Assembly: GCA_002841625.1 (NCBI GenBank)
Contig: PHAG01000006.1
Location: 62,001-126,000 of the forward strand
Direction: 5' to 3'
DNA: 64,000 nucleotides
Source: Firmicutes bacterium HGW-Firmicutes-1
GTDB taxonomy: Bacteria; Bacillota; Clostridia; Lachnospirales; Vallitaleaceae
Position 1 is the stretch's first letter; the number at the start of each line of letters is the position of its first letter. The position numbers were made by a program, and so were the translations under genes. The notes under the pieces were generated by a model, which worked only from the letters and a program-made list of their open reading frames with translations, was not told the origin of the DNA and ran no database searches. Of the stretch, positions 1-64,000 are shown in pieces.

Positions 1-201
1 TTCAATCGAAAATGACAAATTATTTAAATAGTCGATAGCTTGATGAAGACCTGCAGCTATAGAGAAGCTGCCATCATTGGGGTTATTTCTAAAAAACAAA
101 TCAAAGACCACAAGCTGATCTTCTTTTTCATTCTCAAGATACCCTTGCATCATAGTTAGCTGATAAAAATCTGTCAATAAAGTTAAATCTGTATTTGGCA
201 T
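1..201 (-). CDS. pncB: Nicotinate phosphoribosyltransferase, N-terminal part (cut by window edge)
   Basis: The minus strand encodes 67 residues that run off the left edge. They match the conserved N-terminus of NAPRTase: an LLTDFYQLTMMQGY block followed by FDLFFRNNP and IAAGLHQAIDYL. The enzyme makes nicotinate mononucleotide from nicotinate and PRPP in cytosolic NAD salvage. I place the start at the ATG at 201, because GAAGG lies about 7 nt before it; an in-frame ATG at 219 overlaps that ribosome binding site. The gene is divergent from the GGDEF/EAL gene. A NUDIX-type, NrtR-like regulator is encoded at 17.5 kb, and that family classically controls NAD genes, but no direct link is visible here. 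Confidence 0.88.
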   Translation of the reverse strand, partial: MPNTDLTLLTDFYQLTMMQGYLENEKEDQLVVFDLFFRNNPNDGSFSIAAGLHQAIDYLNNLSFSIE

Positions 202-340
202 GATATAACCTTCTTCCATAAATTTGTTCACTATGTTGTTAGTTTATAACATTTACATGAAACTATCAAGAAAAATGTACTCTCACTTAAAATAGACGGG
301 TATTGGGGAATAAGTACTAGAGACAAAACCACTAAAAAGA

Positions 341-369
341 TTGATAAAATAGTCATTTTTATGTATAAT
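341..369 (+). promoter_or_regulatory. Sigma-A type promoter for the GGDEF/EAL gene
   Basis: TTGATA (341-346) and TATAAT (364-369) are separated by exactly 17 nt. The pair sits about 110 nt upstream of the TTG start at 479. The leader between them shows no c-di-GMP riboswitch that I can recognise. Confidence 0.65.
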
Positions 370-478
370 TATGATGGGATAGTAATTATTAACAAAGAGA
401 AAACAATTCGAAGCATTGCTAGAGACTAAAGATTTGTCTTGAAGGAAATACATTATTAACAATGCGGAGGGGCAACAA

Positions 479-2434
479 TTGAAGGGAAATATTATATTTA
501 CTATGGATTATTACTCCCTAGGTATCAGCTTAGGTGGTAAAGTGTCAATAGTGATTGCGTTTTCAGCTCTTTTATGTTTAGCCTTGGTGCTTTTTATTTT
601 TGCCGTAAGGCAGTACCTTTTAAGAAATAAAGCTGAAGAGGAATATGCAATTGCACAAATGAATTATGAGTCTTCTAATATGCAATTATTAGCAAGTGAA
701 GAAGAGTTAAATAGGCAATTTCTTGAGATAAAGGAACAAAAAGAAAAATTGAAGGTCAGCAGAGAACGATATAAACTAGCAGTAGAAGGTGCTGAGGTAG
801 GCATCTGGGATGTTGATATTGCAAAAGGAGAAGTATATATATCTAAGAAAGGCAAAGAAATAGTTGGGTTTGAGAATTGTAACAACAGTATTATAACCTT
901 AGAGAAAATTAAGGATAAAATAATTAAGGCAGATAGAGGAGAGGTTACAGAAAAGTTCTATAAGCATTTACAAAAGGAATCTGAAACCTTTGAAGTGATG
1001 TGCCGAATCCAGGTAGCGAATGAAAAATATTCATGGGTTAATATTAGAGGCCGAGCAATGCATGATAAAGATGGTAACCCTATTCGAATTGCAGGTTCAT
1101 TGAATAATATTAATAAGGAAAAGCTGACAGAAGCAAGGATCAATAAACTAGCTTACTATGATTCCTTAACAGATCTGCCAAATAGAGCTTACTTTAATCA
1201 ATTAATGGAAGAGTACATACAGATCCAGCAGGTAGAAAAATTTGCACTTTTTTTAATAGACATTGACAATTTTAAGGCTATAAATGAATCCTTAGGACAT
1301 TCCTATGGGGATGAAATCATTAACAACGTGGCAGAGCTACTTAAGGTGCATCTGAAAGAGAATACGGAGCTTATAAGGTTTGGTGGAGATGAGTTTGTAT
1401 TTGTGGTTTCACATGTTACTACAAATGCAGAGTTAAAAGCATATGCAGAACAAATTATTCGAGAATTCGCGGAACCCTTTACATACAAAGAAGTCTCCTT
1501 TTCGATTACTTTGAGTATGGGTATTTCAACTTATCCCTTTGACGGTAAGCAAGCTGATGAATTATTGAAGCATGCAGATATGGCTTTATATGATGTGAAG
1601 GTGAATGGAAAGAACGGTTATAAAATGTTCTCCTTTGAACTAGATGAGTGCTTCAACAAACGACTAACCTTAGAGCGAGACTTAAGACAAGCAATTATTA
1701 AGGAAGAGTTTGAGTTATACTACCAACCTAAATTGGATATTAAATTAGGTAGGGTATTAGGATATGAAGCTTTAATTAGGTGGAATCATCCGCAAAAGGG
1801 TATGATATTTCCTATGGATTTTATTCCCTTTGCAGAAGAAACAGGTCTGATTATTCCTCTTGGAGAATGGGTCATATGCCAATCGGTTAGACAGCTTAAA
1901 GAATGGCATGACCAGGGACATAATGAGCTAACAATTGCAATTAATCTATCGGCTAAGCAGTTTAAAGATGTTCATTTAATCAAGCTTTTTAAAAGAATAA
2001 GTATGGATACAGATGTTGATATTACGAAGCTTGAGCTTGAAATTACTGAGTCAACAGCATTATACGATATGAAATTTGCGATTCAAGTGTTAAAGGAACT
2101 AAAAAAGTTAGGTCTTAAGTTATCGCTGGATGATTTTGGAACTGGATATTCATCTTTGAATTATTTAACACAACTTCCAATAGACCATTTAAAGATAGAC
2201 AAGTCCTTTATCAATAATACGATAGAGCATAAATCAGGTGAAGAAATTATTAAGTCGGTTATTTCTCTTGCGCATGCTTGTAATCTTAAGGTTATTGCTG
2301 AGGGTGTTGAAACGAAAAAGCAGTTAGATTTTTTAAGAGAAGAAAACTGTGATATGATTCAAGGGTATTATATTAGCAGACCAGTACCGAGGCATGAGGC
2401 GCTTGAGTTTATGCAATTTGAGTATACATGGTAA
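479..2434 (+). CDS. Membrane PAS-GGDEF-EAL cyclic-di-GMP signalling protein
   Basis: This 651-residue protein has one N-terminal membrane helix (about residues 22-48), a charged coiled-coil stretch (about 50-95), a PAS/PAC sensor (about 97-215), a GGDEF domain and an EAL domain. The diguanylate cyclase signature GGDEF is intact at 302-306. The EAL phosphodiesterase signature EAL is intact at 430-432, followed by NLSAKQF, ELEITES, DDFGTGYSS and an EGVE motif, so both activities could be real. The start is TTG at 479, preceded by GGAGGGG (466-472) with 6 nt spacing. The gene appears monocistronic. The ligand of the PAS domain cannot be told from sequence. Likely roles are control of motility, adhesion or sporulation through c-di-GMP (inference). 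Confidence 0.93.
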   Translation: MKGNIIFTMDYYSLGISLGGKVSIVIAFSALLCLALVLFIFAVRQYLLRNKAEEEYAIAQMNYESSNMQLLASEEELNRQFLEIKEQKEKLKVSRERYKLAVEGAEVGIWDVDIAKGEVYISKKGKEIVGFENCNNSIITLEKIKDKIIKADRGEVTEKFYKHLQKESETFEVMCRIQVANEKYSWVNIRGRAMHDKDGNPIRIAGSLNNINKEKLTEARINKLAYYDSLTDLPNRAYFNQLMEEYIQIQQVEKFALFLIDIDNFKAINESLGHSYGDEIINNVAELLKVHLKENTELIRFGGDEFVFVVSHVTTNAELKAYAEQIIREFAEPFTYKEVSFSITLSMGISTYPFDGKQADELLKHADMALYDVKVNGKNGYKMFSFELDECFNKRLTLERDLRQAIIKEEFELYYQPKLDIKLGRVLGYEALIRWNHPQKGMIFPMDFIPFAEETGLIIPLGEWVICQSVRQLKEWHDQGHNELTIAINLSAKQFKDVHLIKLFKRISMDTDVDITKLELEITESTALYDMKFAIQVLKELKKLGLKLSLDDFGTGYSSLNYLTQLPIDHLKIDKSFINNTIEHKSGEEIIKSVISLAHACNLKVIAEGVETKKQLDFLREENCDMIQGYYISRPVPRHEALEFMQFEYTW

Positions 2435-2636
2435 GAAATATATTAGAGCTGGCATTTTGATGTTGGCTCTTTTGATTTGTAGATATATGTGCGTGTAAGA
2501 CTTTGGATGAAGATATAACAAGAGGTTACGAGTGGATGACATTATTAATAGAGTTGCGTATATCATGGATTAGATATAATGATTAAGGCTGTCGACAAAG
2601 AGGATATAATATGTATTTGATGTTGCTCAGGCTGTC

Positions 2637-2775
2637 GATAAAAGCATTTTTTCTGATAGGTGAATTGATTATTGGCAGTAAGTGTTCATTTTTCTAGCCT
2701 TACCCTTCGGACAGTCTGGCGAAAAATGAACACTTACTGCCTTTGTATTAAGCTAGAAGAAAAAATGCTTTTATC
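2637..2775. repeat. Nested perfect inverted repeat
   Basis: An outer 18-bp perfect inverted repeat (2637-2654 with 2758-2775) encloses an inner 21-bp perfect inverted repeat (2674-2694 with 2721-2741). The transcript would fold into a long two-tier hairpin with a 26-nt terminal loop. The left flank also has a short direct repeat of GGCTGTCGA (2587 and 2630). It is not followed by a T-run, so it is not an ordinary terminator. It may be a palindromic mobile remnant. Confidence 0.75.
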
Positions 2776-2965
2776 TCTGCTTCGTTAATTGATAAACAAT
2801 CAAATATCAACACCCTGAGTAATTGACTTTGTTCCAGAGTGTGATAAGAAAATACCTATATCAGATGCCATGTAATGAGAACCATTCACCTGTTTTAACC
2901 AACTCCCACTTTTTAAAAATAATGATACCCTGTTCTGGGTTTCCGTATGATACCATTACAGAGGG

Positions 2966-3120
2966 ATTTTAGCTGGGGGGTGGTGCTGTAGGGGGTGCCT
3001 TGGGTTCGTGGAGCAGTGACCATGGATGGGAACGCGCCCCATTTGTACCATGGACGGTACAACGGGGGCGCGTAACGAACCCCAGGCACCCCCCACAGCA
3101 GCGCCACCCCCAGCTAAAAT
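2966..3120. repeat. GC-rich imperfect palindrome
   Basis: Arms of about 44 bp (from 2966 and ending at 3120) begin and end with ATTTTAGCTGGGGG and its complement. They pair along their length with a few indels. The central part holds a second hairpin: an 8-bp CGCGCCCC/GGGGCGCG stem (3033-3040 with 3065-3072) and an inner TGTACC/GGTACA stem. The block is strikingly GC-rich against an AT-rich background. Two short open frames cross it on the minus strand, but neither has a ribosome binding site. Confidence 0.75.
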
Positions 3121-3303
3121 AACGACTACTAATGTAAAAATGCAGAATCCCAGAGCAGTATCCTTCTTTAGGGCTTTACAAAAGAACCAATAATCGTTAT
3201 AATAAAACATTGAGTTGGTACGTAAGATACTAAAAATAACAACTAAATGCCCATTTCGAAGGGTATTATGAATGTATAATAGAGCTGTAAGGAGGCAAAC
3301 CCC

Positions 3304-6300
3304 GTGTACGATAAAGTATCCACAAATCTGAACTTCGTCGAAAGAGAAAAAAAAGTACTAGAATTTTGGCGAGAAAACGATATTTTCGAACAAAGTATTG
3401 AAACAAGAAAAGAAGGTCCAACCTTTACCTTTTATGATGGACCACCTACTGCAAATGGCATGCCACATATAGGACATGTTTTAACTCGTGTTATTAAGGA
3501 TATGATTCCAAGATATAGAACCATGAAGGGTTATAAAGTGCTTAGAAAAGCAGGTTGGGATACCCATGGTCTACCAGTTGAGCTTGAAGTTGAAAAGCTA
3601 CTTGGTTTAGATGGGAAAGAGCAAATTGAAGAATATGGTTTAACACCTTTTATCGATAAATGTAAAGAAAGCGTATGGAAATACAAAGGTTTATGGGAAG
3701 ATTTTAGCGGAACAGTAGGCTTTTGGGCAGATATGGATGATCCATATGTAACCTATCATAATGAATATATTGAATCTGTTTGGTGGTCACTGAAGCAAAT
3801 ATGGGAAAAAGGCTTGCTATACAAAGGTCATAAAATTGTACCTTATTGTCCACGTTGTGGAACACCATTATCTAGCCATGAAGTAGCTCAAGGATATAAA
3901 GATGTCAATGAAAAATCTATGATCGCAAAGTTTAAAAGTGTAGATGAAGCAAATACATTTTTCTTAGCATGGACAACAACGCCTTGGACACTACCTTCAA
4001 ATGTAGCCCTAGCAGTAAATGCAAAAGAGACCTATGTTAAAGTGAAACACCAAGATGAATATTTAATATTAGCAGAAGCCTTAGTTCCTAAAGTAGTAGG
4101 AGAGGATTGCGAAATTATAGAAACTTTTCTAGGGAAATCCCTAGAATATAAGGCATATGAGCCATTATTCGATTTTGTTAAGCCGGAGAAAAAAGCATAT
4201 TATGTTACATGTGCGGAGTTTGTTACCTTATCTGACGGTACAGGTATTGTTCATATTGCACCAGCCTTTGGTGAGGACGATTCTAGAGTAGGTAAGGCTT
4301 ATGATTTGCCTTTCGTTCAATTGGTAGATAGCAAGGGTGAATTTACAGAAGAAGCATATTTATGGAAGGGTATTTTCGTTAAGGATGCAGATCATGATAT
4401 TATTAAGCATTTAGAACAAGAAGGAAAGATGCATAAAGTATTAGATTATGAGCATTCATATCCACATTGTTGGCGTTGTGATACACCCCTTTTATATTAT
4501 GCAAGAGAATCTTGGTTTATCGAAATGACAGCAGTGAAAGATAAGATGATTGCAAATAATAAAATGATAAATTGGTTACCTGAAAATATTGGAACGAAAC
4601 GCTTTGGAGACTGGTTAGAAAACTTGATTGACTGGAGCATTAGTAGAGATAGATACTGGGGAACGCCTCTTAATATTTGGGAATGTGATTGTGGGCATAA
4701 GCATGCAATTGGAAGTATTGCCGAATTAAAAGAAATGAGTGACGATTGTCCAGAAGACATTGAGCTACACAGACCTTTTGTTGATGATGTTCTAATTAAT
4801 TGTCCAAAATGCGCTGAAAAAATGAAGCGTGTTCCACAAGTTATTGACTGTTGGTATGATTCAGGGGCGATGCCTTTTGCACAATGGCATTATCCTTTTG
4901 AAAATAAAGAAGTTTTTGATGATAATTTCCCAGCTGATTTTATTAGTGAAGCTGTAGATCAAACAAGAGGTTGGTTTTATTCACTTCTTGCTATTTCTAC
5001 CTTGCTTTTTGACAAGCCAGCATATAAAAATGTAATTGTATTAGGTCTTGTTCAAGATGAAAATGGACAAAAGATGTCCAAGTCAAAAGGAAATGCAGTG
5101 GATCCATTTGAAGCGCTTAACAAATATGGTGCAGATGCTATTCGTTGGTATTTCTATAACAATAGTGCGCCATGGTTACCAAATCGTTTTTATGATGATG
5201 CTGTAGTAGAAGGTCAAAGGAAATTTATGGGAACTTATTGGAATACGTATGCATTTTATGTTTTGTATGCGAATATAGATGAGTTTAATCCTATGAACTA
5301 TACGCTTGATTATGACAAAATATCTTTAATGGATAAGTGGTTATTATCAAAGCTAAACACGTTAGTCAAAACAGTTGATAAGAACTTAGATAAATATAGA
5401 ATAACCGAATCCTCAAGAGCAATTGAAGCCTTTGTAGATGATTTAAGTAATTGGTATGTTAGAAGAAGTAGAGAAAGATTCTGGCAAAAAGATATGCCAC
5501 AAGACAAGATAAATGCTTATATGACTTTATATGAAGCACTTATTACTTTATCTAAAGTATCAGCACCTTTTGTTCCATTTATGACAGATGATATTTATAA
5601 AAACTTAGTGTTTAACTTGGATCCTAATGCTCCAAAAAGTATTCATTTATGTGATTTTCCTGTAGCAGATGAGAGTAGAATTGACCCTAAGCTAGAGGAA
5701 CAAATGGACTTAGTACTTCGTGTAGTTGTCGCTGGCCGTGCGTGTAGGAATTCAGCAAATATTAAAAACAGACAACCATTAGCTAAGATGTATGTAAAAT
5801 CTGAGCTTAAGCTTGATAAAAGCTATGAAGAAATCATAATAGAAGAGTTAAATGTAAAGGCGGTAGTATTTACCCAAGATGTAAGAGAGTTTACAACCTA
5901 CCTGTTTAAGCCACAGCTCAGAACGGTTGGTCCAAAATACGGCAAGTTATTAAATCAGATCCGTACCTTCTTATCAGAAGTAGACGGTAATAAAGCTATG
6001 GCAGAATTAGAAGAAGCTTCCTGCATTAAATTTGAGGTGGAGGGAGAACCTGTTGAGCTGACAAAAGATGATCTCTTAATTGAATCAACGAAACAAGAAG
6101 GCTTTGAATCAGCATCAGACAAAGAAGTGACGGTAATTATCGATACGAATTTAACTGAAGAGTTAATAGAAGAAGGCTTTGTAAGAGAAATAGTAAGTAA
6201 GATTCAAACAATGAGAAAAGAAGCTGGCTTTGAGGTTGTAGATCATATTCAATTTTATTATGATCAGAATGAAAAGATTTCAGCTATCATTGCAAGAAAT

Positions 6301-6423
6301 ACTGAACAAATTAGCAGTGAAACTCTAGCTGATAGTCTAATAGAAGGCTTAAGCACGGAAGGTTATTCAAAAGAATGGCAAATTAACGGAGAAAACGTTA
6401 ACTTTGCGGTACTCAAAAAATAG
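3304..6423 (+). CDS. ileS: Isoleucyl-tRNA synthetase, long (IleRS2-like) type
   Basis: This cytosolic class I aminoacyl-tRNA synthetase charges tRNA-Ile. The HIGH motif is at residues 55-58 and KMSKS at 590-594. An editing (CP1) domain with AWTTTPWTLPSN lies between them, followed by the anticodon-binding region. At 1,039 residues it is about 100 longer than the classical bacterial IleRS1. It matches the IleRS2 form that is usual in many anaerobic Clostridia and is intrinsically less sensitive to mupirocin. The start is GTG at 3304 with AAGGAGG upstream. A hairpin terminator follows immediately, so it is transcribed alone. The upstream region shows no T-box. Confidence 0.96.
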   Translation: MYDKVSTNLNFVEREKKVLEFWRENDIFEQSIETRKEGPTFTFYDGPPTANGMPHIGHVLTRVIKDMIPRYRTMKGYKVLRKAGWDTHGLPVELEVEKLLGLDGKEQIEEYGLTPFIDKCKESVWKYKGLWEDFSGTVGFWADMDDPYVTYHNEYIESVWWSLKQIWEKGLLYKGHKIVPYCPRCGTPLSSHEVAQGYKDVNEKSMIAKFKSVDEANTFFLAWTTTPWTLPSNVALAVNAKETYVKVKHQDEYLILAEALVPKVVGEDCEIIETFLGKSLEYKAYEPLFDFVKPEKKAYYVTCAEFVTLSDGTGIVHIAPAFGEDDSRVGKAYDLPFVQLVDSKGEFTEEAYLWKGIFVKDADHDIIKHLEQEGKMHKVLDYEHSYPHCWRCDTPLLYYARESWFIEMTAVKDKMIANNKMINWLPENIGTKRFGDWLENLIDWSISRDRYWGTPLNIWECDCGHKHAIGSIAELKEMSDDCPEDIELHRPFVDDVLINCPKCAEKMKRVPQVIDCWYDSGAMPFAQWHYPFENKEVFDDNFPADFISEAVDQTRGWFYSLLAISTLLFDKPAYKNVIVLGLVQDENGQKMSKSKGNAVDPFEALNKYGADAIRWYFYNNSAPWLPNRFYDDAVVEGQRKFMGTYWNTYAFYVLYANIDEFNPMNYTLDYDKISLMDKWLLSKLNTLVKTVDKNLDKYRITESSRAIEAFVDDLSNWYVRRSRERFWQKDMPQDKINAYMTLYEALITLSKVSAPFVPFMTDDIYKNLVFNLDPNAPKSIHLCDFPVADESRIDPKLEEQMDLVLRVVVAGRACRNSANIKNRQPLAKMYVKSELKLDKSYEEIIIEELNVKAVVFTQDVREFTTYLFKPQLRTVGPKYGKLLNQIRTFLSEVDGNKAMAELEEASCIKFEVEGEPVELTKDDLLIESTKQEGFESASDKEVTVIIDTNLTEELIEEGFVREIVSKIQTMRKEAGFEVVDHIQFYYDQNEKISAIIARNTEQISSETLADSLIEGLSTEGYSKEWQINGENVNFAVLKK

Positions 6424-6429
6424 TATTAA

Positions 6430-6462
6430 CAAAACCCCTTCTTTTTCAAGATGGGGTTTTTT
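6430..6462 (+). terminator. Intrinsic terminator of ileS
   Basis: An AAAACCCC / GGGGTTTT stem (6431-6438 with 6453-6460) with a 14-nt loop is followed by T residues, 7 nt after the ileS stop codon. Confidence 0.85.
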
Positions 6463-6470
6463 CTTGATAA

Positions 6471-6543
6471 GGAACATCTGCATAAGCAATTGGAAAAGCG
6501 GCAGATGCGTAACGAGTATTTTAACCTCACAGCCGATTTTCTT
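6471..6543 (+). repeat. Dispersed intergenic repeat, copy A
   Basis: This copy shares the blocks GCATAAGCAATTGGAAAAGCGGC, GTAACGAG and AGCCGATTTTCTT with copies at 6741 and 12494. GAAAAGCGGC at the left pairs with GCCGATTTTC at the right through one mismatch, so an RNA or single strand would form a long hairpin. Confidence 0.7.
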
Positions 6544-6740
6544 TAATAGCATGATTGATATTTGTTTTATTATCAGTTATAATAATCCTTAGGATTAGTT
6601 TATAGTCAACACACACATATTTTTTCGTTCCCGATTAGTAGTGAAAAATGCAATGCTAACTGAAAAGACGAATTTTACATCATAAATGTAAAGCTTTTCA
6701 TACAGGAATTAGGAAAGCGCCATAGCCGGTTTTTGTTTAC
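6544..6740. other. Intergenic spacer between two repeat copies
   Basis: There is no gene here. Small imperfect hairpins are present, for example GAAAAG ... CTTTTC around 6662-6700 and AATCCTTAGGATTA near 6590. I recognise nothing else. Confidence 0.4.
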
Positions 6741-6818
6741 TAGGAAAGTTCTGCATAAGCAATTGGAAAAGCGGCAGGAAGGTAACAAGAATTTTAACTC
6801 GGCGCAGCCGATTTTCTT
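6741..6818 (+). repeat. Dispersed intergenic repeat, copy B
   Basis: This copy has the same blocks as the one at 6471, with a better preserved 5' end (TAGGAAAGTTCTGCATAAGC). The spacing of its internal blocks is nearly the same as in the 12494 copy. Confidence 0.7.
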
Positions 6819-6910
6819 GCATAAAATTTGTGGACATATAAATGCTTAAATTTGATAATCCTAGTATTATTATGACCAAAGGTTACTAACAAAAAAATGG
6901 AGGACATCAT

Positions 6911-9382
6911 ATGAATAGATTGAATGTCACAAAAGAGGTTTTTAAAGAAGCAGTCTTAGAAAACATTAAGATAATGTTTAGAAAAACGATTGATCAAGTT
7001 TCCGAGGAACATATTTTCCAAGCTGTTGCTTATGCAGTTCGGGATATCATTGTAGACCAATGGATTGAAACCCATAAAACTTACGAAGAAAAAGATGCAA
7101 AAACTGTGTATTATTTATCTATGGAGTTTTTAATGGGTCGCGCACTTGGTAACAATATCATTAATCTTGGAGCAAATAACATAATTAAAGAAGTACTTAA
7201 TGAATTAGGTTTAGATTTAAATGCAATTGAGGATCATGAACCAGATGCTGGTCTAGGAAACGGTGGTCTAGGAAGGCTTGCAGCGTGTTTTTTAGATTCT
7301 TTAGCAACGTTAGAGTATCCTGCTTATGGATGCGGTATTCGTTACCGTTACGGAATCTTTGAGCAAAAGATCATTGATGGGTACCAGTTTGAAAAACCAG
7401 ATGAATGGCTAAAGAATGGAAATCCATTTGAAATTAGAAGAGATGAATATGGCGTAGAAATCAAGTTTGGTGGTAACGTCAGAGTCGTCAAGAAGGAAAA
7501 TGGAAGAGAGAAATTCATTCAAGAAGATTACCAATCGGTTAGAGCTGTTCCATATGATATTCCAATTATCGGATATAATAACAACACTGTAAATACTCTG
7601 CGTATTTGGGATGCAGAGGCGCTTCAAAGTTTTGACCTTAAGTCCTTCGATAGAGGAGACTATAATAAGGCTGTGGAACAACAGAACTTGGCAAAAACAA
7701 TCGTTGAGGTTCTATATCCTAATGACAACCATTACCAAGGAAAAGAGCTTAGACTGAAACAACAATACTTTTTTATTTCAGCGACAATTCAACAGGTAGT
7801 GAGGAAATTTAAACAAAACCATCCAGATATCAAAGACTTACCAAATAAAGTCATCTTCCATATTAATGATACACACCCATCCTTAACAATACCAGAATTA
7901 ATGCGTATTTTAATGGATGATGAAGGCTTAGAATGGGATGCCGCATGGTCAGTAGTGAAAAAAACTTGTGCATACACAAATCATACGATTATGTCTGAGG
8001 CGCTAGAAAAATGGCCGATTGAGTTGTTTAGTAGATTGTTACCTAGAATTTATCAAATAGTTGAAGAAATTAATAGAAGGTTTTGCGTGGAAATTGTTGA
8101 TAAGTATGGTCAAGATAATGAAAGACTTCGAAGAATGGCGATTGTTTCTGATGGTCAGATTAAAATGGCTTGGTTATGTATTGTAGGTAGCTTCTCAGTA
8201 AATGGTGTTGCTAGACTGCATACTGAAATACTGAAAAATGAAGAGCTTAAGGATTTCTATGAGATTTTCCCTAAGAAGTTCAATAATAAAACAAATGGTA
8301 TTACGCAAAGAAGATTTTTATTACACGCAAATCCAAAGTTAGCAGAATGGTTAAAGAGAAAAATTGGGGATGAGTGGATAACGGACTTGAGTAAAATTAA
8401 TAAGTTGAAAGAATTTGTTGATGATCCTCAAGCGCAAAAAGAATTCATGCATATAAAATATGATAATAAGGTTAGACTTGCTGAGTATATTAAAAAACAT
8501 AATGGCATTGAGGTCGACCCAAGATCTATATTCGATGTTCAAGTTAAGAGATTACATGAATATAAGCGTCAGCTATTAAATATTTTACATGTTATGTATT
8601 TATACAATCAGCTCAGAGAAAATCCTGATTTAGATATTATGCCGAGAACTTTCATTTTTGGTGCTAAATCTGCACCTGGATATGAGAGAGCAAAGCTTAT
8701 TATTAAGTTAATTAACAATGTAGCAAATATTGTGAATCATGATGTAAGCATAAATAATAAAATTAAAGTAGTGTTTATAGAGAATTTCAATGTATCTAAT
8801 GCTGAAATAATTTTTGCAGCGGCGGATGTTAGTGAACAAATTTCCACAGCGAGTAAAGAGGCATCCGGTACAGGAAATATGAAATTAATGTTAAATGGTG
8901 CAGCTACAATTGGTACGTTAGACGGTGCAAATATTGAAATTGCTGAAGAAGTTGGAATGGAAAATTGCTTTATTTTTGGACTTACCTCAGATGAAGTAAT
9001 TAAAATGGTTCATGACAAGTCTTATGATCCTTGGGAGCTATATAATAATGACCAAGCAATTAGAAAGGTTGTAACTCAATTAATTAACGGCTTCTTTTCA
9101 CCAGAAAACCCAGATTTGTTTAGAGTGATTTATGACTCTTTACTTAAGACTGACTTTGCTCCTGCAGATCAATATTTTATTCTTAAGGACTTTGCAGCAT
9201 ATGCAAGAACCCAAGAAAAGGTAGATATGGCATTTAGAAATCAGAGTCAATGGGCAAAAATGGTTATGCTTAATACTGCAAGCTCAGGTAAATTCTCTTC
9301 AGACAGAACGATAGAAGAATATGTGAATGAAATATGGGAACTAGAAAAGACGAAGGTAGTTATGGAATTAGATAACAAATAA
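6911..9382 (+). CDS. glgP: Glycogen/alpha-glucan phosphorylase
   Basis: This 823-residue GT35 phosphorylase releases glucose-1-phosphate from glycogen or maltodextrin in the cytosol. The length is typical. Visible landmarks are the N-terminal YYLSMEFLMGR and GLGNGGLGRLAACFLDS blocks, the NDTHP active-site strand, and the PLP-site motif ASGTGNMKLMLNGA with the cofactor lysine at residue 658. The ATG start at 6911 follows ATGGAGG. The gene stands alone between intergenic repeats and a strong terminator, so no glycogen synthesis operon is present here. In spore formers, mobilisation of glycogen before sporulation is a plausible role (inference). Confidence 0.95.
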   Translation: MNRLNVTKEVFKEAVLENIKIMFRKTIDQVSEEHIFQAVAYAVRDIIVDQWIETHKTYEEKDAKTVYYLSMEFLMGRALGNNIINLGANNIIKEVLNELGLDLNAIEDHEPDAGLGNGGLGRLAACFLDSLATLEYPAYGCGIRYRYGIFEQKIIDGYQFEKPDEWLKNGNPFEIRRDEYGVEIKFGGNVRVVKKENGREKFIQEDYQSVRAVPYDIPIIGYNNNTVNTLRIWDAEALQSFDLKSFDRGDYNKAVEQQNLAKTIVEVLYPNDNHYQGKELRLKQQYFFISATIQQVVRKFKQNHPDIKDLPNKVIFHINDTHPSLTIPELMRILMDDEGLEWDAAWSVVKKTCAYTNHTIMSEALEKWPIELFSRLLPRIYQIVEEINRRFCVEIVDKYGQDNERLRRMAIVSDGQIKMAWLCIVGSFSVNGVARLHTEILKNEELKDFYEIFPKKFNNKTNGITQRRFLLHANPKLAEWLKRKIGDEWITDLSKINKLKEFVDDPQAQKEFMHIKYDNKVRLAEYIKKHNGIEVDPRSIFDVQVKRLHEYKRQLLNILHVMYLYNQLRENPDLDIMPRTFIFGAKSAPGYERAKLIIKLINNVANIVNHDVSINNKIKVVFIENFNVSNAEIIFAAADVSEQISTASKEASGTGNMKLMLNGAATIGTLDGANIEIAEEVGMENCFIFGLTSDEVIKMVHDKSYDPWELYNNDQAIRKVVTQLINGFFSPENPDLFRVIYDSLLKTDFAPADQYFILKDFAAYARTQEKVDMAFRNQSQWAKMVMLNTASSGKFSSDRTIEEYVNEIWELEKTKVVMELDNK

Positions 9383-9393
9383 TAACAAAAACC

Positions 9394-9429
9394 AAAACCC
9401 TCTTGGATGATAACAACAAGAGGGTTTTT
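9394..9429 (+). terminator. Intrinsic terminator of glgP
   Basis: A perfect 11-bp stem, AAAACCCTCTT with AAGAGGGTTTT (9394-9404 and 9418-9428), is followed by T residues. Confidence 0.9.
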
Positions 9430-9435
9430 CATTTT

Positions 9436-9530
9436 CTCCAGTAGGAAAGTTCTACTTTCCACGAAGGATAGAACAAAGTGTTAGATAGCATAAATTATTA
9501 TGTAACGAGCTGACAAGCGCTTTGTTCTAG
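9436..9530 (+). repeat. Divergent copy of the dispersed intergenic repeat
   Basis: The left edge (CCAGTAGGAAAGTTCT) and a GTAACGAG block match the other copies. The core differs: AGAACAAAG near 9470 pairs with CTTTGTTCT at 9520-9528. It may be a compensated variant of the same hairpin, or a separate element that shares its ends. Confidence 0.4.
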
Positions 9531-9552
9531 AATGAAGAAATGAGTGGACATT

Positions 9553-9581
9553 TCATAATTTATAAAAAGTATGCATATAGA
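9553..9581 (+). promoter_or_regulatory. Possible sigma-E promoter of spoIID
   Basis: TCATAATT (9553-9560) matches the sigma-E -35 consensus (KHATATTT) at 7 of 8 positions. After a 13-nt spacer, CATATAGA resembles the CATACAHT -10. It lies about 25 nt before the spoIID start. spoIID is sigma-E dependent in Bacillus subtilis. The -10 match is only partial. Confidence 0.4.
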
Positions 9582-9604
9582 TATGTACAGGGAGGAGAGT
9601 GCAT

Positions 9605-10549
9605 ATGAAGGAAAAAATCATCTCAAAAGGCTTGATTATTTTAGCTGTTTTTTTTATACCTATTTTTATTACTACCACATTAACTGATTTTAGGAAAAGT
9701 CCTATTCATAATCAAGATACAATGGTAACCATTCATTATAGTGATGGGGAGGTTCAAATACCATTAGAATCCTATTTAATCGGGGTAGTAGCTGCAGAGA
9801 TGCCAGTATTTTTTGAGGATGAAGCATTGAAAGCACAAGCAGTCACAGCCAGAACTTATACCATGAAACGATACAATAAAGATCCAAATATAGTTTTTAC
9901 AAAGGATATTCAAAACTATTACTCAGATAAAGAGCTCGAGGAAGTTTGGGGTGTGAATGACTATGCTTTTTATTATTCGAAAATTCGAGATGCAGTTGAA
10001 GAAACAAATGGACAGGTAATCATTTATCAGGACGAATTGATAGATGCTGTATTTCACTCAACAAGTATTGGTAGAACTAGAAGTGCAATGGAATTATGGG
10101 GACAAGATATTCCTTATCTTCAGGGAGCAGAAAGCTTAGAAGATATCAATGCACCAACCTATTTACACCAATATACCTTTGCTTTTAAGGAGTTTCAAGA
10201 TAAAATACTTCAATTTGATTCTAAAATAGTTTTTAGCAAAGAGTTACCAAGTGAAATTCAGATTATAGAACGTAATAAAGAGGGGTATATTTTATCTGTG
10301 CAGGTTGGAAATAAGATTTATACAGGAGAAGAGTTTAGAAAAATATTTGATATTGCTTCAAGTAATTTTACGATTTCCTTTGTTGAGGATTCTGTTAATC
10401 TAGTTTGTAAAGGATATGGGCATGGAGTTGGAATGAGTCAATATGGAGCGGAGGCATTTGCTAATATGGGTAAAGGTTATCAAGAAATTTTGCAGCATTA
10501 TTATAAAGACGTTACTATAATTGCTTTGCATGAGATTAAAGAACAATAA
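9605..10549 (+). CDS. spoIID: Stage II sporulation protein D, engulfment peptidoglycan lytic transglycosylase
   Basis: This membrane-anchored enzyme acts in the mother cell during engulfment and trims glycan strands together with SpoIIP and SpoIIM. It has an N-terminal membrane helix (about residues 7-25), the SpoIID core with VVAAEMP (catalytic-type Glu65) and ALKAQAVTARTY, and the C-terminal block GYGHGVGMSQYGA. I choose ATG 9605 because GGAGGAG (9591-9597) is 7 nt upstream; a GTG at 9599 in frame is too close to it. The length (314 residues) is normal. It sits directly upstream of spoIIQ, a pairing often seen in Clostridia, which supports both assignments. Confidence 0.93.
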   Translation: MKEKIISKGLIILAVFFIPIFITTTLTDFRKSPIHNQDTMVTIHYSDGEVQIPLESYLIGVVAAEMPVFFEDEALKAQAVTARTYTMKRYNKDPNIVFTKDIQNYYSDKELEEVWGVNDYAFYYSKIRDAVEETNGQVIIYQDELIDAVFHSTSIGRTRSAMELWGQDIPYLQGAESLEDINAPTYLHQYTFAFKEFQDKILQFDSKIVFSKELPSEIQIIERNKEGYILSVQVGNKIYTGEEFRKIFDIASSNFTISFVEDSVNLVCKGYGHGVGMSQYGAEAFANMGKGYQEILQHYYKDVTIIALHEIKEQ

Positions 10550-10659
10550 AATTATTGACGAAGTGAATATTAAGCCATCATTTGGTAATAATAAAAATGT
10601 ATTAGAGAAGCATTTAAAGCATGCTCTCATAAAATTAATTATTGCCAGAGGTGAATTTT

Positions 10660-11463
10660 ATGAAAAAAAACAAAGTACTCGAATATATTGCTGATAGGAA
10701 ATATTATTTATCCTTGTTAGGGGGCTTATTGGTAATATTAGTAGCAGTAGGCGTTATTTACAATAATGGTCGGCAATATGAAGAAATTGCAAATCTAAAC
10801 GAAGCCATTCAAAAGGAAGGTTTGGTGGATAATCCTATTGAAGAACAAACGCAAGTCATAGTGGATAATTCTGCTGTTGTTCCACAAATAACAATTCATG
10901 ATGAAGAGGTAGTACCAGATGATGTACCACTTGATACAGCCGTAGTTTCAGATGATTTAATTGAGGCGGTTGCTACAAATGATATTGAAGAAGGAGAGCT
11001 TGAGGCGTTTGTTCCCGTGATTAAGGTACAACAGCCAAATTTATCCTTTACAGTAGAGGAAGGTATGATGATGCCTTTACAAGGAGACGTGATCATTCCA
11101 TATAGTGATGCTGTTCCTGCATACTTTAAAACTCTTAATCAATATCAGATTAATAAAGGATTGTATATTGCAAACGAGGTAGGTTCAGAGGTAAAAGCAG
11201 TTGCTGATGGTGTCGTTGAGAAGATTGAGCTGGGTAAAAATCATGGAAATTGCATAACCATTTATCATGGAAATGGATATATGTCTTTTTATGGACAACT
11301 TCAAGAGGATATGAATGTTAAAGAAGGCGATCTAGTTGAGAGAGGTTCTATTATTGGATATCTTAACGAGCCATCAAAATTTTATACCTTAGAAGGTACA
11401 CACTTATATTTTGAAGTATTAGAAAATGATAAACCCATTAATCCTATAAGTTTAATAAAATAA
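10660..11463 (+). CDS. spoIIQ: SpoIIQ-like LytM/M23 protein with a dead zinc site
   Basis: This 267-residue protein has one N-terminal membrane helix (about residues 15-35), an acidic linker and a C-terminal LytM/M23 fold. SpoIIQ is the forespore half of the SpoIIQ-SpoIIIAH channel linking the two sporangial cells. The fold is clear from VGSEVKAVADGVV, ITIYHGNGYMSFYGQL and GTHLYFEV. All three M23 zinc ligands are replaced: the HxGxD motif reads N165-K-G-L-Y169, and HxH reads H248-L-Y250. It should therefore be structural, not an endopeptidase. The start is ATG 10660 with AGAGGTG 6 nt upstream; an in-frame TTG at 10642 is less likely. Its position after spoIID fits the role. Confidence 0.85.
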   Translation: MKKNKVLEYIADRKYYLSLLGGLLVILVAVGVIYNNGRQYEEIANLNEAIQKEGLVDNPIEEQTQVIVDNSAVVPQITIHDEEVVPDDVPLDTAVVSDDLIEAVATNDIEEGELEAFVPVIKVQQPNLSFTVEEGMMMPLQGDVIIPYSDAVPAYFKTLNQYQINKGLYIANEVGSEVKAVADGVVEKIELGKNHGNCITIYHGNGYMSFYGQLQEDMNVKEGDLVERGSIIGYLNEPSKFYTLEGTHLYFEVLENDKPINPISLIK

Positions 11464-11551
11464 TTTTGTCTAAATGGATGACTTTTCCATACAAGTGTGG
11501 TATGATTACAAGAAGTAACCATTTAATTTAACTAAAATATGGAGGTTTTGT

Positions 11552-12148
11552 ATGAAAATAAAATTATTTTTAGTACTAGCGTTAATATTAACAAGCTTAT
11601 TTGTAGGGTGTACAAAGAAGGATGAACCTGAGGTTACACCAGATGTTGAAGATACTACAGATGCTGACACAGATGCAGAAGAACCTGAAGAACAACCAGA
11701 TGTAGTTACTACAGCATCTATCGTAGATAACGGCGAAGCTTTCTTAAAAGCTGTAGGACCAGATGTATTTTGGTTAGCAGCTATTGTAAGAGATGTAAAA
11801 ATTGATGAAGATATCGTTGTAGAGGGCGAGTATACTAAGCCTGATAAAGACGACGAAACCAAATTGGTTCCGGCAGGTCGTAAGATAGCTCTTTATGCTC
11901 AAGATGCGGACAGAAACAAAACAGCAACTTATACATTAACAGCACCTAAGATGATTGTTAAGAGTAAAGATACAAAGATTCAAGGTGGAACGTTTGTTGG
12001 AGATGTATATGTTCAAGAAACAGGTTTTAATTTAGTAGATGCAACGATCGAAGGAAATGTTTACTTTGCTACTGAAGAATTACAAGAAACATTCAAGATT
12101 GATGATAAGAGCAAGGTTACTGGTGCTACAGAAGTGAAAGCAGAATAA
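11552..12148 (+). CDS. Predicted lipoprotein of unknown function
   Basis: This 198-residue protein has a type II signal peptide ending in the lipobox LFVGC (Cys20). A very acidic, Thr-rich linker (about residues 24-50) follows, then a domain with repeated beta-like segments (ADRNKTATYTLTAPKM, TKIQGGTFVGDVYVQETGFNLVDATIEGNVYF). The last part resembles the repeating strands of right-handed beta-helix or polymer-forming proteins, but I do not recognise a named family. ATG 11552 follows TATGGAGG. It is flanked by spoIIQ and a terminator and is probably transcribed alone. It should be anchored outside the cytoplasmic membrane. Confidence 0.75.
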   Translation: MKIKLFLVLALILTSLFVGCTKKDEPEVTPDVEDTTDADTDAEEPEEQPDVVTTASIVDNGEAFLKAVGPDVFWLAAIVRDVKIDEDIVVEGEYTKPDKDDETKLVPAGRKIALYAQDADRNKTATYTLTAPKMIVKSKDTKIQGGTFVGDVYVQETGFNLVDATIEGNVYFATEELQETFKIDDKSKVTGATEVKAE

Positions 12149-12162
12149 TAGTAGTCATTCAT

Positions 12163-12207
12163 AAAGTGGTGTAGAATTTCTTAAAAGAAAAGCTACACCA
12201 CTTTTTT
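12163..12207 (+). terminator. Intrinsic terminator after the lipoprotein gene
   Basis: AAGTGGTGTAG pairs perfectly with CTACACCACTT (arm ending at 12203), followed by a T-run. Confidence 0.9.
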
Positions 12208-12281
12208 ATATGTTGAGATGATGATATACTAAAAAGTGATACATAGTTAGTTAACAAAATACTTATGAAGGTGATGAAGAA

Positions 12282-12443
12282 ATGGAGATGTACACTTATA
12301 GATGCAAGGAATGTGGCTTTGTTCATTGTGTACCAGCATACTGGACATCCTTTACCAAAGATAAGGAGATAGAAATAACTCACTTAAACTTAGAGAGTAA
12401 AGAAATGTGCCTAAATGAGATCCTATTAATTGTTGAGGAATAG
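12282..12443 (+). CDS. Small Cys-rich protein (53 residues)
   Basis: This short open frame lies between two terminators and is preceded by GAAGGTG (about 12267-12273) at 8 nt. The product begins MEMYTYRCKECGFVHC, giving a CxxC...HC arrangement that suggests a zinc knuckle. An acidic tail with one more Cys follows. It has its own terminator 19 nt after the stop, so it behaves like an independent gene. I do not recognise the family. The zinc-binding role is inferred from Cys8, Cys11, His15 and Cys16. Confidence 0.6.
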   Translation: MEMYTYRCKECGFVHCVPAYWTSFTKDKEIEITHLNLESKEMCLNEILLIVEE

Positions 12444-12461
12444 AGATTTTGCCTAGTAGAT

Positions 12462-12488
12462 GAGCGTTGTGTGAACGCTCTTTTTTTT
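12462..12488 (+). terminator. Intrinsic terminator of the small Cys-rich gene
   Basis: GAGCGTT / AACGCTC stem with a 5-nt loop, followed by eight T residues. Confidence 0.88.
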
Positions 12489-12493
12489 GTTCC

Positions 12494-12573
12494 AGTAGGA
12501 AAGGTCTACATATACAATTGGAAAAGCGGCCGACAGGTAACGAGGGTATAAATTTGGAGCTGCCGATTTTCTT
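12494..12573 (+). repeat. Dispersed intergenic repeat, copy D
   Basis: This copy shares AGTAGGAAAGGTCTACATA, CAATTGGAAAAGCGGC, GGTAACGAG and GCTGCCGATTTTCTT with the copies at 6471 and 6741. GAAAAGCGGC faces GCCGATTTTC, as in those copies. It lies directly upstream of the germination operon. Confidence 0.7.
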
Positions 12574-12618
12574 GACTACAAATCCTACTAGCTGGAGATA
12601 ATGTTTTTAGGTGATAAT

Positions 12619-14133
12619 ATGGATAAATCTAAAAAAGAAGAAACAAGTAAGCCTATAGAAAAGTACTTTACCAAGAGCCTTCAAGAAAATATTGAATTAA
12701 TCAAAAGTATTTTTGAGAAGGACGAAACACTTATTGTTAGGGAATTTAACAGCAAATATTTAGATTCAATGATGTGCGCAGTCATATTTATTGATGGTAT
12801 GGTAAATACTGAGGTGGTTAACGAAAATATAATTCAAGCTATAATGTGTTCAAATCTAAATGAAGGTAGATCATCTAATAATAATTTACTGCAAGAACTT
12901 CAGGATAAGGTAATACGCTCAAATCAAGTTAGTAAAAGCTCGGACTTAAATAAAATTGTGGATTCAATCATTATTGGTGATACAGTATTTCTGCTTGAGG
13001 GCTACAATGAGACATTAATTATTAATTCTAAGGGATGGCAAACTAGAGCAATTGAAGAACCAAATGCAGAAGCAGTACTTAGAGGTCCAAGAGAAGGATT
13101 TACAGAGTCAATAATGGTAAATCTTACATTAATTAGAAGAAAACTCAAAACTCCAGATTTGAAATTTGAATTTAGAGAGATTGGAGTTAGATCCCATACG
13201 AAGGTAAGCGTTTGTTATCTTCAAGAGTTAGCAAATTCAAAAATCATTAATGAAGTATTCGAACGACTTGCTAAAATTGATGTTGATGGCGTTATAGACT
13301 CAGGTTATATTGAAGAGTTAATTAAGGATTCTCCAAGTAGCACCTTTAGAACCTTAGGTTGTACAGAAAGACCAGATGTTGTAGCTGCCAAGCTACTTGA
13401 GGGAAGAATAGCAATTGTTGTTGATGGAACACCCTTTGTATTGACGTTGCCTTTTGTTTTTATTGAATATTTTCAAGCTAATGAGGATTACTATCTTAAT
13501 TATTTTATGGGATCAATCAATAGATTTATTAGAATAATTGGTTTAATACTTACTATTAGCGTTCCAGCTATATATGTAGCGCTTGTTACCTATCATCAAG
13601 AAATGATTCCCACAACCTTATTGCTAAGTATTGCTGCAGCAAGAAAGGATGTCCCTTTACCGTCAATAATTGAGGCGATTGCCATGCTTTTTGTATTTGA
13701 AATATTAAGAGAGTCAGGAGCAAGGATGCCAACATCAATGGGACAGGCTATAAGTATAGTTGGAGCACTTGTATTAGGTCAGGCAGCAGTTGAAGCACGT
13801 TTTGTAAGTGCACCAATGGTAATCATTGTAGCACTTACAGGAGTTACAGGATTACTTATTCCTAAGATTAAAGCTGCAGTTATTACAATAAGATTTATTT
13901 TTCTAATAATGGCGTCTATATTAGGCTTGTACGGTTATATTTTCGGTTTGATTGGGCTATTACTTATTTTATTTAGTATGAGATCCTATGGTGTTCCTTA
14001 TATGCTAGGACTAGGTTCATTAGATTCACAGGAATTACAAGATACCGTTATTAGGGCTCCTTGGTGGTATATGAAATATCGTCCTCAAATAATAGGAGCA
14101 AAAAATAAGCTCCGAGGAAAAAATGCTAAATAA
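12619..14133 (+). CDS. Spore germinant receptor A subunit (GerA family)
   Basis: About 504 residues with the GerAA/GerKA layout. A large soluble N-terminal region (about residues 1-280) carries the family blocks FIDGMVNTEVVNENI, REGFTESIMVNLTLIRRKLKTPDLKF and LEGRIAIVVDGTPFVLTLP. Several membrane helices follow, with RESGARMPTSMGQAISIVGALVLGQAAV. It forms the inner-spore-membrane germinant receptor with subunits B and C. I prefer ATG 12619, because AGGTGAT is ideally placed before it; an in-frame ATG at 12601 has poor spacing. Its stop codon overlaps the next gene's ribosome binding site, so expression is coupled. Sigma-G control is expected for the family, but I could not pick out the promoter with confidence. 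Confidence 0.92.
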   Translation: MDKSKKEETSKPIEKYFTKSLQENIELIKSIFEKDETLIVREFNSKYLDSMMCAVIFIDGMVNTEVVNENIIQAIMCSNLNEGRSSNNNLLQELQDKVIRSNQVSKSSDLNKIVDSIIIGDTVFLLEGYNETLIINSKGWQTRAIEEPNAEAVLRGPREGFTESIMVNLTLIRRKLKTPDLKFEFREIGVRSHTKVSVCYLQELANSKIINEVFERLAKIDVDGVIDSGYIEELIKDSPSSTFRTLGCTERPDVVAAKLLEGRIAIVVDGTPFVLTLPFVFIEYFQANEDYYLNYFMGSINRFIRIIGLILTISVPAIYVALVTYHQEMIPTTLLLSIAAARKDVPLPSIIEAIAMLFVFEILRESGARMPTSMGQAISIVGALVLGQAAVEARFVSAPMVIIVALTGVTGLLIPKIKAAVITIRFIFLIMASILGLYGYIFGLIGLLLILFSMRSYGVPYMLGLGSLDSQELQDTVIRAPWWYMKYRPQIIGAKNKLRGKNAK

Positions 14134-14146
14134 GGAGGTAAGAGTA

Positions 14147-15310
14147 TTGGAAAAAAGAAAGTATACTTTTTTTAGACTTATTTTTGGTGCTGAAATATTA
14201 CTTATAACGTTTACAGGCTGCTGGAATTATAGAGAAGTTGAAAAGCTAGGTATTGTTGCAGGCGTAGCTATAGACTATAATAAGGAAACCAAAAAATATT
14301 TAGTTACAACAGAAATCTTAGATATTAAAGGCGGTAAAGAAAATACAACGAACACTCAAATTATCTCTACAGAAGGTGATACTATTTTTGATGCAATTAG
14401 AAATTTATTACAAGACCCAGGGAGAAAGCTTTACTTCAGCCATACAAAGGTTTTAATCATTAGTAAGGATATAGCAGAGAGTGGGATATTATCAGTAATT
14501 GATGTGATGAATCGTCAAGAAGAAACTAGGCATGATATTGACATATTGATTTCTTCAGACAAAGCCTCAGAAGTATTTGCATGTAAGAAAAATGCATCGG
14601 AAATTCTTTCTTATAAAATTTCAGATACCTTATTAGTTTCACAAGAAAATTTGCCTATTGCTCCAAAGGTTGACTTATGGCAATTCATAAATCAAGTATC
14701 AGCCGAGGATGAGGCAGGTATTTTACCTATAATACATGAGGTATATGAAAAAGATAATGTAAAGCTTGAAATTAGTGGCGCTGGAATTTTTAAAGGTCAA
14801 AAGTTAATAGGATATCTAAATGGAGAAGATGCACATATGCTTCTTTTTGTTAGAGATGAAATAAAAGATGGGTTACTAGTTATTGAAGACCTATATGAAG
14901 ATAAGAAAACGAAGGTAACCTTAGAGCTTTTAAATAATAAAACAAAAATCACCCCTTATTATTCAGAAGATAAATTAATAATGAAAATAAATATTAAATC
15001 TGAGGCTGTATTAGGTGAGAACATGGGCTTAGAGGATTTTAGTAGTGAAGAAGGAATGAAAAAATTAAAAAATGTAGCAGAGAAGAAAATTAAAAATGAG
15101 GTTACAGAATTAATTAATAAAGTACAGAAACAAAGTGGAAGCGATGTTTTTAAATTTGGAAAGGCAATCAGAGTAAAAAGACCTGATTTATGGGAACAAT
15201 TTAATAAAAATTGGGACGCAATATTTTTATTAGTAGAAATAGATGTAGATGTAGATATGCAAATAAAGAATAGTGGAATCCAAGGAAAGCCTATAAAGGT
15301 GGGATATTGA
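14147..15310 (+). CDS. Spore germinant receptor C subunit, lipoprotein (Ger(x)C family)
   Basis: This is a 387-residue lipoprotein. The signal peptide ends in an ITFTGC lipobox, followed by the diagnostic CWNYREVEKLGIVAGVAID start of mature Ger(x)C proteins. Further family features are FDAIRNLLQDPGRKLYFSHTKVLIIS and the C-terminal three-layer domain. The chosen start is TTG 14147 with AAGGAGG (14132-14138) at 8 nt; an upstream ATG at 14123 would place the ribosome binding site inside the gene. It is the membrane-anchored external subunit of the receptor encoded by its neighbours. Confidence 0.92.
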   Translation: MEKRKYTFFRLIFGAEILLITFTGCWNYREVEKLGIVAGVAIDYNKETKKYLVTTEILDIKGGKENTTNTQIISTEGDTIFDAIRNLLQDPGRKLYFSHTKVLIISKDIAESGILSVIDVMNRQEETRHDIDILISSDKASEVFACKKNASEILSYKISDTLLVSQENLPIAPKVDLWQFINQVSAEDEAGILPIIHEVYEKDNVKLEISGAGIFKGQKLIGYLNGEDAHMLLFVRDEIKDGLLVIEDLYEDKKTKVTLELLNNKTKITPYYSEDKLIMKINIKSEAVLGENMGLEDFSSEEGMKKLKNVAEKKIKNEVTELINKVQKQSGSDVFKFGKAIRVKRPDLWEQFNKNWDAIFLLVEIDVDVDMQIKNSGIQGKPIKVGY

Positions 15311-15311
15311 T

Positions 15312-15524
15312 ATGGTTATCTTGATATTAATCTTATATATATTAGTTGTATTGTTAGATTTTATGCCAATTTATAAACAAAGAAATAAAAAATCAAATTT
15401 AATTTATATTGGGTTAATAATTATAGCAATTACACTTAGTATTGCAATTGAAATGGGAATAGATATTCCAAGCCCAGCCAAGCCGTTAAAAAATATAGTA
15501 AGTTATTTAATTGGAAAAGAGTAG
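15312..15524 (+). CDS. Two-helix membrane protein of the germination operon (D-subunit-like)
   Basis: This 70-residue protein starts 1 nt after the C-subunit stop. It has two hydrophobic helices (about residues 2-18 and 30-48) joined by a KQRNKKSN basic loop, and a short tail. Small two-helix 'D subunits' are known beside some Bacillus germinant receptor operons and modulate receptor activity. The position between C and B, the size and the topology agree with that. Sequence identity to any particular D protein cannot be judged here. Confidence 0.75.
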   Translation: MVILILILYILVVLLDFMPIYKQRNKKSNLIYIGLIIIAITLSIAIEMGIDIPSPAKPLKNIVSYLIGKE

Positions 15525-15544
15525 TAATAAAAGTAAGGAGAAAT

Positions 15545-16651
15545 ATGGAAAAAGAGATTGTTACTAATAAACAAGTAATTTGCTTAATGATTTTGTTTAT
15601 AATGGGAAGCACACTTGTACTCGGAGTTGGTGCAGAAGCAAAACAAGATTCATGGATAGCAATCCTAACTGCTACAGCAGTTGCTATAATGATTGTTTTA
15701 ATATATTCGAGAATACTATGGTTATTTCCAGGCAAGGATTTATTTCAAATATTAGAATTAATTTTGGGAAAGTATGTAGGAAAAGTAGTTTCCTTGCTAT
15801 TTATTTGGTATGCATTTCATTTAGGAGTATTAGTTATCCGAAATTTTTCAGAGTTTATGAAAGTTGTCGCTTTACTCGAAACTCCTGAACTTGTTTCGGC
15901 GTTAATCTTAGTATTACTCTGCATATGGGGGGTAAAGGAAGGTATCGAAGTATTGGGTAGATGGTCACAATTCGTTTTGCCCCTACTTCTAGCAATAATT
16001 TTAACTACTATTATATTATCCTTGAAAATGGCAGATTGGACTAATATTAGACCTATTATGTACAACAGCTTTGGACCAATAACAAAGGCAGCGTTTTCTG
16101 TATTTTCGTTTCCGTTTGCAGAAACAGTTGTATTTATGATGATCTTAAGTGGTGCAAAGGATCAAAAAGGCTATTATATGATTTATCTAAAAAGTATATT
16201 AATCGGCGGCTTGATAGTTCTTATTATTAATATACGAAACATAGTAGTAGTAGGGCATGAATTTATTACCAATACCGCCTTTCCCTCATATGCTGCGGTT
16301 AGCTTAATCAATGTTGGAGAGTTTCTTCAAAGAATAGAAATACTTGTTTCGGTAGTGTTTTTATTTGCGGGTTTCATTAAAATTAGTATTTGCTTATTAG
16401 CAGTAAGTAATGGAGTGGCACGAGTACTTAATATTACACAATATAGAACCCTAGTTACACCAATAGGGCTAATTATGCTGAGCTTATCCCTAATAATCTA
16501 TGATAGTATTATGGAAATGCAAGAATGGGCATTTATATATTATAAATTTTATGCACTTCCATTTCAAGTAATTATGCCCGTTATTATATGGAGCTTATGT
16601 GAAATTAAGGTTAAGCGAGGGGAGACAAAGAAACTGGCGAAAAATGCTTGA
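15545..16651 (+). CDS. Spore germinant receptor B subunit (GerAB/GerKB family permease)
   Basis: This 368-residue integral membrane protein of the APC-like spore germination family has about ten hydrophobic segments. It begins with KQVICLMILFIMGSTLVLG and has GAEAKQDSWIAILTA, both typical of GerAB. The B subunit forms the germinant-binding channel in the receptor. ATG 15545 follows AAGGAG. It is the last gene of the operon, in the order A, C, small protein, B. The germinant cannot be deduced from sequence. Confidence 0.93.
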   Translation: MEKEIVTNKQVICLMILFIMGSTLVLGVGAEAKQDSWIAILTATAVAIMIVLIYSRILWLFPGKDLFQILELILGKYVGKVVSLLFIWYAFHLGVLVIRNFSEFMKVVALLETPELVSALILVLLCIWGVKEGIEVLGRWSQFVLPLLLAIILTTIILSLKMADWTNIRPIMYNSFGPITKAAFSVFSFPFAETVVFMMILSGAKDQKGYYMIYLKSILIGGLIVLIINIRNIVVVGHEFITNTAFPSYAAVSLINVGEFLQRIEILVSVVFLFAGFIKISICLLAVSNGVARVLNITQYRTLVTPIGLIMLSLSLIIYDSIMEMQEWAFIYYKFYALPFQVIMPVIIWSLCEIKVKRGETKKLAKNA

Positions 16652-16739
16652 CAATAACAGGAATATATAATACATATAATATAGAGATAAGTAATGTGTT
16701 ACATATTTTTATGAGTATATTTTTAAAGGAGATCATTAG

Positions 16740-17219
16740 ATGAAAGTATTAATAGTATATGCAACGAAACATGGAAGCACTGAGAAGTGTGCAAAGCTAT
16801 TAGCGGAAGGGCTAGAAGGTACTGTAGTGCTTCGAAATATTAAGAAGGAACAAGTAGCTGATGCGGAATCCTTTGACAAAATTATTGTTGGTGGATCCAT
16901 TTATGCAGGGACAATTCAAAAACAAATCAAGGAATTTTGTTCAAAGAATGAAGAGCTATTAAAAAACAAGAAAACAGGATATTTTATCTGTGGAATGACA
17001 GAAGGTGAAAAAGGAAAGAACCAATTAGATTTAGTTTTTTCATCAGAATTATTAGATAAGGCTTCAGCAAAAGATAATTTCGGAGGTGAAGTGATTTTTA
17101 ATAAAATGGGTTTTCTTGAAAGAACGATCATTAAGAAGGTTGCAAAGCTAGATAAAGACTATTCGAATATTCTAGAGAACAATATTAAAGAATTTGCTAA
17201 AGCAATGAATATTGCATAA
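16740..17219 (+). CDS. Flavodoxin-fold protein, HemG/protoporphyrinogen oxidase-like
   Basis: This 159-residue single-domain FMN protein has the phosphate-binding loop ATKHGSTEKCA near the N-terminus, IIVGGSIYAGTIQKQIKEF as the second FMN loop, and YFICGM. These features place it in the Flavodoxin_5 / HemG-like group (menaquinone-dependent protoporphyrinogen oxidase and relatives) and not among short-chain electron-transfer flavodoxins. No haem genes are nearby, so a general redox role is equally possible. AAAGGAG precedes ATG 16740. A TTGACA at 16648-16653 overlapping the previous stop may be its -35, but the -10 is poor. A small terminator follows. Confidence 0.85.
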   Translation: MKVLIVYATKHGSTEKCAKLLAEGLEGTVVLRNIKKEQVADAESFDKIIVGGSIYAGTIQKQIKEFCSKNEELLKNKKTGYFICGMTEGEKGKNQLDLVFSSELLDKASAKDNFGGEVIFNKMGFLERTIIKKVAKLDKDYSNILENNIKEFAKAMNIA

Positions 17220-17230
17220 GAAAGCATATG

Positions 17231-17251
17231 AAAAGGGCATAAGCCCTTTTT
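17231..17251 (+). terminator. Short intrinsic terminator of the flavodoxin gene
   Basis: AAAAGGGC / GCCCTTTT stem with a 4-nt loop, followed by a short T-run. Confidence 0.75.
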
Positions 17252-17255
17252 GTAG

Positions 17256-17387
17256 TTAATCCATCCGTTCTGCTCTTCCCAATAGAAAGATTGCAATGAA
17301 GCTTTTTCCCGTTGAAGTAGACCTTCTATAGAGCACGGGAAGCCCTCCAACAATAATTCCCATAAATAAAAAATTCAAACCAATCAT
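17256..17387 (-). pseudogene. Possible fragment of a DUF368-type membrane protein
   Basis: A 43-residue minus-strand frame contains NFLFMGIIVGGLPVLYRR, followed by a polar stretch and another hydrophobic stretch. This resembles an internal membrane segment of DUF368 proteins. There is no ribosome binding site and no flanking homologous sequence that I can see. If real, it is a remnant of a deleted gene. The match is from memory and weak. Confidence 0.22.
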
Positions 17388-17403
17388 TTAATAGAATTAA
17401 TAA

Positions 17404-17432
17404 TTGACAATAGGAAACCAAATGATTATAAT
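17404..17432 (+). promoter_or_regulatory. Consensus sigma-A promoter of the NUDIX cassette
   Basis: Perfect TTGACA (17404-17409) and TATAAT (17427-17432) with a 17-nt spacer, 42 nt before the NUDIX start. It is one of the best promoters in the window. Confidence 0.85.
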
Positions 17433-17453
17433 GATAATATCAGAATGATAATA
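17421..17453 (+). promoter_or_regulatory. Candidate operator: repeats over the -10 of the NUDIX cassette
   Basis: Two perfect direct repeats AATGATAATA (17430-17439 and 17444-17453) and one near copy AATGATTATA (17421-17430) cover the -10 box and the transcription start. The downstream gene encodes a NUDIX-winged helix regulator, so autoregulation through these sites is plausible. Confidence 0.45.
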
Positions 17454-17473
17454 AGAGGTGGGTGTGAATTATT

Positions 17474-18373
17474 ATGAAACATAAAGAAGTTAATTTAGAA
17501 GAAAAAGAATTTATTCATAGCTATGATGCTACACGATATGAAAGGCCTTCGGTTACCGTAGATATCGTGGTAATGACGGTTATGGAAGAAGCTGTCCATA
17601 ATTATCGTAAACTTAATCAAAAGGAACTAAATATATTGTTAATAAAAAGAGGAGAACATCCATATAAGGGAGAATGGGCGTTGCCGGGTGGTTTCGTGCA
17701 TATGAATGAAAGTATTGAGGATGCAGCTTATAGAGAGCTAAAAGAAGAAACAAATTTAGATAAGTTATACCTTGAACAATTATATACATGGGGAGATGTT
17801 GATAGAGATCCTAGAACAAGAGTAATCAGTTCGTCTTATTTAGCGCTTGTTCCAGCAGGAGTGCACTCAATTAGGGCAGCAGATGATGCGGTAGAAGCAC
17901 AGTGGTTTGCGGTAGAATATACGATTTTAGAAGAAAAGACTACCTATTTGGCAAATGGTTACCGAATGGAAAGACGTATTCAAATTAGGTTGAAGTCAAA
18001 AAGCGAGGAGATATTTGTGATTATTGAAATATCTAAAGAAAAAGTGGATCAGTGCCTGAATATTGAACGGAAGGTGATTGACTCAAACGGGTTAGCTTTT
18101 GATCATGGGATTATACTTTATTATGCATTTGAACGTTTAAAATCAAAGATTGATTATACGGATATTATTTTTAATCTTATGCCTCAAGTCTTTACTCTAA
18201 CCGAGTTACAACAGGTTTACGAAGTAATTTTAGGAGAAGAGTTATTAACAGCTAATTTTAGAAGGAAAATAAAAGAAAAGGTACTTGAAACAAATCAGAT
18301 GCAGAAAGATGCAGGGCATAGACCAGCAAAATTATTTAAATATAACAATTTAGATGAAAGTATATTTTACTAG
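17474..18373 (+). CDS. NUDIX domain-winged helix regulator (NrtR-like)
   Basis: This 299-residue protein has an N-terminal NUDIX domain with an intact Nudix box starting at Gly73 (GFVHMNES...RELKEET). The C-terminal winged helix region carries the NrtR-type LPQ-like MPQVFTLTELQQVYE block and ends with GHRPAKLFKYN. NrtR proteins bind ADP-ribose-type ligands and repress NAD metabolism genes. An intact Nudix box means hydrolase activity may be kept. An unusual insert-like middle region (about residues 170-225) replaces the usual tight linker. It is the first gene of a cassette with a methyltransferase, an SPFH protein and an NAD-kinase-like protein; the gap to the next gene is 9 nt. The window also starts with pncB, a classic NrtR target, 17 kb away. 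Confidence 0.85.
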   Translation: MKHKEVNLEEKEFIHSYDATRYERPSVTVDIVVMTVMEEAVHNYRKLNQKELNILLIKRGEHPYKGEWALPGGFVHMNESIEDAAYRELKEETNLDKLYLEQLYTWGDVDRDPRTRVISSSYLALVPAGVHSIRAADDAVEAQWFAVEYTILEEKTTYLANGYRMERRIQIRLKSKSEEIFVIIEISKEKVDQCLNIERKVIDSNGLAFDHGIILYYAFERLKSKIDYTDIIFNLMPQVFTLTELQQVYEVILGEELLTANFRRKIKEKVLETNQMQKDAGHRPAKLFKYNNLDESIFY

Positions 18374-18382
18374 GAGGCAAAA

Positions 18383-20482
18383 ATGAGAGGATTAGAAGCA
18401 ATTTTAAAATATGAGGAGGGCAACTTTGCAATATTAAAAGAAGAAAAGTGGTTGCTACATCTAGCCTTTAGTTGTGAAGAAAATGTTAATCTGGAGAGAG
18501 TTGAGCGTATAGCAGCTGTAAAGAAGTATACGCTAGAATATGTCAAACGTACATTAAGGATTCTAAGTTCCATAAAGCTTGAAGGAAAGCTATTTAAGGT
18601 GGATTCAAAAGAAATATTAGAAATTGCACTTTCATGGTGCGAAGTAGCTAAAACGGGGATGTATCATACGAGGAAAGCTTGGATCAATAAAGGGTTTTGT
18701 TTATTTGCTCATAATATTGGTTCTTGTAAGATATACAGGGAACAGTTTGGATTAGATACGGAGGTAGATTATACACCGATTCAAGAGCTTTGCTCAACAC
18801 TCATATTGACCCATGGCCTAATTGGTCAATATCTACGTGGTGAGACATCTCTGATTAGTAATCAACCATTAGTGGAGTGTATGGAAAAGTTTAAGTTGGA
18901 TGTTAAAGAGTATAAGAAGTTACTAATGTTCTTTAATGAATGCATCATTGGTGGAGTTTCACCAAAGCTTTGGGAAGAGCTTTCAGAACAGGTTGATACT
19001 ACAATTGATTTAATTCTAACCAGGCAATGGGATTGTGGGATGACAACATTAGAACGTCTAAAAGCATTAAGAAAATCCTCCATTCAAAATGGAGAAGATT
19101 TTAACACCCAATGGATACATATGCATGAAAATCCTGAACTTATTTCAAAAATAGAGGCAGTAATCAATAGATGTGAAATCTGGTATGTAGAAGCAGCACT
19201 TCATGACTTTTCCTTTGAGGAATTTATAAAAATATTACTTTTGATTTCAAAGGAGCTTAATATAAACGAAGGTTCTGTCATTCACTTAAGTTTTGAAAAA
19301 CTAATGAATTCACTTTACTATGATCGTAATAATGAAAAAAAATTGAATTTGTATAAGAAAAGAATCATAGAAAACTATTTAAAAGAGTTTGAAATTGAGC
19401 AATTACTGATTGGGAAAGTTGATCATTCTAATATACATGTAAAGCATTGCATGATCAAGGAATTTAACAATCCATATATGTTGTTTTTTGAATTTCAATT
19501 TTCACCAGCGGCAGATCAACTCATTCAGTTTTGTGAAGAAGCTGAGAAAGCAGATGTATTATATGAGAAAGCAATTATTTTATTATATGATTTATTTGAT
19601 TTAAGAAGAGATGCCTACGACCGATTTTATGAGGAGGAAGCTTATTTGCAAACTATGAATCAATCCATAGATTATAAAGCGATTATTTTAGAGTACATAG
19701 TTGGACAAAAAGTTGTAGACATTGGCCCTGGTGGGGGTGCGTTAATGGACCTTATAGAGAAAAAGCATCCTTCAAAACAAGTCATAGGTGTAGATATTTC
19801 AGAAAATGTTTTAGATAATCTGAAGAAGAGAAAGCAAATTGAGGGCAAGTCCTGGGAGGTTCAGTATGGGGATGCATTGGAGTTAGAGCAATATTTTGAA
19901 AGGGGTTCCGTGGATACGGTGATCTTTTGCTCGATTTTACATGAATTGTTTTCTTATATCCCTTACGAAGGCGAACGCTTTCATAAAGATACGGTGATTG
20001 CTGCACTAAAGAGTGCATTCAATGTCATCCCAACAGGAGGACGAATCATTATCCGTGATGGCATTATGACTGAACCCAGTGACCAAAAACGAATGATACG
20101 ATTTTTATCTGAAGAAGGGTTGCAATTTTTAAAGAAGTATAAGAGGGATTTTAAGGGTAGAAACATCCAATTTGAGATAATTGCACATAACATGGTGTTA
20201 ATGCCGGTAAATGATGCAATGGAGTTTCTATATACCTATACGTGGGGAGATGCTTCCTATGTTCACGAAATAAATGAACAGTTTGGTTACTTTACTCCTT
20301 CAGAGTATATTACAGTTATTCAAGGTGCTTTAGGCAGTACTGCAAAGGTCATTGAAGAAAAACATTATTTACAACAAGGTTATACTGTGGCGTTGTCCTC
20401 TAAGATAGAGTTTTTTAATGAAGATCATGTAAGAACGGCATTGCCAGACAGTACTTGCTTTATAGTGATTGAAAAAATATAA
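18383..20482 (+). CDS. Large protein with C-terminal SAM-dependent methyltransferase domain
   Basis: Of 699 residues, the C-terminal part (about 425-600) is a class I methyltransferase. Motif I is VVDIGPGGGAL (about 443-453), followed by an acidic strand end GVDIS, YGDALEL and FCSILHELFSYIP as the post-IV block. The N-terminal 420 residues are mostly alpha-helical and match no family I know. The beginning (ILKYEEGNFAILKEEKWLL) may be a small winged-helix-like segment. The ribosome binding site AGGAGG lies before ATG 18383. The substrate is unknown. Being locked between a NUDIX regulator and SPFH/NADK-like genes suggests an NAD-linked small molecule or a protein target (inference). Confidence 0.8.
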   Translation: MRGLEAILKYEEGNFAILKEEKWLLHLAFSCEENVNLERVERIAAVKKYTLEYVKRTLRILSSIKLEGKLFKVDSKEILEIALSWCEVAKTGMYHTRKAWINKGFCLFAHNIGSCKIYREQFGLDTEVDYTPIQELCSTLILTHGLIGQYLRGETSLISNQPLVECMEKFKLDVKEYKKLLMFFNECIIGGVSPKLWEELSEQVDTTIDLILTRQWDCGMTTLERLKALRKSSIQNGEDFNTQWIHMHENPELISKIEAVINRCEIWYVEAALHDFSFEEFIKILLLISKELNINEGSVIHLSFEKLMNSLYYDRNNEKKLNLYKKRIIENYLKEFEIEQLLIGKVDHSNIHVKHCMIKEFNNPYMLFFEFQFSPAADQLIQFCEEAEKADVLYEKAIILLYDLFDLRRDAYDRFYEEEAYLQTMNQSIDYKAIILEYIVGQKVVDIGPGGGALMDLIEKKHPSKQVIGVDISENVLDNLKKRKQIEGKSWEVQYGDALELEQYFERGSVDTVIFCSILHELFSYIPYEGERFHKDTVIAALKSAFNVIPTGGRIIIRDGIMTEPSDQKRMIRFLSEEGLQFLKKYKRDFKGRNIQFEIIAHNMVLMPVNDAMEFLYTYTWGDASYVHEINEQFGYFTPSEYITVIQGALGSTAKVIEEKHYLQQGYTVALSSKIEFFNEDHVRTALPDSTCFIVIEKI

Positions 20483-20503
20483 AGTTAAAAAGGATGTGAT
20501 TTT

Positions 20504-21517
20504 ATGTTTGGATTTAGGTTTATTAAATTTCAACCAAATGAATATGTTATGAGGTACGCCAAAGGGAAGCTGATCAAGGAAGGAGCAGGACTTTCATTTA
20601 CCTATTATGGACCAACAACGTCAATGGTAGTTGTACCTGTAGGGAGTAAAGAAGTTCCTTTTATATTTGAAGAAATCACTTCGGACTTTCAAAGTATTAC
20701 AATTCAAGGAGAAATTTCTTATCGAATAGCTGATCAAAAGAAAATTGCTGGATTGATGAATTTTGGCTATAACTTTAAAAAAAGCTGTTATATTTCTGAG
20801 GATTCTATTAAGCTACCACAAAAAATTGTTAACATTGTAAGAGTACAAACAAAGAGGCAAATTGAAAAAATGTCGCTAAGGGAAGCGATTCAATCTAGTG
20901 AGGTACTTGCAGATACAATGGTGAAGGCATTGGTACAAAATGGAGAAATAGAGCGTTTTGGTATAGAGGTTCTAAGTGCTGCAATCCTTGCAATTTTACC
21001 TAATAAGGAAACCTCCAGAGCGCTTGAGGCAGATGCGAGAGAAGCAATTCTTAAGAAAGCTGATGAAGCAATATATGTCCGAAGAAATGCGGCAATAGAA
21101 CAAGAACGTATTATTAAAGAAAACGAGTTAAGTACAGAAATAGCGATAGAAGAAAAAAAGATGCAGATATTAGACGCTCAACTTGAAAGTGAAAAGTTAT
21201 TGCAGGTGAAGAAAAATGAATTAGAGGAAGCCCAGCTCCAATTTGAAATTGCCCAAGAAGACAAAAGAAAAGCCCTTGTAAACTCAGAAGTTGAAAACGC
21301 TAAGATTAAAGCCGATGCGAGAATATATGAAATAGCTAAGAGCATGGAAGTAATAAATAGTGTTGATAGTAGTACCATAAAGGCACTTGCTAGTGTAGGA
21401 ATGGATTCTAGTCAACTGATTGCTGTTGCATTTCAAGAGCTTGCTGGCAACGCAGCTAAAATTGGTGAATTTAATATGTCTCCTGAATTATTACAGGGAT
21501 TGATGCGTAGCAAATAA
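20504..21517 (+). CDS. SPFH/Band 7 domain protein
   Basis: This 337-residue protein has an SPFH domain (about residues 5-180), a long charged coiled coil (about 175-270, rich in Glu/Lys/Gln/Ala) and a C-terminal tail with SSQLIAVAFQELAGNAAKIGEF, as in flotillin-like oligomerising proteins. There is no N-terminal membrane helix, so it is either peripheral or a soluble scaffold. The coiled coil with AREAILKKADEAIYVRRNAAIEQERIIKENEL resembles bacterial SPFH proteins encoded next to enzymes. It probably forms a ring or scaffold for the methyltransferase and NADK-like neighbours (inference). The spacing is 21 nt after the methyltransferase gene. Confidence 0.85.
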   Translation: MFGFRFIKFQPNEYVMRYAKGKLIKEGAGLSFTYYGPTTSMVVVPVGSKEVPFIFEEITSDFQSITIQGEISYRIADQKKIAGLMNFGYNFKKSCYISEDSIKLPQKIVNIVRVQTKRQIEKMSLREAIQSSEVLADTMVKALVQNGEIERFGIEVLSAAILAILPNKETSRALEADAREAILKKADEAIYVRRNAAIEQERIIKENELSTEIAIEEKKMQILDAQLESEKLLQVKKNELEEAQLQFEIAQEDKRKALVNSEVENAKIKADARIYEIAKSMEVINSVDSSTIKALASVGMDSSQLIAVAFQELAGNAAKIGEFNMSPELLQGLMRSK

Positions 21518-21579
21518 GAACTCATTCGTAAAGAGCTTATAGTGAAAAAGAAATGGCGTAAAGGAGAGGGGGAGAATTC

Positions 21580-22518
21580 ATGAATAATGTGAGTCAAAAA
21601 TACATTTTAGTGAAACGCAATACACGGTTACAAGATTTAATTATAAAATACAATACAGTAGATCAAGCTAAATTCTATATTGAACATATGGGCATAGATT
21701 TTGATGATTACTTGATGGAAGATAAAGTATATCAGCTTGCGCTAAAGTCCTGCCAAGAGATTTTAATAAAGCTGGGAAGAGTTCAAGTATTAAGCCGAGA
21801 ATATGTACCTAATTATCTTTTTGACGAGAAGGATATTATCATTGTCTTAGGACAAGATGGACTTGTTGCGAATACATTAAAATACTTACAAGGTCAACCA
21901 GTCGTTGCTATTAATCCAGACTCCAATAGATGGGATGGTATCTTGTTGCCATTTAAAGTGAAGGATATTCAAAAAATACTGAATGACTTGACCCAAGGTA
22001 GACGTACAATCAAAGAAATCTCGATGGCGCAGGCGGTTTTAAATAATGGTCAAATATTATATGGTGTGAATGATTTATTTATTGGACAGAGGACTCATGT
22101 TTCCGCTAGATATAGTCTAAGAGTAGGGCATAATGAAGAAGAGCAATCTTCGAGTGGTATCATAGTATCAACCGGATTAGGCTCAACGGGATGGTTAAAA
22201 AGTGTTGTTGCTGGAGCGGCTAGAACAATGGATGTTTTTATGAATATGAAAACAGAGAGCTCTGTACTGGATACTAGATTGCCTTGGGATACTGACGAGC
22301 TTATCTTTACTGTTAGAGAGCCATATCCTAGTAAAAGAACAGGTACTAATATTGTTTTTGGTAAAATCAATCATAAAACACCCTTGATTATTCAATCCCA
22401 AATGCCAGAAAATGGATGTATTTTTAGTGATGGCATTGAAGAGGATTATTTAGAGTTTAATTCGGGGGTAGAAGCAAAGATACAAGTAGCGAATAAGAAA
22501 GGACAATTGGTTGTGTAG
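21580..22518 (+). CDS. NAD kinase-like protein (divergent)
   Basis: This 312-residue protein has the NADK/diacylglycerol-kinase fold signature. The usual GGDG catalytic loop reads GQDG (91-94), keeping the Asp. The NE motif region reads GVNDLFIGQR, and the nucleotide-binding STGLGSTGW (197-205) corresponds to STPTGSTAY of NAD kinases. Two substitutions in key loops and an N-terminal extension (about residues 1-80) make it a paralogue, not the housekeeping PpnK. It may phosphorylate NAD or a related nucleotide, or act as a binding protein. It closes the NUDIX-methyltransferase-SPFH cassette, all on the plus strand with short gaps. Confidence 0.8.
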   Translation: MNNVSQKYILVKRNTRLQDLIIKYNTVDQAKFYIEHMGIDFDDYLMEDKVYQLALKSCQEILIKLGRVQVLSREYVPNYLFDEKDIIIVLGQDGLVANTLKYLQGQPVVAINPDSNRWDGILLPFKVKDIQKILNDLTQGRRTIKEISMAQAVLNNGQILYGVNDLFIGQRTHVSARYSLRVGHNEEEQSSSGIIVSTGLGSTGWLKSVVAGAARTMDVFMNMKTESSVLDTRLPWDTDELIFTVREPYPSKRTGTNIVFGKINHKTPLIIQSQMPENGCIFSDGIEEDYLEFNSGVEAKIQVANKKGQLVV

Positions 22519-22604
22519 CTAAATAAAAATGATTTAGTTGGAAAAAACTAGGTCGTAAGATATAATAAAATAAGTATTGTTTATAAAAAAGGAGGGATTT
22601 AATT

Positions 22605-23417
22605 ATGAAAGGGAAATATATTACAAAAAAAGGTATTTGTTTCATGGTTGTTATCATGTTGATAGTTACATTCGTAGCGTGTGATAGTCTAATCGAACGT
22701 GACTCCTCAGGATCTACGAAGAAAACGAGTTCATCAAAGGAAAAGAATGAAGATAAAGAAGAGAATGACAACGAGGAAGAAGACAACAAAGACAGAGAAG
22801 AGAAAGATGAGGACAATCTAAGTGAAGATGATTTACTAGACGCTGAAGAATATGAAATCACGAAAGCGACGTTTAGTGAGGGTGACATCCGAATTCATTA
22901 TCCGCATGTTGAGGGCTTGAGTAATAAAGATAAACAGGAAAAGATAAATGAATTAATTAAGAAGGACGTACTAAATATCCTAGATGAATATAGTGGCGAA
23001 AGTCCGCTTAATTTACAGTTAGATTATCAAATCACATTACAAATGCCAGACTTCATTAGTATAAAATATTTAGGCATAGCTAGTAGTGAAGGTGCAGCAT
23101 ATCCAAACAATTTAATACATACCACCAACGTTAATATTACGAAAGAAAAAATACAGACCTTAAGTGACGTATACAGCATAGACGATAATTTCATCGAGCA
23201 TCTTAAATCCGGTACATATATGCCTTATACAACAGATTTTTCCCTTGAGGACGTTATTGTTCAAGATGAGTTAAACAAATATTCTAATGAAGAGTTGATT
23301 AGCCAATTAAGCAATAAGAATGCGAAGTATTATTATACTGAGGTAGCGTTAGTGATATCCTTAAACGTAGCGCATGTACTAGGCGATCATATTGAGATAG
23401 AGATAACTACATTATAA
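22605..23417 (+). CDS. Lipoprotein with a PdaC/RsiV-like (DUF4163-type) domain
   Basis: This 270-residue protein has a signal peptide ending in the lipobox TFVAC. An extremely acidic/Lys-rich low-complexity linker follows (about residues 45-80, mostly Glu, Asp, Asn, Lys), then a globular domain starting IRIHYPHVEGLSNKDKQEKIN and containing YPNNLIHTTNVNITKEKIQTLSDVY. That pattern resembles the extracellular domain of PdaC/RsiV-like proteins. ATG 22605 follows GGAGG. It is likely membrane-anchored and extracellular. It could belong to the preceding cassette (86 nt gap) or be independent. Confidence 0.7.
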   Translation: MKGKYITKKGICFMVVIMLIVTFVACDSLIERDSSGSTKKTSSSKEKNEDKEENDNEEEDNKDREEKDEDNLSEDDLLDAEEYEITKATFSEGDIRIHYPHVEGLSNKDKQEKINELIKKDVLNILDEYSGESPLNLQLDYQITLQMPDFISIKYLGIASSEGAAYPNNLIHTTNVNITKEKIQTLSDVYSIDDNFIEHLKSGTYMPYTTDFSLEDVIVQDELNKYSNEELISQLSNKNAKYYYTEVALVISLNVAHVLGDHIEIEITTL

Positions 23418-23566
23418 AACACACAGTATTTAATGTTAAATGCAATTTTAATGATATAGAATAATGTAATTGCAATTCTATAAACATAGGTCTATACTGT
23501 TCATAGATTACTTTTCGAGTAGAAAAAGTGATACATAAGAATTCAATATAATAGTGGAGGTTTGTT

Positions 23567-24643
23567 ATGAGTAAGAAAATTAATGTAGGTATCCTTTTTG
23601 GCGGTAGATCCGTAGAACATGAGGTTTCCGTACAATCAGCTAAAAATGTATACGATGCAATCGATAAAGATAAATTCAATGTCATCATGATTGGTATTTC
23701 GAAGGATGGAAGATGGCTAATAAACCCGCAAATTACAAACGAAGGCTGTGTAACTGGTAATCATCCTTTAGCCCTTGTACCAGGTTCTGAGGGAAGCCAG
23801 CTTATTGATATAGAAGGGAATAATCACATTGAAAAGCTTGATGTTATTTTTCCAATTCTTCATGGGCCATACGGTGAAGACGGAACAATGCAAGGGTTAC
23901 TTAAGCTTATGAACATTCCTTTTGTAGGACCTAGTGTGCTGGGCTCAGCGGTAGGAATGGATAAAGAAGTAATGAAAAGACTTTTAAAAGACTGCCAGAT
24001 TCCAAGTGCTAAGTATTTGGTAATGAATAAATATATAGACGATGTACTAAATCCAACCTATGAAGAGGCAAAAACTTCCTTAGGTATTCCATTTTTTGTA
24101 AAACCTGCTAGTCTAGGTTCTTCAGTTGGTATTAGTAAAATCAATAGTAAGGAAGAATTTGAACGAGCGATTACAGAGGCTTTTAAGTTTGACCTTAAGC
24201 TTATAATAGAGACCAATATTGTTGGCAAGGAAATAGAGTGTTCAGTTTTAGGAAATGAAAAGCCTATGGCATCACTTCCAGGTGAAGTTAAGAGTAACCA
24301 TGATTTCTATTCTTATGAAGCGAAATATTTAGACGAAAATGGAGCAGGCTTAGAAATCCCTGCGAAATTAAAGGATGATACCATAAAGAAAATTCAAGAA
24401 CTTGCAGTAAAGACCTTTAAAGCGCTTTATTGTGAAGGCTTAACAAGAGTTGACTTCTTTGTAACAGAGCAAGAGGAAATTCTTATAAATGAAGTGAACA
24501 CGCTACCCGGATTTACGAAAATAAGTATGTATCCAAAGCTATGGGAAGCAACTGGTATCTCTTATACATTATTAATTGATCGACTCATTCAATACGCGAT
24601 TGAAAGATATGATAGAGAAGCTCAGCTTGCTACATCCATTTAG
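23567..24643 (+). CDS. ddl: D-alanine--D-alanine ligase
   Basis: This 358-residue ATP-grasp enzyme makes D-Ala-D-Ala for peptidoglycan. It starts with VGILFGGRSVEHEVSVQSA. It has FPILHGPYGEDGTMQGLLKLMNIPFVGPS and the catalytic-loop block FYSYEAKYLDENGAG, whose Tyr is characteristic of D-Ala-D-Ala ligases and not D-lactate ligases. The C-terminal metal site ILINEVNTLPGFTKISMYPKLW is intact. ATG 23567 has GGAGG at the right distance. It is followed by murF, the next enzyme to use its product. Confidence 0.95.
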   Translation: MSKKINVGILFGGRSVEHEVSVQSAKNVYDAIDKDKFNVIMIGISKDGRWLINPQITNEGCVTGNHPLALVPGSEGSQLIDIEGNNHIEKLDVIFPILHGPYGEDGTMQGLLKLMNIPFVGPSVLGSAVGMDKEVMKRLLKDCQIPSAKYLVMNKYIDDVLNPTYEEAKTSLGIPFFVKPASLGSSVGISKINSKEEFERAITEAFKFDLKLIIETNIVGKEIECSVLGNEKPMASLPGEVKSNHDFYSYEAKYLDENGAGLEIPAKLKDDTIKKIQELAVKTFKALYCEGLTRVDFFVTEQEEILINEVNTLPGFTKISMYPKLWEATGISYTLLIDRLIQYAIERYDREAQLATSI

Positions 24644-24696
24644 TCAGAGGTAGTCATTATAATGGATGTTATTCTAATTCTGTAGGGAGGATTTTC

Positions 24697-26049
24697 ATGG
24701 AAAGTATTTCTATAAAAGAAGTGATAGCTGCCGTTGGTGGTAAGTGTACTATTGAACAAGAAATGCATATTTGTAGAGTATGTACAGACAGCAGAAAAGT
24801 AGAAAAAGGCGATTTATATATAGCATTATCTGGAGAAGTCTATGACGGACATAATTATGTTGAGGCAGCAATTAGTAAGGGCGCTGCCTTAGCAATTGTT
24901 TCGAGACCAATTGAAAAAGTTTTAGGTGTTCCTATCATACTGGTAGAGGATACGCTTAAAGCCATGTGGCAACTTGCTACCTACTACAGAGAAAAGTTAG
25001 CAAAACCTGTCGTAGCAGTCACGGGTAGCGTCGGCAAAACAAGTACGAAAGACATGATAGCAACTATTTTATCAGCTAGCTATCATATTCACAAATCCCA
25101 AGGAAATTTTAACAACCATATTGGTATGCCAATGACAATACTTGGATTAGAAGAAAGCCATGATGCAATAGTTGTGGAGATGGGCATGAGAGGCCTTGGG
25201 GAAATCAGTACTTTAGCGCATATTGCAAAGCCCTCAATTGCAGTTATTACTAACATTGGGATATCACATATTGAAAGATTAGGATCTAGGGAAAATATTT
25301 TACAGGCAAAGTTAGAAATTGTTGAAGGACTTAAGGATAATGGGCTATTAATACTAAATGCGAACGATTCATTACTACAAAAGGTTGATAGAAATATTAC
25401 CAAAAGGATAGTTTATGTAGGCGTAGACACCCCTGCTGATTATATGGCTTATGAGGTAGTGGACTGTGGTGAAGAGGGTGTCAGCTTTAAGTTGATGTTA
25501 GAAAACAAAGAATATGATGTTCATATTCCTGCAGTTGGTAAACATAATGTGCACAATGTGTTGTTTGGTATAGCTTGTGGGATTGAACTAGGAATGAGTC
25601 CTGAAGAAATACTGAGGGGAATTCAAGCGTATCAACCTGAAAAAATGAGATTAAATATAATTGAGAAAGATGGTATTAAATTTATTGATGATTCTTATAA
25701 TGCAAGCCCAGATTCTATGAAAGCAGGCCTACAGGTGCTTAGCAGTATATCAAAGGGAAATAGAGCAATCGCTATTATTGGTAATATGTTTGAACTAGGC
25801 GAAATGGCAAGCTCAGCGCATTATGATGTGGGCAAGATATGTGCGGAAACAGGTATAGATTTTAGTATGATCATTGGTGAAAATGCAATTGATGTCGCTA
25901 AAGGGATTGGTGATCAAAGCAAGTATAAAATTTTCAATTCCCATTTAGAAATTGTACAATTTTTAAAGGAATACTTAATTTCTGGTGATATTGTGTTAAT
26001 TAAGGGTTCAAGAGGTATGAAGATGGAGCAAATTTTAGAGTTAATGTAA
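24697..26049 (+). CDS. murF: UDP-MurNAc-tripeptide--D-alanyl-D-alanine ligase
   Basis: This 450-residue Mur ligase attaches D-Ala-D-Ala to the UDP-MurNAc tripeptide in the cytosol. The ATP loop TGSVGKTSTKD is near residue 110. The central block NHIGMPMTILGLEESHDAIVVEMGMRG and the C-terminal DDSYNASPDSMKAGL and GNMFELGE motifs are family hallmarks. The gap to ddl is 53 nt with its own ribosome binding site AGGGAGG. It ends the housekeeping part of the window; the biosynthetic cluster begins after it. Confidence 0.96.
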   Translation: MESISIKEVIAAVGGKCTIEQEMHICRVCTDSRKVEKGDLYIALSGEVYDGHNYVEAAISKGAALAIVSRPIEKVLGVPIILVEDTLKAMWQLATYYREKLAKPVVAVTGSVGKTSTKDMIATILSASYHIHKSQGNFNNHIGMPMTILGLEESHDAIVVEMGMRGLGEISTLAHIAKPSIAVITNIGISHIERLGSRENILQAKLEIVEGLKDNGLLILNANDSLLQKVDRNITKRIVYVGVDTPADYMAYEVVDCGEEGVSFKLMLENKEYDVHIPAVGKHNVHNVLFGIACGIELGMSPEEILRGIQAYQPEKMRLNIIEKDGIKFIDDSYNASPDSMKAGLQVLSSISKGNRAIAIIGNMFELGEMASSAHYDVGKICAETGIDFSMIIGENAIDVAKGIGDQSKYKIFNSHLEIVQFLKEYLISGDIVLIKGSRGMKMEQILELM

Positions 26050-26086
26050 CAAACTAGTAGCAAAAAGTAAATAAAGGTTTTTAAAG

Positions 26087-26152
26087 CGACACCTATAACT
26101 TACCTACGACTATGTCACATGACATTTGTCGTTTGTGCGGATATAGGTGTCG
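26087..26152. repeat. Inverted repeat at the cluster border
   Basis: CGACACCTATA (26087-26097) is a perfect complement of TATAGGTGTCG (26142-26152), with an internal TGTCACATGACA palindrome between them. It could end the murF transcript, although no T-run follows. The right arm is also the first half of the promoter element that recurs at 29449. Confidence 0.6.
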
Positions 26153-26196
26153 TTTGTTCATGTACGGTTGACTTTTGAATTAAATTTGATAATGTA
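26142..26196 (+). promoter_or_regulatory. Cluster promoter element, copy 1 (upstream of the A-domain gene)
   Basis: A 20-nt motif (26142-26161) matches the one at 29449-29468 at 17 of 20 positions. In both places it lies exactly 6 nt before a TTGAC hexamer (here TTGACT, 26168), and a similar ATGTA -10 region follows at the same distance. The gene starts about 195 nt downstream, so a long leader is implied. The remaining stretch to 26388 holds nothing else recognisable. Confidence 0.5.
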
Positions 26197-26388
26197 TGTA
26201 ATACAACATATACGGTTTTACATAATAATCCTTTTTTGGAAAAATATGGACAGCAAATTGTAGAAAAAATGAGAAAATAAATGACAAATTATCTATTAAC
26301 AAAGACTATTGTGTAAAATGATTTAGCGCCTTACAAATGGGTAATTAAGAGTATAGATAAATGAATTGTCACATGGGGAGGTAAGCGT

Positions 26389-28782
26389 ATGAATATAGAT
26401 GAAAAGAATTCCTCGCTAAAACTTGAAGCCCCGATACTTCAAGATATCTTAAGAATGAATGACAATAACGAAGAGGAGGTTAACATCAGACAATCTATTC
26501 AAATACCTAACAGCTTTATAAATTATGTGGATAATTTGGAGCTCAGTTTAAGTAAAGCGGAATATATTTTTCTAGCTATAAGTGCATTTATAGCTAGAAT
26601 TGGAGAAAGTCAGTCTTATGAAGTAGACGGCATGGAAAGTTTAGAATTTTTATTCGCTAAAATGATTCGTTACTTCGATAATATCAAACAGAAAAACACT
26701 TATGCCAACGAAATGATTTATAGACTACCAAAATTATTTGTAGCAAATGAAGAAGGGAAAGCATATAAAATAAATATAATTATTGAGCATTGGGGAGATT
26801 TAAATAAAAATTTGAAGAGTGATGAAGATTTAGTGTTTGTAATAGATGATATAAATATGGATTGTTACATAGTTTTCAAAGGCAATAAATATGACAAAGA
26901 AAAAACGAGAAACTTATTAAATAGGCTACCAATTTTTCTGAATGAAATAGCATTAAATCCAAGTGTCCCTATTATGAAAACCAATATTCTATCAACAGAG
27001 GAGTACAATAGAATCGTTGTAGAATGGAATAGTACTTATGTTGAATATCCAAAAGAAAAGTGTACCTATGAATTAATTGAGGAACAGGTTTTAAAAACAC
27101 CGGGTCATATTGCTGTTACTTATGAGGAGGATAAGCTGACTTATAAGGAGTTAAATACGAAGGCAGATCAATTGGCAAACTATTTAAATAATAAAGGGGT
27201 AGAGGAAGGCAAGCTCATTGGCGTGTTTATGGAGAGATCGATTGATTTATTGGTAGTGCTTATAGGAATCTGGAAAGCAGGTTGTGCTTATGTACCGCTA
27301 GATCCTATTTACCCTAAAGATAGGTTGATATATATGATTGATGATGCAGAGCTTTCATTTATAATAACGCAATCAAGTTTAATAGACAAGCTTCCAGAAA
27401 CTGATGCAAGTAAGGTTCAAATTGATCTCGAAAAGGTGAAAATATTTGAAGAAACAAGTAGATTGTGCAGCAAAAAAAACAATAAGAAGCTATCTACAAG
27501 TGCCCGATTGGCTTATGTAATTTTTACATCCGGAACGACAGGGAAACCAAAGGGGATTGAAGTAACCCAACAGGGGTTAACAAACTATCTTTGGTTCGTT
27601 GTAGAAAGCCAAGGCTTTACTGAAAAAGATAAGTTTATGGCCCTTACAACAATTTGTTTTGATATTTCCTTATGTGAATTATTTGCAAACCTTATTAGGG
27701 GTGGGCAAGTAGAAATACTTCCAACAGAATTGCAACGTAATCCATATCTTTTATTGGAGAAAATAGAGAATAATTGGGCAACTGCAATTCAAGCAACTCC
27801 CGCCACTTGGGATATGTTAGTTACAGTAGGCTGGGAAAAGAAACTGCCTTTAAAAATCTACTGTGGTGGAGAAGCAATGAACCCACAACTTGCTGAGAAG
27901 CTTATTCCTCGTTGTAATGAACTTTGGAATATATATGGCCCAACAGAAGCAACTATTTGGTCATCAATTAGTCATATTAAATCAACTAATATTACGATAG
28001 GACATCCTGTATATAATACCCAGTACTATGTGTTAGATAAGAATTTGAATCCTGTACCAGAGGGAACAGCTGGAGAGCTATATATCGGTGGAGATGGTCT
28101 TGCGCGAGGCTATCTTAACAGAAAAGATTTGACAGCGGAAAGGTTTATTTCTAACCCCTTTGAACAAGTGAAGAGCAGCAGAATATATAAAACAGGTGAC
28201 TTTGTTAAATTCCTTTCTGACGGAGATGTTGAATGGCTAGGAAGAATTGATAATCAAGTTAAACTAAAAGGATTTAGAATAGAATTAGAGGAAATAGAAA
28301 CCGTTCTTAAGCAACAACCGGAGATTGATAAAGCGGTAGTAGTTTTAAGAGAATACAACAAGGCTGGCTTAAAAGGCTTATATGCATTTGTTTTAGCTAA
28401 AAAAAATTGTGAAAATCCTAATAATAAGAAAATATATGAAAGAATGAAAGAAGTATTGCCAACATATATGATACCAAGGTATTTTATTTATTTAAATGAA
28501 ATTCCCCTAACAATGAATAAAAAAGTGGATAGGAAGTCATTAACTACGATGACAATGGATGAAATTAAAAATAAATATGGTGATTATTCCAGAAACAGTT
28601 CACTAGAAGTTAAGAAAAAGGAGGCTGAGGTTCAGAAAAATAAAGACGATGATAAACGTTTAGGGTGCTTTTGTAAAGATGGAGAGAGAGAAAAAAAGAG
28701 AGAGAAAAAGAAAATTAAAAAGATAAAGATAAAGACAGATTTTATTCATGAAGGAAATATGATTGCAGAGGTTTCTAATTAA
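26389..28782 (+). CDS. Stand-alone NRPS adenylation protein, truncated copy of the loading module
   Basis: This 797-residue protein has an N-terminal piece of a condensation-domain C-lobe (about residues 10-215, itself shortened by about 30 residues) and a complete adenylation domain (about 220-730). Core motifs look intact: A3 FTSGTTGKPKG, A5 NIYGPTEATIW, A7 IYKTGD, A8 GRIDNQVKLKGFRIE, and A10 with the catalytic Lys in NKKVDRKSL. It is strikingly similar to the A domain of the giant synthase (36772-38260), and all residues I read as specificity positions are identical. There is no formyltransferase and no carrier domain; the sequence instead ends in a Lys/Glu-rich tail (about 740-797). It could still load a carrier in trans, or it may be a decaying duplicate. 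The gene has its own cluster-type promoter. Confidence 0.82.
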   Translation: MNIDEKNSSLKLEAPILQDILRMNDNNEEEVNIRQSIQIPNSFINYVDNLELSLSKAEYIFLAISAFIARIGESQSYEVDGMESLEFLFAKMIRYFDNIKQKNTYANEMIYRLPKLFVANEEGKAYKINIIIEHWGDLNKNLKSDEDLVFVIDDINMDCYIVFKGNKYDKEKTRNLLNRLPIFLNEIALNPSVPIMKTNILSTEEYNRIVVEWNSTYVEYPKEKCTYELIEEQVLKTPGHIAVTYEEDKLTYKELNTKADQLANYLNNKGVEEGKLIGVFMERSIDLLVVLIGIWKAGCAYVPLDPIYPKDRLIYMIDDAELSFIITQSSLIDKLPETDASKVQIDLEKVKIFEETSRLCSKKNNKKLSTSARLAYVIFTSGTTGKPKGIEVTQQGLTNYLWFVVESQGFTEKDKFMALTTICFDISLCELFANLIRGGQVEILPTELQRNPYLLLEKIENNWATAIQATPATWDMLVTVGWEKKLPLKIYCGGEAMNPQLAEKLIPRCNELWNIYGPTEATIWSSISHIKSTNITIGHPVYNTQYYVLDKNLNPVPEGTAGELYIGGDGLARGYLNRKDLTAERFISNPFEQVKSSRIYKTGDFVKFLSDGDVEWLGRIDNQVKLKGFRIELEEIETVLKQQPEIDKAVVVLREYNKAGLKGLYAFVLAKKNCENPNNKKIYERMKEVLPTYMIPRYFIYLNEIPLTMNKKVDRKSLTTMTMDEIKNKYGDYSRNSSLEVKKKEAEVQKNKDDDKRLGCFCKDGEREKKREKKKIKKIKIKTDFIHEGNMIAEVSN

Positions 28783-28861
28783 GAGTAAATTTATGAATTT
28801 AAAAACTAAGAAGGCTATGGATATAGTAAGGATTGATAAGAGACAATAACGAGGTATTATT

Positions 28862-29190
28862 GGATGATGATATTGCAATTATTGATCTAAGTGACGGGTA
28901 TCCATGGCCTCAACCTTAAATGAATTTTGGGAGAATCTAATATGGAAAAGATGGAATCACTGAAATATAAAGAGATCGAGGATATTATAATGACTATTTT
29001 CACCTTAAAAAAGGGGAAAAGAGGAAGAGTTTTCGCAAGTATGGCGGGTTTATTCACGATGTCGATGAGTCTAATCCTTTGCTTTTCAATATTTCGTCTT
29101 GAAAAGGGAAGTATATTGATCCCCAAGAACGATTATTCTTACAAACTGCATTGCACACGCTTGAACATAGAGGATATGCAATAGATAGAA
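28862..29190 (+). pseudogene. Ketosynthase pseudogene fragment
   Basis: Nucleotides 28862-29190 align by eye with the start of KS4 at 54360-54690. The DDIAII...YP opening, the FWENL block, the YNDYF region and the 'DP-Q-ER-LFLQT-HTLE' region are all recognisable, but frameshifts and stops (TAA at 28918) break the frame. It follows the truncated A gene directly. The pair therefore looks like what is left of a once larger synthase after an internal deletion joined an A domain to a KS. Confidence 0.8.
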
Positions 29191-29448
29191 CCTTATGTTT
29201 TAAAGCAAAAATTCGTGAAGAAGGTTTTTAGTTTCAAATAATATTGTAGGAATATAATAAATTGAGCAAATACTTCTTTCGGAACATATTGAAGAAAATC
29301 TATTTGCTGGTAAGAGTATTTATTGCATATTTAATCTGTGGTTTTATAAAAATAAACTCAATAGTCAATTTAGATTATAGACATTTGCTTTAAGTAATGA
29401 TAATATGAAAAGGTGGTTTTTTTGAGGATATCTGTTAGTTTATGTGGC
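29191..29448. other. Intergenic, no recognised feature
   Basis: AT-rich sequence between the ketosynthase remnant and the promoter of the PPTase gene. It is possibly further decayed synthase sequence, but nothing can be aligned with confidence. Confidence 0.4.
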
Positions 29449-29503
29449 TATAGATGTCGTTTATACATTAATTATTGACGATTTATATCGATTTTGCTAT
29501 GTA
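29449..29503 (+). promoter_or_regulatory. Cluster promoter element, copy 2 (upstream of the PPTase gene)
   Basis: The 20-nt motif (29449-29468) is shared with copy 1. Six nt later comes TTGACG (29475-29480), then after 17 nt TATGTA (29498-29503). It resembles a promoter whose -35 is abutted by an activator site. The PPTase gene starts 69 nt further on. Confidence 0.55.
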
Positions 29504-29571
29504 TGAAAGAAAAACTATAAAATTTTAGAGTATTTACAGATGAATGCTAAAAATTTATATGGAGAGACGAG

Positions 29572-30324
29572 ATGGTAAAAGAGGCATTCCCAAACGCCAT
29601 TGTTAAAAAAGTAACAATAAAATTTAATGATAATGAATATAAAGCAATTATTTGTATTTGTAATTTTAATAATAATAGCCATTATGATCATGCAAGAAAA
29701 CTTTTTCATAAGGAAGAACTGGAGTATTATTCTTCATTAAAATATGAAAAAAGGCAAAAAAGCTATGTTATGGGAAGATACTGTGCAAAAAGAGCTATTT
29801 CAGAATATCTAGAGGATGAGAATGTAGAGAGTATTACGATAGGAAAAGGGGTTTTTAATCAGCCAATTATATTTGGCCCTCAAAATCAAAATCTTCAAAT
29901 CAGTATATCACATAGTGGGGATTTTGGAGGAGCTATTGCATACCATGAAAGATTTGTAATGGGATTAGATATTGAAATAATTGACGAGGATAATCGGGAA
30001 ACTTTAGAAAATGAAATTACGATAGAAGAAAAAGAAATATTAGCATCACTACCATATGATTATAATCGTGGGCTGACACTTTTTTGGACAGCGAAGGAAG
30101 CCTTATCTAAAGCTTTAAAGACTGGTTTGATGACTCCTTTCAGTATTTTTGAAATTAGTAAAATACAAGTGGAAGAAGATTATGCAATATGTGATTTCAA
30201 ATTTTTTGCGCAATATAAAATAAGATCATTTAAGATGGGGCAATATATGTGCTCAATTGCTTATCCGAAAAATATTGAGTTTAATGTTGATAGTAAGGAC
30301 CTTTCAAAGCTGTTTAACATTTAA
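29572..30324 (+). CDS. Sfp-type 4'-phosphopantetheinyl transferase
   Basis: This 250-residue enzyme transfers phosphopantetheine from CoA to carrier-domain serines. It carries the family's two key blocks: GLDIEIID (around residue 131; Mg-binding Asp and Glu) and FWTAKEALSKALKTGL (Trp172, Lys175, Glu176). It also has the P-loop-like SISHSGDFGGA and GRYCAKRAISEYL. The length is typical of Sfp. It is placed between the promoter element and the PP-loop gene, and is expected to arm the eight intact ACPs of the synthases. ATG 29572 follows TATGGAGAG. Confidence 0.92.
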   Translation: MVKEAFPNAIVKKVTIKFNDNEYKAIICICNFNNNSHYDHARKLFHKEELEYYSSLKYEKRQKSYVMGRYCAKRAISEYLEDENVESITIGKGVFNQPIIFGPQNQNLQISISHSGDFGGAIAYHERFVMGLDIEIIDEDNRETLENEITIEEKEILASLPYDYNRGLTLFWTAKEALSKALKTGLMTPFSIFEISKIQVEEDYAICDFKFFAQYKIRSFKMGQYMCSIAYPKNIEFNVDSKDLSKLFNI

Positions 30325-30355
30325 ACTTAGTTGCATTAAAATGGGGGGTAATTTT

Positions 30356-31351
30356 ATGAAACGATGTATTAAATGTGTTATGCCACAAGTTGAAGGCCAT
30401 GTGGCTTTCGATGAGGGAGGAGTATGCAATGTATGTAATCGTTTTGATGAAACAAAGATTTTATCTAAGGAAGAAAAGCAGGTGGGAGGTTATGAAGACT
30501 TAATCAAGAAGATTAATAAACATAAAGGTGATGGACGTGGAAAATATGATTGTGCTGTAGGTGTTTCAGGGGGTAAGGACAGCATAATGGCACTATACAT
30601 AGCTAAGAATGAATTGAATCTGAATCCTTTAGCGATTTTCATTGATAATGGATTTTCTTTAGACGAAATGTTTCATAACATTAAAAGTGCTACAGATATT
30701 TTAGGAATTGATTTGGTTATATATAAAGTGAACAAATTTAAAGAAATCTTCAAATATTTGCTTGTAAAGAAAAAGGAAGTATATTATTGCCGTGTTTGTC
30801 ATGCGCTTTTAGACGTATATGTTCGAGAAGTTGCTGATAGATATCATATCAAAATGCTCATTGGTGGATATACGAAGGGACAAGAATTTGCAAAGAGTGA
30901 AGAATTATTTTGGATCTTTAATGAATCTGATGAAAATGCAAATAGTGAAATCGAAAAATCACCTGGGCTTAAAGATACCCTTGATATTCTTAATAATTTA
31001 GCTCTTTATTTGTATGAAAACTATAGTCATATAGCTCAAGTTAATCCATTCCAATATATTGATTACAATGAAGGCAATATATTAGAGTTTTTGACTGAAA
31101 AACTTGATTTTAAAAGGCCAAGCAATAGCTGGCCAAAAGATTCAACAAATTGTTCATTTAATTTTCTATCACAACATTTAGCCATGAAATATTGGGGTTA
31201 TTCACAACATGAAACAGAGGTAAGTACTTTAGTAAGAAAAAAAGAATTAACTAGAGAAAGAGCTTTAGATATTATTGAAACACCGATTCCAATGGAAATA
31301 CTTGAAGAAGTTTTACAAAAATTAGACTTAAAATATGAAGATATAATTTAA
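30356..31351 (+). CDS. PP-loop ATPase, N-acetyl sugar amidotransferase (WbpG/PseA)-like
   Basis: This 331-residue member of the adenine-nucleotide alpha-hydrolase superfamily has the PP-loop SGGKDS at residues 71-76. Two CxxC pairs (Cys4/Cys7 and Cys24/Cys27) form a likely zinc ribbon, and a third CxxC lies in YYCRVCHALL. The N-terminal CIKCVMP...FDEGGVCNVCNRF matches WbpG/PseA-type proteins, which use an ammonia donor to amidate sugar substrates. No sugar genes are present; it sits between the PPTase and AT genes of the synthase cluster, so it may make an amide, amidine or thioamide on the product (inference). ATG 30356 follows GGGGGG; an upstream in-frame ATG at 30257 overlaps the PPTase gene and is unlikely. 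Confidence 0.83.
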   Translation: MKRCIKCVMPQVEGHVAFDEGGVCNVCNRFDETKILSKEEKQVGGYEDLIKKINKHKGDGRGKYDCAVGVSGGKDSIMALYIAKNELNLNPLAIFIDNGFSLDEMFHNIKSATDILGIDLVIYKVNKFKEIFKYLLVKKKEVYYCRVCHALLDVYVREVADRYHIKMLIGGYTKGQEFAKSEELFWIFNESDENANSEIEKSPGLKDTLDILNNLALYLYENYSHIAQVNPFQYIDYNEGNILEFLTEKLDFKRPSNSWPKDSTNCSFNFLSQHLAMKYWGYSQHETEVSTLVRKKELTRERALDIIETPIPMEILEEVLQKLDLKYEDII

Positions 31352-31366
31352 CAATATATATTGAGG

Positions 31367-31396
31367 AAAAACTAAATTATTATATTTAGTTTTTTT
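31367..31396 (+). terminator. Terminator or attenuator inside the cluster
   Basis: AAAAACTAAAT pairs with ATTTAGTTTTT (31367-31377 with 31384-31394), followed by Ts. It stands between the PP-loop gene and the AT-AT-ER gene. It may separate transcripts or set the ratio of small enzymes to the giant synthases. Confidence 0.65.
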
Positions 31397-31422
31397 GTCA
31401 TTGGAATACGAGGAGAAACAAT

Positions 31423-34400
31423 ATGAAAGAATCAATTGTATTTATGTTTTCAGGTCAAGGTTCTCAATATTATCAAATGGGAAAAAACCTTTTTTCAAAC
31501 AATCAAACTTTTAGGAAGTGGATGCTAGAGCTAGATAATATTGCTGAAAATATTATGGGAGAGTCAGTAGTAAAGGAAATTTATCATGGAAAAAAAGGGA
31601 AGGTGGATGTTTTTAATCAAATTAGATTTACACATCCAGCACTTTTTATAATCCAGTATGCATTAGCCCAAACACTTATAGAAGATGGTATAACGCCAAG
31701 TTATGTGGTTGGAACAAGCTTAGGAGAATTTGTTGCTGCAGCAGTCGGGAATGTAATTAGTGTAAAAGAAGCATTAGAAGGGGTAATTTATCATGCTAAG
31801 CTTACTGAAGAAAATTGTTCCAAAGGAGGGATGACGGCAGTTATTAACAAAAGTAACTTGTTTTTTGACACACCGATTATTAGAGATCACAGTGAACTTG
31901 TAGGAGTAAATTATGATAATCATTTTGTTATTTCTGGTGAGGTTAATAAGCTAAAAAAAATACATGAGTATTTAAATATAAATGGAATAGTCTACCAAGA
32001 GCTTCCTGTTACATATGGGTTTCACTCCTATTTGATGGATCCGATTGAAGAAGCGTATAAAGATTTTATTAGTAAAATTAAATACCATCAACCGTCCATT
32101 ACTTTCGTTTCAAGTCAAAAAGGTTTGGTTTTGAAAGAAATTCCAAAGGATTATTTTTGGGACATTACTAGAAAACCTATAAACTTTCCAATGGCAATAG
32201 AAGCAATAGAAAAGCAAGGTAGGAGTGTATACCTCGATCTTGGCCCTTCAGGTACTTTAGCAAATTTCGCAAAGCAAAATATAAATAACCATAAAGAGAG
32301 AGAAATATTTGTTACGTTCAATCTCTTTGGACAAGAGGTTATGAACTATAAAAAAATAATTGAAACCTTAAATAATAATGATGAAATCAATATGGAGGAA
32401 AGAAAAATGGTAGCTTATGTATTCCCTGGACAAGGATCACAACAAAAAGGTATGGGAGGAGAACTTTTTGATGAGTTCCCTAAATTAATTTCTAAAGCAG
32501 ATGAAATATTAGGATATTCAATAAAAGAACTATGTATGGAAGATAATAAGAATCAATTGGGTCAAACAGAGTTTACCCAACCAGCTTTATATGTAGTAAA
32601 TGGACTAAGTTACTTGAAAAAAATGAAGGAAACTGGTGGAACACCTGATTATGTAGCTGGACATAGTTTGGGAGAATACAGTGCTCTATTTGCTGCGGGT
32701 GCATTTGACTTTGAAACAGGCTTAAAGCTAGTCAAAAAAAGAGGCGAGCTCATGAGTAAGGCCATGAATGGTACAATGGCAGCTGTCATTGGATTAGAAG
32801 AAGGTAGAGTTAAGGAAATACTTGCTGAAAATAATTTTGACAGCATAGACATTGCAAATTATAATACACCATCACAAATTGTAATATCAGGTCCAAAAGA
32901 ATATATAGAAAAGGCAAAAAGTGTTTTTGAAAATGCAGGAGCTAGAATGTATGCAATTTTAAAGGTAAGCGGAGCCTTTCATTCAAGATATATGGAAGCT
33001 GCTAAGGAAGAGTTCTCCAAATTTTTAGAAGGTATTTCCTTCACTGAAATGAGCGTTCCAGTAATTTCTAATGTATTAGCAAGACCCTATAAACAAGATA
33101 GCATTAAGAAGTATTTGGCCGATCAGATTACGCATTCTGTAAAATGGACAGAAAGTATTAGATATTTGATGGGAAAAGGAGATGTTGTAATTGAGCAAGT
33201 AGGACCTGGAACGGTATTAACTGGTCTTGTGAAAAATATTTTAAAAGAAGCACAGCCATTAATAGTTGATGAAGAAGAGGAAAATACACAAGAAGCTCCT
33301 TTGGTTTTGGAAGAAAAAGTGGAACAAATACAAGACGCACCTTTATTTGTAGAAGAAAAAGAGAAACAAGAAGTTCTTGAAATCCAGGCAGATAAAAAAG
33401 CAAAAGTAAAAGAAGAAAAAGTAAAAGAAGCAAAAGTAAAAGAAGAAAAAATAAAAGATGTAAAACAAGTAAAAGAAGTAAAACAAGAAAAACAAGAAAA
33501 ACAAGAAAAACAAGAAAAACAAGTAAAAGAAGTAAGACAAGCAAAAGAAGCAAAAGAAGTAAAAGCAAAAGAAGAAATAGCCGAAGCTTCAAATGATATT
33601 CATGAAAAAAAATCAGCGGTAGTGGAAGCAGCAGGAAAATATAAAATTAGTGCTAGTTCCCTTGGAGACGACCAGTTTAAAAAAGAAAACAATTTAAAGT
33701 ATGCATACATAACAGGGTCAATGTATAAGGGGATCTCTTCAAAAGAGATGGTAGTTAAAATGGGGAAAGCCGGATTTATGGGATTTTATGGAACCGGAGG
33801 ATTAATGAAGAATGAGATTGAAGAAGCAATTAAGTATATACAAGGAGAGTTAAGTGAGGGACAGTCTTATGGTATGAACATTTTATACAATCCTGTTGAA
33901 GTAAATAAGGAAAATGAGACGATAGATTTATATTTGGAATACGGAGTAAGAAATATAGAAGCTTCCGCATATATGAGTGTAAATAGCTCTCTTGTAAGGT
34001 ATAGGTTAAAGGGACTAAAACGAGATAAAGATGGAAAGGTATTTTCCGAAAACAAAATTATAGCAAAGATTTCTAGGCCAGAGGTTGCTGAAGCCTTTTT
34101 AAGCCCAGCACCAGAAAAAATAACGAACAAACTTCTAGAAGAAAACAAAATTACTTCAATTGAAGCTGAGCTTTCAAAAGAAATTGCCATGGTTGATGCT
34201 ATTTGTATTGAAGCAGATTCAGGTGGTCATACAGATCAAGGAGTTGCTTATGCATTGATGCCAGCAATCATAAAATTAAGGGATGAGATGGTTTCGAAGT
34301 TTAATTATGGAAGAAAAATAAACATTGGGGCAGCTGGAGGGATTGGGACTCCAGAAGCAGCAGCAGCTGCTTTTATTCTAGGTGCAGATTTCATTGTAAC

Positions 34401-34986
34401 TGGATCAATAAATCAATGTAGCGTTGAAGCTAGAACAAGCGATGAGGTAAAAGATTTGTTACAGCAAGCAAATGTTCAGGATACAGAATATGCTCCAGCT
34501 GGTGATATGTTTGAAATTGGTGCAAGAGTGCAAGTACTTAAAAAGGGTTTATTCTTTCCAGCAAGGGCGAATAAGCTTTATGAGCTTTATCGTCAGTATA
34601 ATTCCTTAGATGAAATAGATGAAAAAACTAAAAATCAAATACAAGAAAGATACTTTAAGAAAAGCTTTGAGGAAATATTTAAAGATGCAAAAGAATATTA
34701 CCCACAGGAAGAAATTGAAAAAGCTGAACGAAATCCAAAGCAAAAAATGGCAATGATTTTCAAATGGTATTTTGGACATTCTACAAGACTTGCACTTAGT
34801 GGAAGCCCAGAGCAAAAAGTTGATTATCAAATTCATTGTGGACCAGCATTAGGGGCCTTTAACCAATGGGTAAAAGGGACTGAGATGGAGGATTGGAAAA
34901 ACAGAAATGTTGATAAAATCGGTGAAAAAATTATGGAAGGCACAGCAGAGTTATTAACCAAGAGAATAATTGCATTAACAAAATAG
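31423..34986 (+). CDS. Trans-acting AT-AT-ER protein of the polyketide synthase
   Basis: A 1,187-residue fusion. The first acyltransferase-like domain (about 1-320) has the nucleophile in GTSLG (Ser99, not GHSLG) and YGFHS, as in acyl hydrolases that clear stalled chains. The second (about 329-615) has GHSLG (Ser415) and GAFHS, the malonyl-type signature, so it should supply malonyl units to all modules. A Lys/Glu/Gln repeat linker (about 615-735) leads to a PfaD-family FMN enoyl reductase (about 740-1187; [39 protein letters not shown]). This is the same architecture as MmpC of the mupirocin system. It has its own ribosome binding site and lies 48 nt before the first giant synthase. Confidence 0.94.
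32394..32409 (+). promoter_or_regulatory. Internal ribosome binding site and ATG before the second AT
   Basis: GGAGG (32394-32398) lies 8 nt before an in-frame ATG (32407) that begins the second AT at [12 protein letters not shown]. It is either the vestige of a former separate gene start or a working internal start giving an extra AT-ER product. Confidence 0.5.
33405..33570 (+). repeat. Coding tandem repeat, AT-ER linker
   Basis: Short imperfect units built from GTAAAAGAA and AAACAAGAA code for a chain of Lys, Glu, Gln and Val. There are at least four near-identical AAACAAGAA-type units in a row around 33480-33525. It keeps the reading frame open. Confidence 0.8.
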
Positions 34987-35034
34987 GTACACTGCATAGA
35001 CGAACAACTTAGTTGAATATTGGAGGTAATGGGA

Positions 35035-38000
35035 ATGAATTTGGGCGAAGGAAATTCCTGTTATTTAATTGGAGAGGCTTCTTTACTAATAAAATGTGGA
35101 GATATCTTATTAAATAATGGATTTTTTATTAAAGGTGTAATATCAAAGGAAGGCAAAATTTGTGAATGGGTAAGAAAAAATGATTTAAGCATTATTGATC
35201 CTAATGATGATTATATAAAAGTACTTAAAGAAGAACCTTTTGACTTCTTATTTAGTATTGTCAATTATAAAGTACTTAAAAAGGATGTGTTGGATCTTCC
35301 AGAGAAAATGGCAATTAATTTCCATGACGCCATTTTACCTAGATATGGGGGAATTCATGCTACCTCCTGGGCACTTATGAACGATGAGAAATTCCATGGT
35401 ATTACATGGCACATTATGGAAGAAGGCGTAGATAAAGGGAATATTTTAAAGCAAAAGAAAGTGGATATTGACAACAATGAAACAGCTTTTTCTCTAAATT
35501 TAAAATGTTATATTGCTGCAGTTGAAGCCTTTGAGGAGCTCGTTGATGAGCTTTCATCAAATGCTTATAATGCAATTCCTCAGAACTTAGAAGAGAGAAC
35601 TTATTATGCAAAAACAAAGAGGCCAGAAAATGGTGGAGTAATTTCTTGGCCAAACAGCGCCGAAAATGTGGATAGACTGGTTAGAGCAATGGATTTTGGT
35701 GGACAACCTAACAGCTTAGGCTGTGTGAAAATATTTATTAAGGGACATTTTTATATTATTTCTAAAACGGAGATAAAAAAATCAAGATCTAACGCTGCTA
35801 ATGAAGGAAAAGTAATCAAGATAAATAGAGACTCATTGGTGGTTGGAACTACAACTTTTGATATTAGCCTCAAACTAACCACAATTATGGGCGAAGACTT
35901 AGATATACTTGAAATTGCTCATAATTACGAATTATATGAAGGCTTTTCTTTAGAAAACACGGAAGCTGACATTGAAGTAAAACTGAATGATTTATATGTT
36001 ACAACAGGGAAACATGAAAACTATTGGAAAAAAAGACTATTAAATCTTGAAGTACCAATCGTGCAAGATATTATTAGAATGGATGATAAAAAAGAGGAAG
36101 ACTTTTACATAAAGCATCAAATTCAAATACCAAATAATTTTATTAAGTATATAGATAGTATGAATAAGGGATTCAATAGAGCTGAATATATTTTCCTTGC
36201 AGTAAGTGCATTTATAGCTAGAATTGGAGAAAATCAGTCTTTTGATATTGGTTTTTCTAGTGAAGAATTAAAGCTGGAATTGGCAGGATTAGAAAACAAG
36301 TACTCTAATGTTATTCCATATAGAGTTGATATTATGGATACAGAAAGCATTGATGACCTATTTTCTAAGATGACCAATTATTTCGAAAACATCAAAAAGA
36401 AAAAAACCTATGCCTTTGAAATGATTTATAGACTACCTGAATTGCTAACTGAAAGCAGGAGAGGAAATACATTTAACATTCCTATTGTTGTCGAAGAAAG
36501 TAGAAACATAAATGAAAGTTTGGTTGATGGTGATTTAGTATTGTTGATAGATAAATCGAATATGAATTGTTGCATAAGCTTCAAAGGTAACAAGTATGTG
36601 AAAGAAAAAACCATTAGATTAATGGATAGATTATCAATTTTTCTAAATGAAATAGCTATAAATCCTAATACCCCTATTATGAAAATCAATATTTTATCAA
36701 TTGAGGAGCACAATAAAATAGTTGTAGAATGGAATAATAACTATGTTGTTGAATATCCAAAAGAAAAATGCACGTATGAATTAATAGAGGAACAGGTTTT
36801 AAAAACTCCTGATAATATTGCTGTTATTTATGAGGATTCCCAACTCACTTATAGGGAGTTAAATACGAAGGCTGATCAGCTGGCAAGCTATTTGAAGGCG
36901 CAAGGAATAGAGGAAGGCAAGCTTGTTGGAGTATTTATGGAAAGATCAATTGATTTATTAGTAGCGCTAATAGGTATCTGGAAAACAGACTGCGCATATG
37001 TACCATTAGATCCAATTTATCCGAAAGATAGACTTTTACATATGATTGAAGATGCAGAGCTGCCACTCATCATAACTCAAGCCGATTTAATTGACAGGCT
37101 TCCAGAAACTACTGCAAAAGTGGTTCAAATTGACCTTGAAAAAGCGGAAATATTTAATGAAACGAATTTATTAGTTTCAGGTAAAAAAGGTAGAGGAAAG
37201 AAAAAGCTATCTACAAGAGATAGATTAGCTTATGTCATTTTTACATCTGGCTCTACAGGAAAACCAAAAGGAGTTGAGGTAACTCAACTTGGACTCACAA
37301 ACTATCTTTGGTTTGTAGTAGAAAGTCAAGGATTTACTGAAAAAGATAAATTTATGGCACTTACAACAATTTGCTTTGATATTTCCTTATGTGAACTATT
37401 TGCAAATCTAATTAGAGGTGGACAGGTTGAAATACTTCCTACAGAAATGCAACGAGATCCATATCTATTAATGGAAAAAATAGAAAATAACTGGGCTACT
37501 GCAATTCAAGCAACTCCAGCTACTTGGGATATGCTTATTACAGTTGGTTGGGAAAAGAAGTTGCCATTGAAAATATATTGTGGTGGAGAAGCAATGAGCC
37601 CTGAGCTTGCAGAGAAGCTTATTGGACGTTGTAATGAACTTTGGAATATCTATGGGCCAACAGAAGCAACAATTTGGTCATCAATAAGTCATATTAAAAC
37701 AACGAATATTACGATAGGTCATCCTGTATATAATACTCAATACTATGTATTAGATAAGAACTTAAATCCAGTACCTGAGGGAACACCAGGAGAGCTATTT
37801 ATAGGTGGTGATGGTCTTGCTCGTGGTTATCTGAATAGAAAGGATATGACGGATGAAAGGTTTATTTCTAGCCCCTTTGAAAAAGAAAAAAGTGAAAGGA
37901 TTTATAAAACAGGGGATTCAGTTAGATTCCTTCCAGACGGAGATGTCGAATGGTTGGGAAGAATTGATAATCAAGTAAAGCTAAGAGGCTTTAGAATAGA

Positions 38001-39050
38001 ATTAGGAGAAATTGAAACCGTCCTTAAGCAACAAGCCGAGATAGAGAAAGCAGTTGTTGTTTTAAGAGAAGACAATGCTGGATTTAAGGGTCTATATGCC
38101 TTTATTTCAGCAGAAAAGGATTGTGAGATTTCTGTAAATACTAAAGTTGGTGAGAAATTGAAAGATTTTTTACCTAGCTATATGATACCAGGACATTATA
38201 TTTATTTAAACCAATATCCTCTTACAATGAATAAAAAAGTTGATAGAAAGTCATTATCTACAATGACAATTGATGAGATAAAAAATAAATATGGTGATAA
38301 AAATAGAAATGATGTTGATGCTAAGGAAAAAGATGTTGGAGCAAAACTAGAGGCAATTCTAGAAGCTAAACAAGAAATAAAACAAGAAATAAAACAAGAA
38401 ATAAAACAAGCAACACAACAAAACCTTGACATTGAAAGAAAAAGTGTTGAAGATACTTTGAAAAAAGACCTACTCAATTTAGCGGCTAGTGTTCTTAAAG
38501 TAGAGGTAGATTCCCTTGACTTTTTAACACCACTTGGTGAATATGGTTATGATTCAGTTAGCTTTACAGTATTAAGCATAAAAATGAAAGAAAAATATAA
38601 AGTAAGCATTAGTCCAGCAATTTTTTATTCTTACGCTTCGCTGGAAAAGCTAACAGAATATATATATAAAACGTACCAAAAGGAAGTAAACTTACTTTAC
38701 GCACATATGATTGATGACAACATAATTGAAAAAGCTAAAGAAAAGGACCTTTTAATCGAGGCATTAGAAGTAGCTATAGCAATAGAAGAAAACGTGATTC
38801 ATCTTCTTATGAAAGACTTAGGTAAACTAACTGCACAAGTAATAAAATGTGATGTTGATAAGATAGATTTTACAACGCCTTTAGGTGAATATGGATATGA
38901 TTCTGTCAGTTTTACAGTGCTTAGCATAAAAATAAAAGGTAAGCTAGCAGTAACAATAAGCCCAGCAATTTTTTATTCATATTCTACTATAGAGAAGCTT
39001 TCAAATTATATTTTTAAGACCTATAAAGAAGTTATTTTAAAGACTTATAG
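35035..39050 (+). other. Loading module: formyltransferase - half condensation - A - ACP1 - ACP2
   Basis: The FT domain (35035-35960) is of the methionyl-tRNA formyltransferase type: Asn95, His97 and Asp133 sit at the same spacing as the catalytic residues of E. coli Fmt, followed by the LP of ILPRYGG. Next comes only the C-lobe of a condensation domain (36001-36740), without HHxxxDG. The A domain (36772-38260) has complete core motifs. Lining up its pocket by hand gives D-I-C-A-I-C-I-I-W, sharing D, I and the final I-W with glycine-type codes; the amino acid is not certain. Two ACPs follow with Ser1174 and Ser1290 in nearly identical GEYGYDSVSFTVLSIK contexts. Expected role: activate, N-formylate and load an amino acid starter. 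Confidence 0.88.
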
Positions 39051-42000
39051 TGACAGCATGATAGCGACAGACCCAATTATAAAGGATAATATTTCTAATA
39101 TTTCTATTGAGAAAAAAGACACAGTAGTTCAATGGGGCACAGATGTTCATAAGAATACCGCTTACTACAGCAAAAACAGTGAGAAAGAACCCATTGCAGT
39201 AATAGGTATTGGAGGAATCATGCCTCTATCACCTAATATGGATGTGTTTTGGGACAATCTTGTGAATGAAATAGATATGATTACAGAAGTACCAAAAGAT
39301 AGATGGGATCCTAATGGTTTTTATGGTGAGGATGCAAAAGCTGGAACAAGCGCTAATCCAATTAGAGCAGGCTTTATCGAAGATGTTGATAAATTCGACG
39401 CTGCTTTTTTTAGCATTTCCCCAAGAGAGGCTCAGTTAATGGATCCTCAGCAAAGATTGTTTATGGAAACTGTTTGGAAAACCGTTGAAGATGCGGGTTA
39501 TAAGCCATCAGATCTTTCAAACTCAAAAACGGGAGTATATGTAGGGGTAGTTGCCACGGATTATTGGGATTTAATGTCACAAAATCCATTTAATATGGAT
39601 ACTTTTACTACCTCAGGAAGAATTAATTGTGTTATCGCAAATAGAATTTCCTATATGTTAAATTTAAGAGGACCAAGTGCCACAATTGATACAGCTTGTT
39701 CAAGTTCTCTTGTTGCTGTTCATCGTGCGGTTGCAGCAATGCAAGACGGATATTGTGATGGAGCAATTGTTGGTGGAGTAAATGTAATGGCAAATCCATT
39801 TTTCCATGTTGCAATCGGTAAAAAAGGAATGTTAAGTGCTGATGGACGTTGTAAAACCTTTGATGAAAGTGCAGATGGATATGTTAGAGCTGAAGGTGTA
39901 GGAGCAATCTATTTGAAGCCTTTGTCAAAGGCAGAAGCAGATGGTGATCATATCTATGCTATTATTAAATCCTCGGTAGAAAATCATGGTGGAAGAAGCA
40001 ATTCCTTAACTGCTCCAAGTGCAGAAGCACAATCAGAGCTGCTTGTGGAAGCTTATGAAAAAGCAGGAATAAGCCCGGATACGATTTCCTATATTGAAAC
40101 TCACGGAACAGGAACGAGTCTTGGCGATCCTATTGAAATCAATGCTTTAAAAGATGCCTTAAATAAAATGTATCAAAAGAAAGGCTCGGTTTCTAAAATA
40201 GGTTATTGTGGTGTTGGATCAGTAAAAACAAATATTGGTCATCTTGAAGCTGGAGCTGGAGTTGCAGGAATGCTTAAAGTACTCTTGTCATTTAAAAATG
40301 GAGTTTTACCTGGAAATATAAATTTAAATCAAATCAATCCATATATTGAGATTGAAGATAGTCCATTGTACCTTGTAAGAAATACGAAAGAGTGGACTAG
40401 GATTATTGATGATTCAGGGAATATGATTCCAAGAAGAGCAGGAGTGAGTTCTTTTGGCTTTGGTGGTTCTAATGCCCATGTTACATTAGAAGAATACCAT
40501 AGTAGAAAAGAAGTAATAAGAGATGCTACACAGCCACAGTTGATTATACTATCCGCCAGAAACGAAGGCAGATTAAAAGCCTATGGAAAAGATATGGTAG
40601 AGTTTATCCAAAAAAATAAAGACATAAAAGAAATTTCCTTGCTAAACTTTGCATTTACTCTCCAAACAGGTAGGGAAGAGATGGATGAGAGACTGGCTGT
40701 GATTGTTCATTCTTTCACTGAGTTAGAAGAAAAACTTTGTAAGTATCTTGATGGAAAGAATAATATAGAGAATTTATTTACAAATAATATTAAAGGTAGT
40801 AAAAAAAGAACTGAATTATTGATGGAAGGGGATGAAGGGGAAGAATTTCTGAAAAATATTATTAAGAACAAAAAGCTTTCCAAATTAGCGCAACTTTGGA
40901 TTATTGGAGTTGAAATAAACTGGGATGTTATATATGCAAATTGTAGACCAAAGAGGTTGCCACTACCAACATATCCTTTTGAAAAGGTTAGACATTGGAT
41001 ACCTGAAACACAAAACAACTTAAATAATACCAATAGGTTATCATCAAAGGCGCTGCATCCATTTATTGATAGCAATGAATCAACCCTTGAAGAACAAACC
41101 TATAAAAAGACTTTAAATAAATATGATGAAAGTATTCAGGATCATATTGCCAATAATGAGACTATATTTCCAGGAGTTGCATATTTGGAAATGGCTAGGG
41201 CAGCAGGTCAATTGGCCAATCATAAAGGCAAAGTGGTAAAACTTCAAAATAATGTATGGTCGAAAGCGCTTATTTTAAAGGAAAACCCAATTGATATAAG
41301 CATTTCCTTAAACCCAAGTAGTCAGGGAGTTGAATATAAAATTAGCTCTAAGGGAGTAGAAGGTAAATCGATTCACGCCCAAGGAAAAATTGAATATAAG
41401 AATGGATACGCTCAAGAGGAATTTCTGGATATTAGCTTACTAAGAGCAAAAATGCAAAATAGTCTTACGAAGGATGATTGCTATCATTTATTTTCAGAGT
41501 CGGGCTTTCAATATGGAAGAACGTATAGATCAATCAATCATTTGTATTATAACCAGTCAGAAGCACTATCACAGATTGAATTACCACAGGAGTGTAAAGC
41601 AAATGTTGAAAATTATATGTTGCCTCCAGCACTTTTAGATGGTGCACTTCAAAGTGTTATCGTATTTATTGGGAATTCATTTACTGAGACGGGAACTATA
41701 TATATGCCATTTGCAATGGGAGAGTTAGAGATTTTAGGTGAGCTACCTGAAAAGTGTTTCTCTTATGCAATACAAACAGAAAACCAACAAGGAACAGGCT
41801 ATAGTGTAAAGAAATTTGCAATATATATAACGGATGAAGCGGGGAAGGTTCTAGTTAAGATGAAGGATTTTTCGTTACGAGGACTCACTCCTTCAACGCC
41901 AATGAAAAGAGCTATTGAGAAGAGCCCTTCTATGAGTTATATGAAAAATAGTTGGGAATTATCTTCAATAGAAGCTGAAAGAGCACAAGATACTATTACA

Positions 42001-45000
42001 GGAAATATATTGGTTTTTGATGAAGGTGAAGAAGTATTCCAAGGTTTAATGACAAAGCTTAATGGCAATTCAGAGAGTACTGTTCTTGTAAAACCTGGCT
42101 TAGAGTATAAAGAACTTGAGGGAAATATTTTTGAAATAAACATTAACAATCAAGAAGATTATAGAAAACTATTTAGCACGCTTTTAAACAAGGAAATGAT
42201 TCCTGACAATGTTTTACATTTATTGTCTAAGGAAAATTTGATTTGTGATAAAGAAAAAATAATGAACCAGCTTAACAGAAGCATATATTCTATGTTGTAT
42301 TTGAGCAGGGCTTTACTTGAGCTAAAGTTAAGAAATAAAACAAAACTTGTTTATTTTCTTAGACCTGAAAGTATTGGATTATCACCTCAGCATTCAGCTA
42401 TTAAAGGTTTCTTAAAAGGACTTGAAATTGAGAATTCTAGATTTAGCTGTAAAACAGTTGAAACTCTTCCAATTTCAAGCGTAGAAATGGTGACGCTATG
42501 CATGAATGAACTTGGAACCATTACCTCAACGAAAGATAAAGTAGTAAGATATGAAAATGGCAATAGATTTGTGTGTAAGTATGTAGACATATTAGAAGAT
42601 ATAGTGAAAGAGGCTAATAGTCTACCTATTGTAGAAGAAGGAGTTTATATTATTACAGGTGGTGCAGGAAGCCTAGGCTTTATATTTGCAGAATACCTAG
42701 CAAAAAAAGTGAAAGCAAAACTTATTCTTTTAGGAAGATCGGCTTTAAATGATGAAAAAGCCAAGAGATTAAAAGAGCTTGAAGCTCTTGGAAGTGAAAT
42801 CACCTATTTAAATATTGATATTTCTAAGGTTAAAGATGTTGAGAGTATTCTAAAAGGGACAAGAAAAAAATTCGGTAAAATTAATGGAATTATTCATTGT
42901 GCAGGAGTAACGAAAGATTCCTTTATTTTCAATAAGACAAAGGGAGAGGTTGACGCAGTAATCGCTCCGAAGGTTTGGGGAACAATCTGGCTTGATGAAT
43001 TAACAAAGGAGGATAAATTAGATTTCTTTGTTATGTTTTCTTCTATTTCCTCCATACTTGGAAATACTGGACAAAGCGATTATGCCTATGCTAATAGCTT
43101 TATGGATGACTATGCAAAAATGCGTGATGTTCTAAAGGGTGAAGGAAAACGCTTTGGAAAAACGCTAGCTATAGGCTGGCCATTTTGGAAAGATGGTGGC
43201 ATGAAAATAACTGCTGAAACTGAAAAGTTTTTAACAAACACATTAGGAATATATCCTATGGAGATTGAGGAAGGCATCAAGGCTTTTGAGATTGGACTTA
43301 CTCAGAAAGAAAATTATTTTATTGTTTTAAAAGGGTATAAAGAAAAACTTAACGCGTTATTAGGTATTAGCAGCATATGGATTAGCCAACCTAGTATAAG
43401 ACAACAAGATAAAGTTGTGCCCAACATGATTTCAAGTGGGCATTATGAAGAAAAGCCTATGATCAACATGATTTCAAGTAGACATAATGAAGAAAAGCCT
43501 ATGATCAATATGATTTCAAGTGGAAATAATAAAGAAAAAATCAATAACAATATGACTTCAAATGCACATATTGAAGAAAATATAATAAAAGCTTTAATCA
43601 AAATGACTTCTCAAATACAAAAGATAAATGAATCAGATATCGACGCTGAAGGAGATATTAGCGAATTTGGTTTTGATTCAATTGCATTTACGGAGTTTAG
43701 TAATCAGATAAATCAAGAATATGATTTAGGAGTTATGCCTTCCATATTTTTTGAACATCAAAACCTTAATTCTTTAGGAAAGTATTTGTATCAAGAATAC
43801 AGAGAAACCTTAGAGAAGATATTTAACACTGCAAATACTACAGAAGTAGCAAAAGTAACAAATGTGGGCAGTGTTGCAGTAAGTGAAGCGATAATGACCT
43901 ACGATGTTCCAACTAGTTTATATAAAAAAGAAATTGGTATCGATTTAAACGAGCCAGAGTATAAAGATCTAGAGGATAGATATCAAGATAATAGATATCA
44001 AGATAATAGATATCAAGATAATAGAAATCAAGGTAATAGATATCAAGATAATAGTAATCAAGATAATAGTGATCAAGAGAAGGGATTACTGGAAGCTGTA
44101 ATTAAAGAACTAATAAATTTTACATCAAAGGTTCAAAAACTAAATATTAATGATATTGACGCAGAAGCTGATATTAGTGAGTTTGGGTTTGATTCAATTG
44201 CCTTTACTGAATTAAGCAATGAGATTAATGGAAAATACAATATTGGTATTATGCCATCAATATTTTTTGAGTATTCAACACTAGCTTCTCTAGCTAAATA
44301 CTTAGTAAGTGATTATTATGAACAGCTAAAACAGATTCATAAAGGACATCAACAGAAACAAAAAGTAATTTCAAGGACGAATTCTCTGGAGATCAAGGAT
44401 GAAAAAAGAGCAGTAATCAATAACGAGGGCTTTTTACCATCTTTTAGATTTAAGAATTCTTTTAATGAAAATAGCATTAATAAAAATAGCAGTACTGAAA
44501 TTGTCTTAGATGAAGAAATAATAGATCAAAATGCAACTAAAACGAAAGAGGCGGTTGCGATTGTAGGTATGAGCGGTGTTATGCCTCAGTCAAAAGATCT
44601 TAAAGAGTTTTGGGGTAACCTTGAAGCTGGAAAAGATTTAATTACTGAAATTCCCAAGGACAGATGGGACTGGAAAGAAATTTATGGAGATCCAGTCAGT
44701 GAAGATAATAAAACAAATGTAAAGTGGGGAGGCTTCATGAAGGAAGTGGATAAATTTGATCCGCTATTCTTCGGAATATCACCAAAGGAAGCTGTTTTAA
44801 TGGATCCACAACAAAGAATTTTTATGGAAAATGTTTGGAGATCCTTAGAAGATAGTGGATTAAAGCCCTCAGATATTTCAGGTACCAAAACTGGGGTTTT
44901 TATTGGTGCAGGTGCATGGGATTACTTATATTTATTAAAAGAAAATGATATCAATATTCAAGCACAGACCTCCTCTGGGGTTTCCTTTTCCATACTTGCA

Positions 45001-48000
45001 AATAGGGTTTCCTATTTACTGAATTTACATGGACCTAGTGAAACGATTGATACTGCGTGCTCTAGCTCTTTAGTTGCGCTTCATCGTGCAGTTGAACAAA
45101 TTCAGAATGGAAATTGTGAAATGGCTTTTGCTGGTGGAATTAATGTAATGTTGAATCCTGCAATTTATATTTCACTTTCAAAGGCTGGAATGCTCTGTGA
45201 AGATGGAAGATGCAAAACCTTTGATAAAGCTGCAAATGGTTATGTAAGAGGAGAAGGATGTGGCGTTCTTTTACTAAAGCCTTTAAGTCAAGCAATTAAG
45301 GATAAAAACCATATATATGGTGTAATTAAGGGAAGTGCGGTTAACCATGGTGGTCATGCTAACTCACTGACCACTCCAAATCCAAATGCACAATCTGAGC
45401 TTATTCAAAAAGTGTGGAGGGATGCTCAGGTTAATCCAAGTACAATTACATATATGGAAACTCATGGTACAGGAACTAGTTTGGGCGACCCAATAGAGAT
45501 TAATGGATTAAAAAAAGCTTTCGATCATCTTTATCAGGAATGGGATATAAAGGAAGTTGGAAAACCATATTGTGGGCTTGGAGCTGTTAAAACCAATATT
45601 GGACATCTTGAATGGGGTTCAGGGGTAGCAGGAGTTATTAAGGTTCTGCTTGCTATGAAGTATAAAAAGCTTCCAGCTTCTATCAATTTTAAGGAGCAAA
45701 ACCCATATATTAAACTTGAAAATAGTCCATTTTATATTATTAATGAAACAAAGGAATGGGAAGCTTTAATTGATGAAAATAATATACCAATTCCAAGAAG
45801 AGCTGGAGTAAGCTCCTTCGGTTTTGGTGGTGTAAACGCCCATATAGCCATTGAAGAATATGAATATCCAGAAACTATTCAAATAGAAGATAATACACAA
45901 GAAGAGCTAGTTTTACTTTCCGCAAAAAACGAAGATAGATTGATAGATTATGCTAGACAAATGATAGCTTTTATTGAGGACAAGGTTGTTCAAACGACGT
46001 CTCAGGATTTAGATTACGAGTATATTTCTAGGCTAGTTCAAGATGAAATAAAATTGCTTACAGCTATCATTATAGATGTAAACAAAGCGGAAATAAGTAG
46101 CTTTGAGGAACTAGAAGATTATGGTTTTGATCTTGTTAGCTTAAATAAGCTAGCAGAAGATATAGGTAATAAATTCGAAATTGAGCTAAGTGCTAATGAT
46201 ATTGCTAGCTGTTCTACAATAGAAAATATTACAAAGTATTTATGCAATACATATTACCAGATATTAGCAATAAAATTTCCAAAAAACGATAATAGCAGTA
46301 GTAGTGTAAGTGAAATAAATTATAACATTAGCCTAGCAGATATAGCCTATACCCTTCGTAATGGTAGAGAAGAAATGGATGTAAGGTTAGCTATGGTTGT
46401 TCATAATGTAAAAGAATTAAAAAACAAACTTGAGCAGTTTGTGAATGGCTCTGAAAAGATTGAAGGAGTATCAATTGGCAATAAAACCGATAAATCAAAA
46501 ATTGATTTTCTAATTTCAGGGGAAAAAGGAAAAGAATTTATTAGTGATTTACTCAAAGACGGGAAGTTATTAGAAGTAGCTCAGTTATGGGCAACTGGTG
46601 CGAAGATTGAGTGGAGTAAGTTGTATAATAATGAGCTCAGAGTGCCGATATCGCTTCCAACTTATCCCTTTGCAAAGGAAAGATATTGGATAACTGATTA
46701 TATGAGTAATCAGTCAGGTGCTTTAAATAGAAAAGGGATCGTGAAAAAACTTCATCCTCTTGTGGATATAAACTCCTCCAACTTTTATGAACAAAGATTC
46801 ACTACAGTTCTGAATAAAAATGAGTTTTATTTAAAGGATCATGTTGTTGATGGTCAAAGCATCTTTCCAGGAGTTGCATATATTGAAATGGCTAGAGCTG
46901 CAGGACAGATGTGTGGAGCAGGAAGAGTATCGAAAGTTTCTGATATTCTCTGGGCCAAGCCAATTATTGTTGATCAAGAGTCTAAAGAAATTCATATTAG
47001 TCTTTTGCCAGATGGAGAGGATGTTGAATATGAGGTTGTATCAATGAACGAGGATAGTAGTAGAACTGTATATTCTCAAGGTAAGCTAATAATGGATACA
47101 GGTGAAGAAAATGATGCTATTGAATTCATTGATATTGAAGAAATAACAAGTAGATGCAATGTAAAGAAGCCAGGTGATTGGATCTACAAAACGTTTAAAG
47201 AAATGGCCTTCAACTACGGCGAAACTTTTCAACCAATTAAAGAAATCTTTTGCGGTGAAAATGAAGCACTTGCTAGGCTGGAAGTATCGGATAGTTTAAC
47301 AGAAGATTTTGATGAATTTATATTACATCCAGCTCTAATGGATGGTTCTTTACAAACAATTATTGGTATGAATAATTCAGGTGTTGGGGGTGGAGAAATT
47401 TATCTACCTTTCACAATGGGTGAAGTGGAAATAATAAAACCCTTGGAAAAAGAATGCTATGCCTATGGGCAAATGATTGATGAAATTGGAAAACACAATT
47501 CGAATATAAGAAAATATAACATTCAAATTACTGACACCAGAGGACGAGTACTGGTAAAAATAAATGACTTTGTAATGAGAGCCATTGTTCTAAGTGAGAT
47601 CAAGAAAGAGGAAGAAGTTCATTACTATCACAGCCAATGGTCAGAAGAAGATCTCGTGATCAAGGGTAATTTTGAACTTCAAAAAGAATGCATACTGATT
47701 TTTGATACAAATGAAAAGCTATATAATGAATTATTGAAGAAAGCACCAAATAATCAAGCTAATATTTGGCTTGTTAAGCCAGGTAAGAACTATAGGGAAG
47801 TTGGAAATAACATTTTCGAAATCAGTCCAGAAAAGCCAGAAGATTATAAGGCTCTAATTGAAATGTTAGGTAAGAAAAATCAAATTCCGGATTGTATATT
47901 GCATTTTTGGTCAAAGGAAAAATTTGAAGGAAATGAAGCTTCCTTAAATAGACAGATGGATTTAAGTGTGTTTTCAACTTTTAATTTAAGCAAAGCGCTT

Positions 48001-51000
48001 ATGGAAGCAAGAATTAGTAAAAAAGTAAAAATGGTGCATATTCACGCGAGTATAAACGATAATATTGAACCACATTATAGAAGTGTTAGTGGTCTAGCAA
48101 AGACTGTTGGAATTGAAAACCCTAATTTGAATATTAAAACTGTTGAAGTGCAAAATCCATTTGAAACCTTTGACAGAGCCGTTGCAGAACTTGCTGCTGG
48201 ACAAGAAGATGGGGAAGTTCGTTATGAAAATGGATTAAGACTAGTTAGAAGATATAAAAAATTGGAGCTAGATATTTTTAATAAGGAAAAAGAAATTCCT
48301 GTAATAGATCATGGAGTTTATCTGATTACTGGAGGCGTAGGTGGACTTGGACTAATTTTTGCAGAGTATTTTGCAAAAAGGGCAAAAGTAAAACTAGTAT
48401 TAACTGGAAGATCGGACTTAAGTAATTCTAAGAAAAATAAAATTAAAGAAATTGAGAAGTTAGGTAGTGAAGTCACCTATGTAAAATGTGATATTTCAAA
48501 CAAAGACAAGGTTTCAGAATTAGTCAATGAAGTAAAGAAAAAGTATGGGTGTATAAATGGAATCATTCATGCTGCTGGAGTAATTAAGGATTCATTTATT
48601 TTGAAGAAAACTCTTAAGGAAATGAAAGAGGTAATTTCACCAAAATTATATGGAACTATATGGATTGATGAGTTAACCAAAGACGAAAATCTTGATTTTT
48701 TTGTAGTGTTTTCTTCAATAGCCGCGGTAACCGGTAATATAGGACAAAGTGATTATGCATATGCAAATTCATTTTTAGATAATTATGCTCAACTAAGAGA
48801 AGTTAGGAGAGTCAAAAATCAAAGAAGCGGAATTACGATCTCTATCAACTGGCCGTTATGGAAAGATGGTGGAATGAAGATGGATGAAAGCTTGATAAAA
48901 ATGATGGATGAAGAATATGGATTTTTACCAATTACGAATAATACAGGTATAAATGCTTTTGAAGCTGCGTTAAAATACAGCGTTCCTAATATGATCGTTG
49001 TTAAGGGAGAAGAAAGTAGAGTAAGAAGTGTATTTGAACGTATAGAAAAGGACGAGCCCGTTCCTAAGGAATTTGAAGTTATTGAAAGCTCGAGTAACAA
49101 TACTATAGATTTAACAAGTAAAGTGGAAAAACAACTAAAACTTATTTTGTCTAAGGAAATCAATTTACCAGTAGAAAGAATAAGTGTTCAAGAGCCGTTT
49201 GAAAAGTATGGAATTGATTCGATTATGATCGTTAGTCTAAATAGAGTGCTTGAAAATCACTTTGGTAAGATATCTAAAACACTTTTGTTTGAATATAAAA
49301 ACGTGAAAGAGCTTGCAAAGTATTTTGCTGAAAATCACAGGGATAAATTCATTAAACTTGAGTTTGAGCTTGAGGGTAAAGAAACAAAAGAAGCAATAAT
49401 TAAGCGAACCAACAGAGAAGTAGAGCAAGTAAGTTTGAATAAATCGAGATTTTTTAATAAAAGTATAAATCCTTCTGAGGATAGTTTTTATAAGGACGGA
49501 GATATTGCAATTATAGGCGTAAGTGGACGATATCCAATGGCCAATAATCTTGAGGAGTTTTGGAAAAATCTTAAGGCGGGTAAGGACTGCGTTACTGAAA
49601 TTCCAGAGGAAAGATGGGATAAAGACATCTATTTTGACCCTGATAAAAATGCAAAGGGTAAGAGCTATAGTAAATGGGGAGGTTTTATTGAGAATGTAGA
49701 CAAATTTGATCCAATGTTCTTTAATATTTCTCCAAAAGAAGCAGAATTTATGGATCCACAGGAAAGGATTTTTCTAGAGACAGTATGGCATACAATTGAA
49801 GATGCTGGATATACAAGAGCAGCTTTAGAAGAAGAAAAAGTGGGTGTATTTGCAGGGGTTATGTATAATCATTATCCAATGTTTGCTGCGGAAGAATCCT
49901 TAAAGGGCAATGTGATTGCAGTAAACTCATCTTATGCATCAATAGCGAATAGAGTTTCTTATTATTTGAATTTACGAGGACCTAGCATTGCACTAGATAC
50001 GATGTGTTCATCTTCTATTACAGCAGTTCATTTGGCCTGTGAAAGTATCAAAAGAGGGGAAAGCGATCTGGCAATTGCAGGAGGAGTAAACGTTACCATT
50101 CATCCAAATAAATATATTCTTTTAAGTCAAGGTAAGTTTGCGGCAAGTGATGGTAAGTGTAAGAGCTTTGGAGAGAGTGGAGATGGATATGTTCCAGGGG
50201 AAGGAGTAGGTGCCCTACTGTTAAAACCTTTAGAAAAGGCAATTGCTGATGGAGATAAAATATATTCAGTTATTAAAGGAAGTTCTCTCAATCATGGTGG
50301 AAAGACGAATGGATACTCTGTTCCGAGTCCTAAGGCGCAAGGGGATTTGATTTTAGATGCATTTAAACGTGCAAAAGTAGATCCTAGAACAATTAGTTAT
50401 TTAGAAGCTCATGGTACTGGAACATCTTTGGGAGATCCTATTGAGATTGCAGGTTTGGTGAAAGCCTTTCATGAGTTTACAAATGAAAAACAATTTTGCT
50501 CAATTGGCTCAGCAAAATCTAATATTGGACATTTAGAATCAGCAGCTGGAATTGCTGGAATATCAAAGGTACTTTTACAGATGAAATATAAACAATTAGT
50601 ACCATCAATTCATTCAAAGACAATGAATCCTAATATTGACTTTGAGGAATCACCTTTCTACGTACAACACGAGGTAGAAGAATGGAAAAATCCAGTGATT
50701 GATGGAAAGAAATATCCAAGACGTGCGGGTATAAGTTCCTTTGGAGCAGGTGGTTCAAACGCGCATATTATTTTAGAAGAATACGAAGCTGCTAAAACGA
50801 ATTGGATTAGCCAGGAGCCTCAATTAATATTGATTTCTGCAAGGGATGAAGAGAGATTAAATGCATATCTTCAAGATATCATAAAGTACTTAGATGAAAA
50901 AACATTACTAGAAAATACTTCACTAAGCGATATCGCCTACACCTTACAGGTTGGTAGAGAAAGCATGGAAGAAAGAATTGGAATAGTTGCAGCAACTATA

Positions 51001-52293
51001 GAAGATTTGATTTCAAAATTAAGAAAAGGGTATAATGGAGAGTTTGATAATAAAGAGATAATACGTGGCAGTATTAAAAAGAGAAAAGTAAATACCCTTG
51101 ACCACCTTGAAAATAATCAAGAAAGATACCTAGAATTATTCAAAGCAGGGAAGTTGGTTGAATTAGCAGGGGCATGGGTACTAGGAGAAGAAATTAATTG
51201 GAAGGCAATGTATTCTGGTTCTAATGCAAATATTGTTTCTTTACCAGTTTATCCTTTTGCAAGAGAGCGTTACTGGATAGCTGAATCAGAAAAGAGCAGT
51301 AGTAAGATAGATCATAAGCTTGATACCTTAAATCTTCATCCGCTTATTGGTAGAAACACATCAACGCTAAAGGAACAAAAATTCTCAACTATATTCAGTG
51401 GGGAAGAGTTTTGCTTTACTGACCACATCGTTGAGGGTAAGAAAATGCTACCTGGAGCTGCTTATTTAGAGATGGCAAAAGCTGCGGGGGATTTATCAGA
51501 TACTAATAAAGTTGTTAAGATTAAAGATATACTTTGGGCAAAGCCAATTATTATTTCCGATTCTTCAAAGGAAATAAACATTAGTCTAATACCAGAGGAA
51601 GAATATGTTGAATATGAAATAAGTGAAATGGTTGAGGGTAAAGATAAGGTCATTTACTCAAGTGGTAAGCTTGTTTATGATGCCTTAAATGAGAATAAGC
51701 CTATAAATGAGAAGGTTAACATTGGAAGTATTAGAAATAAATTTCATAAATCACTGAAGAAACAAGAGTGTTATGAAGCATTAAACAATTTTGGAATAAA
51801 TTACGGAGCAAGCTTTAAGGTAATTGAAGAACTTTTTATTGGGGATCAGGAAGCGTTAGGAGTTCTTAAACTTCCTAAAGAGGTTCAAAATACTCGCAAG
51901 GAATTCCTTCTTCACCCTTCTATCCTTGATGGCTGTTTTCAAGCTATTATGGGTGTAGGCTATAGCAATAGAGAGGACGATGTTCTTTATTTGCCATTTG
52001 CTGTTGAAGAAATACAAATATTTGAGGAATTTGAAGAGGAATGTTTCGTATATATTGAATTAGTTCATGAAGATAAAAGCTCTAGGAAATACAATATAAG
52101 TTTATTAGATAATCAAGGTAAAGTGCTTGTAAAGATTATTAATTTTACGGTAAAAGCTATTATAAACACCAATAGGACAAAATCTAAGAATGCGGACACA
52201 GATAAGATAATGGAGCTGCTTAACAAATTGTATGCTGGAGAAGTAGAGGTTGCAGCTGTTAAGGACATCATGGAGGTGTTAGCCGATGAGTAA
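35035..52293 (+). CDS. Giant NRPS-trans-AT PKS synthase (loading module to half of module 3)
   Basis: One unbroken frame of about 5,752 residues: FT - half C - A - ACP - ACP - KS - DH - KR - ACP - ACP - KS - (ACP*) - DH - KR - ACP - KS - DH - C-terminal docking tail. No AT domain occurs anywhere, which together with the separate AT-AT-ER protein defines a trans-AT system. No methyltransferase, ER or thioesterase is in the polypeptide. All three KS keep the Cys-His-His triad motifs, and every KR keeps its Ser-Tyr-Asn set. I choose ATG 35035 because GGAGG (35022-35026) is 8 nt upstream; the in-frame TTG 35020 and ATG 35029 overlap or crowd that site. The end overlaps the next synthase gene by 8 nt. 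Domain boundaries given in the module entries are approximate. Confidence 0.95.
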   Translation: MNLGEGNSCYLIGEASLLIKCGDILLNNGFFIKGVISKEGKICEWVRKNDLSIIDPNDDYIKVLKEEPFDFLFSIVNYKVLKKDVLDLPEKMAINFHDAILPRYGGIHATSWALMNDEKFHGITWHIMEEGVDKGNILKQKKVDIDNNETAFSLNLKCYIAAVEAFEELVDELSSNAYNAIPQNLEERTYYAKTKRPENGGVISWPNSAENVDRLVRAMDFGGQPNSLGCVKIFIKGHFYIISKTEIKKSRSNAANEGKVIKINRDSLVVGTTTFDISLKLTTIMGEDLDILEIAHNYELYEGFSLENTEADIEVKLNDLYVTTGKHENYWKKRLLNLEVPIVQDIIRMDDKKEEDFYIKHQIQIPNNFIKYIDSMNKGFNRAEYIFLAVSAFIARIGENQSFDIGFSSEELKLELAGLENKYSNVIPYRVDIMDTESIDDLFSKMTNYFENIKKKKTYAFEMIYRLPELLTESRRGNTFNIPIVVEESRNINESLVDGDLVLLIDKSNMNCCISFKGNKYVKEKTIRLMDRLSIFLNEIAINPNTPIMKINILSIEEHNKIVVEWNNNYVVEYPKEKCTYELIEEQVLKTPDNIAVIYEDSQLTYRELNTKADQLASYLKAQGIEEGKLVGVFMERSIDLLVALIGIWKTDCAYVPLDPIYPKDRLLHMIEDAELPLIITQADLIDRLPETTAKVVQIDLEKAEIFNETNLLVSGKKGRGKKKLSTRDRLAYVIFTSGSTGKPKGVEVTQLGLTNYLWFVVESQGFTEKDKFMALTTICFDISLCELFANLIRGGQVEILPTEMQRDPYLLMEKIENNWATAIQATPATWDMLITVGWEKKLPLKIYCGGEAMSPELAEKLIGRCNELWNIYGPTEATIWSSISHIKTTNITIGHPVYNTQYYVLDKNLNPVPEGTPGELFIGGDGLARGYLNRKDMTDERFISSPFEKEKSERIYKTGDSVRFLPDGDVEWLGRIDNQVKLRGFRIELGEIETVLKQQAEIEKAVVVLREDNAGFKGLYAFISAEKDCEISVNTKVGEKLKDFLPSYMIPGHYIYLNQYPLTMNKKVDRKSLSTMTIDEIKNKYGDKNRNDVDAKEKDVGAKLEAILEAKQEIKQEIKQEIKQATQQNLDIERKSVEDTLKKDLLNLAASVLKVEVDSLDFLTPLGEYGYDSVSFTVLSIKMKEKYKVSISPAIFYSYASLEKLTEYIYKTYQKEVNLLYAHMIDDNIIEKAKEKDLLIEALEVAIAIEENVIHLLMKDLGKLTAQVIKCDVDKIDFTTPLGEYGYDSVSFTVLSIKIKGKLAVTISPAIFYSYSTIEKLSNYIFKTYKEVILKTYSDSMIATDPIIKDNISNISIEKKDTVVQWGTDVHKNTAYYSKNSEKEPIAVIGIGGIMPLSPNMDVFWDNLVNEIDMITEVPKDRWDPNGFYGEDAKAGTSANPIRAGFIEDVDKFDAAFFSISPREAQLMDPQQRLFMETVWKTVEDAGYKPSDLSNSKTGVYVGVVATDYWDLMSQNPFNMDTFTTSGRINCVIANRISYMLNLRGPSATIDTACSSSLVAVHRAVAAMQDGYCDGAIVGGVNVMANPFFHVAIGKKGMLSADGRCKTFDESADGYVRAEGVGAIYLKPLSKAEADGDHIYAIIKSSVENHGGRSNSLTAPSAEAQSELLVEAYEKAGISPDTISYIETHGTGTSLGDPIEINALKDALNKMYQKKGSVSKIGYCGVGSVKTNIGHLEAGAGVAGMLKVLLSFKNGVLPGNINLNQINPYIEIEDSPLYLVRNTKEWTRIIDDSGNMIPRRAGVSSFGFGGSNAHVTLEEYHSRKEVIRDATQPQLIILSARNEGRLKAYGKDMVEFIQKNKDIKEISLLNFAFTLQTGREEMDERLAVIVHSFTELEEKLCKYLDGKNNIENLFTNNIKGSKKRTELLMEGDEGEEFLKNIIKNKKLSKLAQLWIIGVEINWDVIYANCRPKRLPLPTYPFEKVRHWIPETQNNLNNTNRLSSKALHPFIDSNESTLEEQTYKKTLNKYDESIQDHIANNETIFPGVAYLEMARAAGQLANHKGKVVKLQNNVWSKALILKENPIDISISLNPSSQGVEYKISSKGVEGKSIHAQGKIEYKNGYAQEEFLDISLLRAKMQNSLTKDDCYHLFSESGFQYGRTYRSINHLYYNQSEALSQIELPQECKANVENYMLPPALLDGALQSVIVFIGNSFTETGTIYMPFAMGELEILGELPEKCFSYAIQTENQQGTGYSVKKFAIYITDEAGKVLVKMKDFSLRGLTPSTPMKRAIEKSPSMSYMKNSWELSSIEAERAQDTITGNILVFDEGEEVFQGLMTKLNGNSESTVLVKPGLEYKELEGNIFEININNQEDYRKLFSTLLNKEMIPDNVLHLLSKENLICDKEKIMNQLNRSIYSMLYLSRALLELKLRNKTKLVYFLRPESIGLSPQHSAIKGFLKGLEIENSRFSCKTVETLPISSVEMVTLCMNELGTITSTKDKVVRYENGNRFVCKYVDILEDIVKEANSLPIVEEGVYIITGGAGSLGFIFAEYLAKKVKAKLILLGRSALNDEKAKRLKELEALGSEITYLNIDISKVKDVESILKGTRKKFGKINGIIHCAGVTKDSFIFNKTKGEVDAVIAPKVWGTIWLDELTKEDKLDFFVMFSSISSILGNTGQSDYAYANSFMDDYAKMRDVLKGEGKRFGKTLAIGWPFWKDGGMKITAETEKFLTNTLGIYPMEIEEGIKAFEIGLTQKENYFIVLKGYKEKLNALLGISSIWISQPSIRQQDKVVPNMISSGHYEEKPMINMISSRHNEEKPMINMISSGNNKEKINNNMTSNAHIEENIIKALIKMTSQIQKINESDIDAEGDISEFGFDSIAFTEFSNQINQEYDLGVMPSIFFEHQNLNSLGKYLYQEYRETLEKIFNTANTTEVAKVTNVGSVAVSEAIMTYDVPTSLYKKEIGIDLNEPEYKDLEDRYQDNRYQDNRYQDNRNQGNRYQDNSNQDNSDQEKGLLEAVIKELINFTSKVQKLNINDIDAEADISEFGFDSIAFTELSNEINGKYNIGIMPSIFFEYSTLASLAKYLVSDYYEQLKQIHKGHQQKQKVISRTNSLEIKDEKRAVINNEGFLPSFRFKNSFNENSINKNSSTEIVLDEEIIDQNATKTKEAVAIVGMSGVMPQSKDLKEFWGNLEAGKDLITEIPKDRWDWKEIYGDPVSEDNKTNVKWGGFMKEVDKFDPLFFGISPKEAVLMDPQQRIFMENVWRSLEDSGLKPSDISGTKTGVFIGAGAWDYLYLLKENDINIQAQTSSGVSFSILANRVSYLLNLHGPSETIDTACSSSLVALHRAVEQIQNGNCEMAFAGGINVMLNPAIYISLSKAGMLCEDGRCKTFDKAANGYVRGEGCGVLLLKPLSQAIKDKNHIYGVIKGSAVNHGGHANSLTTPNPNAQSELIQKVWRDAQVNPSTITYMETHGTGTSLGDPIEINGLKKAFDHLYQEWDIKEVGKPYCGLGAVKTNIGHLEWGSGVAGVIKVLLAMKYKKLPASINFKEQNPYIKLENSPFYIINETKEWEALIDENNIPIPRRAGVSSFGFGGVNAHIAIEEYEYPETIQIEDNTQEELVLLSAKNEDRLIDYARQMIAFIEDKVVQTTSQDLDYEYISRLVQDEIKLLTAIIIDVNKAEISSFEELEDYGFDLVSLNKLAEDIGNKFEIELSANDIASCSTIENITKYLCNTYYQILAIKFPKNDNSSSSVSEINYNISLADIAYTLRNGREEMDVRLAMVVHNVKELKNKLEQFVNGSEKIEGVSIGNKTDKSKIDFLISGEKGKEFISDLLKDGKLLEVAQLWATGAKIEWSKLYNNELRVPISLPTYPFAKERYWITDYMSNQSGALNRKGIVKKLHPLVDINSSNFYEQRFTTVLNKNEFYLKDHVVDGQSIFPGVAYIEMARAAGQMCGAGRVSKVSDILWAKPIIVDQESKEIHISLLPDGEDVEYEVVSMNEDSSRTVYSQGKLIMDTGEENDAIEFIDIEEITSRCNVKKPGDWIYKTFKEMAFNYGETFQPIKEIFCGENEALARLEVSDSLTEDFDEFILHPALMDGSLQTIIGMNNSGVGGGEIYLPFTMGEVEIIKPLEKECYAYGQMIDEIGKHNSNIRKYNIQITDTRGRVLVKINDFVMRAIVLSEIKKEEEVHYYHSQWSEEDLVIKGNFELQKECILIFDTNEKLYNELLKKAPNNQANIWLVKPGKNYREVGNNIFEISPEKPEDYKALIEMLGKKNQIPDCILHFWSKEKFEGNEASLNRQMDLSVFSTFNLSKALMEARISKKVKMVHIHASINDNIEPHYRSVSGLAKTVGIENPNLNIKTVEVQNPFETFDRAVAELAAGQEDGEVRYENGLRLVRRYKKLELDIFNKEKEIPVIDHGVYLITGGVGGLGLIFAEYFAKRAKVKLVLTGRSDLSNSKKNKIKEIEKLGSEVTYVKCDISNKDKVSELVNEVKKKYGCINGIIHAAGVIKDSFILKKTLKEMKEVISPKLYGTIWIDELTKDENLDFFVVFSSIAAVTGNIGQSDYAYANSFLDNYAQLREVRRVKNQRSGITISINWPLWKDGGMKMDESLIKMMDEEYGFLPITNNTGINAFEAALKYSVPNMIVVKGEESRVRSVFERIEKDEPVPKEFEVIESSSNNTIDLTSKVEKQLKLILSKEINLPVERISVQEPFEKYGIDSIMIVSLNRVLENHFGKISKTLLFEYKNVKELAKYFAENHRDKFIKLEFELEGKETKEAIIKRTNREVEQVSLNKSRFFNKSINPSEDSFYKDGDIAIIGVSGRYPMANNLEEFWKNLKAGKDCVTEIPEERWDKDIYFDPDKNAKGKSYSKWGGFIENVDKFDPMFFNISPKEAEFMDPQERIFLETVWHTIEDAGYTRAALEEEKVGVFAGVMYNHYPMFAAEESLKGNVIAVNSSYASIANRVSYYLNLRGPSIALDTMCSSSITAVHLACESIKRGESDLAIAGGVNVTIHPNKYILLSQGKFAASDGKCKSFGESGDGYVPGEGVGALLLKPLEKAIADGDKIYSVIKGSSLNHGGKTNGYSVPSPKAQGDLILDAFKRAKVDPRTISYLEAHGTGTSLGDPIEIAGLVKAFHEFTNEKQFCSIGSAKSNIGHLESAAGIAGISKVLLQMKYKQLVPSIHSKTMNPNIDFEESPFYVQHEVEEWKNPVIDGKKYPRRAGISSFGAGGSNAHIILEEYEAAKTNWISQEPQLILISARDEERLNAYLQDIIKYLDEKTLLENTSLSDIAYTLQVGRESMEERIGIVAATIEDLISKLRKGYNGEFDNKEIIRGSIKKRKVNTLDHLENNQERYLELFKAGKLVELAGAWVLGEEINWKAMYSGSNANIVSLPVYPFARERYWIAESEKSSSKIDHKLDTLNLHPLIGRNTSTLKEQKFSTIFSGEEFCFTDHIVEGKKMLPGAAYLEMAKAAGDLSDTNKVVKIKDILWAKPIIISDSSKEINISLIPEEEYVEYEISEMVEGKDKVIYSSGKLVYDALNENKPINEKVNIGSIRNKFHKSLKKQECYEALNNFGINYGASFKVIEELFIGDQEALGVLKLPKEVQNTRKEFLLHPSILDGCFQAIMGVGYSNREDDVLYLPFAVEEIQIFEEFEEECFVYIELVHEDKSSRKYNISLLDNQGKVLVKIINFTVKAIINTNRTKSKNADTDKIMELLNKLYAGEVEVAAVKDIMEVLADE
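38374..38412 (+). repeat. Coding tandem repeat, A-ACP1 linker
   Basis: Three 12-bp units CAAGAAATAAAA encode Gln-Glu-Ile-Lys repeats between the A domain and ACP1. Confidence 0.75.
43423..43590 (+). repeat. Coding tandem repeat, 42-bp units, KR1-ACP3 linker
   Basis: Four successive 42-bp (14-residue) units based on NMISSGHYEEKPMI stand between KR1 and ACP3. The first two are nearly identical and the last two are diverging. Confidence 0.85.
43978..44082 (+). repeat. Coding tandem repeat, 15-bp units, ACP3-ACP4 linker
   Basis: Seven 15-bp units of AGATATCAAGATAAT type encode RYQDN repeats between the twin ACPs. The first three units are identical. Confidence 0.92.
44545..49345 (+). other. PKS module 2: KS2-(ACP*)-DH2-KR2-ACP5
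   Basis: KS2 (44545-45860) has Cys3342 in DTACSSS, with HGTGT and NIGHL. Its downstream linker contains an extra ACP-like domain (46015-46270), listed separately. DH2 (46740-47590) has a full HVVDGQSIFP and LMDGSLQ. KR2 (47620-49040) has TGGVGGLG, SSIAA...YAYAN, and AGVIKD. ACP5 (49110-49345) has Ser4729 in KYGIDSIMIVSLNR. Expected output is a second double bond. Confidence 0.9.
46015..46270 (+). other. ACP-like domain without the pantetheine serine, inserted after KS2
   Basis: About 85 residues have the helical pattern of an ACP (ELEDYGFDLVSLNKLAEDIGNKFEIELS, then STIENITKYL). At the GFDS attachment site the Ser codon is replaced by Leu (CTT at 46132-46134). It interrupts the KS-to-DH linker: before it comes LVLLSAKNEDRLIDYARQMIAFIE, and after it comes DIAYTLRNGREEMD, which are contiguous in the other modules. 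Confidence 0.85.
49497..52293 (+). other. PKS module 3, first half: KS3-DH3-docking tail
   Basis: KS3 (49497-50800) has the active site DTMCSSS (Cys4991), HGTGT and NIGHLESAAG. DH3 (51325-52170) has HIVEGKKMLP and ILDGCFQ intact. The polypeptide ends about 40 residues later with a helical tail (DTDKIMELLNKLYAGEVEVAAVKDIMEVL) that should dock to the N-terminus of the next protein, where the KR and ACP of this module lie. Confidence 0.88.
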
Positions 52294-55200
52294 GATTGAT
52301 ATGGATAAGCTTAAAATAATGAATATGATTAAGGATAAAGAAATTACTCCAGAAGAAGGCTTTAAATTGATTAATGGAATAAAGGATAATTCAAAGCTCA
52401 TTACTTATCAAGAAAAATGGATTGAAAAGGATATTGTTATAAAAGAGATGGACATTTCTCTTAAAGATAATACCATTATTTTTGATACGAATAATGAGTT
52501 AATGGAATTAATCAGAGATTATTCTCTTGAAAACAACAGCTCTTCTCAAATAATATTGGTGTTAAAGGGAAGAAGTTACAAGAAAATATCTCCTAATGAA
52601 TACCAAATAAATCCAAATAATCAAAATGATTATTATAAATTAGTAGCTAGTATGAAAGAGGATGGATTAATACCTAAAAATGTTTTGCATTTTTGGTCGA
52701 AAAATGAGCTAAGAAAAGATGAGAAGTATATAAGCGGGTCTTTAAATGAAAGCATTTTCTCATTGTTTTATTTAGTCCAAGAAATGATGAAGCTAAAACT
52801 TGAAGGAAAAATTAATTTATTGTATTTATATAAAGGTGATTTTGTTAAAGTACAGCCACAATATGCGGGAATAGGTGGATTTTTAAAAACCTTAAAAATT
52901 GAAAATCCGACTTTTGAATGCAAATCTATAGGGGTTAAAGAAATACACAACAAGGAAAAGGTTTTTGAGATAATTATAGAGGAATTTAAAGAAATTGGCG
53001 TTGGAGAAACTGAGGTTCATTACGATGAATTCAACAAAAGATATGTTAGAAGTTATAAACCATATGAGAAAGTTGCTAAGAGTGTTCCTACGACAAAACT
53101 AAAAACTGACGGTGTATATATAATCACCGGTGGTGCAGGTGAGATTGGTATGATTTTTGCCAAACATCTTATTAGTCAAGTAAAGTGTAAGGTTATACTA
53201 ACAGGAAGATCAGAACTAAGTGAAGAAAAAAAACAAAGAATAAAAGAAATTGAAAAAGGCGGTTCCGAAATAATCTACCTAAAGGCAGACATTTCAAAAA
53301 AAGATGATGTTGAAAGGGCTATTTTAGAAATTAAGAAAAGATATCAAAAAATAAATGGAATTATTCATTCAGCTGGTGTTTTAAGGGATTCCTTCTTAGT
53401 AAAAAAGACGAAAGAAGAGTTTGATACAGTGGTTGCTTCAAAGGTATTTGGTACCATTTATATCGATGAATATACTGAAAAAGAAAAACTTGATTTTTTC
53501 GTTCTGTTTTCCTCTATTGCAGCGACATTAGGAAATATAGGTCAAGCTGATTATGCATATGCAAATAGTTTTATGGACTACTTTGCTATGAAAAGAGCGG
53601 ATCATGTTTTAAACAATAAACGCTTTGGCAAAACAATATCAATTAATTGGCCCCTTTGGAAAAGTGGAGGCATGGAAATAGATATTGAAACTGTAAATTG
53701 GCTTAAGGAAAATATGGGAATAGCTCCCTTAAGCAATGAAAATGGAATGATTGCTTTTGAAGAAGCATTAGAGGCACCTCTTAATCAATTAGTAGTCTTC
53801 CAAGGTGAAAAAGAAAAGCTTAGGAAAATTTTTTCTGTTGAAGAGAAAGAAATGAAGAAGAAAAATGATTTCAATCAAGGTGAAGACAATATTAATTCAG
53901 AAGTGTTAAGAGATAAAACAACAGAGTATATAAAAGAGATACTATCAGTTGAGACGAAAAGCCCTATTTCAAAAATGAAAGAAGAAGATGACTTCGAAAA
54001 ATTTGGTATAGATTCGGTTATGGTAATGAGCCTAAATAGACAACTAGAAAAGGATTTTGGGGAGCTATCGAAGACGCTATTTTATGAAAATAATACTATA
54101 GGCGAGCTTTCTGGTTATCTTGTCAATCATTATAAGGATAAGGTGGCAGAAAAATTTCAGCCTACTCAAAACCATAAGGATGATGAAGTACTTGTTGATG
54201 AAGAAAAAATTGTTGAAGCAAAAGTCAATGACTTAAAAGCGAATGAACCAAAAGTCAATGAGTCAAAGGAACTTCCGAGACGAAGATTTATCAATTCAAC
54301 AACAGAAAAGTCAGTGGAAACAATAATAAAAGAAAAAAATAGGTCGAGTGAAGAATTAACCGAAGACGATATTGCGATTATTGGTCTTAGTGGTAGATAT
54401 CCAATGGCCTCAAACTTAAAGGAGTTTTGGGAAAATCTAACCCAAGGTAAAGATTGTATTACTGAAATACCAAGGGATAGATGGGATTATAATGACTATT
54501 TTCACCCTGAAAAAGGAAAAAAAGGTAAAAGTTATAGCAAGTGGGGTGGATTTGTTGACGATATTGATAAATTTGATCCTTTGTTTTTCAATATTTCACC
54601 TAGAGAAGCGAAATATATTGATCCCCAAGAGCGCTTGTTTTTACAAACTGCTTGGCATACGCTTGAAGATGGCGGATATACAAGGGCAAGGCTTAGCGAG
54701 GAAAATGTAGGAGTTTTTGTTGGAGTAATGTTTGGGCATTATCAACTATATGGCCCTGAAATGAGCTCATCACACGCTTCAGTAGCGAATAGAGTTTCCT
54801 ATTATTTGAACTTGAATGGACCTAGTATTGGTCTAGATACGATGTGTTCATCTTCATTAACCGCTATTCATCTAGCAGTTGAAAGCATCAGAAGAGGAGA
54901 ATGTGATGCGGCAATAGCAGGTGGAATTAACTTAAGCATTCATCCTAATAAATATATTTTATTAAGCCATAATAATTTCCCGTCAACAGACGGAAAGTGC
55001 AGAAGCTTTGGTGATGGTGGGGATGGATATGTTCCTGGTGAAGGTACTGGAGCTATACTGATTAAGCCGCTTCAGAAAGCTATAGCTCATGGTGATAGAA
55101 TATATGGTGTTCTTAAAGGGAGTGCTATCAATCATGGTGGAAAGACGAATGGATATTCCGTGCCAAGTCCAAAGGCTCAAGCGGCTTTGATTTCTAGCGT

Positions 55201-58200
55201 ATTAAAAAAGACGGGATTAGATCCAAGAACATTAGGTTATATTGAGGCCCATGGTACAGGAACTGCCTTAGGTGATCCAATTGAGATTACAGGATTAGCG
55301 AAAGCCTTTTCAGAATTTACGCAGGATAAAAACTTTTGCTCAATTGGCTCAGTTAAATCAAATATTGGACATCTTGAATCGGCGGCAGGTATTGCAGGAA
55401 TTACAAAAGTGCTGCTACAAATGAAGTACAAACAGCTTGTTCCATCAATTCATTCTAAGGAGTTAAACTCAAATATTAACTTCAAGGAAACGCCATTTTT
55501 TGTTCAACAAACCTTAGAAGACTGGAAAAGTGTGGAGATAAATGGTATTAAGTATCCAAGACGAGCAGCTGTGAGCTCTTTTGGAGCAGGTGGTTCTAAT
55601 GCGCATATTATTATCGAAGAATATATTGGGACCAAGGAACCAAAAACGAGTACAAATACTGAACCTCAGATATTTGTACTGTCAGCGAAAAATAAGCTTA
55701 GGCTAAAACAATACGGAAAAGATATCATAAGCTTTCTTAAAAATTCAGAAGAAACCTTAGAAGATATCGCTTATACTCTTCAAATAGGACGTGAGTCAAT
55801 GGAAGAGAGAGTAGCCATCCTTGGTAACAACAAGGAAACAATCATTAGCAAATTAGACAGCTTTATTTTAGATGAAAAAGACATTGACGAATTGTTCACA
55901 GGAAATATAAAGGATGATAAGGAAGAGGAAACTGTTCATATAGAAAATTTAGAATCAGATTATTCAAACCTTGCTAGGGCATGGGTTAATGGTAGTGCTG
56001 TAAACTGGGGTATCATCCAGGATGTCAGATCAAAACATATTATTTCAATGCCAGGATATCCATTTGCGAAGGAATCCTATTGGACTGAAAATTTAAAGGA
56101 CGACTCTGTGGTTCAATATGAAGATGATAACGCGACGAACAATAAAGTAGGCCTTTTGACCAATGAAGTTATGTATTTTAATAGAGAATGGCAACTCGCG
56201 CAAACAAAACAATCCTTCGAAGAAGAGATCATGACTGATAATATACTAATATTTGGTAAGGATCAGAAAAACATCTCTGAAATTGAAAAGGTTCTAAGAG
56301 CTGAAAACAATAAATTGGTTTTCGTTACTAGGGGAGAAAGCTTTGAGGAAATCAATTCTTTCGAATATAAATTAAATCCAAGAAATGAAGAGGATTATAG
56401 TAAACTCTTTCATAAAATGAATAAGAATAATATAGTACTCAGCTCGATCATAAATCTATGGAACTATGATGATAATTCATATGATGAAGAAAACCCACAA
56501 ACTGAAGACTCCTTAAATAGGAGTGTTATCCATTTGTTTCATATGGTTAAGGCTATTGCACAGCTAAAGGTGAATTCAGTAAATAAGGTTCTTAATATAT
56601 TCAAAATAGGCGATGCTCCAACAAATCCTTTTCTTGAAAGCATGGAAGGCTTTCATAAGTCCATCAAGCTTGTTCTACCAAACTTGAAGATGTCATTGAT
56701 TGGAGTAGATAAAGGAACCCAATTATCTAATTGTATTATCGCTGAAATGAAAGCTTTCACCTCGTTAGAGCAAGAGATTATTTATAAAAACAATGAAAAG
56801 TACGTTAGTAAAATTAAGGAAATACAGCTTAACGAAGAGGAAAAAATAGAAATTAAAAATAAGGGCGTCTACCTAATTACTGGTGGAGCAGGTGGATTAG
56901 GACTCGTATTTGTTAAACATCTTGCCCAATTGTATGGAGCAAGAATTGTCATAACTGGTCGCTCACCTTTATCCGGAGAAAAAGAAAAGAAAATGAACGA
57001 ACTACTTTCTCAAGGTCATGAAATACTTTATATGCAAGGTGATGTTGGAAAGTTCGAAGATATGAAAAGAGTAATAGACCAGATAAAAAGCAAATTTGGA
57101 ACGCTTAATGGTGTTATTCACGGAGCAGGCTTTGCAGACGATAAAACTGTTTTAGAAAAAAACATGAATGCTTTCAATAGTTCTTTGTGGCCTAAAGTTC
57201 AAGGAACTATAGTGCTTGATCAAGTCACAAGGGAGGAGCAGTTAGATTTTTTTGTAATGTTTTCCTCTTTATCGGCAGTGTTAGGTGATTTTGGTCAATG
57301 TGATTATGCGGTAGGAAATAAGTATTTAGATGCTTATGTAAATATTAGAGAAGATCAAAGGGAAAAAGGGAAAAGAAAAGGTAAAACAATTTCAATTCAA
57401 TGGCCACTATGGAGAGAAGGGGGAATGCATTTAGGTTCTGAAGGAGAAGCGTTGTACCTTCAAACCTCGGGTATGTCATACCTTGAAACAAGAGCTGGGA
57501 TAGAAGCTTTCCATAAAATTTTAAAAAGTGGAAAGTCCACTGTAATGGTAATATCTGGTCATAAAGGAAAGATTGAAAGGTTTTTAGGAATTTCAAACCG
57601 TTCATATCATGTTGCTATCAGAAAAGATATGGTGGCGAAAAGCATTATTAAAACAGCTGCTCAAGGAAATGAACTGGTAGCAATCGATAAGAAAATAGAA
57701 AGGGAACTACAAGGGGTAGCTTCAAAATTACTATGTATAGATCCTGATCTTATGGATGTGAAAGATAATTTGGGCGATTTTGGATTTGATTCAATTAGCC
57801 TTAAAGAATATAGTGACAAGATCTCTTCAATGTACGGTATAGAACTACAACCAACAGTGTTTTTTGCTCATAGTAATATAAAAAGTTTAGCAGCTTATCT
57901 TATAGAAGAGTTTAGTGAAGAACTTAAGGGCAATGAAACAGCCCAGTTAGTTGAAAACTATGACGTTGAAGATGAAAAAGAGTATGAAATAGATAATACT
58001 AGCATAAGTGCAGGTTCCAAAATAAATAAAGGTTCAAGAGGAATAGATTATTTAGCACCCAGCTACAATGAACCTATTGCTGTTATTGGAATAAGTGGTA
58101 TGTATCCTGGTTCAAAGGATATGGATGAACTATGGAATAACCTTGAAGCAGAAAAAAACATGATTACGGAAATCCCTAAGGATAGATGGGATTATCAGGA

Positions 58201-61200
58201 CTATTATGGAGAAGCGGCAGACCCTAACAAAAGGATAAATACAAAGTGGGGTGGATTTATTGAGGATGCTAACAAATTTGATCCTAAATTCTTCAATATT
58301 TCTCCAAGGGAAGCAGAGCTTATGGATCCACAACATAGATTGTTTCTACAAACAGTGTGGAAAACAATAGAAGATGCAGGCTATAAACCTTCTTCACTAG
58401 GTGGAAGAAATGTTGGTGTATTTACAGGGGTACAATTCACTGATTATATGGATATGTTAGCAGGAACTGACAAAATACACCCGCAAGCAGGCACAGGAAA
58501 TTCCCATGCAGTGCTTTGTAATCGAGTATCCTATTTTCTCAATTTCAAAGGACCTAGTGAAGCGATTGATACAGCGTGCTCAAGTAGTCTTGTAGCTATT
58601 CATAGAGCAGTAAAATCAATTCAAAATGGAGAAAGTGAGCTTGCAATTGCAGGTGGTGTAACTGTAATGGCATCACCAGAAACATTTCTAGGTACAGCAA
58701 GACTCGGCGTTTTATCCTCTGATGGCAAATGCAAAACCTTCGATAAAAGTGCAAATGGTTATGTAAGAGGTGAAGGCGTTGGGGCCGTACTCTTAAAACC
58801 TATGAGTAAAGCGATTGAAGACAAGGATCATATTTATGCGATTATTAAAGGAAGTGTTGAGGGTCATGGAGGTAGAGCAAATTCATTAACTGCTCCAAAT
58901 TCAGAAGCTCAAGCTGAAATGCTTGTAAAAGCATATGAAGCTGCGGGAATAGACCCTAGTTCTATTTCTTATATTGAAGCACATGGAACAGGGACAGAAC
59001 TCGGAGATCCAGTTGAAATCCAAGGTCTGAAAAAGGCATTTAGCGATTTAGAGAAAAAATCAGGAAAAGCGAGTGGTAGAACAAATTATTGTGGGATTTC
59101 CTCAATAAAGACGAACATTGGACATCTTGAGCCCGCTTCTGGAATTGCAGGAATAACGAAAGTAATTTTATCTATGAAAAATAAAAAACTTCCGGGTACA
59201 TTGCATTTTAAGGATATGAATCCTTATATAGATCTGAATAATTCTCCTTTCTATATCGTTGAAAAAACAAAAGAATGGGAAAAATTATTAGATGAAAACG
59301 GGGAGTCCATTCATAGAATAGCTGGTGTTAGCTCCTTTGGCTTTGGTGGGGCAAATGCTCATGTTATATTAGAAGAATATGTTTCTCCTAATATAGAAGG
59401 GTATGAGTATGCTGAACCTCAAATGATTGTTCTGTCTGCCAAAAATGAGATAAGACTAAAAGCGTATGCAAGTGAAATGGTGAGATTTTTTGAAATCCAA
59501 ATTGAACAAGGTTTACCAGAAGTAAAATCTAATTTGTGGTTAAAGGAAATAGCGTATACCCTTGAAGCAGGAAGAGAAGCTATGAGTGAACGTTTAGCCG
59601 TTGTTGTAGCATCAATTGATGAATTAATTGTTAAGCTCAAGGGCTATTTGGAGGGAAAAAGTGATATAGAAAACCTATATTTGGGAACAGCTTCAGATAG
59701 TCGTCAGAAATCTGTACAGCTTGTAGCGGGTTCAGAGGGAAAACAATTTGTTTCGGCTTTGATGACAAACAGAAAGCTTGAAAAAATAGCGCAGCTTTGG
59801 GTATGTGGTGGAGATGTTGACCTTTCTCTATTATATGAGGATGAAAAAATTAGAAGACATTCTCTTCCAACCTATCCTTTTGCAAGGGATATTTATTGGA
59901 TACCTGAAAATCATAATAGTGAAGGAGCTAGACCTACTAACTTAAGTATTGCAAATAAACTACATCCTATGATAGCTGCAAATACGTCTACTTTATCGAA
60001 GCAAAATTTCACAACCATTTTATATGGGAATGAATTTTTCATAGAAGACCATATTGTAGGAGGGAATAAAGTTTTACCAGGAGTAGCCTATATTGAAATG
60101 GCTCGTGGAGCAGGAGAATTATCAGGTTTAGTAAATATGAACAAAGTAAAAGATATTATTTGGACAAGACCAATTACTGTAAATGATTCTCCCTGTGAAG
60201 TAAATATAAGCCTATTTCCAGAGGAAGATTTTGTTACATATGAAATTTCTACCTTGGATACGGAACAAAATAGAATAGTACATGGACAAGGAAAGCTGGT
60301 AGTAGAAAACAGCGGTATATATAATGCAATAAATAGCAATACGATAAATAGCAACGCGATAAATGGCAATGCGATAAATAGCAATGCAATAAATAGCAAT
60401 GTAATAAATAACAATGCAATAAATAACAATGCAAAAAACAATGCCATAAACAATTCAGCGGATAAGAAGGTTAGTATCAACGAAATAAAAGAAAGATGCA
60501 GTAAATCCCTTAGCAAAGAGGAATGTTATACTATATTTTCAAATAGTGGACTTGAGTATGGGAAGACCTTTAGACCTATATCAAATATGTTAATTGGCGA
60601 AGGAGAAGTATTAGCTGACTTAGATTTGCCAGATAATCTAACAGATCATATGTATGATTGCGTACTACATCCTTCTCTTATGGATGGAGCCTTGCAAGCT
60701 GTTATGGGACTGAACTACGATGCTGAAAGTAATGAAACCTATCTCCCATTTTCTATTAAAGAAGTAGAAATGCTTGGTCTTCTAAAGCAAAGATGTCTTG
60801 CTTATGTTACTAAAGAGGTAGCTTCATCAAAAATTTTAAAATATAATATTTTAATTCTTGATGAAGAAGGAAACGTTTTAGTGAAAATTAAGGAATTTTC
60901 TTTAAGAGCTATTGTTGGGGAGGCAAGCTCCAAAAAAGAAATCGCTAGTTCAAACCTACTGTACTTTAACAGCAAATGGCAAGAAAAAATGATTCCAACA
61001 ATAAAAGAGATAGATAGATCAAAAAAAGTACTCCTATTACATAACGAAGAAAATGGTATTAAAGAAATTGCAGATTATTTTGTAGGAAATTATGAAAATA
61101 CAATCCTAGTAAGTAAGGGTGAAAAATTTAAGCAATTTAGTGAGCTTCGATATGAAATTGATCATTCAAAATTAGAAGATTATAATGCTCTTTTTGAAGC

Positions 61201-64000
61201 TTTGAAAACCAATAATCAAATGCCTACAAATATTATTCACCTATTAGCTACAAACAATGAGGAAATAAAAGATGGAAGCTTGAACACAAGTATATATTCA
61301 GTGTTTAACTTGAGTCGTTCCTTAACATTACAAAAGCCAACTGAAAAAATGAATATCTTATATGCTTATAATAATGAGAATGGACAATTATTACCATACC
61401 TTACAGCAGTCAGTGGATTTTCAAAAACCTTGTGTTTAGAAAACTCTAAAGTTGCATTTAAATCCGTTGGCCTTGATAGCAAAGCAGATATTTCTAGTAT
61501 TTTAACAGCAGAGCTACATTCTGATGCATCAGAAGTTATTTATAAAGAGAAGGTAAGAAGAATTAAGCTCATCGAGGAAATTGAAGACAATAATCTAGGT
61601 ACTAAGGACAATAATATATCCATTCAAGACGAGGGTGTATATATTATTACAGGAGGAGCCGGAGGATTAGGTATCCTATTTGCTGAATATTTTGCGAAAA
61701 ATTACAAGGCTAAATTAATCATATCTGGAAGATCAGAGCTTGATGCCAACAAAGAAGAAAAACTAGCTGGTCTAAGAACCTATGGTGGAGAAGTTACTTA
61801 TATTAAATCAGATATTTCAAAGAGAAAAGATGTTGAAAAGCTCATTAATCAAGCTAAGAAAAAATATAACCATATAAATGGAATCATTCATTGTGCGGGT
61901 GTAATAAAAGATGCTTTATTAATGAATAAATCTGAAACTGAAATGGAAGAGGTATTTGGTCCAAAAGTATATGGAACAGCTTATTTGGATCAAGCAACAA
62001 TAGATGAAAACTTGGACTTTTTCGCACTGTTTTCCTCGATTTCGGCAGTATTAGGAAATCCAGGACAGGCGGATTATGCCTATGCAAATAGTTTTATGGA
62101 TAACTATGCCATTTATAGAAGTCAACTGGAGAAAGAGGAAAAACGACATGGAAAATCTGTTTCCATTAACTGGCCATTGTGGCGTGAAGGTGGCATGAAG
62201 GTTGACAGTCAAGTGGAAAGGATGCTTGAGAGTAGAATGGGTATGAAGCTACTCGACACAGACAAAGGCGTAGAAGCATTTACAATTAGTTTGAATACTA
62301 AGGTAGATCAGCTGATTGTAGTTCAAGGAAATAGAACGGAAGTCACAAATGCATTGTTAAATAGCAAAGAAAAAACTATAAATGAAAATTCAAATGAACA
62401 TCCAAATGAACATTCAGATGAACATTCGAGTGAACATTCGAATAAACATTCAAATGAAGTATTTCAAGAGGTAACTGTCAACGAGGAGGAGCTGCTTAAA
62501 AAGATACAGAAGGAACTCAAGGAAACAGTATCAAAAATATTAAAAATTCAAGAAAACGAAATTGATTTAGATGCTGATTTAAGTGAATTTGGTTTTGATT
62601 CAATATCCTTTACAGAGTTTAGTAATGAGCTCAATGATAAATATAAACTACAATTAATGCCATCAATATTTTACGAGCATTCCACTTTGTTGTCCTTTGG
62701 AAGGTATCTTTTAGAAGATTGCAAAGACGTCTTTATCAAATACTACGGTGATGGGCTTAAAGCAATTAAAAAAGATAACCAAAAGGAAGAAATCATTGTT
62801 GAAGAAAAGAGAGTTAGAGCAAGATACAACCTGTCAAAACCATTATTAATCAATGAATTTATTAGAAAAGAAAGTGAACCAGTTGCTATCATTGGCATTA
62901 GTGGAATTATGCCACAGTCAGATAATTTAGTGGATTTTTGGAATAATCTAGAGGCTGGCAAAGACTTAATAAAGGAAATCCCTAGTGATCGTTGGGACTA
63001 TAATGAATTTTTTGGTAACCCTATGACTGAACCTAATAAAACCAATGTGAAGTGGGGAGGGTTTATGAATGAGGTAGACAAGTTCGACCCATTGTTCTTT
63101 GGAATTTCTCCAAGGGAAGCGGAGCTTATGGACCCTCAACAAAGAATATTTCTACAAACAGTTTGGAAAACCATAGAAGATGCTGGCTATAAGTCTAAAG
63201 ATATCTCAGATACGAATACGGGTGTTTTTGTCGGTGTGGGTACTTCAGATTACAACGAATTACTTAAAGACCATGAGGTTGAGATACAGGCTCAAACCTC
63301 AACTGGAATATCGCACTCAGTTCTGGCAAATAGAATCTCATTTATTTTAAACTTACATGGGCCAAGTGAGCCAGTTGATACGGCTTGTTCAAGCTCACTT
63401 GTAGCAATTCATAGAGCGGTAGAAGCAATTCAATTAGGAAATTGTGATATGGCAATAGCAGGTGGTGTAAATGTGATTGCAAGTCCAACCCTATACATAT
63501 CCTTTAGCAAGGCGGGGATGCTTTGTGAAGACGGAAGATGTAAAACGTTTGATAAAAATGCCAACGGGTATGTTAGAGGTGAAGGAACGGGAGCTATACT
63601 TCTAAAGCCGTTATCTAAGGCAATTGAAGACTGTGATCATATTTATGCGGTAATTAAGGGAAGTGCAGTAAATCATGGAGGCCATGTAAACTCTTTAACA
63701 ACTCCAAATCCAAATGCCCAAGCAGATTTAATTAGTAAGGCGTGGAAAATAGCAGGAGTTAATCCTTCAACGATCGGGTATATTGAGGCACATGGTACTG
63801 GAACTAGCTTAGGAGATCCTATTGAAATCAATGGATTAAAAAAGGCGTTTGATCAACTTTATAAAGAATGGGGAATTACTTCCCAAAGTCAACAATGTGG
63901 AGTTGGGTCTGTTAAAACGAATATTGGACATCTAGAAACAGCTTCTGGTATTGCAGGACTTTTAAAAGTAATTCTTTCTATGAAAAATAAAAAAATACCA
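52286..64000 (+). CDS. Second giant trans-AT PKS synthase (5' part; runs past the window)
   Basis: The frame is open from ATG 52286 to the last base, 3,905 codons without a stop. In-frame positions checked at 54362, 58070 and 62876 agree. The order is N-terminal docking helix - KR3 - ACP6 | KS4 - KR4 - ACP7 | KS5 - DH5 - KR5 - ACP8 | KS6 (cut). The start overlaps the previous gene (ATGAGTAA), with GGAGGTG at 52272-52278, so translation is coupled. No AT, MT, ER or TE is visible yet. The first residues (KLKIMNMIKDKEITPEEGFKLIN) form a short amphipathic region matching the tail of the preceding synthase. Confidence 0.95.
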   Translation, partial: MSKIDMDKLKIMNMIKDKEITPEEGFKLINGIKDNSKLITYQEKWIEKDIVIKEMDISLKDNTIIFDTNNELMELIRDYSLENNSSSQIILVLKGRSYKKISPNEYQINPNNQNDYYKLVASMKEDGLIPKNVLHFWSKNELRKDEKYISGSLNESIFSLFYLVQEMMKLKLEGKINLLYLYKGDFVKVQPQYAGIGGFLKTLKIENPTFECKSIGVKEIHNKEKVFEIIIEEFKEIGVGETEVHYDEFNKRYVRSYKPYEKVAKSVPTTKLKTDGVYIITGGAGEIGMIFAKHLISQVKCKVILTGRSELSEEKKQRIKEIEKGGSEIIYLKADISKKDDVERAILEIKKRYQKINGIIHSAGVLRDSFLVKKTKEEFDTVVASKVFGTIYIDEYTEKEKLDFFVLFSSIAATLGNIGQADYAYANSFMDYFAMKRADHVLNNKRFGKTISINWPLWKSGGMEIDIETVNWLKENMGIAPLSNENGMIAFEEALEAPLNQLVVFQGEKEKLRKIFSVEEKEMKKKNDFNQGEDNINSEVLRDKTTEYIKEILSVETKSPISKMKEEDDFEKFGIDSVMVMSLNRQLEKDFGELSKTLFYENNTIGELSGYLVNHYKDKVAEKFQPTQNHKDDEVLVDEEKIVEAKVNDLKANEPKVNESKELPRRRFINSTTEKSVETIIKEKNRSSEELTEDDIAIIGLSGRYPMASNLKEFWENLTQGKDCITEIPRDRWDYNDYFHPEKGKKGKSYSKWGGFVDDIDKFDPLFFNISPREAKYIDPQERLFLQTAWHTLEDGGYTRARLSEENVGVFVGVMFGHYQLYGPEMSSSHASVANRVSYYLNLNGPSIGLDTMCSSSLTAIHLAVESIRRGECDAAIAGGINLSIHPNKYILLSHNNFPSTDGKCRSFGDGGDGYVPGEGTGAILIKPLQKAIAHGDRIYGVLKGSAINHGGKTNGYSVPSPKAQAALISSVLKKTGLDPRTLGYIEAHGTGTALGDPIEITGLAKAFSEFTQDKNFCSIGSVKSNIGHLESAAGIAGITKVLLQMKYKQLVPSIHSKELNSNINFKETPFFVQQTLEDWKSVEINGIKYPRRAAVSSFGAGGSNAHIIIEEYIGTKEPKTSTNTEPQIFVLSAKNKLRLKQYGKDIISFLKNSEETLEDIAYTLQIGRESMEERVAILGNNKETIISKLDSFILDEKDIDELFTGNIKDDKEEETVHIENLESDYSNLARAWVNGSAVNWGIIQDVRSKHIISMPGYPFAKESYWTENLKDDSVVQYEDDNATNNKVGLLTNEVMYFNREWQLAQTKQSFEEEIMTDNILIFGKDQKNISEIEKVLRAENNKLVFVTRGESFEEINSFEYKLNPRNEEDYSKLFHKMNKNNIVLSSIINLWNYDDNSYDEENPQTEDSLNRSVIHLFHMVKAIAQLKVNSVNKVLNIFKIGDAPTNPFLESMEGFHKSIKLVLPNLKMSLIGVDKGTQLSNCIIAEMKAFTSLEQEIIYKNNEKYVSKIKEIQLNEEEKIEIKNKGVYLITGGAGGLGLVFVKHLAQLYGARIVITGRSPLSGEKEKKMNELLSQGHEILYMQGDVGKFEDMKRVIDQIKSKFGTLNGVIHGAGFADDKTVLEKNMNAFNSSLWPKVQGTIVLDQVTREEQLDFFVMFSSLSAVLGDFGQCDYAVGNKYLDAYVNIREDQREKGKRKGKTISIQWPLWREGGMHLGSEGEALYLQTSGMSYLETRAGIEAFHKILKSGKSTVMVISGHKGKIERFLGISNRSYHVAIRKDMVAKSIIKTAAQGNELVAIDKKIERELQGVASKLLCIDPDLMDVKDNLGDFGFDSISLKEYSDKISSMYGIELQPTVFFAHSNIKSLAAYLIEEFSEELKGNETAQLVENYDVEDEKEYEIDNTSISAGSKINKGSRGIDYLAPSYNEPIAVIGISGMYPGSKDMDELWNNLEAEKNMITEIPKDRWDYQDYYGEAADPNKRINTKWGGFIEDANKFDPKFFNISPREAELMDPQHRLFLQTVWKTIEDAGYKPSSLGGRNVGVFTGVQFTDYMDMLAGTDKIHPQAGTGNSHAVLCNRVSYFLNFKGPSEAIDTACSSSLVAIHRAVKSIQNGESELAIAGGVTVMASPETFLGTARLGVLSSDGKCKTFDKSANGYVRGEGVGAVLLKPMSKAIEDKDHIYAIIKGSVEGHGGRANSLTAPNSEAQAEMLVKAYEAAGIDPSSISYIEAHGTGTELGDPVEIQGLKKAFSDLEKKSGKASGRTNYCGISSIKTNIGHLEPASGIAGITKVILSMKNKKLPGTLHFKDMNPYIDLNNSPFYIVEKTKEWEKLLDENGESIHRIAGVSSFGFGGANAHVILEEYVSPNIEGYEYAEPQMIVLSAKNEIRLKAYASEMVRFFEIQIEQGLPEVKSNLWLKEIAYTLEAGREAMSERLAVVVASIDELIVKLKGYLEGKSDIENLYLGTASDSRQKSVQLVAGSEGKQFVSALMTNRKLEKIAQLWVCGGDVDLSLLYEDEKIRRHSLPTYPFARDIYWIPENHNSEGARPTNLSIANKLHPMIAANTSTLSKQNFTTILYGNEFFIEDHIVGGNKVLPGVAYIEMARGAGELSGLVNMNKVKDIIWTRPITVNDSPCEVNISLFPEEDFVTYEISTLDTEQNRIVHGQGKLVVENSGIYNAINSNTINSNAINGNAINSNAINSNVINNNAINNNAKNNAINNSADKKVSINEIKERCSKSLSKEECYTIFSNSGLEYGKTFRPISNMLIGEGEVLADLDLPDNLTDHMYDCVLHPSLMDGALQAVMGLNYDAESNETYLPFSIKEVEMLGLLKQRCLAYVTKEVASSKILKYNILILDEEGNVLVKIKEFSLRAIVGEASSKKEIASSNLLYFNSKWQEKMIPTIKEIDRSKKVLLLHNEENGIKEIADYFVGNYENTILVSKGEKFKQFSELRYEIDHSKLEDYNALFEALKTNNQMPTNIIHLLATNNEEIKDGSLNTSIYSVFNLSRSLTLQKPTEKMNILYAYNNENGQLLPYLTAVSGFSKTLCLENSKVAFKSVGLDSKADISSILTAELHSDASEVIYKEKVRRIKLIEEIEDNNLGTKDNNISIQDEGVYIITGGAGGLGILFAEYFAKNYKAKLIISGRSELDANKEEKLAGLRTYGGEVTYIKSDISKRKDVEKLINQAKKKYNHINGIIHCAGVIKDALLMNKSETEMEEVFGPKVYGTAYLDQATIDENLDFFALFSSISAVLGNPGQADYAYANSFMDNYAIYRSQLEKEEKRHGKSVSINWPLWREGGMKVDSQVERMLESRMGMKLLDTDKGVEAFTISLNTKVDQLIVVQGNRTEVTNALLNSKEKTINENSNEHPNEHSDEHSSEHSNKHSNEVFQEVTVNEEELLKKIQKELKETVSKILKIQENEIDLDADLSEFGFDSISFTEFSNELNDKYKLQLMPSIFYEHSTLLSFGRYLLEDCKDVFIKYYGDGLKAIKKDNQKEEIIVEEKRVRARYNLSKPLLINEFIRKESEPVAIIGISGIMPQSDNLVDFWNNLEAGKDLIKEIPSDRWDYNEFFGNPMTEPNKTNVKWGGFMNEVDKFDPLFFGISPREAELMDPQQRIFLQTVWKTIEDAGYKSKDISDTNTGVFVGVGTSDYNELLKDHEVEIQAQTSTGISHSVLANRISFILNLHGPSEPVDTACSSSLVAIHRAVEAIQLGNCDMAIAGGVNVIASPTLYISFSKAGMLCEDGRCKTFDKNANGYVRGEGTGAILLKPLSKAIEDCDHIYAVIKGSAVNHGGHVNSLTTPNPNAQADLISKAWKIAGVNPSTIGYIEAHGTGTSLGDPIEINGLKKAFDQLYKEWGITSQSQQCGVGSVKTNIGHLETASGIAGLLKVILSMKNKKIP
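52400..54160 (+). other. PKS module 3, second half: KR3-ACP6
   Basis: KR3 (52400-53830) has TGGAGEIG for NADPH, SSIAA...YAYAN for catalysis and AGVLRD. ACP6 (53910-54160) has Ser577 in KFGIDSVMVMSLNR. With KS3-DH3 on the preceding protein, it completes a KS-DH-KR-ACP module. Expected output is a third double bond. Confidence 0.88.
54362..57930 (+). other. PKS module 4: KS4-KR4-ACP7
   Basis: KS4 (54362-55630) has DTMCSSS (Cys854), HGTGT and NIGHLESAAG. No DH is present; the linker leads to KR4 (56160-57600) with TGGAGGLG, SSLSA...YAVGN and AGFADD. ACP7 (57690-57930) has Ser1836 in DFGFDSISLKEYSD. Expected output is a beta-hydroxyl group. Confidence 0.88.
60323..60427 (+). repeat. Coding tandem repeat, 15-bp units, inside DH5
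   Basis: Seven 15-bp units of AATGCAATAAATAGC type encode NAINS repeats, fading into Asn-rich sequence to about 60455. They fall between the strand ending HGQGKLVV and the helix KVSINEIKERC, that is between the two hotdog halves of the DH. Confidence 0.92.
62387..62458 (+). repeat. Coding tandem repeat, 12-bp units, KR5-ACP8 linker
   Basis: Six 12-bp units of CATTCAAATGAA type encode HSNE-like repeats just before ACP8. Confidence 0.88.
62874..64000 (+). other. PKS module 6: KS6 (cut by window edge)
   Basis: The KS has DTACSSS (Cys3701), HGTGT and NIGHLETASG before the edge. It resembles KS2 much more than KS3-KS5 (shared NKTNVKWGGFM, AVNHGGH, SLTTPNPNAQ, AFD-LY-EW). Confidence 0.88.

Follow-up and report, generated by a model that had tools for sequence, protein, structure and literature searches.

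Synthesis of linear gramicidin begins on LgrA, in which a formyltransferase (FT) domain precedes the first adenylation (A) domain and is fused to it without a condensation C-lobe (the solved LgrA F-A construct has 587 residues in all). The line consists of non-ribosomal peptide synthetase (NRPS) modules throughout and has a reductive end. In the conglobatin, oxazolomycin and phthoxazolin pathways an ATP-pyrophosphatase (PPase) adjoins an FT-A(Gly) starter and is the proposed oxazole closer (PMC4504003, PMC5764310); for all three, closure of formyl-glycine to the oxazole is put forward in these papers as a proposal. The F-A modules of phthoxazolin (PMC5764310) and conglobatin (PMC4504003) are predicted glycine modules, and module 1 of the phthoxazolin line is minimal (PMC5764310) and keeps the ketone that would become oxazole C5. 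The thioamide synthetase of closthioamide, CtaC, is an Fe-S enzyme of the AANH superfamily that acts on carrier-bound chains in an anaerobe, with cysteines C154, C157 and C284 and a PP-loop Asp-Ser (PMC6772006).

The stretch of DNA analysed here (64,000 nucleotides from Firmicutes bacterium HGW-Firmicutes-1, referred to below as the window) carries a starter that appears to be related in kind to those of phthoxazolin and oxazolomycin and to represent a separate lineage, in which the action of a PPase would decide the final cap. The features of the locus are as follows.

26389-28782, + strand: C-lobe-A protein without FT or carrier, an old duplicate of the loading module (72% identity to PKS1; purifying selection)
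29572-30324, + strand: phosphopantetheinyl transferase (PPTase; PF01648), kept in the sister cluster
30356-31351, + strand: N-type PPase; SGGKDS motif, N-terminal set of four Cys, Cys triad C145/C148/C266
31423-34986, + strand: trans-acting AT-AT-PfaD protein (two fabD-type stretches and the PfaD family)
35035-52293, + strand: PKS1 gene, comprising the loading module and modules 1-3, the last of which continues on PKS2
35035-35958, + strand: FT domain with complete Fmt/ArnA fold and N95/H97/D133 (PF00551, PF02911)
35959-36756, + strand: condensation C-lobe without N-lobe (PF00668)
36766-38250, + strand: A domain, code DICQYGIIWK by alignment, glycine-like (PF00501, PF13193; TIGR01733 above cut-off)
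38434-39039, + strand: tandem ACPs (38434-38694 and 38785-39039), both GYDSV
39187-44340, + strand: module 1, with KS1 (39187-40500), a DH-like domain of altered motif (HIANNETIFP), a KR with motifs intact and two ACPs
52286-64000, + strand: PKS2 gene, continuing past the window to position 131712 of contig C6

The open reading frame containing PKS1 (35020-52293) encodes 5757 amino acids when counted from a TTG codon. The likely start is the ATG at 35035, which is preceded by GGAGG and lines up with the sister gene's start. The original prediction had placed the loading module at 35035-39050 and the FT residues at Asn95, His97 and Asp133, all of which proved correct. Its reading of a complete FT, a C-lobe by itself, an A domain and two ACPs, all fused to KS1, was borne out by Pfam matches and predicted structures.

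In PKS1 the Pfam profiles Formyl_trans_N and Formyl_trans_C matched residues 65-163 and 206-287. Structural modelling, which had been put forward as a check on the FT, returned the full Fmt/ArnA fold with the catalytic triad kept: in an AlphaFold2 model of the FT and C-lobe (mean pLDDT 91), residues 5-309 aligned to whole Fmt/ArnA structures with Z about 30 and rmsd of 3-4 over about 290 residues. Among 40 relatives the catalytic Asn was present in 39, and both His and Asp in all 40. As in initiation modules of the LgrA kind, the domain with these residues stands before the first A domain and carrier. The proposal that this FT-A starter should N-formylate the first residue is thus supported by the full FT and its conserved triad.

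The Pfam Condensation match covers only profile positions 293-455 of 456, and no HHxxxDG motif was found in the loading module of the window. As structure matches of the FT and C-lobe model all fell on the FT, the C-lobe was modelled separately (271 residues, pLDDT 88). By itself it aligned to residues about 175-460 of condensation domains with Z of 17-19.5, indicating that the region of the condensation match comprises the C-lobe plus linker and not the N-lobe. About 270 residues of C-lobe therefore separate the FT from the A domain, in place of the direct joining seen in LgrA. Solved structures of C-A pairs show the C-lobe packed against the A domain. Because the lobe lacks the catalytic motif and C-lobes pack in this way, the natural reading is that it is catalytically dead and would serve as a platform linking the FT to the A domain.

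The breadth of the FT-C-lobe-A unit was surveyed with an alignment-based scan of named genomes, which gave 577 relatives of the query; the best 80 were kept. (A close-relative scan of genome contigs with a single protein as query gave no match.) Of the best 80, 74 have an A domain in frame behind the FT, and 42 of these carry a luciferase-like monooxygenase inserted into the A domain (manual count). The relatives come from Cyanobacteria, Myxococcota, Planctomycetota, Acidobacteriota, Chloroflexota, Proteobacteria, Bacillota and other phyla. A rhizobial protein is collinear with the window from FT through A with no large gaps, and matches in 72 plasmid records extend over at least 80% of the unit. 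Loci of the ozm type, which we assign to Streptomyces from their 16S signature and in agreement with their gene order, match the window in FT-to-A spacing (about 255-300 residues), with the C-lobe weakly detected at two loci. Within the window's own class the whole unit was present in 1 of 291 sampled genomes, the window genome itself, and in addition in the sister species HGW-Firmicutes-7; the other matches listed among these 291 genomes do not extend past the FT and resemble ordinary Fmt. The unit thus appears either to be old or to have spread widely by transfer; in the window's class it is rare. The idea that the FT had replaced the N-lobe of a condensation domain is not supported as something special to this protein, as the unit is common to most of the best 80 relatives and to rhizobial proteins. 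Since it is spread over many phyla, any such replacement would be old, and the half condensation domain is widespread in FT starters rather than a one-off.

Variants of the unit were also seen. Three cyanobacterial lines (L059, L061 and L072) have a full condensation domain ahead, giving the order C-FT-C-lobe-A with the FT not at the protein start. Two Legionella proteins (L117 and L120) are single-module FT-C-lobe-A-R enzymes and look like makers of N-formyl amino aldehydes.

The Pfam AMP-binding match in PKS1 spans residues 590-938 and precedes two PP-binding matches and a KS. The code of the A domain compares with DILQLG[M/L]IWK in Pelosinus, Arenicella and the Streptomyces ozm-type loci, some positions being unread in Streptomyces. 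At three positions it departs from the code usual for glycine. Glycine is the most likely residue from the alignment, and another small one is possible. The ACPs that follow are 70% identical to each other. The twin carriers described in the original prediction are genuine in the window; they are not general, as HGW-Firmicutes-7 has a single ACP there.

The C-lobe-A protein encoded at 26389-28782 has the same code as the A domain of PKS1 and a Lys-rich tail, and is missing from the sister cluster. Its synonymous divergence from the PKS1 copy is 0.79, about the interspecies level (0.83). A dN/dS of about 0.13 over the A domain, together with the intact state of all core motifs checked, rules out a dead pseudogene. 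It is an old duplicate maintained by selection and perhaps a trans-loading enzyme; whether it belongs to the pathway is uncertain.

The segments between the KS domains contain no AT and a discrete AT-AT-PfaD gene is present, as is characteristic of a trans-AT polyketide synthase. Ten KS domains are distributed over three PKS genes; PKS3 lies outside the window, after PKS2, and is followed by genes for an Fe-dependent alcohol dehydrogenase (Fe-ADH) and an AccD-like protein. Modules 2, 3, 5, 6 and 9 are KS-DH-KR-ACP and modules 4 and 7 are KS-KR-ACP. Module 8 has a KS, a degenerate DH and a KR in which the Asn of YxxxN is replaced by Ser, and module 10 consists of a KS (catalytic His changed to Gln), an ACP and a thioester reductase (R) domain, the last two ending the final PKS. 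KS3, KS4 and KS10 carry the sequence DTMCSS. Because DH-KR modules alternate with KR-only modules, the double bonds are expected to be broken up by hydroxyls rather than to form one long polyene; of the polyene originally predicted, the DH-KR modules are there, and the interspersed KR-only modules speak against the rest. Since R and Fe-ADH close the line, an alcohol is its likely end product.

The PPase gene lies in the operon between the PPTase and AT genes. Among the 291 sampled genomes of the class, a PPase at strong score was found in one. Its relatives (43-56% identical) share loci with FT modules in two Pelosinus genomes, a Bacillota MAG, a Thermodesulfobacteriota MAG and a delta-proteobacterial MAG, and members of the window PPase clade are FT-adjacent at all six loci seen. 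A search of 395 sampled Actinomycetes with the Pelosinus PPase yielded weak relatives only; a profile of the PPase relatives found Streptomyces loci ordered FT-A, PPase, KS, as in ozmO-ozmP-ozmQ. At one such locus (L192), C and A domains, a PPase and a KS stand in ozm order and an FT was not detected.

The PPase tree and alignments drew on the OzmP-type relatives from Streptomyces and not on the sequences of OzmP, PtxD, CongE or CtaC themselves. In this tree the window clade (support 100/99) is separate from the Streptomyces clade (100/100), and quick trees of the FT and KS1 likewise part the window lineage from the Streptomyces ozm-type loci. We also considered the window PPase as an orthologue of OzmP; joining of the two clades was marginally rejected (p-AU 0.042), the branches being long. 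Pairing of an FT starter with a PPase thus appears to recur in separate lineages, of which the window gives a second PPase clade.

The window PPase has the CxxC, third Cys and SGGKDS of the Fe-S AANH enzymes (TtuA/TtcA/CtaC). A CxxC and third Cys at the places of the CtaC Fe-S cluster were present in 25 of 25 assembly-line PPases compared, OzmP-type proteins included, and were absent from all six sugar amidotransferases compared. This shared triad suggests an Fe-S mechanism and raises a new question, that of an Fe-S role in oxazole closure.

HGW-Firmicutes-7 (L036-L039, G002:C8) has the same cluster from the PPTase to the AccD-like gene, with an FT-C-lobe 68% identical to that of the window. 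Its cluster differs in having one ACP after the A domain, no PPase and no counterpart of the 26389-28782 duplicate, and so provides a ready comparison. Pelosinus fermentans JBW45 (NZ_CP010978, about 1.018 Mb) shares FT-C-lobe-A-ACP-ACP-KS1, AT, AT-PfaD and an R-like end. Its PPase is 56% identical to that of the window, and the two KS1 domains fall in one clade. Compared with the window, its cluster has two C-A insertions, a canonical DH in module 1 beside the KR, and different later modules. The architecture is therefore not unique to this locus, the loading module, PPase and trans-AT context all being found in Pelosinus.

Like the window, the ptx and ozm clusters of Streptomyces have a tandem AT and oxidoreductase in trans (PtxA/OzmM), an F-A starter, there predicted to take glycine, and an SGGKDS PPase beside it (PMC5764310). 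Their FT, KS1 and PPase belong to clades other than those of the window. They differ further in that module 1 has no KR, the F-A is on a separate gene and no reductive release is shown. Conglobatin biosynthesis, like the window, pairs an F-A starter with a PPase; there the starter is predicted to take glycine and the PPase is proposed to close the oxazole (CongA/CongE), in a cis-AT PKS whose product, unlike that expected here, is released by a thioesterase to a macrodiolide (PMC4504003). CtaC resembles the window PPase in the order of its Cys triad, a likeness drawn from the reported positions and not from a tree, and acts in a pathway without an FT (PMC6772006). The window adds an anaerobe lineage to the formyl-primed trans-AT lines. 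A search of the accessible literature found no report of a formyltransferase-started trans-AT line in Clostridium or in anaerobes, and one on Pelosinus polyketides found no relevant title.

Taken whole, the explanation that we favour, by a small measure, is a formylating trans-AT starter with reductive release and a PPase that acts on the formamide. A start from glycine with a formyl cap is very probable. The A domain would activate glycine or another residue of about that size and load it on the tandem ACPs, and the FT would move a formyl group from 10-formyl-tetrahydrofolate onto the glycyl amine. KS1 would accept the N-formyl-glycyl thioester and the chain would be extended across nine modules, KS10, which lacks the catalytic His, being probably non-elongating. 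The R domain and Fe-ADH would release the chain as an alcohol. The PPase, whose action is the most conjectural of these steps, would activate the formamide oxygen on the line, with an oxazoline or oxazole ring as the most likely result and a thioformamide as the main alternative. Ring closure ranks first among the outcomes of PPase action, at less than even odds when taken alone.

The starter scheme agrees with a quick tree in which KS1 groups with KS1 of the FT-started Pelosinus and Arenicella lines (SH-aLRT 97), and reductive release with the conservation of the R domain and Fe-ADH in the sister cluster. At two loci with PPases of the window clade (L062 and L070), the A domain has a cysteine-like code (DLFDFSLVWK) and is accompanied by two PCPs and two nitroreductase domains; the Cys-like code with nitroreductases beside the PPase fits azoline formation followed by oxidation. 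Against the scheme stands KR1, which is intact (motifs GGAGSLG and YAYAN), whereas the phthoxazolin module keeps its ketone; the KR in module 1 therefore argues against a simple oxazolomycin scheme. On chemical reasoning, an N-formyl beta-amino alcohol arising from ketone reduction could still close to an oxazoline. The sister cluster also counts against the scheme, since the line can evidently run without a PPase. Further points against it are the three differences from the glycine code and the place of the window PPase outside the OzmP-type clade.

The N-formyl product originally predicted is accordingly supported as to its formyl starter; it is probably incomplete, the PPase in the operon having been overlooked, and the formamide may not survive. 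Survival of the formamide is nonetheless the strongest rival, with perhaps one chance in several of being right: the product would be a polyketide alcohol that keeps its plain N-formyl-glycyl start and, much as linear gramicidin does, has a cap at either end. The PPase would then be incidental or act elsewhere. The sister species keeps the FT, A, KS1 and release genes and has no PPase of the window clade in its genome, and an intact KR1 (and DH1 in Pelosinus) would suit a start that is not cyclised. It is difficult to reconcile with the position of the PPase gene within the operon, the rarity of the enzyme in the class and the adjacency of its clade to an FT at all six loci seen.

Slightly less probable is that the PPase is a CtaC-like sulfur-inserting Fe-S enzyme that forms a thioformamide while the chain is bound to its carrier. 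C145, C148 and C266 and the PP-loop Asp-Ser are at the places reported for CtaC, which itself acts on thiotemplated substrates in an anaerobe (PMC6772006). The OzmP-type proteins of Streptomyces share the triad, yet phthoxazolin has been described as containing an oxazole; possession of the triad by itself therefore does not mean sulfur retention. Nor was a sulfur-donor gene seen within the operon.

That the FT is an inactive relic and the line begins on free glycine seems very improbable: the domain is far from the F domain of LgrA (about 30 bits), but it has the full fold and a triad kept across the family, and it is well conserved with its C-lobe in the sister. WbuX-type proteins turn N-acetyl groups into amidines, and conversion of the formamide to a formamidine by a PPase of this kind can be dismissed almost entirely, since the best NCBIfam match, TIGR03573, falls at 154 bits under a cut-off of 203.2, the PPase is apart from WbuX in the tree and has a Cys triad that WbuX lacks, and no glutaminase or HisF2-like partner adjoins it.

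Combining ring closure with thionation, we tentatively suggest that assembly-line PPases, OzmP-type proteins included, may be Fe-S enzymes akin to TtuA and CtaC and that the window PPase may lead to a thioformamide- or oxazoline-capped alcohol; as a single proposition this is possible rather than probable. If true, it would establish a PPase route on a formyl-glycyl chain, via thioformamide or activated formamide, in an anaerobe, and the sister species would be a natural knock-out that retains the plain formamide.

Several related arrangements were observed outside the cluster. The FT-C-lobe-A(Cys-like)-PCP-PCP proteins at L062 (9700-15309) and L070 (9926-15619) perhaps represent a way to a thiazole that needs no heterocyclisation domain. 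Elsewhere in the window genome, an NRPS of organisation C-A-PCP-C ends in an ATP-pyrophosphatase domain with SGGVDS and the same Cys triad (G000:C1 310878-311882; L050 8860-14487, - strand). This arrangement is kept in the sister species (G002:C48, L051), and the domain is possibly a novel type of NRPS terminus. Streptomyces, Roseovarius and a relative from the same family (G013) likewise have ATP-pyrophosphatase domains that adjoin A and C domains or are fused to them, each carrying the Cys triad (L180-L183, L047, L048 and L052). Lastly, a WbuX-like sugar amidotransferase gene of the window genome lies about 5 kb from a gene for a 260-amino-acid formyltransferase (G000:C6 209892-215125; L009, L004), a pair that perhaps belongs to a surface sugar locus.
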